A stretch of 33,930 bases of DNA, taken from assembly GCA_023140385.1 (NCBI GenBank), contig JAGLLT010000026.1:1-33930 (forward strand), read 5' to 3'. The stretch is from Candidatus Omnitrophota bacterium. GTDB lineage: Bacteria; Omnitrophota; Gorgyraeia; JAGLLT01. The notes beneath the pieces were generated by a model. That model saw only the letters and a list, made by a program, of their open reading frames with translations, searched no databases and was not told the DNA's origin. The translations under genes and the position numbers were made by a program. Shown here piece after piece: positions 1-33,930 of this stretch (its first letter is position 1; the number at the start of each line of letters is the position of its first letter).

Positions 1-45
1 CGCAATATGAGTTACAATGCACCAATAGAGCTCATATCTCCCTAA
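1..45 (+). CDS. Possible 3' end of an upstream gene (partial)
   Basis: Frame 1 is open from the window edge and ends at a TAA at 43-45, giving the short tail RNMSYNAPIELISP. The stop sits 4 bp before a promoter-like -35 box, which fits the end of an upstream gene. Fourteen codons are too few to identify a product, and the open stretch could be chance. Confidence 0.25.
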   Translation, partial: RNMSYNAPIELISP

Positions 46-49
46 AATC

Positions 50-78
50 TTGACAGAACATAAGCAATATGATATACT
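50..78 (+). promoter_or_regulatory. Sigma70-type promoter
   Basis: TTGACA at 50-55 and TATACT at 73-78 are separated by 17 bp, which is near consensus. A strong terminator lies only about 80 bp downstream (159-185), so transcription from here would either make a short RNA or read through to the porin gene. The match could be fortuitous in AT-rich DNA. Confidence 0.5.
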
Positions 79-100
79 TATCGCCAAAAGGATAAGTGAA

Positions 101-157
101 ATGACGCATTTCGATAAAGACAGCTATTACGTAAAGTATCTGAAAATCTTCTCTTAA
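101..157 (+). CDS. Possible 18-residue ORF between promoter and terminator
   Basis: ATG at 101 follows a weak AAAAGGATAAG ribosome site and gives MTHFDKDSYYVKYLKIFS before TAA at 155-157, two bases before a terminator stem. The same frame is open upstream to position 29. An alternative is therefore the end of a frameshifted older gene whose frame 1 portion stops at 45. No family is recognised. It could also be only the body of a small RNA. Confidence 0.2.
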   Translation: MTHFDKDSYYVKYLKIFS

Positions 158-158
158 A

Positions 159-185
159 CCTCCGCTTTAAAGCGGGGGTTTTTTT
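159..185 (+). terminator. Rho-independent terminator
   Basis: A GC-rich palindrome (CCTCCGCTTT paired with AAAGCGGGGG, with one T-G wobble) at 159-178 is followed directly by seven T residues at 179-185. This is a textbook intrinsic terminator. It separates the upstream unit from the porin gene. Confidence 0.85.
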
Positions 186-240
186 ATGGAAGCAAAAAGA
201 CGTTAATTTAAACTTCGGGACTCATTAAAGGGGCAGGCAG

Positions 241-1563
241 ATGAAAAAAGTTCTTTTTTTAGTTATAGGGGTGATTATTTTGTTTTTGTGTAGTTCTGTT
301 TCAGTAGAAGCGGGCGCTTATAAGGCCGCTGGTATTGGAGCCAAGTCTCTTTCAAGAGGAGGAGGCATTGGGGCGGTAGATGACTACACGGCAATCTTTT
401 GGAATCCCGCCGGCTTAACTCAAGTCGAAGAGAGCCACTTTACCATAGAGCCGCATTATCTTCACCTGAAGCAGGTTGACGGCAACTCGGTGAAGAACTA
501 CGATATTGCTAATTACAGCAATATGCAGGGGGACAGCTTTCTACGGATATACAATACACCGGGTACGGCTGTAGAGCCGGCTCAATTTGATAAAACAAGT
601 GCCATATATAGCAGTATAAGCCCCACTACGAGCTTCGGAGGGTCTTTTGAAATCAAGGGTTTTGATTTTGGCTTAGGCATATATACTCCCGCGGCGCTTA
701 GCACCGACTGGGAATGCTCGACGCGGGATTTAGTTAATAATGCCCTCATAGAAGCCGATTTCTTTTCCGGAATAAAAATGACCGCCTACAACATTTCTGT
801 AGCTAAGGAGATAAATTCTTATTTATCAATAGGAGCCGGCGTAAATTACCTGACAGGTGAAATGGAGGTAGAGGCTGAAAAGAGATATAGCTCTCAAGCG
901 GCGCCCGCGCTGGATTACCGGTTTGACTATAAGGAAGAAGCGGAAGGCGATGGAGTTGAGGGGGTGTTTGGGGTATTATTCAAGCCCCTTTCTAATTTAA
1001 AGATCGGCGGTGTATATCGAAGCGGCGCGGAGATGACCTTAAAAGGAGACTCATATTATAAGCACACCGCTTTAGGGATAGATGAAAGTAGTGATTATAC
1101 CCAGGATTATGATTTTCCTAATAGCTATGGAATAGGTTTGGCTTATGAGCCGGTTTCGGAACTGACCTTGCTGCTTGAGTGGGAGCGGACAGGCTGGGAT
1201 AGAGTAAAGAGAGATATAAATTACGACCTTGTTGGTGGAGCCGCGCTGATAGATGTAGACATAGATTGGGAGTGGAAGGATTCTAATCAGGTGCGTTTGG
1301 GGGCGGAGTACCGGGTTTCTCCTGAATTATCCGCGCGGGGCAGTATAGCCTGGGATGAGTCTCCTTTATCGGATGAAACGGTGAGTATAACCAATGTAGT
1401 TGATATAGATAAAATATACCTGTATTTAGGGTTAGGCTATCAGAGAAATAACTTTCAGTTTAACGCGGGGTATGCCTACGGCTTTGGCGACGATACTATT
1501 GACGGGGTTGATTATGAAATAATACTACATAACGTGATGTTGGGGGGCAGCTATTTCTTTTAA
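241..1563 (+). CDS. FadL/OmpP1-family outer membrane transport protein
   Basis: This 440-residue protein is predicted to be an outer-membrane beta-barrel that lets hydrophobic compounds cross the outer membrane, as FadL and TodX family members do. A signal peptide covers about residues 1-24 and ends near VEAGA. It is followed by the FadL-type N-terminal stretch with SRGG, DDYTAIFWNPAG and an early hatch region. The rest is rich in alternating aromatic and polar strands, and the chain ends in aromatic residues (SYFF), as is usual for barrels recognised by the BAM machinery. The ATG at 241 is preceded by AAAGGGG at 227-233. The length fits the family (about 400-460). The substrate cannot be read from the sequence. 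The next gene starts only 17 bp after the stop, so the porin may be cotranscribed with the signalling cluster. Confidence 0.85.
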   Translation: MKKVLFLVIGVIILFLCSSVSVEAGAYKAAGIGAKSLSRGGGIGAVDDYTAIFWNPAGLTQVEESHFTIEPHYLHLKQVDGNSVKNYDIANYSNMQGDSFLRIYNTPGTAVEPAQFDKTSAIYSSISPTTSFGGSFEIKGFDFGLGIYTPAALSTDWECSTRDLVNNALIEADFFSGIKMTAYNISVAKEINSYLSIGAGVNYLTGEMEVEAEKRYSSQAAPALDYRFDYKEEAEGDGVEGVFGVLFKPLSNLKIGGVYRSGAEMTLKGDSYYKHTALGIDESSDYTQDYDFPNSYGIGLAYEPVSELTLLLEWERTGWDRVKRDINYDLVGGAALIDVDIDWEWKDSNQVRLGAEYRVSPELSARGSIAWDESPLSDETVSITNVVDIDKIYLYLGLGYQRNNFQFNAGYAYGFGDDTIDGVDYEIILHNVMLGGSYFF

Positions 1564-1580
1564 AAGCGGAGGTGACAGCA

Positions 1581-3143
1581 ATGGATGACGAAAGGAAATA
1601 TGGAAGCGGCAGCTTGGAGAAAAGAAGGTTTACGCGCATAGTTAAGACTGTTCCGGTTGAGTTTAAATCCTGTCAGGCAGTGTCAGGGGGAGCGACTGCC
1701 AGAGATGTGAGTGAGGGTGGTTTGTGTATAGAGGCAGAACAGATAGAGCAGGAATCATTGCGGGAGTTACTATCTAAAAAGGCAGAAGTAAGCATAAAGA
1801 TAGATTTGCCGTCTGAATTTGGCGCGGTTGAGGTTGCGGCTCAAATTGCCTGGATAAAAGATAAAGAGGCTTCTGAGGGTAAGTTGTGTTTTGGGGTGAG
1901 ATTTACCGGGATACCCGAAGAATATCAGGGCAAAATTAAATTATATATTGAGCGTCAATCAAAGATAACGAAGTTGGATTTTGTTCCTAGAAAAAAGGAT
2001 AAAAATTTTGATCCTGAATTTGTTGCCCATAGGCGCCAGTGGCTAAGCGAAAAGACAAATACCAGATTTTTTCACACCGGTTATTTTTCTACTCCCAGTG
2101 AGGACATGAAAGGGAATATAGAGAACTTAATTGGTGTGACACAGATTCCTATTGGTGTTGCAGGACCGTTAAAAATAAACGGTCAATATGCCAAAGGAAC
2201 CTTTTATATTCCCCTTGCTACCACCGAAGGTACGCTAGTAGAAACATATCAACGGGGAATGCTTGTAATTACTAAAGCAGGTGGCGCAAATGTGATTGTT
2301 ACTAAGGATGTAATTAATGTTTCACCGGTCTTTATTTTGGAAGATATCTCTAAAATTAAGGGTTTCATTCTTTGGGTTGAAGAAAATTTTGAAAAGATCA
2401 AAGAAAAAGCAGAAAAAACGACAAGATATGGCAAGTTATTAAAAATTACACCTTTGTTCCTAGGAAAAAGAGTTATACTGAACTTTTGCTATACTACGGG
2501 GGACGCCATGGGGCTAAATATGATTAATATAGCCACGGATCGAGCCTGTGAATATATTAGGGAAAATGTAAAAACAGAAGGATTTTATCTGCGTTCTAAT
2601 TTTTCTTCTGATAAGAAAGCCTCGGTTTATAATTTAATTACAGGTTATGGAAAAGAAGTTTTAGTAGAGGTGACGCTTTCTAAAAAAATAGTTAATAGGT
2701 ATTTAAATTCTACACCAGAAGAAATTTACAATTTTTGGTATGTAGGTTTTCTTGGAAGTTATCAGGCAGGAATGATTGGTCTGAATGCTCATTTTGCTAA
2801 TGGTTTGGCTGCTATTTTTATTGCTTGTGGTCAAGATGTAGCTCAGATAATAAATGCTAATGTTGGAATTGTTATGTGTGAGATTACAAAAAATGGCGAT
2901 TTATGTATAAGTGCAAAGTTTCCAAATCTTGTGATTGGTACAGTAGGAGGGGGCACTTCTTTAAAAACTCAACGTGAATGTTTAGAGTCTATAGGATGCT
3001 ATGGTTCAGATAAAGCAAAAAAATTTGCTGAGATTGTAGCGGCTTCCATTTTAGCTGGAGAGATTTCAATTTGTGCAGCTTTAGCAAGCGGGGTATTTAT
3101 TAAGGCGCACGAAACCAAAAGAAATATTGCCCACACAGAGTAG
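1581..3143 (+). CDS. PilZ domain fused to class I HMG-CoA reductase
   Basis: This 520-residue protein joins two domains. Residues about 12-125 form a PilZ domain with both c-di-GMP-binding motifs: R15xxxR19 and D42xS44xxG47. Residues about 135-515 form a full HMG-CoA reductase, which reduces HMG-CoA to mevalonate with NAD(P)H. The four catalytic residues known from class I enzymes are all present: Glu216 in TTEG, Lys345 in SDKK, Asp419 in GQD and His510 near the C terminus. The cofactor motif GDAMGLNM and the GTVGGGTSLKTQREC motif are also intact. The ATG at 1581 is chosen over a GTG nine bases upstream because GGAGGTG at 1568-1574 is well placed for it. The reductase part is markedly more AT-rich than the PilZ part. 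A histidine kinase and an HD-GYP gene follow directly. c-di-GMP control of the reductase is inferred. Confidence 0.9.
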   Translation: MDDERKYGSGSLEKRRFTRIVKTVPVEFKSCQAVSGGATARDVSEGGLCIEAEQIEQESLRELLSKKAEVSIKIDLPSEFGAVEVAAQIAWIKDKEASEGKLCFGVRFTGIPEEYQGKIKLYIERQSKITKLDFVPRKKDKNFDPEFVAHRRQWLSEKTNTRFFHTGYFSTPSEDMKGNIENLIGVTQIPIGVAGPLKINGQYAKGTFYIPLATTEGTLVETYQRGMLVITKAGGANVIVTKDVINVSPVFILEDISKIKGFILWVEENFEKIKEKAEKTTRYGKLLKITPLFLGKRVILNFCYTTGDAMGLNMINIATDRACEYIRENVKTEGFYLRSNFSSDKKASVYNLITGYGKEVLVEVTLSKKIVNRYLNSTPEEIYNFWYVGFLGSYQAGMIGLNAHFANGLAAIFIACGQDVAQIINANVGIVMCEITKNGDLCISAKFPNLVIGTVGGGTSLKTQRECLESIGCYGSDKAKKFAEIVAASILAGEISICAALASGVFIKAHETKRNIAHTE

Positions 3144-3166
3144 CAAGAATTAAAAAAAGAGGATAA

Positions 3167-5281
3167 ATGCTTACCTATTTTGTAGCATTATGTTTTATAA
3201 CAGCCTTTTTTAGTTTATTTGCCGGTTCTTTTGTCTATTTAAAAAATAGAAAAGGAGCCCTCAATAGTGCTTTTGCTCTTTTGTGCCTAAGTGCATTTAT
3301 TTGGAGTGGAGGCTTAGGATTTGAGGTAATTTCTTCAAGTCAAAAGATAGGATTTTTCTGGTCAAGATTTCTCCATATGGGAGTAATTTTCATTACTCCT
3401 ACCTATTTACATGTTGTTGTTATTTTAGTGGGGCTTTATGAAAAAAAGAAGAGAATACTCAGCGGGGCATATGTCATTGCCTTTATTCTTTTTTTCTGCA
3501 ACTTTACCAACCTACTTGTTGAGGGCGTAAGTCCTAAATTATACTTTAATTATTATACCGATCCTGGTATGTTATACCCTTTACTGCTTTTGCTCTTTTT
3601 TTCATGTATGGGTTATGGTTTTTATCTGTTGGCCGCGGGATGCAGGAGGTTTTCTGGATTTAGACGCAATCAAATTAAATATTTTTTAATCGCAACACTT
3701 ATGGGGTATGTTGGTGGTACTCCTACCTATCTCCCCGTATCTAATATTTTTATTCACCCTTTTTATATGTGTTTGCTGCCAGTCTACTACTGCGTTCTTG
3801 CGTACTCTATTGTTAAATACCGCTTAATGGATATTAATATTATGTTTACCAAGGGGATTGTTTACATACTTTTGTTATTGTTGTCATCAGCAACATACCT
3901 TGGCCTTGCGTTTAGTGTTGATAAAATATTCTCACAGTATTCGGGGTACAATTCAAGCATGTCACACCTTCTCATTTTTTTGTTATTGATAGCCGGAATT
4001 ATACACGTGACTCCGCAGTTAAAAATTAAAACGGAAAAGGCGGTAGAAAAGGTATTGTTTAAGAATAAATATTTGTATCGTATTGCCTTGCAAAAATTTG
4101 GCAATAGGATTACTTATGACCTTTCTCAGGAAAAGCTTTTAAGTAACACGGTTAGTTTTATATCCAAGGTTATGCAGATACCCTATGTTTCAATTATGGT
4201 GAAAAATGAAATTTATGGCCATTATACTTACGGAGCTTCGGTTGGTTTTGACGATGATGAAATCAAAGGCTTAGAGTTTGCTGAAGACAGCGAATTAGTT
4301 AACTGGCTGTCTGACAATAAAGCGGTTCTGATTAAAGATGAGATGGAGAAAATACTTCCTTTAGAAAAAACACACCTTCTTGGTGAAGATATGGATAGGG
4401 TGAAGGCTTGTTTATGCATACCCTTATATGCCTCGGTTGACGTTATCGGTTTTCTGTGTCTATCTGAACGCGCGGCCAATGAAATATACTCACACATAGA
4501 TATAGGCTTGCTTCAGAGTATAGCCGGTCAAATTTCTCTGGTTATCGCCTATAAGCGCTTAGAGGATCACATGCTTCAGACGGAGAAGTTGGCTTCTTTA
4601 GGCACTTTGGCGGCCGGCCTTGCCCATGAGATAAAAAATCCTCTTTCAAGTATTCAAATTTTTGCTCAACTCTTTCCGCAGAAATACAACGATGAGGAAT
4701 TCAGAAATAAATTTAACAGGGTTGTAGTCCGAGATGTGCTCAGGATATCCAAGTTGATAGATAACGTATTGTCCCTTACTAAATCTAAGCCGGCTGAAGT
4801 TGTTCCTCATGACATCAATGATATAGTTGATGATACCTTGTCGCTGCTAAATAGCGAACTCTTAAAGAACAAAGTCAAGGTTATTAAGTCTTATGGTAAA
4901 CTGCCTCTTGTAAACTGTAACAATGAAGAGCTGAAGCAGGTCTTCCTGAATATTATTATAAACGCTATGCATGCTATGCCCGATGGAGGCACATTAAAAA
5001 TTACTTCTACTTTGGGCCCCCTTGCCACTTCGCGAAGTATAGAAAAAAGGCGTATTTTCGCGAGAATAAAAATTGAGGATAGCGGCTGTGGAATAGAAGA
5101 GAAGGTATTAAATAAACTATTTGACCCGTTTTTTACTACCAGGGCAGAGGGGACCGGTTTGGGCCTGGCGCTGGCTCATCGTATTATCAAGCAGCATCGT
5201 GGTTTTATTGGAGTAGAGTCTAAATTGGGGGAGGGCACGGTATTTTGGATAGACCTTCCGGTTGTCCGAGGTGAAACTTAA
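3167..5281 (+). CDS. Membrane-bound 7TM-GAF sensor histidine kinase
   Basis: This 704-residue sensor kinase begins with about 225 residues of closely spaced hydrophobic helices, resembling the N-terminal 7TM histidine kinase module, with one further helix near residues 235-265. A GAF-like sensor region spans about 300-460. The dimerisation domain has the phospho-accepting His487 in LAHEIKNPLSS. The ATPase domain has an N box (FLNIIINAMHAM), a G1 box (EDSGCGIEE), FDPFFTT and a G2 box (GTGLGLALAHRI), so it should be active. Between the N box and G1 there is an extended loop containing a perfect 12-bp palindrome at 5027-5038. The gene starts 23 bp after the PilZ-reductase stop and 16 bp before the response regulator, which is its obvious phosphotransfer partner. 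The signal sensed is unknown. Confidence 0.93.
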   Translation: MLTYFVALCFITAFFSLFAGSFVYLKNRKGALNSAFALLCLSAFIWSGGLGFEVISSSQKIGFFWSRFLHMGVIFITPTYLHVVVILVGLYEKKKRILSGAYVIAFILFFCNFTNLLVEGVSPKLYFNYYTDPGMLYPLLLLLFFSCMGYGFYLLAAGCRRFSGFRRNQIKYFLIATLMGYVGGTPTYLPVSNIFIHPFYMCLLPVYYCVLAYSIVKYRLMDINIMFTKGIVYILLLLLSSATYLGLAFSVDKIFSQYSGYNSSMSHLLIFLLLIAGIIHVTPQLKIKTEKAVEKVLFKNKYLYRIALQKFGNRITYDLSQEKLLSNTVSFISKVMQIPYVSIMVKNEIYGHYTYGASVGFDDDEIKGLEFAEDSELVNWLSDNKAVLIKDEMEKILPLEKTHLLGEDMDRVKACLCIPLYASVDVIGFLCLSERAANEIYSHIDIGLLQSIAGQISLVIAYKRLEDHMLQTEKLASLGTLAAGLAHEIKNPLSSIQIFAQLFPQKYNDEEFRNKFNRVVVRDVLRISKLIDNVLSLTKSKPAEVVPHDINDIVDDTLSLLNSELLKNKVKVIKSYGKLPLVNCNNEELKQVFLNIIINAMHAMPDGGTLKITSTLGPLATSRSIEKRRIFARIKIEDSGCGIEEKVLNKLFDPFFTTRAEGTGLGLALAHRIIKQHRGFIGVESKLGEGTVFWIDLPVVRGET

Positions 5282-5297
5282 GGCGAGAGGGAATATT

Positions 5298-6275
5298 ATG
5301 AACGAACGCATATTGGTAGTTGATGATGAACTTGGAATCAGAGAGTCATTGCAAATGATGTTGAGTGATGAGTATGAAGTCTCTATGGCTGACAGCGGCG
5401 ATGAGTGTCTTAAGGTACTTAAAAAAGACCGCGCGTTTTCTCTATTAATACTGGATGTAAGAATGCCGGGCTTAAGCGGGATAGAGGTTTTAAAGAGGGT
5501 AAAAAAGATGAGCCCTTCTTTGTCGGTGATTATTTTGACGGCAGTAGATACGCATGAGGCGGTGGTTGAGGCTTTAAAGTTTGGGGCAGAGGACTTTATT
5601 GCCAAACCGGTTGATATATATCATATGCGGGAAGTCATAAAAAAAGCTTTATCCAAGCCCAAAGAGGATAAAGCGCGAGTAAAAAAAAAGCCGATTTCAG
5701 TAGATGAGGTTTTGAATGAAAACTTCATGGAAGCCATTCAGGTTTTAACTGAGATAATTGAGGCTAAAGACCCCTACCTTAAAAGACATTCTAAGTGGAC
5801 TACCGAGTATGCTATAGCCATTGCCAGCAAGTTAGGGCTTTCTGAGGAACAAATGGATGTAATAAGGCAAACCTGTTTGCTTCACGATATCGGCAAGGTA
5901 GGGATTAGTGATGTTATTCTGCAGAAAAAAACAAAGCTTGCCCCTGAGCAGTGGGAGGCGCTGAAGAAGCATCCTGTAATTGGCGAAAAAATACTCAAAA
6001 ATTTTAGGCTTTTGCGCATTGAACAAAAAATGGTTCGCCATCATCATGAGCGGTATGATGGAAGTGGCTATCCGGATGGTTTAAGGGCAGAAGAAATTCC
6101 TCTCTACGCCCGTATCTTATCAGTCGCGGATGCTTTTGAATCTATGACCGCCGGCCGTGTATACAAAAAACCCCTTTCCAGCAAAGATGCCATAGAAGAG
6201 ATTAAAGCGGGAAGCGGTACGCAATTTGACCCCAAAATAGTGAATGTTTTTGTTGCCTTAGTTACAAAGAAGTAG
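5298..6275 (+). CDS. Response regulator with HD-GYP c-di-GMP phosphodiesterase domain
   Basis: This 325-residue two-domain regulator has a receiver domain at about 1-120, with acidic pocket residues D9 and D10, phospho-acceptor Asp53 in ILDVRMPG, a conserved Thr in LTAVD and Lys in AKPVD. An HD-GYP domain at about 145-320 has the metal-binding pair His196-Asp197 and the diagnostic HHExxDGxGYP signature at 249-259. Active HD-GYP proteins hydrolyse c-di-GMP to GMP. The ATG at 5298 is preferred over a TTG at 5262 that lies inside the kinase gene, because a GAGAGGG ribosome site sits just upstream. The neighbouring kinase probably phosphorylates it, and the PilZ-reductase two genes upstream is a candidate target of the c-di-GMP it controls. 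Confidence 0.93.
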   Translation: MNERILVVDDELGIRESLQMMLSDEYEVSMADSGDECLKVLKKDRAFSLLILDVRMPGLSGIEVLKRVKKMSPSLSVIILTAVDTHEAVVEALKFGAEDFIAKPVDIYHMREVIKKALSKPKEDKARVKKKPISVDEVLNENFMEAIQVLTEIIEAKDPYLKRHSKWTTEYAIAIASKLGLSEEQMDVIRQTCLLHDIGKVGISDVILQKKTKLAPEQWEALKKHPVIGEKILKNFRLLRIEQKMVRHHHERYDGSGYPDGLRAEEIPLYARILSVADAFESMTAGRVYKKPLSSKDAIEEIKAGSGTQFDPKIVNVFVALVTKK

Positions 6276-6334
6276 TAAAATCTAATACTGTAAAGTCCGC
6301 GGAAAATACATACCTGAGAAAGAGCGCTTAATTT

Positions 6335-7060
6335 ATGATTATTGCTAAAAACATAACCAAATATTTCGGAGAGCTTCAGGCCTTAAAGAATGTCTCATTT
6401 GAAATTAATAAAGGGGAAATTATTGGTTTTTTGGGGCAGAATGGCGCCGGCAAGACTACGCTTATGCGCATTTTGACTTCCTATCTTCCCGCCGCGTCCG
6501 GCCAGGTTTTCATTGACGGGCAGGAGGTGTCTAAGAACTCTTTGACTGTTCGCAAAAAAATAGGATATTTACCTGAAACGCCGCCGCTTTATTCTGATAT
6601 GACGGTAAGAGATTACCTTAAATTTGCCGCGCGGCTAAAAGACGTCCCGGCTAAACGGCAGTGTATTCAGATAGATAAAGCTTTAGGGGAGTGTAACCTC
6701 AAAGATGTCCGGCATAAAATCATCGGCACTCTTTCTAAAGGATATAAGCAAAGGGTGGGCATTGCTCAGGCTATAATTAATAATCCCGAAATTTTAATAT
6801 TGGATGAACCGACAATAGGCCTGGATCCGACCCAAATTATACAAGTGCGCGCTCTTATCAAAAATTTGGAGTATGAAAGAACCGTTATATTAAGCACGCA
6901 TATCCTCTCAGAGATTCAACAGATTGCTCATAGAGTTTTAATTATTAAGGCCGGCGAAGTTATTGTCGATAAAACCTTAAAAGATCTCCTAAAGGAATTC
7001 AATGCGGACCTTGAGGGTATATTTTTAAAACTGCATTTGGCTAAGGAGAACCAGGGGTAA
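6335..7060 (+). CDS. ABC transporter ATP-binding protein (ABC-2/GldA type)
   Basis: This 241-residue ATPase powers an ABC-2-type export system. It has a Walker A motif GQNGAGKTT at 34-42, an ABC signature in LSKGYKQRVG around residue 135, a Walker B ILILDEP followed by the D-loop region, and the switch histidine in LSTHIL. It resembles the ATP-binding subunits of the GldA and NatA groups. Its stop overlaps the start of the permease gene by one base (TAATG), so translation is probably coupled. The third gene encodes a GldG-like accessory protein. The set resembles the GldA-GldF-GldG complex, which occurs widely in non-gliding bacteria too, so gliding motility should not be assumed. The substrate is unknown. 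No clear promoter was found in the 59-bp gap upstream. Confidence 0.92.
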   Translation: MIIAKNITKYFGELQALKNVSFEINKGEIIGFLGQNGAGKTTLMRILTSYLPAASGQVFIDGQEVSKNSLTVRKKIGYLPETPPLYSDMTVRDYLKFAARLKDVPAKRQCIQIDKALGECNLKDVRHKIIGTLSKGYKQRVGIAQAIINNPEILILDEPTIGLDPTQIIQVRALIKNLEYERTVILSTHILSEIQQIAHRVLIIKAGEVIVDKTLKDLLKEFNADLEGIFLKLHLAKENQG

Positions 7061-7770
7061 TGAAGAAGATTTTTGCTATTGCCAAAAAAGAACTAAAAGC
7101 CTATTTCAAATCTCCTATCGCCTATATTGTTTTAATCGTTACTATTTGCGTTTTTAATATATTTTTTTTCCTGATTATTGACGGGGACAGGGAAGCTGAT
7201 TTACGCGATGTATTTAAAGTTATGGAATTTTTGTTTATCTTCATTGTGCCGCTTCTGACTATGAAAATATTCGCGGAAGAAAAACTTTCCGGGACTATGG
7301 AATTCCTTATGACCACTCCTACGACAAATACAGCAATCGTTGTTGGTAAATATTTAGGCAGTTTAATGTTTTTCACTATAATTATCTGGATAACATCAAG
7401 TTATTATTTTATTATCGAATTTTTCGGCCAGCCCGACCGCCTGACTATATTAGCCGGATATTTGGGTATTTGGCTGGAGGGCGCCTTATTTATTGCTATC
7501 GGCATATTAATCTCTTCCTGGACAAAGAATCAGATTGTTGCCGCCATTACTTCTTACGCGGTCTTGTTTTTATTGTATTTTTCGATAAGTTTCATTAAAT
7601 ATTTCAACAGCTGGGCGGAAGCCGTGGTCCGATATATTGCTGTCTGGAGTCACACCGGGAATCTTGCCGCGGGCATTATTACTACGGCGGATTTGGTGTA
7701 TTATATAAGCGGCATTTTTGTTTGTATTGTATTCACAAGACTTAGTATTGAGAATCGATTATGGCGTTAA
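7060..7770 (+). CDS. ABC-2 type permease (GldF-like)
   Basis: This 236-residue integral membrane protein has about six hydrophobic helices, near residues 18-42, 58-75, 95-120, 135-155, 165-185 and 210-230. A positively charged start (MKKIFAIAKKELKAYFKSP) is typical of ABC-2 permeases, and the EKLSGTMEFLMTTP segment matches the conserved cytoplasmic motif after the second helix of that family. It forms the transmembrane channel for the upstream ATPase. The start codon overlaps the ATPase stop and the 3' end overlaps the next gene by 10 bp, so all three form a translationally coupled operon. The length is normal for a single-domain GldF-type subunit. Confidence 0.9.
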   Translation: MKKIFAIAKKELKAYFKSPIAYIVLIVTICVFNIFFFLIIDGDREADLRDVFKVMEFLFIFIVPLLTMKIFAEEKLSGTMEFLMTTPTTNTAIVVGKYLGSLMFFTIIIWITSSYYFIIEFFGQPDRLTILAGYLGIWLEGALFIAIGILISSWTKNQIVAAITSYAVLFLLYFSISFIKYFNSWAEAVVRYIAVWSHTGNLAAGIITTADLVYYISGIFVCIVFTRLSIENRLWR

Positions 7771-9386
7771 ATAGAAAACTCATAAATCCATCCTGGTTAT
7801 TCGGAATAGGAGCTGTTTGTCTTTTGTGCGGACTGGGGGCCGCGTATATAGAAAATCATTTCAGCAAATTGACTATTTTTATTTCTTTAGCCGGGTTGGT
7901 TAGTATTTTGATTTGTTTTTTTGAGTTAAAAAAGTTTACTCGTGGATCAAAGAGGGCCTTTCAATGGCAAAGATACGGCTTTATCGTGCTTGCGGCCGCG
8001 TCTCTTCTGACCTTTTTGGCGGGAGTTAATTATTTGGCCTATCACTATAATACGCGCTGGGATATAACAAAAGCCAAGCAGCACACCTTGACTCGAAGCA
8101 CTACATCAATTATAAAAGATATCAAACAGGAAGTTAAGGTAATAGCCTTTCATGTAGGGATACCGCCAAAGTACCTGGATGATTTATTTAAAGAGTATGA
8201 GAGACAGTCTAAAGGAAAAATCAAAACCGAAATCATTGATCCTATCGTGCGGATTGGCTATGCCGCCCAATTCGGCAGTGTGATAAGCGGAGAAGAAAGA
8301 AAAGTTATAATTATATCGGGGAGTGAGCGCAGGGACATTGATTTTACAGAGCAGCTGTTATCTGAGGAGCAATTAACTAATGCCATTATGCGGGTGGCGA
8401 GGGATAAGCGCGTTGTTTACTTTTTAACCGGCCATGGTGAATACGACGTTTTTAGCGAGGACGATAATGGTTTAAGCCTTTTAAGGGAAATACTAAGCGC
8501 TAATAATATAGAAACAAAAACAGTAATGTTGGGCATTAAAAATGAAATTCCGGATGACTGTAATATCCTTATCGTTGCCGGCCCTCGAAATCCTCTGACA
8601 GAAGAAGAGGATGAGATTATCAAAGGTTATTTAAAGAAAGGCGGAGATGCCCTTTTTTTAATAGAAAATACTCCTCTTACCTCACCTGATAAACCGCTTA
8701 CAGATGAGGAAAAACGCAAAAATCCTTCCTTGAATAACATTCTGGAATATTGGGGAGTAAGGATAGCTGATGATATTGTTGTAGACTTGTCCAATCATAT
8801 AGGTAAGGATGTAGGATGTCCGGCTACCCGTAATTATCCGCCGCACAAGACTATTGTCAAAAATTTGGACTATACCTTTTATATCCGTCCCCGCTCAATT
8901 TCGGTTTTAGATGATCGGCGTGAATCAGTTAGAGTGGCCCCTTTAGTTTTAACCGCTTCAAAAGAAAGCAGTTGGGGTGAGACCAATAGGACTCTGCATG
9001 TCCAATTTGATGAGGGGGTGGACAGGCCGGGCCCTGTTCCCATTGCGGTTGTTATCTGGGAACCAAGAGGGGAGGGTAAAGTTTCTGATGTCCCTGTGCC
9101 CTTGGAGGCACAGGCGGATACGGATACACGCATCATTGTTTTTACTGACGCGGACTTTTTATCCAACGCTTTTCTAGATAAATACAGTAATGCCGAGATG
9201 GGGCTAAATGCTATCAGTTGGCTTTCGGATTTGGATTACAGGATTTCTATCGACCGTAAGACAATTAAAATCGGTCAGCTTGATTTGACAAGCAAGCAAA
9301 AACGCATAGTAGCTGTTACCCTTTTTGCCATGCCCCTCCTTATCGCCGCCAGCGGCATAATAACCTGGCTCAAGCGGAAGAGTTGA
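7761..9386 (+). CDS. GldG-like ABC transporter auxiliary protein
   Basis: This 541-residue protein has three N-terminal hydrophobic segments (about 12-30, 36-54, 72-92), a large extracytoplasmic domain and one C-terminal helix (about 514-534) followed by LKRKS. The segment after the third helix, with RWDITKAKQHTLTRST, and the following region with YFLTGHGEYD are hallmarks of the Gldg_ABC family (Pfam PF09822). The family's exact role is unknown; members accompany an ABC-2 ATPase and permease as here. A perfect 8-bp inverted repeat at 9093-9114 lies in a loop-like part around residues 445-452. The gene overlaps the permease by 10 bp. It is the last gene of the operon, since a promoter-like site appears downstream. 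Confidence 0.88.
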   Translation: MALNRKLINPSWLFGIGAVCLLCGLGAAYIENHFSKLTIFISLAGLVSILICFFELKKFTRGSKRAFQWQRYGFIVLAAASLLTFLAGVNYLAYHYNTRWDITKAKQHTLTRSTTSIIKDIKQEVKVIAFHVGIPPKYLDDLFKEYERQSKGKIKTEIIDPIVRIGYAAQFGSVISGEERKVIIISGSERRDIDFTEQLLSEEQLTNAIMRVARDKRVVYFLTGHGEYDVFSEDDNGLSLLREILSANNIETKTVMLGIKNEIPDDCNILIVAGPRNPLTEEEDEIIKGYLKKGGDALFLIENTPLTSPDKPLTDEEKRKNPSLNNILEYWGVRIADDIVVDLSNHIGKDVGCPATRNYPPHKTIVKNLDYTFYIRPRSISVLDDRRESVRVAPLVLTASKESSWGETNRTLHVQFDEGVDRPGPVPIAVVIWEPRGEGKVSDVPVPLEAQADTDTRIIVFTDADFLSNAFLDKYSNAEMGLNAISWLSDLDYRISIDRKTIKIGQLDLTSKQKRIVAVTLFAMPLLIAASGIITWLKRKS

Positions 9387-9417
9387 AGCATCAACATTTC
9401 AAATTTGCTATAACCTC

Positions 9418-9446
9418 TTGACGTGAAGTTGTTTTTATAGTAATCT
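9418..9446 (+). promoter_or_regulatory. Sigma70-type promoter for the TauE/PA2779 unit
   Basis: TTGACG at 9418-9423 and TAATCT at 9441-9446 are spaced by 17 bp. The start codon of the next gene is 31 bp downstream. The same TTGACG -35 hexamer with 17-bp spacing recurs at 11414 and 19913, which supports it as a genuine local promoter form. Confidence 0.65.
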
Positions 9447-9476
9447 AATGTTTGATAAGAGTGGGGGGAGGTTGTT

Positions 9477-9836
9477 TTGGGTAGTTATCTTTTTGTTGTG
9501 GTGGGGTTGGTAGCTGGGATATTGAGCGGGCTTTTGGGTATTGGGGGCGGGATTGTTATGGTGCCCGCGTTGATTTACTTTTTTGGGTTTAGCCAGCATG
9601 GAGCCCAGGGGACTACTCTTGCCGCGATGATACTTCCTATAGGATTGCTCGCCGCTTTAAAGTATTATTCTCACGGACACGTTAGTATAGCTGTGGCTAT
9701 GTTTATTGCTATGGGGTTTTTTGTGGGCGGTTTTATAGGCGCTAGTTTTGTGGAGCGCGTTCCCGATGTTATGCTGAAAAGAATATTCGGGTTGTTTATG
9801 TTGGCTGTTTCTGTAAAGATGATTTTTGGGAAATGA
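9477..9836 (+). CDS. Half-size TauE/SafE-family membrane protein
   Basis: This 119-residue, very hydrophobic protein has about four transmembrane helices. It carries the TauE/SafE family signature GLLGIGGG near residue 20 and GGFIGA near 85. Family members are usually about 250 residues with two such repeats and export sulfite, sulfoacetate or related anions. This one has a single repeat and would need to dimerise. Translation probably starts at TTG 9477, because GGGGAGG at 9463-9470 is ideally spaced and no closer ATG exists in frame. The ORF ends naturally, followed by two hairpins, so I see no sign that a second half has been broken off. The substrate cannot be predicted. Confidence 0.8.
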   Translation: MGSYLFVVVGLVAGILSGLLGIGGGIVMVPALIYFFGFSQHGAQGTTLAAMILPIGLLAALKYYSHGHVSIAVAMFIAMGFFVGGFIGASFVERVPDVMLKRIFGLFMLAVSVKMIFGK

Positions 9837-9839
9837 GAT

Positions 9840-9877
9840 ATCCCCCCTTGTTTTCTTGGAAAACACGCAGGGGGGAT
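9840..9877 (+). terminator. Strong hairpin after the TauE-like gene
   Basis: ATCCCCCC at 9840-9847 pairs with GGGGGGAT at 9870-9877, and TTTTC at 9851-9855 pairs with GAAAA at 9859-9863 in the apex. There is no T tract. It starts just after the stop codon, so it is either an attenuating or RNA-stabilising structure or a non-canonical terminator. Confidence 0.5.
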
Positions 9878-9883
9878 CAATTC

Positions 9884-9901
9884 GTCCCGCCGCTGCGGGA
9901 C
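9884..9901. repeat. Small perfect hairpin before the PA2779-like gene
   Basis: GTCCCGC at 9884-9890 pairs perfectly with GCGGGAC at 9895-9901 around a CGCT loop. Its right edge continues into CTCATT and then the ribosome site GAGGAGA. The sequence CGGGACTCATT also occurs directly before the ribosome site of the porin gene (216-226). Confidence 0.55.
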
Positions 9902-9918
9902 TCATTGAGGAGAAAAGA

Positions 9919-10332
9919 ATGATTTTTAAGGGGATGCTTAGGAAGAAGGGGGTTTATTTTTTTATGTTTGGGGCGGCTTTGGTTTTGGGGTGTTTGCCGG
10001 TGAATGCTTTTGCTATGCCGGTTGATTCTGTATCCGGCGGGGCGGGTTTGTCCGCGGCTCACCGGAGCGATTTGGAGACGATTACTAAATTTCTTGAGGA
10101 AGAGGCGGTGGTTGAGAAGCTGGCGAAGTTGGGATTGTCGGCGAATGAGATTGAAAGTAGGCTTGATACTATGGATGAGTATCAGGTTCACAAACTGGCG
10201 GGGAAGATTGATTCTGTCCAGAAGGCGGGTAGTGGGACGGGGCTGGTTATTGGGCTTTTAATATGTCTTCTTATTTTTATTGGATTTTTATATGTTACAG
10301 ACCGCAGTGTTAAGATAGAAAAAAACAGTTAA
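9919..10332 (+). CDS. PA2779-family small membrane protein
   Basis: This is a 137-residue protein with an N-terminal signal or anchor segment (about 10-32), a short helical extracytoplasmic region, and a C-terminal transmembrane helix (about 108-127) preceded by a glycine-rich turn. The middle has the features of the PA2779 family: a helix that includes HRSDLETITKFLE, then LSANEIESRLDTM, then DEYQVHKLAGKID. Function is unknown. The family is named for its Pseudomonas aeruginosa member and is normally encoded directly before a PA2778-family peptidase, as it is here, 7 bp away. The ATG at 9919 has GAGGAGA at 9907-9913 and gives a sensible signal sequence. An upstream in-frame start at 9826 would run through the hairpins and is rejected. 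Confidence 0.85.
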   Translation: MIFKGMLRKKGVYFFMFGAALVLGCLPVNAFAMPVDSVSGGAGLSAAHRSDLETITKFLEEEAVVEKLAKLGLSANEIESRLDTMDEYQVHKLAGKIDSVQKAGSGTGLVIGLLICLLIFIGFLYVTDRSVKIEKNS

Positions 10333-10339
10333 GAAAATT

Positions 10340-11407
10340 GTGAAGCCTGCTTTTCGAGTTTATTTCAGCGCGCTGTTATGTATGATTGTTTTGTGCGGCT
10401 GTACCGCTTATAATTTCGCGATTATTAAAGGTGATTTAGATAGCGATAAAGATGAAGGCCATTATATTGATGGCCTTCTTTTTTTTGAGCAGAAGAAGAA
10501 TTGGTGCGGCCCGGCGGCGCTGGCCGGCGTCCTGCGTTTTTGGAAAAATGAAGTATCGCAGGATGAAGTAGCCCATTCGATATATCTTAGCGGCATAAAA
10601 GGAACCCTTACCTTTGATTTGGAGAATTTTGCTTTTGAAAGAGGATACTTTGCCCAAAGCCGCGAAGCTGACCTGTATGAATTGGGCGATAGAATCAGAG
10701 AGGGCATTCCGGTTATCGTAATGCAGCGGATCCTGCCTTTGATTAAGAAGTATCATTATCTGGTTGTTTTTGGTTATGATGACAGCAAGGAAGTTGTCCT
10801 TGTTTATTCGGGAAAGGAAGAGCCGGAGCTTATATCTTATTCCGCCTTTAGCAGAAAGTGGCGGGGCGCCGGTAACTGGATGCTGGTAGTCTGCCCGCCG
10901 GAAAAGGTTGGCTGGGAGGTTGACGCCTATCACTTGAACAGGTTAGGCCTTTTGTATGAGAAAAGCGGGGAGCCGGATAAGGCCAGGGCTTATTATCAAA
11001 AGGCGGGCGATGAAGAAAAGGACAACCCCGCTTATCCCTTTAATCTGGCTAACACCTACCTTCTTGAGAATAATTATCAAAGGGCTATATCTTTTTATGA
11101 GGCGGCGCTCGTCAGGGATGATAAATATGCCGACGCTTATAATAACCTGGCTTACTGTTTGTCTGAAAGCGGAGGCGATTTGGATAAGGCCGAAGAGTAT
11201 GCTCTTCGCGCTTTAGAGCTTAATCCGAAAAACAGGCCGTATTATCTGGATACGCTGGGAAGTGTTTATCTGAAAAAAGGGAAGGCTGAAGAAGCGGTAT
11301 CCTGCTTTAAGGAAGCCCTGTCCTTTAAAGAAACACTTAGCAAAAAGGCCCTCAGGCAAATAGAGGAACGCTTGGACGCGGGAGAGAGTCTAATAAAGGG
11401 CCACTGA
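10340..11407 (+). CDS. PA2778-family C39 cysteine peptidase lipoprotein with TPR repeats
   Basis: This 355-residue protein has a lipoprotein signal with lipidated Cys21 in VLCGC. A C39-like papain-fold domain follows at about 45-185, with nucleophile Cys56 in NWCGPAAL and catalytic His139 in KYHYLVVFGYD. Tetratricopeptide repeats fill about 195-350; one unit reads as AYPFNLANTYLLENNYQRA and another begins ADAYNNLAYCL. The architecture matches the PA2778 family, usually paired with PA2779 as seen here. Its substrate is unknown. C39 domains often cut at double-glycine sites, and the partner has a GG at the start of its exposed region, but a substrate relation is speculation. Translation starts at GTG 10340, 7 bp after the upstream stop, with only a weak ribosome site, suggesting translational coupling. 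Confidence 0.87.
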   Translation: MKPAFRVYFSALLCMIVLCGCTAYNFAIIKGDLDSDKDEGHYIDGLLFFEQKKNWCGPAALAGVLRFWKNEVSQDEVAHSIYLSGIKGTLTFDLENFAFERGYFAQSREADLYELGDRIREGIPVIVMQRILPLIKKYHYLVVFGYDDSKEVVLVYSGKEEPELISYSAFSRKWRGAGNWMLVVCPPEKVGWEVDAYHLNRLGLLYEKSGEPDKARAYYQKAGDEEKDNPAYPFNLANTYLLENNYQRAISFYEAALVRDDKYADAYNNLAYCLSESGGDLDKAEEYALRALELNPKNRPYYLDTLGSVYLKKGKAEEAVSCFKEALSFKETLSKKALRQIEERLDAGESLIKGH

Positions 11408-11413
11408 ATATGA

Positions 11414-11442
11414 TTGACGCGTTTATTTTTATTTGTTAAGAT
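11414..11442 (+). promoter_or_regulatory. Promoter of the purine operon
   Basis: TTGACG at 11414-11419 and TAAGAT at 11437-11442 are separated by 17 bp, 42 bp before the purB start. I saw no purine riboswitch-like aptamer or PurR-like palindrome in the short leader. Confidence 0.6.
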
Positions 11443-11484
11443 GTAGTTGTTTTTAAATGAAGTCCAAGTATACGAGGTAAGCCA

Positions 11485-12780
11485 ATGATAAAAAGATATT
11501 CGCGAAAGATAATGCGGGATGTTTGGAGCGAGGATAACAAGCTTCAGAAGATGCTCGAGGTGGAACTGGCGGTCTGCGAGGTTCTGTCAGAAAAGAAGAT
11601 CATACCTAAAAAAGATTTCCTTACCATAAAGAAAAAAGCTAAATTTAACGCTGTAAAGATTAAAGAACTGGAGAAGATTACCAGGCATGATGTGGCGGCC
11701 TTTGTGAATAATGTCTCGTCTTATGTGGGCGCGGCGGGTAAGTATATCCACTGGGGGCTTACTTCTACCGATGTAGTTGATTCGGGACAGGCCGTACAGC
11801 TTAGAGAAACTGTAGATATACTGATAAATGATTTAAAAGGCCTTATGAGGGTTTTGAAGAAAAAGGCCGTAAAGTATAAAAATACGATTTGTGTCGGAAG
11901 AACGCACGGCATACATGCCGAACCGACAACCTTTGGCCTTAAGATGGCTCTTTATTATGAGGAGGCTAAGCGTAACCTTAAACGCCTCAACGACGCCAGA
12001 GATATTATTAATGTGGGCAAGATATCCGGCTCTGTTGGAACCTTTTCACACTTAGGCCCCGAGGTGCAGGATAAGGCCTTGAAAAAGCTGGGTTTGAAGG
12101 CCGCGGCTATTTCGACCCAGGTTTTACAAAGAGACAGGCACGCTCAATACATTTCAACACTGGCCATAGTTGGCGCTTCATTAGAGAAGATAGCCCTTGA
12201 GGTACGTAATCTGCAGAGGACTGATGTTTTGGAGGCGGAGGAGTATTTTTCAAAAGGCCAGAAGGGTTCTTCTTCTATGCCGCATAAAAGAAATCCTGTG
12301 CGAAGTGAAAGGGTCTGCGGGTTGGCCAGGGTATTGAGAGGTTATGTGGGTGTAGCACTTGATAATGTTGCCCTATGGCACGAAAGAGATATAAGCCACT
12401 CATCGGCTGAAAGGATTATTCTACCTGATGCCGCTATGCTGCTTGACTATTTACTCTCTGAGATGACTTATATCGTGGACAACTTAATTGTTTATCCCGA
12501 TAAGATGATATTCAACCTTGAGAAAGTACAGGGGCTGATATTTTCTCAAAGGCTGATGCTCTATCTTATCCAGGAAAAAGGCCTTACCAGAAAGACAGCT
12601 TACGACCTGATACAAAAATCAGCTCTATACGCCTGGGAAAAGAAGGTACCCTTTAAGGATGTCCTATTGAAAGATAAAAAGTTTTTATCCTACGTCGGAC
12701 CTAAGGAGATAGATAAGTTTTTTGATTATAAGTACTACTTAAGGTATGTTGATAAGATATATAAAAGAGTGGGAATTTAA
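11485..12780 (+). CDS. purB: Adenylosuccinate lyase
   Basis: This 431-residue enzyme cleaves fumarate from SAICAR in IMP synthesis and from adenylosuccinate in AMP synthesis. The superfamily signature SSSMPHKRNP is at 262-271, with the flexible-loop catalytic serine in the SSS stretch. Other conserved elements are TRHDVAAFV, HWGLTSTDVVDS and GRTHGIHAEPTTFG. The length matches the short bacterial form (about 430), as in Bacillus and Thermotoga. It is first in a compact purine operon (purB, purL, purQ, purM, purD) behind its own promoter, with purL starting 18 bp downstream. The ATG at 11485 is preceded by ACGAGGTAAGCC, a reasonable ribosome site. All core motifs are intact. Confidence 0.96.
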   Translation: MIKRYSRKIMRDVWSEDNKLQKMLEVELAVCEVLSEKKIIPKKDFLTIKKKAKFNAVKIKELEKITRHDVAAFVNNVSSYVGAAGKYIHWGLTSTDVVDSGQAVQLRETVDILINDLKGLMRVLKKKAVKYKNTICVGRTHGIHAEPTTFGLKMALYYEEAKRNLKRLNDARDIINVGKISGSVGTFSHLGPEVQDKALKKLGLKAAAISTQVLQRDRHAQYISTLAIVGASLEKIALEVRNLQRTDVLEAEEYFSKGQKGSSSMPHKRNPVRSERVCGLARVLRGYVGVALDNVALWHERDISHSSAERIILPDAAMLLDYLLSEMTYIVDNLIVYPDKMIFNLEKVQGLIFSQRLMLYLIQEKGLTRKTAYDLIQKSALYAWEKKVPFKDVLLKDKKFLSYVGPKEIDKFFDYKYYLRYVDKIYKRVGI

Positions 12781-12798
12781 AGGATAGAAGGTACATAT

Positions 12799-15687
12799 AT
12801 GTTTTGGAGAGTTGAGGTAGAGAATAAATTGGGTGTTTTTGACGCGGCGGGTGACGCGGCTAAAAAGGATATTAAAGACCTGAGGATTGAGGGGGTAAAA
12901 GAGGTCAGGGTAAAGCAGGTCTATGTCCTTTACGGAGATCTAAAAGAAAGCGATGTAAAGAGCATCGTGGATAATATCCTGGTTGACAAGATTATTCAGG
13001 AGTATAAGTATTATAATCAATCGGATATCGAAAAAGGTGTTATTGAAGGCGGAGTAAAGGTGGTTGAGGTTGCCCAAAATGCGGGGGTTATGGATCCCTG
13101 GGAGGCCAGTATAAAAAAGGCTGTAGCTGATTTGGGCATTGAGCGGCTTGAAGATGTAAAGACCGCCAAGCAGTATCTTATTAAAGGCGACATAGACACA
13201 AAGCAGGCCAGGCATATTGCCGAGAAGGCCTTTTTTAACAAGCTTATTCAGCATATCCGCGTAAATAAAGAAATCTACTCAAAAGAACCCTATCTTAAAA
13301 AAGAGTTGCCCAAATATAAGTTCAGCCTTATCGAAATCAATCTCCTTGATGCTGATAATGAGAAGCTAATGGAGATTTCTAAAAGCGGCCAGTTATTTTT
13401 GAATCTGGTTGAGATGCGGGAAATCCAGAAATATTTCAGAAACTTAGGCAGAAAACCCACTGACTGTGAGCTTGAGACTATAGCCCAAACCTGGTCTGAG
13501 CACTGCTCTCATAAGACGTTTAAAGGGTTAATTGAATATGAGGGTAAGGTTATTGACGACCTGCTTAAGTCCACCGTTATGCGGGCGACTGCTGTTTTGA
13601 ATAAGGATTGGTGCGTTTCTGTTTTTAAGGACAATTCGGGGATAATTGAATTTGATGATGAGTGCAATGTCTGTTTTAAGGTTGAGACGCATAATCATCC
13701 GTCCGCTTTAGAGCCCTATGGAGGCGCTTCAACCGGTATTGGAGGGGTGATAAGAGACCCCCTAGGTACCGGCCTGGGAGCCAGGCCCATAGCTAATACG
13801 GATGTTTTTTGTTTTGGCCCGCCGGATTATCCTTTTGAAAAGCTTCCCAAGGGTACGCTTCATCCAAAAAGAGTTATGAAAAGAGTTGTTTCCGGTGTTA
13901 GAGACTACGGTAATAGAATGGGCATACCCACGGTAAACGGGGCCGTCTATTTTAATGAGGGTTATGTCGGAAATCCGCTTGTCTATTGCGGCAACATCGG
14001 TATTATGCCCAGGGATAAATGTTTTGATAAAGTAGATACCGGAGACCTTGTGGTTGTTGTGGGCGGTAAGACGGGAAGAGACGGCATTCATGGCGCCACC
14101 TTCTCGTCCGGCGAGCTGACTCATGAGTCGGAGGAGGTTTCAAGCTCCGCTGTTCAAATCGGAAATGCCATAACCGAAAAGAAGATGGCCGATGTTATTA
14201 TAAAGGCCCGCGATAAAAATTTATATAAAGCTATCACAGACTGCGGCGCCGGAGGGTTATCGTCAGCTATAGGGGAGACAGGTGAGGAAACAGGCGCCAG
14301 AATTGACCTCGAAAAGGTTCCCCTGAAGTATCATGGGCTTAATTATTCGGAGATATGGATATCCGAGTCTCAGGAAAGGATGGTGCTGGCGGTTGACAGG
14401 AGTAAGGCGGACGCGCTCTTAAACCTTTTTGCTTCAGAGGACGTTGAAGCCGTTGTTATCGGAGAATATACCGATACTAAGAAGTTAGAGCTTTTCTACG
14501 ACGGTAATAAGGTCTGCGAGCTGGATATGCAGTTTTTGCACAAAGGGCTTCCGAGAGTTAAAAATAAGGCTGTCTGGAGAAGGCCTGACGCGAAAGAGCC
14601 TTCATTAAAAGAAAAAGATGATTATACGGATACTCTGCGAAAGATATTGTCGACCTATGATGTATGCAGTAAAGAGTGGATTATCAGGCAGTATGACCAT
14701 GAAGTTCAGGGGCAGACTGTCTTGAAGCCTTTAGGCGGGAAGGATAACGACTCGCCCAATGACGCCGCCTGCATAAAACCGCGCTATGATTCTAAAAGAG
14801 GACTGCTTATTTCCTGCGGGATAAACCCCTACTTCGGTATGATTGACCCCTACTGGATGGCGGTTAATGTTATTGATGAGGCCTTGAGGCAGATAGTTGC
14901 CTCCGGTGGTAATTTGGAGAGGGTTGCTATACTGGATAATTTCTGCTGGGGTTCTCCCGAAAAGGAGGAGCAGATGGGTTCGTTGGTCAGAGCGTCAATT
15001 GGTTGTTATGACGCGGCCGTGGGCTATGGGACTCCTTTTATCTCGGGGAAGGATAGTTTAAATAATGAGTACAATGAACATGGTAAAACAGTATCTATCC
15101 CGGGGACACTTCTGATATCGGCTATGGGTGTAATGGAGGATAGTACTAAAACTATATCGGCTGACTTTAAAGAAGCGGGCAGTCTTATTTATGTGGTTGG
15201 ATTGACTAAGGATGAACTTGGAGCTTCCGCGCTCTACAGGTTAAAAGGCCAAATGGGGGCCAATGTCCCTACGGGCAGTATAAAAGATAATAAAAAACTG
15301 ATGGACGCTCTTTCCGGGGCCGCGGCAAAAGGCCTTGTTAGAAGCTGTCATGACTGTTCCGAGGGCGGCCTGGCAGTTTGCCTGGCTGAGATGGCCTTCG
15401 CGGGAGGTTTGGGAGCGGACGTTAACCTGAAAGATGTAGTAATTAATATGGAAAAGCCGCTTGACTATAAAATACTCTTTTCAGAGTCAATGTCTCGATT
15501 TATAGTAGAAGTTTTACCGGATAAAAAAGATGATTTTGAGAAGGTTTTAAAAGATATGCCGTTTAACCGAATAGGTGAGGTTAAGGATGATAAGCAAGTG
15601 AAGGTTAAAGGTTTAAGCGGTAAAACGATTATTAAAGCTGATATAAATGAGCTCAAAGAAAGTTGGCAGAAACCTTTAAGGTGGTAA
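12799..15687 (+). CDS. purL: FGAM synthase with two fused PurS-like repeats (PurS-PurS-PurL)
   Basis: This 962-residue enzyme makes formylglycinamidine ribonucleotide from FGAR, ATP and glutamine-derived ammonia. Residues about 1-73 and 87-155 are two PurS-like repeats. Each follows the same pattern (V-x-GV-D, KK-DL-IE, V-K-Y-GD, then K-IQ), for example YVLYGDLKES in the first and YLIKGDIDTK in the second. The rest, from about 165, is a small-type PurL with the substrate motif THNHPSALEPYGGAS, QTWSEHCSHKTF, and a second half with SCHDCSEGGLAV. No glutamine amidotransferase domain is attached; PurQ is encoded 3 bp downstream and supplies it. Stand-alone PurS is about 80 residues and acts as a dimer bridging PurL and PurQ. 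This architecture places both copies in one chain, as the N-terminal domain of the large E. coli enzyme does. Confidence 0.94.
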   Translation: MFWRVEVENKLGVFDAAGDAAKKDIKDLRIEGVKEVRVKQVYVLYGDLKESDVKSIVDNILVDKIIQEYKYYNQSDIEKGVIEGGVKVVEVAQNAGVMDPWEASIKKAVADLGIERLEDVKTAKQYLIKGDIDTKQARHIAEKAFFNKLIQHIRVNKEIYSKEPYLKKELPKYKFSLIEINLLDADNEKLMEISKSGQLFLNLVEMREIQKYFRNLGRKPTDCELETIAQTWSEHCSHKTFKGLIEYEGKVIDDLLKSTVMRATAVLNKDWCVSVFKDNSGIIEFDDECNVCFKVETHNHPSALEPYGGASTGIGGVIRDPLGTGLGARPIANTDVFCFGPPDYPFEKLPKGTLHPKRVMKRVVSGVRDYGNRMGIPTVNGAVYFNEGYVGNPLVYCGNIGIMPRDKCFDKVDTGDLVVVVGGKTGRDGIHGATFSSGELTHESEEVSSSAVQIGNAITEKKMADVIIKARDKNLYKAITDCGAGGLSSAIGETGEETGARIDLEKVPLKYHGLNYSEIWISESQERMVLAVDRSKADALLNLFASEDVEAVVIGEYTDTKKLELFYDGNKVCELDMQFLHKGLPRVKNKAVWRRPDAKEPSLKEKDDYTDTLRKILSTYDVCSKEWIIRQYDHEVQGQTVLKPLGGKDNDSPNDAACIKPRYDSKRGLLISCGINPYFGMIDPYWMAVNVIDEALRQIVASGGNLERVAILDNFCWGSPEKEEQMGSLVRASIGCYDAAVGYGTPFISGKDSLNNEYNEHGKTVSIPGTLLISAMGVMEDSTKTISADFKEAGSLIYVVGLTKDELGASALYRLKGQMGANVPTGSIKDNKKLMDALSGAAAKGLVRSCHDCSEGGLAVCLAEMAFAGGLGADVNLKDVVINMEKPLDYKILFSESMSRFIVEVLPDKKDDFEKVLKDMPFNRIGEVKDDKQVKVKGLSGKTIIKADINELKESWQKPLRW

Positions 15688-15690
15688 ATA

Positions 15691-16545
15691 ATGGTTAAAG
15701 TAATAGTGCTTCGCGCGGCGGGGACAAACTGTGATAGAGAGACAGCTGATGCTTTTAGAAGGCAGTCGGCGGAGGTGGATGTAGTCCACATAAATGAGCT
15801 GAAGTCGAAGAAGAAGAAACTATCTTCTTATCATATTCTGGCTATACCCGGCGGTTTTACATATGGTGATGATATAGCCTCGGGCAGAATTCTTGGCAAT
15901 GAGCTAAAGTTTAACTTAAAAGACGACCTTTTGAAGTTTGTTAATGAGGGCAAGCTTATCATCGGTATCTGTAACGGTTTTCAGGTGTTGGTAAAATCAG
16001 GACTGCTGCCTGACGCGGAAACCTTTTCTCAAACTACTACCCTGAGCCTTAATGATAGTAATAAATTTGAAGATAGGTGGGTGCATTTGAAGAAACCAGA
16101 AGCCACCTGCCTACCGGCAGGCAGGGAAACCAGAAACCAGAAATCAGAATGCTCCTCCTGCGTCAAGACTACGGAGGGCAAAGCGCAGGGCGCAGGTAAA
16201 TGTGTGTGGACGGAGGGTATTGACAGTATCTATTTACCTATAGCTCATGCTGAGGGTAAGTTTATAGCTGATAAAGAGGTTCTAAAAGAGTTAAAAAATA
16301 ATAACCAGATTGTTTTTCAGTATGACCCCTACAACCCCAACGGTTCTTTAGAAAATATTGCCGGTATTTGCGATAAGACCGGCAGGATATTCGGCTTGAT
16401 GCCGCATCCGGAAAGATTCTTAACTCCCAATCATCATCCGTCCGGCACCAGAGCAAAAGGGGATAAAACAATAAACGGAAATATTATATTTAAAAACGCG
16501 GTTTCATATGTTAAATGTAAATTGCTTAAAAGCGGAGTATCTTAA
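15691..16545 (+). CDS. purQ: FGAM synthase glutaminase subunit with an in-frame repeat insertion
   Basis: This 284-residue class I glutamine amidotransferase provides ammonia to PurL. The nucleophile is Cys94 in IGICNGFQ, and the catalytic His239 and Glu241 sit in MPHPERF. The N-terminal region has RAAGTNCDRETADAF and PGGFTYGDD, as expected. Between FEDRWVHLKK and GKCVWTEG (about residues 134-169), where family members run straight through, about 35 extra residues are encoded by palindromic and oligo-repeat DNA (16093-16196). The extra residues include CLPAGRETRNQKSE and look unstructured. The reading frame stays open and the downstream catalytic residues are intact, so the protein is probably functional. 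It starts 3 bp after purL and its stop overlaps the purM start (TAATG). Confidence 0.94.
   Translation: MVKVIVLRAAGTNCDRETADAFRRQSAEVDVVHINELKSKKKKLSSYHILAIPGGFTYGDDIASGRILGNELKFNLKDDLLKFVNEGKLIIGICNGFQVLVKSGLLPDAETFSQTTTLSLNDSNKFEDRWVHLKKPEATCLPAGRETRNQKSECSSCVKTTEGKAQGAGKCVWTEGIDSIYLPIAHAEGKFIADKEVLKELKNNNQIVFQYDPYNPNGSLENIAGICDKTGRIFGLMPHPERFLTPNHHPSGTRAKGDKTINGNIIFKNAVSYVKCKLLKSGVS
16093..16196 (+). repeat. Composite palindromic repeat inserted inside purQ
   Basis: Three repeat-like parts adjoin. Copies of AAACCAG/AAATCAG lie at 16093-16100 and 16126-16149. A palindrome CCTGCCTACCGGCAGGCAGG at 16106-16125 splits those copies. A second hairpin pairs CCTCC at 16154-16158 with GGAGG at 16173-16177, followed by a GCGCAGGGCGCAGG stretch. 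Its length keeps purQ in frame. It is similar in concept to the Rickettsia palindromic elements that insert within genes. Confidence 0.75.
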
Positions 16546-17540
16546 TGGGTGTTACCTATAAAAAGGCCGGTGTGGATATAAAAAAGGCGGATAAGTTTAT
16601 CGCCTCAATTAAAAAGATAGCCAAAACAAAAAACAGGGCTGTGATTGGCGCTATTGGAGGTTTTTCCGGCTTTTATAAACTTGACGCGAAAAAAATGAAA
16701 GAGCCGGTGTTGGCCGCCAGTTGTGACGGAGTAGGCACTAAGCTGAAAGTCGCCTTTTATATTGATGAACATAAGACGGCGGGCATTGATTTGGTGGCTA
16801 TGAATGTAAATGACCTGGTGGCTTCGGGCGCCAGGCCGTTATTTTTTTTAGATTACATATCTTCTTCTTCGCTCAACTTGAAGTGCTTAAAGGGTATCAT
16901 GGAAGGAATCGCTAAAGGGTGCCAAGACGCGGATTGCCTGATACTTGGCGGCGAGACGGCTCAAATGCCCGGTTTTTATAAAGGTGATGAATATGATGTT
17001 GCCGGTTTTTGCGTCGGTATAGTTGATAGAAAAGATATAATTGACGGAAGCGGGATAAAAGAGTCCGACGTTGTAATAGGCCTTAAATCAAGCGGTATTC
17101 ATTCAAATGGTTACTCCTTGGTAAGAAAACTTTTTTCATTAAAATACATAAAAGAGCGCAAAAATCTCTTTTATAAGCCCACTAAGATTTATGTAAAACC
17201 TGTGTTAAAGCTTAAGGAAAAAATAAAGATTAAGGGAATTGCCCATATTACCGGCGGCGGGTTTTACGATAATATAATAAGAATACTCCCTAATAAAATA
17301 AGGTGTGAAATTAAGAAAGGAAGCTGGCCGGTGTCTGAAGTATTTAAGCTGATAGAGAAAAAGGCCAAGGCCTCCGACAAGGAGATGTACCGTACTTTTA
17401 ATATGGGGATAGGTATGGTGGTAATCGTAAGCAAAAAGGATGCAGAGAGAGCGCTTGGTATCTTGAAGAAGCAGAGGATTGACGCCTATATTATAGGAAA
17501 TTGTAAAAAGGCCCCTAAGAGGTCTGTAACCTTGAGTTAA
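16545..17540 (+). CDS. purM: Phosphoribosylformylglycinamidine cyclo-ligase (AIR synthetase)
   Basis: This 331-residue enzyme closes the imidazole ring of FGAM to give AIR with ATP. Conserved PurM features are present in order: IGGFSGFYKLD, SCDGVGTKLKVA, the nucleotide-binding GIDLVAMNVNDLVASGA, GGETAQMPGFY, GLKSSGIHSNGYSLVR and HITGGGFYDNI. The length is near the family norm of about 340. Its ATG overlaps the purQ stop, so the two are translationally coupled. purD follows after 20 bp. Nothing in the sequence is unusual apart from a lysine-rich composition typical of neighbouring genes. Confidence 0.96.
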   Translation: MGVTYKKAGVDIKKADKFIASIKKIAKTKNRAVIGAIGGFSGFYKLDAKKMKEPVLAASCDGVGTKLKVAFYIDEHKTAGIDLVAMNVNDLVASGARPLFFLDYISSSSLNLKCLKGIMEGIAKGCQDADCLILGGETAQMPGFYKGDEYDVAGFCVGIVDRKDIIDGSGIKESDVVIGLKSSGIHSNGYSLVRKLFSLKYIKERKNLFYKPTKIYVKPVLKLKEKIKIKGIAHITGGGFYDNIIRILPNKIRCEIKKGSWPVSEVFKLIEKKAKASDKEMYRTFNMGIGMVVIVSKKDAERALGILKKQRIDAYIIGNCKKAPKRSVTLS

Positions 17541-17560
17541 TATTTATTGGAAAGGTTGGA

Positions 17561-18841
17561 ATGAAGATACTTGTTGTTGGGTCGGGCGGGAGAGAGCACG
17601 CGATTATTAAGAAGATATCGGAGAGTCCGCGCGTAAAAGAAATTTACGCGGCTCCCGGAAACGGCGGTATTGCGGATATAGCTACGCTTGTTGATATAAA
17701 GGCTGATGAGATAGAAAAGCTTGCTTGCTTCGTTTATGAAAGGGGTATCGACCTTACAATTGTAGGGCCTGAAGCGCCTCTGGCGGAAGGAATTACTGAA
17801 GCCTTTGAGGAAAGGCACCTTAGGATATTCGGCCCATCCAAAGAGGCCTCGCGCCTTGAGGCCAGTAAAATATTTACCAAAGAAATCTGCAAAAAATATA
17901 ATATCCCGACGGCCGGCTTTGAGGTTTTTGATGAGCCTCAAAAAGCTATGGATTATATTGAGAGGGCGGAGAAGCCGCAGGTTGTGAAGGCTGACGGCCT
18001 GGCCGGCGGCAAGGGCGTTGTCGTTGCCGGAGACAAGGTGGAAGCTAAAGAGGCTGTGCGGGCAATGATGATTGAAAAACAGTTTGGCGATGCCGGCTTG
18101 AAAGTTATGATTGAAGAGCGCCTCTATGGCGAGGAGGCGTCTATTTTGGTTTTGAGTGATGGTGAAAACATTTATCCTCTGGCTTCCAGCCAGGACCACA
18201 AGCAGATATACGACGAGGATAGAGGGCCGAATACAGGCGGCATGGGCGCTTATTCGCCGGCGCCGATAATAACAGACACTATGTATCAGCGGATTATTGC
18301 CGAAATTATAACGCCTACGGTTTTTGCTATGAAGGAAGAAGGCTGTCCTTATAAAGGGGTGCTGTACGCGGGCGTGATGATTACAGAAGAAGGGCCTATG
18401 CTTTTAGAGTATAACGTACGTTTTGGCGATCCGGAGACGCAGGCGGTATTACCGAGGATGAAGTCGGATTTGATTGAGGCCATAGAGGCTGTAATTGACG
18501 GCAGGTTAAATGAGCTTAAGGTTGAGTGGGATGAGAGAAGCTGTGTCTGTGTTGTGCTGGCTTCAGGCGGATACCCGGCAGGTTATGAAAAGGGAAAGAC
18601 GATATCGGGCCTGGATAAGGTAAAGAAGCTAAAGGATATAGCGGTTTATCACGCGGGTACTAAAAAGGAAGACGGTAAAGTTTATACCAGCGGCGGAAGG
18701 GTGCTGGGGGTGACGGCCCTGGATAAGGATATAACCGGCGCGATTGACAAGGTTTATAAGGCTATTAAGTTAATATCTTTTGATAAAATGTACTACAGAA
18801 CCGACATCGGACAAAAGGCGGTAAAAAGAGTAAAGAGTTGA
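17561..18841 (+). CDS. purD: Phosphoribosylamine-glycine ligase (GAR synthetase)
   Basis: This 426-residue ATP-grasp enzyme joins glycine to phosphoribosylamine. The N-terminal domain starts with ILVVGSGGREHAI, followed by APGNGGI and VGPEAPLAEGI. The ATP-grasp core has KADGLAGGKGVVVA, IEERLYGEEAS, SSQDHKQIYDEDRGPNTGG and the metal-binding region YNVRFGDPETQ. The length equals the family norm (about 425). It is the last gene of the contiguous pur block and is followed by a long palindromic element. The order places it after purM, where many bacteria have purN or purH instead. Those genes are not in this window. Confidence 0.97.
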   Translation: MKILVVGSGGREHAIIKKISESPRVKEIYAAPGNGGIADIATLVDIKADEIEKLACFVYERGIDLTIVGPEAPLAEGITEAFEERHLRIFGPSKEASRLEASKIFTKEICKKYNIPTAGFEVFDEPQKAMDYIERAEKPQVVKADGLAGGKGVVVAGDKVEAKEAVRAMMIEKQFGDAGLKVMIEERLYGEEASILVLSDGENIYPLASSQDHKQIYDEDRGPNTGGMGAYSPAPIITDTMYQRIIAEIITPTVFAMKEEGCPYKGVLYAGVMITEEGPMLLEYNVRFGDPETQAVLPRMKSDLIEAIEAVIDGRLNELKVEWDERSCVCVVLASGGYPAGYEKGKTISGLDKVKKLKDIAVYHAGTKKEDGKVYTSGGRVLGVTALDKDITGAIDKVYKAIKLISFDKMYYRTDIGQKAVKRVKS

Positions 18842-18848
18842 TAAATTG

Positions 18849-18979
18849 CAGGGAAAAACAACATTTTTCCACTAAGACACGATTTTCCCCTGCGGGTCGC
18901 AAAAAGTTACCTAAAAATTGCCTCCCGGCCTTAACGGGCTCGCCGATTTTTTAAACGGTACCTTTTTGCTAAAATCGTG
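18849..18979. repeat. Long imperfect palindromic intergenic element
   Basis: Several inverted pairs nest around a CCCG...CGGG apex. CACGATTTT (18878-18886) pairs with AAAATCGTG (18971-18979). GCAAAAAGTTACC (18899-18911) pairs with GGTACCTTTTTGC (18957-18969) with one mismatch. CAGGGAAAA (18849-18857) can alternatively pair with TTTTCCCCTG (18883-18892). It fills most of the 211-bp gap after purD. It may be a MITE-like repeat, and the TTTTTT at 18947-18952 could add terminator activity. Confidence 0.65.
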
Positions 18980-19052
18980 AGGCGTTGCAAAATATTATTT
19001 TACCCTGATGTGGGCGGTAAGGGGGGTAAAGGAATAAAAAGAGGTCAGGAAA

Positions 19053-19391
19053 ATGGAAAATAGTACAAATGATCTTTTAAAGCATTCCGGGTTTGGAATC
19101 AGCTCCTTCGTAATATCTTTGGTGATAGGAGTAGGAGAGATTTTCGTTATAGGGATAGCGGCCTTTCTTGGGGCGCAGGGGCAGATGAGTGAAGAGAATA
19201 CTGCTATGATGGTTGTGGGCCTGGCGATAATGGCAGGGCTTATGATTAATTTGGCCGGCGTGGGCCTGGCGATTGCCGGCATCTGCCAGAAGAACAAAAA
19301 GAAGATGTTTTCCATCCTGGGGCTTATCTTTAACGGAGTTCTCATTTTAGGCATTGTAGGGCTGATAATTATTGGGATGATGGTTTCTTGA
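19053..19391 (+). CDS. Small membrane protein (DUF4190-like)
   Basis: This 112-residue protein has three hydrophobic helices at about residues 15-38, 52-72 and 86-110. A short cytoplasmic KNKKKMF turn lies between the second and third. The pattern GFGISSFVISLV near the start, then GLAIAGICQKNKKKMFSILG, resembles DUF4190-type small membrane proteins whose function is unknown. The start at 19053 follows AAAAGAGGTCAGG, an acceptable ribosome site. It lies between the palindromic element and purE, with purE beginning 29 bp after its stop. It thus interrupts the purine genes without an obvious link to the pathway. Assignment to a specific family is tentative. Confidence 0.65.
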   Translation: MENSTNDLLKHSGFGISSFVISLVIGVGEIFVIGIAAFLGAQGQMSEENTAMMVVGLAIMAGLMINLAGVGLAIAGICQKNKKKMFSILGLIFNGVLILGIVGLIIIGMMVS

Positions 19392-19420
19392 AGGACTAAT
19401 TTCAAATTTTGGAGAGGTTT

Positions 19421-19903
19421 ATGAAAAAAGTTGATGTGGCGGTGATAATGGGGAGTAAGTCTGACCTGGGTGTTGCCCGGGAGGCGGAAAAGATACTTAA
19501 AGAGTTTAAGGTGAAGTGTGAGATGAAGGTTTTATCTGCCCACCGGACGCCTAAGGCGACGGCCAAATATGTTGAAGGCGCGGAGGATAAGGGCATAAAG
19601 GTTATAATTGCCCTGGCCGGCAAAGCGGCCCATTTGGCGGGAGTGATCGCGGCCCATACGGTGATTCCGGTAATAGGTGTGCCTATGGATACCAGGGATT
19701 TAAAGGGGATAGACTCTTTATTTTCTACGGTTCAGATGCCCGCGGGCATACCGGTCGCCTGTATGGCTATTGGTACAACCGGCGCTAAAAATGCCGCCCT
19801 TTATGCTATCGGAATATTGGCGCTTAGCGATAAAATGCTGGGTAAAAGGCTCCTGGGATACCGGAAAGAACAGACCCGCTCTATCCTGAAGACCAAAATA
19901 TAG
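19421..19903 (+). CDS. purE: N5-carboxyaminoimidazole ribonucleotide mutase (class I PurE)
   Basis: This 160-residue enzyme converts N5-CAIR to CAIR. It carries VAVIMGSKSDL at the N terminus, the active-site SAHRTP, and AGKAAHLAGV, where class II enzymes (direct AIR carboxylases) have a different AG-R-S-N stretch. QMPAGIPVACMAIG and the C-terminal helix are typical of class I. ATG 19421 is chosen over a TTG at 19409 because GGAGAGG lies immediately upstream of it. Class I PurE needs N5-CAIR made by PurK, and no purK is present in the window, so purK should be elsewhere in the genome. A promoter for the next operon starts 10 bp after its stop. Confidence 0.95.
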   Translation: MKKVDVAVIMGSKSDLGVAREAEKILKEFKVKCEMKVLSAHRTPKATAKYVEGAEDKGIKVIIALAGKAAHLAGVIAAHTVIPVIGVPMDTRDLKGIDSLFSTVQMPAGIPVACMAIGTTGAKNAALYAIGILALSDKMLGKRLLGYRKEQTRSILKTKI

Positions 19904-19912
19904 GTTATTTTC

Positions 19913-19941
19913 TTGACGATATTGGCGGAAGTTGTTATACT
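19913..19941 (+). promoter_or_regulatory. Near-consensus sigma70 promoter of the mscS-otsA-otsB operon
   Basis: TTGACG at 19913-19918 and TATACT at 19936-19941 are spaced by exactly 17 bp, 38 bp before the mscS start. No other gene separates it from mscS. It is the strongest promoter match after 28141 and the one at 50. Confidence 0.75.
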
Positions 19942-19979
19942 AAAAGCTGTTGCCGGAAGCTATTGTATGGGGGTGAGTG

Positions 19980-21032
19980 ATGGAAGTATTAAAAGAAATT
20001 TTTGAAAACCCTGTCTTTAAATCTATTCTTCCTCTTCTTGTTATAGCCGTATCTTTTTTAGTGGGAATTCTTTTAAGGAACGTGGTTTGCAGGCATCTTT
20101 TACGCTGGGCTAAAAAAACCAGGATTAAATGGGATGACGTCCTTGTAGAGAACTTAAGGCGCTGGCTTCCTATTTGGACCTTGATTTTGGGCGTTTACCT
20201 GGCGCTTGATATGTGGGGGATATCTGTTAGTCAGGCTTCACTTAGCGGTAAGGCTTTAGCCGCCGCCGCCGTATTAACGGTGACTGTGGCGGCCGCTAAT
20301 ATATTTTCCGCGGCTCTTAGCATGATGGCCGATAAAGGTGAGGGCGCCCTTGCCGTCAGCAGTCTCACCAGAAATATAACTAGGGTAGTTGTTTTTGTTA
20401 TTGGCGGCCTGATTATTCTGCGTTCTTTGGGTATTTCCATAACTCCTATATTGGGTACGTTGGGTGTCGGAGGGTTGGCTGTTGCCTTAGCCTTGCAGGA
20501 TACGCTGGCCAATGTATTCAGCGGTATCTATATGACCCTTGCCAGGCATGTAAGAATCGGCGACTTTGTAAAGCTGGAGAGCGGCGAAGAAGGATACGTA
20601 TTTGACATCGGCTGGCGGGCGACAAAGGTCAGGATGCTTCCTAATAACGTGGTTATTATTCCCAACTCTAAGTTATCCCAATCGGTTATAACCAATTATT
20701 ATATGCCGGTGCAGGAGATGTCCGTTCTGGTACAGGTTGGTGTGCATTATGATAGTGATTTAAAGCACGTAGAGAAGGTTACCATTGAGGTGGGCGAGGA
20801 AGTTTTAAAAGAGGTTCAGGGGGGAGTGGCCGGCTTTAAGCCTTTTATCAGATACCACACCTTTAATGATTTTAGCATTGACTTCAGCGTCATTTTGCGG
20901 GCAAAGGAATTTGTTGACAACTATATGATAAAGCATGAATTTATTAAGAGGCTTCATGAAAGATACAATAAAGAAGGAATTGTTATACCATTTCCCATTA
21001 GAGATGTTTATATGAAGGAAAATAAAAGTTAG
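19980..21032 (+). CDS. Small-conductance mechanosensitive channel (MscS family)
   Basis: This 350-residue membrane channel opens on membrane tension and releases solutes after hypo-osmotic shock. Four hydrophobic segments lie near residues 12-32, 60-80, 88-112 and 133-155. The pore-lining helix carries the MscS hallmark of repeated small residues, GVGGLAVALALQDTLANVFSG, and is followed by the beta domain with RIGDFVKLESGEEG and MLPNNVVIIPNSKL. The C-terminal mixed domain ends with VIPFPIRDVY, also typical. GGGGGTGA at 19969-19976 precedes both the GTG at 19977 and the ATG at 19980, so the start is uncertain by one codon. otsA begins directly after its stop, forming an osmotic-response operon. 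Confidence 0.94.
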   Translation: MEVLKEIFENPVFKSILPLLVIAVSFLVGILLRNVVCRHLLRWAKKTRIKWDDVLVENLRRWLPIWTLILGVYLALDMWGISVSQASLSGKALAAAAVLTVTVAAANIFSAALSMMADKGEGALAVSSLTRNITRVVVFVIGGLIILRSLGISITPILGTLGVGGLAVALALQDTLANVFSGIYMTLARHVRIGDFVKLESGEEGYVFDIGWRATKVRMLPNNVVIIPNSKLSQSVITNYYMPVQEMSVLVQVGVHYDSDLKHVEKVTIEVGEEVLKEVQGGVAGFKPFIRYHTFNDFSIDFSVILRAKEFVDNYMIKHEFIKRLHERYNKEGIVIPFPIRDVYMKENKS

Positions 21033-22511
21033 ATGTACACAAAAGAAGAATTGAAAAAAACAATCGTTAATGAGCTGGGCGAGTATAATTTAATCGTCCT
21101 TTCAAACCGTGAACCCTATATTCATACTATGAAAGAGGGCAGGATTAAAGTTCAGCGTCCATCCGGCGGAGCGGTTACCGCCCTTGATCCGGTTATGAAG
21201 GCCTGCGGCGGTACCTGGATAGCCCATGGAAGCGGCAGTGGGGACAGAAAGGTGGTTGATAAAAATAATAAGATTATGGTTCCCGAAGGTGACCCAAAGT
21301 ATACCTTAAAAAGGTTGTGGCTGAGCAAGGAAGAGGAAAAGGGTTATTACTACGGCTTTTCCAACGAGACGCTATGGCCTTTGTCCCATATAGTTTACCA
21401 ACGCCCGGTTTTTAGGGAAGAAGACTGGCAGATGTATCAAAAGGTTAATAAGAAGTTTGCCGACGCGGTTATTGAAGAGATTGGAAGAAGGAATAATAAA
21501 AAGACATTGGTCTGGATACAGGACTTTCAGCTTGCCCTGACAGCTAAGTACATTAAGGAAGCAAATCCCAATATAATTTGCGCCTACTTCTGGCATATTC
21601 CCTGGCCTAATCCTGAGGCCTTTAGAATCTGCCCCTTTAAAAAAGAGATAATTGAAGGAATTCTGGCCAACGATATGGTGGGGTTTCATATCAGATACCA
21701 TGCCGATAATTTTATAGAGACGGTTGAGAGGGAAGTTGAGGCTAAAACGGACAGAGAAAGAAACTCGCTGATAAAAGAGGGCCATGAAACCCTGGTGAGG
21801 GCCTTTCCCATCAGCGTTGACTTTGAGGAAATTTCAAGGCAGGTTGCTTTAGAGGCCAGTCTGAAAAGAGCTAAGAAGCTAAAAAAAGACCTTTCACTGG
21901 AGGGCAAGATTGTCTTTTTGGGCTGTGACAGGATTGATTATACCAAGGGTATTCCGGAGCGGCTTATAGCCTTTGATAAGTTTTTGGACAAGTATCCGCG
22001 GTATAAAGAAAAGATTGTTTTTGTTCAAATAGGGGCTGTCAGCCGCGTGCTTATTAAGGCCTACGAGGATATAAACAGCGAGATAAACAGGCTGGTGGGA
22101 GAGATAAACTGGAAGCACTCTACCAGCGACTGGACGCCTTTGATTTTCTCAAAGGAGTTTGTACCTTATAATGACATACTTACCTTCTATAGCCTGGCCG
22201 ATGTTATCGTGATTAGCTCTTTGCATGACGGTATGAATCTGGTAGCAAAAGAGTATATTGCTTCAAAGAATGATTATAACGGCGCCATTATTTTAAGTCA
22301 GTTTACCGGCTCCGCCCGGGAACTGCAGGAGGCGTTTTTTATCAATCCTTTTAATACTGATGAATTTGTTGATACAATTAAGCAGGTCATTGATATGCCT
22401 CAAAAAGAAAAAGAGAAACGGATGAAAATCTTAAGGGATATTGTGTCCGATAATAACATTTATAAATGGGCGGCGACGGTTATACAGGAGCTGTCCAAAT
22501 TCTATCTCTAA
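21033..22511 (+). CDS. otsA: Trehalose-6-phosphate synthase (GT20)
   Basis: This 492-residue glycosyltransferase joins glucose from a nucleotide sugar to glucose-6-phosphate. Key motifs are LSNREPY and QRPSGGAVTALDP in the N-terminal donor/acceptor region, WIQDFQL, YFWHIPWPNPEAF, DRIDYTKGIPERL, and SLHDGMNLVAKEY with QFTGSARELQ in the C-terminal nucleotide-sugar domain. These match GT20. Glucosylglycerol-phosphate synthase is in the same family and cannot be fully excluded by reading. Pairing with an OtsB-type phosphatase directly downstream favours trehalose. It starts immediately after the mscS stop (TAGATG). Trehalose is a compatible solute, consistent with the channel neighbour. Confidence 0.93.
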   Translation: MYTKEELKKTIVNELGEYNLIVLSNREPYIHTMKEGRIKVQRPSGGAVTALDPVMKACGGTWIAHGSGSGDRKVVDKNNKIMVPEGDPKYTLKRLWLSKEEEKGYYYGFSNETLWPLSHIVYQRPVFREEDWQMYQKVNKKFADAVIEEIGRRNNKKTLVWIQDFQLALTAKYIKEANPNIICAYFWHIPWPNPEAFRICPFKKEIIEGILANDMVGFHIRYHADNFIETVEREVEAKTDRERNSLIKEGHETLVRAFPISVDFEEISRQVALEASLKRAKKLKKDLSLEGKIVFLGCDRIDYTKGIPERLIAFDKFLDKYPRYKEKIVFVQIGAVSRVLIKAYEDINSEINRLVGEINWKHSTSDWTPLIFSKEFVPYNDILTFYSLADVIVISSLHDGMNLVAKEYIASKNDYNGAIILSQFTGSARELQEAFFINPFNTDEFVDTIKQVIDMPQKEKEKRMKILRDIVSDNNIYKWAATVIQELSKFYL

Positions 22512-22521
22512 ATCCGCTGTT

Positions 22522-23325
22522 ATGAAAGATATGAAGAAGCATTGGCAATCCGTTTGGTTAAAAATCAAAAAAGCTAAAAACCTATTGGTGCTTTCGGACT
22601 TTGATGGGACCCTAAGTAGGATTGTTAAGCATCCCGGCTTGGCCAGGGCGGATGGCAAGGCCGTCTCTTCAATAGCTTTATTAAGCGGGCTTAAAGGAGT
22701 AACTACCGGCATTATCAGCGGCCGGCCGCTAAAAGATGTGAAACGCCTCGTAAAGATTAAAGGCATCTTTTACGTTGGTAATCACGGCTTTGAATTGGAG
22801 TATATTGATAAAAAAGGCGGGATTAAACTGTTTATTCACCCGGAAATAAAAAAGACTTTACCGCTTATAAAAAAAATAGCCGACCGGCTGAGAAGAGATC
22901 TTAGAGGTATTAAGGGAGTTTTGGTAGAAAATAAAGTTTATTCTTTAAGCCTCCATTACAGGATGACCGCCAATGAGGACGTTAAAACTCTTAAGAAGAA
23001 GTTTTGGGCCGCGGTCAAAGAGTACAGGGATGAGGAAAGAATAAAGGTGACCAGGGGCAAGATGGTTTTTGAGGTAAGGCCGCCTGCCGCCTGGAATAAA
23101 GGAAGCGCTGTTTTAAAGATAAAGCGGATAATTGAGAAGGATGATTTGTTGACTATTTATCTGGGTGATGATAAAACCGATGAAGATGTCTTTAAGATTC
23201 TGGAAAAAAAAGATATCGGTGTTCTTATCGGAAGACGAAAAAAGTCTAACGCCGCCTACAGGATAAAAGATGTCAGGGGAGTAGCTGAATTTTTAAGTAA
23301 TGTCTATCAATTAAGAGTTAATTAA
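22522..23325 (+). CDS. otsB: Trehalose-6-phosphate phosphatase
   Basis: This 267-residue HAD-superfamily phosphatase removes phosphate from trehalose-6-phosphate. The catalytic aspartates are Asp26 and Asp28 in LSDFDGTLSRI. ISGRPLKDVKRLV and FYVGNHGFELE form the conserved cap and substrate region, and YLGDDKTDEDVFKIL holds the metal-binding acid residues. The length matches the short OtsB family. ATG 22522 is chosen because earlier in-frame starts lie inside otsA; it begins 10 bp after the otsA stop. The ribosome site is poor, suggesting translation coupled to otsA. It completes the pathway begun by OtsA. Confidence 0.94.
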   Translation: MKDMKKHWQSVWLKIKKAKNLLVLSDFDGTLSRIVKHPGLARADGKAVSSIALLSGLKGVTTGIISGRPLKDVKRLVKIKGIFYVGNHGFELEYIDKKGGIKLFIHPEIKKTLPLIKKIADRLRRDLRGIKGVLVENKVYSLSLHYRMTANEDVKTLKKKFWAAVKEYRDEERIKVTRGKMVFEVRPPAAWNKGSAVLKIKRIIEKDDLLTIYLGDDKTDEDVFKILEKKDIGVLIGRRKKSNAAYRIKDVRGVAEFLSNVYQLRVN

Positions 23326-23345
23326 CCCGTTTATAGGAAAGCAAT

Positions 23346-24425
23346 ATGCCAAAAACAGAAATTATAAAGATTGATCCGGCTAATATTGAGATGGAAAAGA
23401 TTAAAAGAGCGGCCGCTATTTTAAAAGAAGGCGGACTGGCGGCTTTTCCTACAGATACGGTCTACGGCCTGGGCGCTGACTGCTCTAATGAAAAGGCGGT
23501 TAAGAGAGTTTATGAGATAAAGAAAAGGCCTTTAAGTAAACCCCTGCCTGTGCTGATTGATAAACCGGAGAGGCTGGAGGCTTTTGGGATTGAGATTAGA
23601 GAAGGTGTAAAAGCCTTGATGGATAAGTTTTGGCCGGGGCCGTTAACCTTGATTTTAAAGGGAAGGGACGGAAAAAAAACCGGTTTCAGGATTCCCGCCA
23701 ATGAGATAGCCAGGAAACTGCTTGAAGAGTGCCGGATGCCTTTATGCGCGCCGAGCGCTAACTTTTCCGGCAATCCGGCCTCTAATAATTCATCCGGCGT
23801 TATCATTTCTTTTGACGGATTAATTGAGGTTATAATTGATGCCTCTTTCGCGGGCGGCGGGGTTGAGTCAACGGTTTTAGACGCGACATCCGCTCCATAC
23901 GTACTTTTGAGAGAGGGCGCCATTGCCTTAGCGGAGCTTAATAAAGAACTAAGGGCCGGGGCGGAGATTGTCAAGGCCAAGAACGTTCTTTTTATCTGCA
24001 CAGGCAATAGCTGCAGGAGCGTTATGGCTAAGGGCCTGTTTGAGAAAGAGGCGGCGAAGCACTCTTATATAACCGTTTCTTCGGCGGGGACCGCGGCTAT
24101 TAGCGGCTATTCTCCGACAAAAGAAACTATTGAGGTTATGCTGGGGGAAGCAATAGACGTCTCGGGTGAAAAAAGCCAGCATATTTCCGCCGCTTTGGTG
24201 AGTAAGGCCGATCTGATTTTAACTATGCAGGCAAGGCACAAAGAGTATATTATCGACGCCTATCCTGATGCCAAAAGTAAAGTTTATCTTCTGAAGGAAT
24301 ACCGCGATGGCTTGGACAAAGCAGGCCTGGAAGTCAGAGACCCCATCGGCCAGTCCATAGAGGTGTATAAAGAGGTTTTAGAGGAAATTAAGACGGAGAT
24401 TGTAAGGATAAAGGAGTTTATTTAA
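23346..24425 (+). CDS. Fusion: threonylcarbamoyl-AMP synthase (TsaC/YrdC) and low-molecular-weight protein tyrosine phosphatase
   Basis: This 359-residue protein has two enzymes in one chain. Residues about 10-205 are a YrdC/TsaC domain with AAFPTDTVYGLGAD, KRPLSKPLPVLI and MPLCAPSANFSGNPAS. It makes threonylcarbamoyl-AMP for the tRNA t6A37 modification. Residues about 215-359 are a low-molecular-weight phosphatase with the P-loop C218xxxxxR224 (CTGNSCR) and the acid Asp332 in RDPIGQS. In Bacillus subtilis and relatives the corresponding genes ywlC and ywlE are close neighbours followed by rpiB, ywlG and glyA, so the fusion preserves that order. The C-terminal Sua5 domain found in longer proteins is absent. 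The partners of the phosphatase half are unknown. Confidence 0.92.
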   Translation: MPKTEIIKIDPANIEMEKIKRAAAILKEGGLAAFPTDTVYGLGADCSNEKAVKRVYEIKKRPLSKPLPVLIDKPERLEAFGIEIREGVKALMDKFWPGPLTLILKGRDGKKTGFRIPANEIARKLLEECRMPLCAPSANFSGNPASNNSSGVIISFDGLIEVIIDASFAGGGVESTVLDATSAPYVLLREGAIALAELNKELRAGAEIVKAKNVLFICTGNSCRSVMAKGLFEKEAAKHSYITVSSAGTAAISGYSPTKETIEVMLGEAIDVSGEKSQHISAALVSKADLILTMQARHKEYIIDAYPDAKSKVYLLKEYRDGLDKAGLEVRDPIGQSIEVYKEVLEEIKTEIVRIKEFI

Positions 24426-24441
24426 TGAAAAAGGCAAGAAG

Positions 24442-25770
24442 ATGAAAAAGAAAATTATTGCAATTATAGTAATAGTCATTCTTATTGTAATCGGCGGCAT
24501 AATTCATCTAACTTTAGATATGCTTCCGATTGATGATTCTGATCTTGCTTTGGTTTATGAATCTATCCCTGATGAACAAAACGCCTTTTATTATTTTGAG
24601 AAAGCAAGCCAGGCAATGTATTTTCCGGAAGATAACAAGGATAGAATAGGTAAAATATTAGAAGAAGGTATAAAAGATAAGGATGTGGAATTTGTAGAGA
24701 ATATCCTTGATAAAAATAAAGAGACCTTTAAATATTTTGAAAAAGGTTTAAATGTAGATAAACTGCAGATACCCGAGATGACTGAGGGATTAGATGAATT
24801 AATTCCTTATCTTTTTGATTGGCAGCAGATAGCGCTACTTAATCAGTTAAAATCAATGTACTTTTGTAAGATAGATAAGCAGGATGAGGCTTTTGAAGCA
24901 GCTTTGGAGAATGTAAGATTTGGTTATATGATAAATAATTCAAAGGGCGGCTTGGTTCATTTTATGATAGGTGATGTCATAAGGGGAATCGGTAGTGGGG
25001 ATATTAATCAATTGGTTTCAAAAACCAAGTTGTCAGAGCATAAAGCTAAAGAATATATTAGTACCTTAAAAAGATATGAAGATGCAAGAGATGGACTGAT
25101 TCAAACTTATTTGTGTGAATATAACTATTTAATGCTTCATGGAATTGATTTAATGGAAAAGGGCATTGATAAAAACCTGAAAGGAGAAATTAAGAAAAAA
25201 ATACCTCTGCCCGGCTTAGAGAAGCAATTGGATAAAATGGAGACGACTCGTTTCATCCAACCTTTGTTTATTAGATATATGTTTCATCCCGAAAGAACAA
25301 AAAGTAAAATGGCTAATCATATAAGAGATATAATTACTGGGGTGTCTGAAAAAAACTATAAGGACATAGATTTTACTGCAATTGATAAATTTATGTATGA
25401 TCTGGAAAGAAATGCTGATTCGTCCACATGCATAAGAGTTATTAAAAGAAACGTCATAGGAAGGATTCTTGTGGATCTACTGATGCCAGGGATCACTCAT
25501 GTTATTGGTGTAGAATATAAAATAGAAGCAAGAATAAGACTTACCGAAATTCAAATCGCCTTAAAGGCGCATAAAGATAATCACGGCCAGTTACCAAATA
25601 GCTTGGATGAACTTGTGCCTGCTTATTTTGACCGGGTTCCAACAGATCCGTATGACGGCCAGCCTATTCGATATTCAAAAAAGGATAAGATTATATATTG
25701 TGTGGGTGAAAACCTGGAAGATGATGGTGTAGATGAATCAGAAGAGAATCTGTTAGGTATTAAATTTTAG
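24442..25770 (+). CDS. Unrecognised membrane-anchored protein with GspG-like C-terminal motif
   Basis: I do not recognise this 442-residue protein as a whole. Residues about 4-27 form a single strongly hydrophobic anchor after a lysine-rich start; the rest appears extracytoplasmic and largely helical, with many Lys and Glu. Near residues 370-425 it has IQIALKAHKDNHGQLPNSLDEL, followed by VPTDPYDGQPIRY. This is the pattern seen at the C terminus of type II secretion pseudopilin G-like and related hypothetical proteins. No pilin N-terminal cleavage motif is seen. The gene is more AT-rich than its flanks, and it sits between the tsaC-phosphatase fusion and rpiB, an order that is otherwise conserved. 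Insertion from elsewhere is therefore possible. The ATG at 24442 is preceded by GGCAAGAAG. Confidence 0.7.
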   Translation: MKKKIIAIIVIVILIVIGGIIHLTLDMLPIDDSDLALVYESIPDEQNAFYYFEKASQAMYFPEDNKDRIGKILEEGIKDKDVEFVENILDKNKETFKYFEKGLNVDKLQIPEMTEGLDELIPYLFDWQQIALLNQLKSMYFCKIDKQDEAFEAALENVRFGYMINNSKGGLVHFMIGDVIRGIGSGDINQLVSKTKLSEHKAKEYISTLKRYEDARDGLIQTYLCEYNYLMLHGIDLMEKGIDKNLKGEIKKKIPLPGLEKQLDKMETTRFIQPLFIRYMFHPERTKSKMANHIRDIITGVSEKNYKDIDFTAIDKFMYDLERNADSSTCIRVIKRNVIGRILVDLLMPGITHVIGVEYKIEARIRLTEIQIALKAHKDNHGQLPNSLDELVPAYFDRVPTDPYDGQPIRYSKKDKIIYCVGENLEDDGVDESEENLLGIKF

Positions 25771-25783
25771 TAAGGGAGATAAG

Positions 25784-26236
25784 ATGAGAATAGCCATAGG
25801 GGCGGATCATGGGGGCTATGAGTTGAAAGAGGCTGTTAAGGTCTATTTAGAGGGTAAGATGTATAAGGTTAGAGACTACGGGACAGATTCAAAGGAGAGC
25901 GTAGACTATCCCGATTTCGGATTGAAGGTGGCCGAGGCCGTGGCTAAAGGAGAGGCGGAGACCGGTATTTTAATTTGCACTACCGGTATAGGGCAGTCGA
26001 TAACTGCCAACAAGGTGCCTGGAATAAGGGCCGCGTTGTGCTTAAATAAAGACCAGGCTGAATTTTCACGCCTTCATAATAACGCAAATGTTATTGTCTT
26101 TGGGGCCAGATATACGGATGAGGATAAGGTGAAAGGAATGATTGACGTATATTTGACAACCGGCTTTGACGGCGGGCGGCACCAGAAACGATTAGATAAA
26201 ATCACAGAAATAGAAAAGAAATATGGGATAAAATAG
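25784..26236 (+). CDS. rpiB: Ribose-5-phosphate isomerase B
   Basis: This 150-residue enzyme interconverts ribose-5-phosphate and ribulose-5-phosphate, feeding the pentose phosphate pathway and PRPP supply. The N-terminal IGADHGGYELKE and the DYPDFGLKVA region match the family. The catalytic base is Cys65, in CTTGIGQS; many members read CGTGIGMS, so Thr replaces Gly at 66 and Gln replaces the usual hydrophobic residue at 71. The NANVIVFGAR motif is also conserved. Length is normal (about 145-150). The ATG at 25784 has AAGGGAG upstream. It belongs to the conserved group that leads to glyA, but a repeat-filled gap of 138 bp separates it from glyA. Confidence 0.95.
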   Translation: MRIAIGADHGGYELKEAVKVYLEGKMYKVRDYGTDSKESVDYPDFGLKVAEAVAKGEAETGILICTTGIGQSITANKVPGIRAALCLNKDQAEFSRLHNNANVIVFGARYTDEDKVKGMIDVYLTTGFDGGRHQKRLDKITEIEKKYGIK

Positions 26237-26293
26237 CTCCGTCTCGAAAGATATCGCAAAATTCTCCTTGATAATTTTGCGACTCTCGACGGA
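26237..26293. repeat. Hairpin element 1 before glyA
   Basis: CGCAAAATT at 26255-26263 pairs perfectly with AATTTTGCG at 26273-26281. An outer stem pairs TCCGTCTCGA at 26238-26247 with TCGACGGA at 26286-26293, with a 2-bp bulge. There is no T tract. Confidence 0.6.
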
Positions 26294-26302
26294 ATTAATT
26301 CG

Positions 26303-26355
26303 GGGCATATCAGTTATGTTCATCCCGAACCTTCGGGATTCCATAACTGATGCCC
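26303..26355. repeat. Hairpin element 2 before glyA
   Basis: Three nested perfect stems are present: GGGCAT (26303-26308) with ATGCCC (26350-26355), CAGTTATG (26311-26318) with CATAACTG (26342-26349), and ATCCCGAA (26322-26329) with TTCGGGAT (26332-26339). That gives 22 paired bases each side within 53 bp. It ends 20 bp before the glyA start codon and is followed by CTCATTAAAAGG, the ribosome site region. Confidence 0.7.
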
Positions 26356-26374
26356 TCATTAAAAGGAATAAAAA

Positions 26375-27637
26375 ATGAATACATTGAAAAGGGATGATCC
26401 GGAGCTTTTTGCGGCTTTACTGAAGGAGACTAAGAGACAGCATGATAATTTGGAGTTTATTGCCAGTGAAAATTTTGTCTCTGAAAATGTTTTATTCGCG
26501 CAGGGGTCAACTCTGACCAATAAATATGCCGAGGGGTATCCGGCAAAGCGCTGGTATAACGGTTGTGAGTTTGTGGATATAGCCGAGAAGCTGGCCATTG
26601 AGAGGGCGAGGGCACTGTTTGGGGCGGAGCATATAAATGTTCAGCCGCATTCAGGCTCACAGGCTAATATGGCGGTTTACTTTTCTGTTCTTAAGCCCGG
26701 GGATACGATTATGGCGTTGGATTTGGCCTGCGGGGGGCATCTTACTCACGGACATAAACTGAACTTTTCGGGCAAATTTTTTAATATAGTACCTTATGGA
26801 GTGGACAAAAAAACAGAACAGTTAGATTATAGCGAACTTGAGGATTTAGCCGAAAAAAGTAAGCCCAAGATGATTGTTGCCGGTGCCAGCGCTTATCCCA
26901 GAAGTATAGACTTTGAAAAGTTTAGCCAAATAGCTAAAAAGGTCGGGGCTTATCTGGCGGTTGATATGGCGCACATAGCGGGTTTGGTGGCCGCCGGACT
27001 TCATCCCGACCCGGTGTGCTGTTCTGATTTTGTGACCACCACTACTCATAAAACATTGCGCGGCCCCAGAGGGGGTATGATTTTGTGCAGGAATGAGTAT
27101 GCCAAAAAAATAGATGTGCAGATCTTTCCCGGTATCCAAGGGGGGCCTTTGATGCACGTTATCGCGGCTAAGGCCGTTGCTTTTGGCGAGGCGTTGAAAC
27201 CGGAGTTTAAAGAGTATCAGAAGCAGATTATTGAAAATGCCAGGGCGCTTTCAGAGGAGCTGATTAACAGGGGTTTCAGGATAGTGTCCGGAGGGACGGA
27301 TAATCACCTCCTTTTAATTGATGTCTCAAGTGTAGGGTTAACGGGAAAGGCCGCCGCCAATATACTTGATGAGGCGAGGATTACGGTAAATAAAAATATG
27401 ATTCCTTATGATAAGGAGTCACCTATGGTAACCAGCGGTATACGCATGGGTACCTCGGCGGTAACTACCAGGGGTATGAAGGAACCGGAGATGATTAAAA
27501 TCGCGGGGTTAATTGATATACTTCTTAAAAGCCCTGATGATACTTCTAAGATTGATACGGCCGTAAAAGAGATAAAAGAGTTGACTAACGCGTTTCCTCT
27601 TTATAAAGAGAGAATCAGAGATATGGAGGCTTGCTGA
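26375..27637 (+). CDS. glyA: Serine hydroxymethyltransferase
   Basis: This 420-residue pyridoxal-phosphate enzyme converts serine and tetrahydrofolate to glycine and methylene-THF, supplying one-carbon units for purine and thymidylate synthesis. The PLP lysine is Lys226 in [13 protein letters not shown]. Other motifs are [41 protein letters not shown] and [12 protein letters not shown]. The length equals the family norm. The ATG at 26375 follows AAAAGGAATAAAAA. Strong hairpins upstream (26255-26355) may tune its expression or mark repeat insertion. The dCMP deaminase gene starts 4 bp after its stop, which suggests translation coupling and a shared role in nucleotide supply. Confidence 0.97.
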
Positions 27638-27641
27638 AGGG

Positions 27642-28109
27642 GTGAAAAAGAAGATTGAAAGGCCGGGGTGGGACGAGTATTTTTTAAAGATTACGAAAGT
27701 GGTTTCATCGCGCTCTACCTGTCTTAGAAGGAAGGTGGGAGCGGTTATCGTTAAGGATAAGAGAATACTGTCCAGTGGGTATAACGGAGCGCCTACCGGT
27801 TTGAAGCACTGCGGCGATTTAGGCGGCTGTTTAAGAGAGAAGATGAAAATTCCCTCGGGCCAGCGGCACGAACTATGCCGGGGATTGCACGCCGAGCAGA
27901 ACGCGATAATTCAGGCGGCGGTTCACGGGGCAAATATCAAGGATTCTGTTTTATACTGTACCACACATCCTTGTACAATCTGCGCGAAAATGATTATTAA
28001 CGCCGGCATAAAAAAGATAATTATCTCCGCTTTTTATCCCGACAAAGAGTCAAAAAAGCTGTTGAAAGAAGCCGGTGTAAAGGTAAGCGCGGTGAAAGAA
28101 AACGGCTGA
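27642..28109 (+). CDS. dCMP/cytidine deaminase (ComEB-like)
   Basis: This 155-residue zinc enzyme is predicted to deaminate dCMP to dUMP, feeding thymidylate synthesis. The catalytic His83 and Glu85 occur in LHAEQNAI, and Cys111 and Cys114 in HPCTICAK complete the zinc site. [15 protein letters not shown] and [12 protein letters not shown] mark the dCMP deaminase group, which includes B. subtilis ComEB. The additional cysteines in HCGDLGGC and the nearby C of LCRGLH may form the second structural zinc site known in phage T4 dCMP deaminase. It starts at GTG 27642 with GAAGGGG upstream. It sits between glyA and the nrdR promoter. Confidence 0.92.
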
Positions 28110-28140
28110 AACGCGCCGAAAATATTCTTTATTTTGCGGC

Positions 28141-28168
28141 TTGACAATATCTAAATATGGTGTATACT
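28141..28168 (+). promoter_or_regulatory. Promoter of nrdR-nrdD
   Basis: TTGACA at 28141-28146 and TATACT at 28163-28168 are spaced by 16 bp, 65 bp upstream of the nrdR start. An NrdR-box-like palindrome lies just downstream of the -10. Confidence 0.75.
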
Positions 28169-28178
28169 CGTAGTACTA

Positions 28179-28194
28179 ACATACAATATAGTGT
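28179..28194 (+). promoter_or_regulatory. NrdR-box-like operator
   Basis: The 16 bases ACATACAATATAGTGT match 13 of 16 positions of an idealised NrdR box (ACACWATATATWGTGT). The site begins 10 bp after the -10 box, so it overlaps the expected transcription start, a typical repressor position. Only a single copy was recognised; NrdR sites usually come as two boxes with helical phasing. Confidence 0.5.
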
Positions 28195-28233
28195 GTTTTC
28201 CTACCAAAACAGGGATTAAAAAGAACTGATAAA

Positions 28234-28698
28234 ATGAAGTGTCCTTATTGCGGCCATCAGGAAGATAAAGTAATTGATTCAAGGTCCTCCCATGAAGGTG
28301 ATTCCATAAGAAGAAGAAGAGAGTGTCTCAAGTGCCAGCGAAGGTATACAACCTATGAGCATATAGAAGGTGTATCTTTAATGGTGGTCAAGAAAGACGG
28401 CCGCCGGGAGTCTTTTGACAGGAAAAAACTACTTTCAGGTATAGTTAAGTCGTGCCAAAAAAGGCCGGTTAGTGTAGAAAAGCTTGAGGATTTAGTGGAT
28501 GACATAGAAAGGACACTGCAGAGAAGTTATGAGAAGGAAGTTTTGTGTAACGATATAGGCGAGCTGGTAATGAAGCGTCTGGGCGAGTTGGATCAGGTGG
28601 CTTATGTAAGATTTGCTTCCGTTTATAGAGAGTTTAAAGATGTAAATCAGTTCATGAAGGAATTAAAACAGATATTAGCCAAGGAGAGGAGCGCGTAG
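28234..28698 (+). CDS. nrdR: Transcriptional repressor NrdR
   Basis: This 154-residue repressor of ribonucleotide reductase genes has an N-terminal zinc ribbon with cysteines 3, 6, 31 and 34 (MKCPYC and ECLKCQ) and the basic stretch SIRRRREC. An ATP-cone covers about residues 48-138, starting [16 protein letters not shown], and reads the dATP/ATP ratio. The length equals the family norm (about 150). It sits directly upstream of the reductase, whose ATG abuts its TAG stop, so the pair is translationally coupled. An NrdR-box-like sequence at its own promoter predicts autoregulation. The start ATG has only a weak ribosome site. Confidence 0.96.
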
Positions 28699-31131
28699 AT
28701 GGGTCCGGAAACTGCCGCCGTAAAGGAGAATGAGGTGCAAGGAAACGAAACAAAATATTTTAGCCATGTTAAAAAAAGAGACGGCCGTATTCTGACTTTT
28801 GATAAAAACAGGATAGAAAATGCTATTTTTAAGGCGGCTAAAGCGGTTGGCGGTGAAGACAGGCTTCTCGCGGAAGAGCTATCGAATGTAGTAACTCTTT
28901 TCTTAAGGAAAAAATACACTGGGGAAGTTCCTTCTATTGAAGAGATTCAGGATGTGGTGGAAAAGGTTTTAATAGAGACGGGCCATGCCAAAACCGCTAA
29001 GGCGTACATCCTCTTTAGGAAAAAAAGGACAGAGCTTAGAAACAAATTGCAGGTAAGAAAAAGAGTGAAGGAGAGAACCGACTCAACAGATTTATCTCTT
29101 TTGGTTACTCCTCTGGCAAAGGACAAGCTTTTAGAATGGGATAAAAAAAGGATAGCTATGGCTCTTCAGAAAGAGGCCCTGATAGAGGAAGAGCTGGCCT
29201 GGGATGTGGCCTCCAGCGTCGAAGAAAGAATATTCAAATCCGGCATAAGCCGGATATCGACTACCTTGATAAGAGAGCTGGTTGATAATGAGCTTTTTGA
29301 AAGAGGCTTGAGTAAAAAGTTAAACCAGCAGGCGGTAATAGGTATGCCTTCCTATGATATTGAGCAGTTAATTTATTCAAAAAGCTCCGAAAACAGCAAT
29401 ATAACCGCCAATAATCCGGAAGCAATAAATTTAGCCATTGCCGAGACTACTTTAAAGCAATATCTACTTCAAAACATATTTTCCGCCGATGTGGCGACAG
29501 GCCACCTGACGGGGATGATTCATATTCATGATTTGGGCTATCCAAGAGTTTACTGCAGTTCGCACTCTTTAGAGTATATCAAGAAGTACGGCCTTGAACT
29601 GGGTAATCTTGATACGTCAAGCGCGCCGGCTTCTCATGCCAGGACATTGACAGGACACTTAAATACTTTTCTGGCCTCTATGCAGGCTTATTATGCCGGA
29701 GCCTTAGGGATAGGATATGTGAATATTTTTTACGCGCCGTACATGGAAGGGATGAGCTTTAAAGAGATGAGACAGGAGGCGCAGTATCTTATATTTTCAG
29801 GCAGTCAAAATGCTTTCTCGCGCGGGGGACAGAGCCTGTTCATAGACTTTAACATCCATACGGGCATTCCATCCTATCTTAAAAATATACCGGCCATAGG
29901 CCCGGGAGGAAAGTACACCGGAAGAACTTATGAAGAATATGGAGAGACCGCCAGAGAGTTTGCCAGAGCTATGCTGAGTGTCTGGCAGGAAGGCGACAAG
30001 GACGGGCACCCTTTTGCTTTTCCCAAGTGCGACTTCCATATTAACAAGGAGACTTTTAGTGATCCTAAGCAGAAGGAGCTTATGGAATATGCCGCCCAAG
30101 TAGCCAGCGAGAATGGGTCACCCTATTTTATCTTTGATCGTGATGAGGTAACCCTATCGGCCTGCTGCCGCCTGAGAACCCAGATAAAGGATAACTATAT
30201 GATAGAGCATCCTGAATCAATGCGTTTTTGCGGCTTTCAAAATATAACAGTAAATCTTCCTCAGGCGGGATACAGGGCGGGCAAGGGTAATGTAGACGGC
30301 GTATTTAAAGAAATAGATAAGGCGCTGGATTTGGTTATTAAAGCGCATATCCAGAAACGTGATTTCATTGCCAGACTTATGAGCGAACCCGGTATGCCGA
30401 TGTGGGAAATGGGTAAAGTTGCCAAAGACGGCAGGCCGTATATAGATTTGAGCAAGGCTACCTATATTATCGGACTCATCGGACTTAATGAATGCGTTCA
30501 GGCGTTGACCGGTAAAGAACTTCACGAAGATGACGAGGTTTATAAGATAGGGCTTAAAATAATTTCTCATATGTTCCTCAGGGCCAAGGAGGAAGAGAAG
30601 AGGTTGGGGTTGAAATTTTCTCTTGAAGAGTCTCCGGCGGAGTCGGCGGCCAGAAGACTGGCTAAGGTAGACCTAAGAAATTATCCGGAGGCGCATATAG
30701 TAGTAAAGGGCGAAATCGAAAAAGATGAATGTTACTATACTAACTCCATTCACTTCAGAGCGGATGCTGATATAGATATGATTACCCGCATTCAGAAGCA
30801 GAGCAGGTTTCATACGATGATTGAATCAGGCGCCATAATACATGCCTTTGTCGGTGAAAATAGGCCGTCAAAAGATGCTATTGTGAAACTGGTAGAGAGA
30901 ACATTTAAAAGTACGCAGGCGGCTCAACTTACCATTTCGCCGGAGTTCACTATCTGCAAAGATTGTAGTAAGGTTTCTATCGGTTTACTTGAGAATTGCC
31001 GGTACTGCAATTCCAACAACGTCTATGGTATTACAAGAATTGTCGGGTATTATTCGAGAGTGGATAATTGGAATAAGTCCAAGATTGGGGAATTAAAGGA
31101 CAGGCATAGGGGTAATTACGCGGTTAAGTGA
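28699..31131 (+). CDS. nrdD: Class III (anaerobic) ribonucleoside-triphosphate reductase
   Basis: This 810-residue glycyl radical enzyme reduces ribonucleotides to deoxyribonucleotides without oxygen. The first ATP-cone at about 15-115 starts VKKRDGRILTFDKNRI, and a second ATP-cone-like region follows at about 125-220. The catalytic domain has HDLGYPRVYCSSHSLEY, AYYAGALGIGYVNIF, SGSQNAFSRGGQ and SACCRL. A C-terminal zinc site has cysteines 753, 756, 767 and 770. The glycyl radical residue is Gly783 in RIVGYY, 27 residues from the end. AAGGAGAGGAG lies 8 bp before the ATG, which abuts nrdR. No NrdG activase is in the window. The downstream redoxin suggests the thioredoxin- or glutaredoxin-dependent subtype rather than the formate-dependent E. 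coli type, but this is inference. Confidence 0.94.
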   Translation: MGPETAAVKENEVQGNETKYFSHVKKRDGRILTFDKNRIENAIFKAAKAVGGEDRLLAEELSNVVTLFLRKKYTGEVPSIEEIQDVVEKVLIETGHAKTAKAYILFRKKRTELRNKLQVRKRVKERTDSTDLSLLVTPLAKDKLLEWDKKRIAMALQKEALIEEELAWDVASSVEERIFKSGISRISTTLIRELVDNELFERGLSKKLNQQAVIGMPSYDIEQLIYSKSSENSNITANNPEAINLAIAETTLKQYLLQNIFSADVATGHLTGMIHIHDLGYPRVYCSSHSLEYIKKYGLELGNLDTSSAPASHARTLTGHLNTFLASMQAYYAGALGIGYVNIFYAPYMEGMSFKEMRQEAQYLIFSGSQNAFSRGGQSLFIDFNIHTGIPSYLKNIPAIGPGGKYTGRTYEEYGETAREFARAMLSVWQEGDKDGHPFAFPKCDFHINKETFSDPKQKELMEYAAQVASENGSPYFIFDRDEVTLSACCRLRTQIKDNYMIEHPESMRFCGFQNITVNLPQAGYRAGKGNVDGVFKEIDKALDLVIKAHIQKRDFIARLMSEPGMPMWEMGKVAKDGRPYIDLSKATYIIGLIGLNECVQALTGKELHEDDEVYKIGLKIISHMFLRAKEEEKRLGLKFSLEESPAESAARRLAKVDLRNYPEAHIVVKGEIEKDECYYTNSIHFRADADIDMITRIQKQSRFHTMIESGAIIHAFVGENRPSKDAIVKLVERTFKSTQAAQLTISPEFTICKDCSKVSIGLLENCRYCNSNNVYGITRIVGYYSRVDNWNKSKIGELKDRHRGNYAVK

Positions 31132-31146
31132 GGGAGGAAAGATTGA

Positions 31147-31413
31147 ATGCATATTAAGATATTTGGTAAAGAGGGGTGTGCTAAGTGCAAGACGACGAAA
31201 AGTAAGGTGGAATTTTTTATTGATAAGTGGAACCTCAAGGAAAAACTCAAAATTTCCTTCCTCAATATGGACTCAGTTGAAGGCCTCGCAGAGGCAGCAA
31301 TGCACGATGTTTTAGATATTCCTGTCACCATCCTTGAAAAAGAGGGCAGTGTTTTAGCCAGGTGGGACGGCGAAGTGCCAAAGTCCGATGAGTTTAAATC
31401 CTACGTTCTGTAA
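31147..31413 (+). CDS. NrdH-like small redoxin
   Basis: This 88-residue thioredoxin-fold protein has a CxxC motif at Cys11 and Cys14 (GCAKC) at the start of the first helix, and a cis-proline-like IPVTIL at about residues 58-63. It is shorter than thioredoxin (about 105) and fits glutaredoxin or NrdH-type redoxins. It lies 15 bp after nrdD with GAGGGAGGAAAG upstream, so it is probably cotranscribed. It is the natural candidate to reduce the active-site cysteines of the reductase. A palindromic terminator overlaps its stop codon. Confidence 0.8.
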   Translation: MHIKIFGKEGCAKCKTTKSKVEFFIDKWNLKEKLKISFLNMDSVEGLAEAAMHDVLDIPVTILEKEGSVLARWDGEVPKSDEFKSYVL

Positions 31414-31435
31414 AAAAAGCGCGCTCCTTTTTTAC
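31410..31435. terminator. AT-rich hairpin terminator between convergent genes
   Basis: GTAAAAAA starting at 31410 pairs with TTTTTTAC ending at 31435 around the self-complementary AGCGCGCT. The A run on one side and T run on the other suit intrinsic termination on both strands. It follows the redoxin stop and lies 75 bp from the end of the - strand chaperone gene. Confidence 0.6.
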
Positions 31436-31480
31436 ACCTAACCCATAAAATATTTCACATTTCAAGGGTTGTTCTACTAC

Positions 31481-31512
31481 AAGTTTTGTTGAATGTTGAG
31501 ACCTGACCCCTA
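31481..31512 (-). repeat. REP/IS-end-like repeat at the 3' end of the chaperone gene
   Basis: On the - strand the sequence starts TAGGGGTCAGGTCTCAACAT and continues toward 31481. The GGGGTCAGGTCT core resembles sequences I associate with REP or transposon ends in many uncultured bacteria; this is memory-based. Its first TAG is the stop codon of the chaperone. Only one copy was seen in this window. Confidence 0.35.
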
Positions 31513-33132
31513 TAGGTTGCTTTGGATGTTGGCTTGTTTCAGTAGGTCTTCGAACCATATTTGGTAGACTTCCATTTTTTTGGCCTGGAGGGCTTTTTCC
31601 TGAAACTCTTCTTTATCTTTTTGATACTGCTCTTCGTCTATGGGTTTTAGTTCCTGGGGGGTGAGTATGCAGTATCCTTTGGCTACCCGGATAATACTTG
31701 ATATATCGGCTATTTTAAGGTTGAAGGCGCTTTGAATAAAGCCGGGTGACTTGCCTATGCCCTTGATGTAGTCGTTCCTGCTGAAAAAGTCAGTTTCTTC
31801 AATATTGAGAGAAAGAGCCGCGGCGGCTTCTTTAAAACCCTTGCCCGCTTTGACGGCTTCCCCGATTTTTTTCCGGTACTCTTTCGCGCTTTCTTCGGCC
31901 AGGAGGAGAGCTTGTTTGTTTATATAAGCCTTTTTAGCGTCTTCTTTGATCTCATCGTAGGATGGAATATATGAGTCCTTTTTTTCCTTAAGCTTGATGA
32001 GGCAATAGCCGGCCGGCAGTTCAACCAGATTGCTTATCTCTTCCTTTTTCAGTTCTAAGGCTGTAGTCAGGAATTGATAGTTCCAGCCGATTTCCGGGAT
32101 TGACTCAGTGCCGGAGAAGAAGCCCGTTTCCTTTATTTCAACAGAGTGTTTTTGAGCCGCTTCTTTAAAGCCGGCGCCCCCTATGATATCCTGCTCTATT
32201 TCATCGGCTATATCCAGCGCTAAGTCCTTAGCTTTTTTATGAAGGAGGGTGTTTTTTATCTCGGCCTCCACTTCCTTTAAAGGCTTGTAGGTTACTTCGC
32301 TGCCATTTTCATTATTTTCTGCGTCCTCGGTATTTTCATCGCCGGGCTTTATCTTAAAAGATTCTTTATTGCTTTGGTAATAGCTTTCTATTTCAACCTC
32401 GCTGATCTCAGCGTCTCCCTGAGTGTGCTGGGTGGTGACCGCTATGTATTCGACATTTACCCCGGGTTGGGTTTTAAAGAGCTCTTTGTTTTTTTGATAA
32501 AAGCCCTCTATTTTTTCTTCATCTGCCGTAACAGCATCTATAAATATTGCCGGCTCTATCAGGACGTAACCCGCCTTTACTTTTTCGTTTTCGTTTTTAT
32601 ACTGATTTAAAAGTTCTTCGCCGCTGAGAGTTATGCCGGCGCTGATAACCTGTACAAGTTTGCCTATTTGCAGGCCTTGGCGCGTCTCTTCTTCAAAGGC
32701 TCTGGGCGTGGTGTTAAATGACCTTTCGAGGACGATCTTGTACCACTCTTCGTTTACTTTGCCGTTTTCGCCAAACAGCAGGATAATTCTTTCGACTACC
32801 TCTTTATCAGCTACCCGGATTTTTCTTTTTTTGGCTTCCCTTAAAAGAAGAAGCCTTTGCCAGGCTTGTTCTTCCAGATTTAACATATCAATGACTTTGG
32901 GCAGGTCTTTGCCGTAGAGGAGGGCGGCCTGGTGCTGGCAGGCACGGTAACTTTTAACAAAATCATCAAAGGCTACCTTTTTGCCGAAGAGCGTGCCGGC
33001 ATATTTTGGCTGTGAACTGTTTCTTGGCGGGCCGCTGCTAATGCCAAAAAAGACAAAAGTGACAATAATTATAATACATATTGCCCAGAGTATTACCTTC
33101 ATATTTTTTTGTTTTCGTAAAACCTTAAGCAT
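31510..33132 (-). CDS. PpiD/SurA-like membrane-anchored periplasmic chaperone
   Basis: This 540-residue protein has a short cytoplasmic start (MLKVLRKQKNMK), one transmembrane anchor (about 12-32) and a large periplasmic part. The N-terminal third resembles the SurA_N domain of PpiD and SurA, with YAGTLFGKKVAFDDF and VADKEVVERII. Parvulin-like modules follow. Two related segments, GAGFKEAAQKHSVEIKETGF at 319-338 and GKGFKEAAAALSLNIEETDF at 430-449, lie 111 residues apart, each ending in a G-Y-C-I/L strand. I cannot confirm that either has prolyl isomerase catalytic residues, so a purely chaperone role is possible. The gene has its own promoter and a perfect AAGGAGG at 33141-33147. It would assist folding of secreted or outer membrane proteins such as the neighbouring exoprotein. 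Confidence 0.82.
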   Translation of the reverse strand: MLKVLRKQKNMKVILWAICIIIIVTFVFFGISSGPPRNSSQPKYAGTLFGKKVAFDDFVKSYRACQHQAALLYGKDLPKVIDMLNLEEQAWQRLLLLREAKKRKIRVADKEVVERIILLFGENGKVNEEWYKIVLERSFNTTPRAFEEETRQGLQIGKLVQVISAGITLSGEELLNQYKNENEKVKAGYVLIEPAIFIDAVTADEEKIEGFYQKNKELFKTQPGVNVEYIAVTTQHTQGDAEISEVEIESYYQSNKESFKIKPGDENTEDAENNENGSEVTYKPLKEVEAEIKNTLLHKKAKDLALDIADEIEQDIIGGAGFKEAAQKHSVEIKETGFFSGTESIPEIGWNYQFLTTALELKKEEISNLVELPAGYCLIKLKEKKDSYIPSYDEIKEDAKKAYINKQALLLAEESAKEYRKKIGEAVKAGKGFKEAAAALSLNIEETDFFSRNDYIKGIGKSPGFIQSAFNLKIADISSIIRVAKGYCILTPQELKPIDEEQYQKDKEEFQEKALQAKKMEVYQIWFEDLLKQANIQSNL

Positions 33133-33160
33133 TGTAATAACCTCCTTGATTTAAAAAAAC

Positions 33161-33188
33161 ATTATAGCACACAGCCGGCCTTTGACAA
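33161..33188 (-). promoter_or_regulatory. Promoter of the chaperone gene
   Basis: On the - strand, TTGTCA (33188-33183) and a perfect TATAAT (33166-33161) are spaced by 16 bp, 28 bp upstream of the start codon. It is followed by an ideal AAGGAGG ribosome site. Confidence 0.75.
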
Positions 33189-33494
33189 GAAAAAAGTTGC
33201 CTAATAGGCGAAATAGAATAGATGGACATATTTCTTGACAAAAAATAACGTTTTGATGGCAGCTAAACTTTAGGTAGCCGCTTTTAATTTTTAAATGGCC
33301 TTAAGAAAAGATATCTTGAAAAATTTTAGTTTGTAGTGTAATATATAATTTTAATACTATAGTACTGTCATATATAAAGGCATTTAATATAAGCTCTCAC
33401 TTAGTAGCTATATAGGAGGCGAAGAACCTTCAACCGGTTCAAATTCAATCCTTTACATTAAAGCAAACATGAAATTTCTATAATAGATAATACT
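33189..33494. other. AT-rich intergenic leader before the exoprotein gene
   Basis: I found no gene in this stretch of about 300 bp. On the + strand TTGAAA at 33316-33321 and TAATAT at 33339-33344, spaced 17 bp, form a weak promoter candidate. AGGAGG at 33413-33418 has no start codon close behind it. GAACC at 33424-33428 can pair with GGTTC at 33436-33440. The long untranslated leader (about 145 bp) could be regulatory, but I do not recognise a riboswitch class. Confidence 0.4.
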
Positions 33495-33930
33495 ATGAAA
33501 GCAGACAACCTTATCATAAGAAGGATATCCGCCTTACTGATACTGACAGGATTGACATTGAACGCCGGCTACGCGCTTGCTCTTCCTGAAGGTGAAGAGG
33601 TAGTTTCAGGAAGCGCCGAATTCTCCCGCCCGGATGATAATACCGTAAATATTACCACCTCGGATAAGGCAATTATCAATTATGAAACCTTTAACATCGC
33701 CCAGCCGGAAACAGTACGCTTCATCCAGCCCTCTTCTTCTTCATCTGCCTTAAATAGAGTTGTCGGCATAAATCCTTCAGAGATCTTCGGCAGTATTCAA
33801 TCTAACGGAAAGATCTTTTTGGTTAATCCCAACGGCATATTCTTCGGCCCCTCCTCGCGCGTGGATACCGGCTCTTTTTTAGCCTCCACCCTGGACATCA
33901 AAAACGAGGATTTTCAAAATAATAAACTAA
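33495..33930 (+). CDS. Filamentous haemagglutinin-type exoprotein, 5' end only (two-partner secretion)
   Basis: The open frame runs from ATG 33495 to the end of the window (145 codons) with no stop. A signal peptide covers about residues 1-30 and ends near GYALA. It is followed by the TPS (haemagglutination activity) domain: a repeated short-strand pattern with ITTSDKAIINYETFNI, LNRVVGINPSEIFGSI and the diagnostic NPNGIFFGP motif at about 119-127. In such proteins this domain is recognised by a TpsB/FhaC-type outer membrane transporter, and the rest forms a long beta-helix adhesin. The transporter gene is not in the window. No clear ribosome site is visible upstream of the ATG, so the start is somewhat uncertain. 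The total size cannot be known. Confidence 0.88.
   Translation, partial: MKADNLIIRRISALLILTGLTLNAGYALALPEGEEVVSGSAEFSRPDDNTVNITTSDKAIINYETFNIAQPETVRFIQPSSSSSALNRVVGINPSEIFGSIQSNGKIFLVNPNGIFFGPSSRVDTGSFLASTLDIKNEDFQNNKL

Follow-up and report, generated by a model that had tools for sequence, protein, structure and literature searches.

A PilZ-fused HMG-CoA reductase homologue from Omnitrophota, its 7TM sensor kinase partner and a possible role in signalling

The locus and the fusion gene

The window, i.e. the whole stretch of DNA analysed here, is one entire contig of 33,930 bp and belongs to a MAG of 1.5 Mb that is 93% complete. The features relevant to this work are as follows.

241-1563, plus strand: FadL/TodX/OMPP1-family outer-membrane protein, a hydrophobic-compound channel (Pfam Toluene_X PF03349, 4e-25)
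1568-1575, plus strand: Shine-Dalgarno sequence GGAGGTGA, read from the sequence, 5 nt ahead of ATG 1581
1581-3143, plus strand: PilZ-HMGR-like fusion protein, 520 aa, single uninterrupted ORF starting with ATG
1617-1952, plus strand: PilZ domain with RxxxR and DxSxxG motifs (Pfam PF07238, 7e-13, 49 bits)
2022-3116, plus strand: HMGR-like catalytic domain (Pfam PF00368, HMG-CoA_red, 8e-114)
3167-5281, plus strand: sensor histidine kinase HisKA_7TM-GAF-HisKA-HATPase (Pfam; H-box GLAHEIKNPL)
3191-3835, plus strand: 7TM receptor region of the kinase (PF16927, 1e-17)
5298-6275, plus strand: REC-HD-GYP response regulator, c-di-GMP phosphodiesterase type (Response_reg 3e-27, HD_5 3e-35)
6335-9386, plus strand: ABC ATPase, ABC-2 permease and ABC_transp_aux protein (Pfam), 59 bp downstream and co-oriented

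The fusion protein is encoded in one open frame in which Pfam identifies PilZ followed by HMG-CoA_red, demonstrating that the in-frame fusion described in the initial annotation is real; a GTG at 1572 lies within the Shine-Dalgarno sequence GGAGGTGA. The motif positions given there are all right, too: the PilZ domain carries RRFTR from R15 (R15/R19) and DVSEGG from D42 (D42/S44/G47), matching the c-di-GMP receptor motifs RxxxR and (D/N)xSxxG, and the HMGR-like domain carries ATTEG (Glu216), SSDKK (Lys345), GQDVA (Asp419) and FIKAH (His510), so that fold and catalytic Glu/Lys/Asp/His of HMG-CoA reductase are both present. A Foldseek search with the HMGR-like domain gave 6hr7 as top match with a TM-score of 0.90 to the target. 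The PilZ domain is the top-scoring Pfam PilZ match of the whole genome, and its comparison with PDB sequences gave no match. In the AlphaFold models the PilZ part was of low confidence, the alignment being devoid of PilZ homologues, and the 7TM region had a mean pLDDT of 66; both were kept out of claims about pockets or interfaces.

The kinase gene follows the fusion gene after 23 bp and is itself followed by the receiver-HD-GYP gene, an order for which Pfam and motif reading bear out the initial annotation. The regulator more likely starts at ATG 5298 than at TTG 5262, and its motifs LLHDIGKVG and HHERYDGSGYP are intact, corresponding to the HD and HHExxDGxGYP motifs of HD-GYP phosphodiesterases. 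In the host genome six GGDEF, six HD_5 and seven PilZ matches were detected, together with a single HMGR and a single HisKA_7TM match, which are adjacent to each other. The FadL-family gene, not mentioned in the initial annotation, is co-oriented with the fusion gene and ends 17 bp upstream of it. It is a possible part of the operon, but as phmmer searches of other clade loci (see below) detected no homologue, it was rejected as a conserved partner, and its membership in the module is uncertain. Further downstream in the window, a TauE/SafE homologue (9477-9836) matches only the C-terminal half of the profile and is possibly truncated, and positions 11485-19903 hold ordinary purine biosynthesis genes (adenylosuccinate lyase, PurS/L/Q/M, PurD and PurE).

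Relation to the mevalonate pathway

According to the initial annotation c-di-GMP gates an HMG-CoA reductase and thereby sets isoprenoid flux, a reading in agreement with the class I HMGR fold and the retained catalytic residues. HMG-CoA synthase (PF08540), however, had no match in the window's genome (93% complete) or in 58 relatives, whereas IspH, an enzyme of the MEP pathway, is present in the window's genome and was found in 55 of the 58 relatives. The module M00096 is the non-mevalonate one. This C5-isoprenoid biosynthesis module has been reported as complete or near-complete in Omnitrophota (PMC10066038). Of 26 genomes whose HMGR homologues are mostly non-canonical, 25 likewise lacked HMG-CoA synthase, and the match in the remaining genome was weak and split.

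The fusion protein scores 378 bits against TIGR00533, the NCBIfam model for HMG-CoA reductase (NADPH), and thus stays below the cut-off of 442. Arg590, Ser684 and Asn755 (human numbering) touch HMG in class I HMGR, Asn755 also being part of the catalytic hydrogen-bond network (PMC9500038). In the window protein these HMG-contacting residues, which the initial annotation did not cover, are replaced by Ile, Arg and Gly, respectively. Moreover, the HMGR tree unites the HMGRs of archaea and eukaryotes in one clade (100/100), and the window enzyme is placed by its sequence in a bacterial HMGR-like clade apart from these canonical HMGRs. As IspH is present, HMG-CoA synthase has no match and the HMG-contacting residues are altered, the isoprenoid reading fails and was rejected. 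We strongly disfavour gating of isoprenoid flux by c-di-GMP and give it a very small chance; it is very unlikely that the window enzyme supplies isoprenoid synthesis. The window protein is an HMGR homologue and not the HMG-CoA reductase of a mevalonate pathway.

A bacterial HMGR-like clade with 7TM kinases

About 100 HMGR loci were gathered from a scan of a genome collection and from genome searches. The HMGR tree places the 15 loci that have a 7TM receptor gene together on the same side of a branch whose support values, 91/91, are below the tree's starred support level. Using a 7TM search model derived from the clade's own sequences, with Pfam independently backing HisKA_7TM in most cases, we found a 7TM gene near the HMGR gene in 15/15 clade loci vs 1/86 other HMGR loci, and that single match was weak and 1.9 kb distant. 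In 13 of these 15 loci the HMGR and 7TM genes are separated by no more than about 0.2 kb; in the other two, one gene lies between them (L154) or the distance is 7.2 kb (L161). Two more clade loci (L209 and L210) also contain a 7TM gene, giving 17/17 clade loci examined, which come from Omnitrophota, Nitrospirota and one genome labelled Parcubacteria. The link of the fusion enzyme to the 7TM kinase is therefore strong, supporting the sensor kinase connection made initially. Co-occurrence with HD-GYP genes, the check suggested in the initial annotation, recurs in four loci (the window, L153, L154 and L207), where an HD-GYP is close to the HMGR-7TM pair. In another genome, lacking an HMGR match, five HisKA_7TM genes are found within about 9 kb (G019 contig C34, 20615-29899).

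HMGR and 7TM distances are correlated (Mantel test, r 0.43, p 1.5e-4 by permutation). By either protein, the window groups with the same Nitrospirota pair and not with Omnitrophota loci; the 7TM tree contains long branches from minus-strand matches, probably wrong-strand translations, and was used only for the grouping of paired kinases. Since the distances correlate and both proteins place the window nearest two Nitrospirota pairs, the HMGR-7TM pair seems to move as a unit.

The N-terminus of the clade enzymes is exchangeable, being a PilZ domain, a receiver domain or neither. Searching for the PilZ-HMGR architecture elsewhere, as had been recommended, revealed it in two Nitrospirota genomes (L203 and L204), so that it occurs in three loci, each time beside a 7TM-type kinase. 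Most clade members lack PilZ, and in L203 the PilZ serine is replaced by Gly. As the window groups with the PilZ-less L045 and L202 (98/93) and L203 groups with L204 elsewhere (100/99), PilZ was gained at least twice or repeatedly lost. A receiver is fused to the HMGR-like enzyme in L160, L161, L162 and probably L210, and in L161 receivers are also found on a ketosynthase (KS) and a thioesterase. Control of the fusion enzyme by c-di-GMP is plausible, because PilZ-HMGR recurs in another phylum, the host encodes GGDEF and HD-GYP proteins, and receivers take the place of PilZ. The HMGR-like protein of L206 (1361-4063) ends in an EcKL/APH kinase-like domain; its N-terminal region looks PilZ-like by eye, but gave no Pfam PilZ match and was left out of the PilZ-HMGR count.

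That the window shows chance neighbours or an assembly join could be argued from its origin in one MAG and from the same-genus and same-family genomes searched, in which no HMGR was found. However, PilZ-HMGR is present in two further genomes, a 7TM neighbour in 17/17 clade loci, and the genome's single HMGR adjoins its single HisKA_7TM match. This recurrence of fusion and pairing refutes chance and an assembly artefact, to which we assign next to no probability.

Most clade members have Arg in place of Ser684. Of the members shown, none retains Asn755 and several have lost Asp690, and Glu559 is replaced by Gln in L154. Given the loss of Asn755, and of Asp690 in some members, weak activity or a non-catalytic role of the clade enzymes is possible. 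These losses and the constant kinase pairing would fit a non-catalytic sensor, i.e. an HMGR-like domain that binds acyl-CoA or NAD(P)H and relays their state to the kinase. However, all members shown retain the catalytic Lys, Asp and His, Glu is replaced in just one of them, and KS and ACP genes co-occur at some loci, making a pure sensor improbable in our view.

Acyl chemistry and the proposed circuit

Some non-canonical HMGR homologues are accompanied by acyl-chemistry genes. In the 7TM clade, the gene order is KS-ACP-HMGR-GMC oxidoreductase-7TM/GAF/HD-GYP (the latter twice) in L154 and KS(end)-ACP-HMGR-7TM kinase in L047, L048 has a weak upstream match to a FeeM-like N-acyl synthase that is below the cut-off, and L161 encodes REC-KS, REC-HMGR, REC-thioesterase and an ACP. 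KS and ACP are absent from the window and many clade loci. Outside the clade, paired ketosynthases and an ACP lie beside HMGR homologues in L046 and L049-L051, and AMP-binding/PP-binding/HMGR fusions occur in L102 (1952-5086; assigned by Pfam) and L094 (5913-9140; assigned by length and tree position). The KS/ACP neighbours and the AMP-ligase/PP-binding/HMGR fusion suggest that HMGR-like enzymes may perform acyl-thioester reduction.

Further HMGR-like groups were noticed. In a Gammaproteobacterial clade (L057, L062, L075 and relatives; Alteromonas, Paraglaciecola, Alcanivorax) the HMG-contacting residues are altered, and HMG-CoA synthase was absent from the 3/3 genomes tested. A second HMGR-like clade (L055, L083, L061, L157, L159, L205 and L085) is accompanied by AMP-ligase, DUF3419 (BtaA-like), BadF/DUF2229 and MFS-acyltransferase genes; these loci probably represent an operon for fatty alcohols or ether lipids that carries an HMGR annotation. 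In L161 the receiver-fused ketosynthase, the receiver-fused HMGR-like enzyme, the receiver-fused 4HBT thioesterase and the ACP belong to one cluster (6478-18001).

Given the constant proximity of the clade to a single type of membrane receptor, we think it probable that the window enzyme synthesises or regulates a signal or lipid derived from fatty acids. Our preferred reading, to which we lean tentatively and at a little under even chances, sees the protein as an acyl-thioester reductase of HMGR fold whose acyl-derived signal is read by the 7TM kinase, with c-di-GMP feedback via HD-GYP and PilZ. The fusion enzyme would convert acyl-ACP or acyl-CoA by reduction into an alcohol or aldehyde, and the kinase would detect this product, or a derivative of it, through its 7TM region. 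As is usual in these families, the kinase is expected to phosphorylate the REC-HD-GYP protein, which would hydrolyse c-di-GMP and so lower its level. The PilZ domain would let c-di-GMP tune the activity of the enzyme, closing a feedback loop. As a receiver takes the place of PilZ in sister loci, the kinase might there control the enzyme directly. A hydrophobic signal would go well with the FadL-family gene upstream, as long-chain AHLs are imported by FadL in Sinorhizobium (PMC9938287), but this gene lacks counterparts in the other loci searched.

In a serious rival reading, the product of the HMGR-like reductase is not a signal but a fatty alcohol or aldehyde destined for a lipid of the membrane or envelope, the 7TM kinase sensing the membrane and the PilZ or receiver domains switching the enzyme. 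The second HMGR-like clade resides in apparent lipid operons. In L161, KS, HMGR and thioesterase all bear receivers, as would be expected if output enzymes were controlled directly; these enzymes may be what the kinase acts on, in keeping also with regulated lipid synthesis. However, none of the lipid genes of the second clade is present in the 7TM-clade loci examined, and the HMGR-kinase pair often stands without other genes (L003, L045, L202 and L004), which fits a synthase-receptor pair better than a lipid enzyme. We regard a regulated lipid enzyme as somewhat less likely than signal synthesis.

More broadly, and with somewhat more reserve than for the circuit in the window, we propose a phylum-spanning, previously undescribed system in which an HMGR-family reductase produces an autoinducer for HisKA_7TM, with PilZ or receiver feedback on the synthase. 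Literature searches, with subscription papers mostly outside their coverage, found no paper joining HMG-CoA reductase, PilZ and c-di-GMP, and nothing relevant on HMGR with quorum-sensing synthases or with two-component systems or ketosynthases. HMGR is best known as the statin target. If our proposal holds, a branch of bacterial HMGRs left the mevalonate pathway and joined signalling circuits, providing signal synthases of a new class, each paired with a receptor, and a candidate ligand class for HisKA_7TM receptors, and second-messenger and receiver domains sit directly on biosynthetic enzymes. An HMGR match alone is an unsafe basis for annotating a mevalonate pathway in uncultured bacteria.

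Comparison with known systems

The window protein shares fold and catalytic Glu/Lys/Asp/His with class I HMGRs (human 1dq8, Methanothermococcus 6hr7), but differs from them by its altered HMG-contacting residues, the lack of a detectable mevalonate pathway, its separate clade, and the N-terminal PilZ domain that replaces the first part of the N-domain. BcsA cellulose synthase is a PilZ-regulated enzyme with PilZ and catalytic domain on one chain; the window protein resembles it in this respect, whereas enzyme, domain order and pathway are different. Carboxylic acid reductase-type A-PCP-R enzymes use an SDR-type reductase domain. The HMGR-like domain of L102 follows AMP-ligase and PP-binding domains and thus occupies the same position of a terminal thioester reductase, but is not SDR-type, and the window protein has neither a ligase nor a carrier domain.

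CqsA-CqsS of Vibrio (CAI-1) combines the synthase of a lipid-like signal, the aminotransferase-type CqsA, with a membrane receptor kinase (PMC13220807). The window likewise pairs a proposed signal synthase with a membrane receptor kinase, although its enzyme is HMGR-like and not aminotransferase-type. To our knowledge, the CqsA-CqsS gene pair lacks HD-GYP and PilZ.

In the Rpf/DSF system of Xanthomonas, the synthase RpfF acts on intermediates of fatty acid synthesis and is accompanied by the sensor RpfC and the REC-HD-GYP regulator RpfG, and inactive RpfC holds and inhibits RpfF via its REC domain (PMC3749722, PMC13220807). The synthases are different, RpfF having a crotonase fold without fused PilZ or REC and the window enzyme an HMGR fold with PilZ; Pfam identified no crotonase gene, and hence no RpfF-type synthase, among the module genes of the window. 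Unlike RpfC, a hybrid kinase that contains REC and Hpt domains, the window kinase is non-hybrid. The multi-TM sensor kinase and the REC-HD-GYP regulator are both found in the window, and as in Rpf/DSF they are encoded together with the (here putative) synthase. The circuit logic that we propose would thus match that of RpfF-RpfC-RpfG signalling, with an unrelated synthase.
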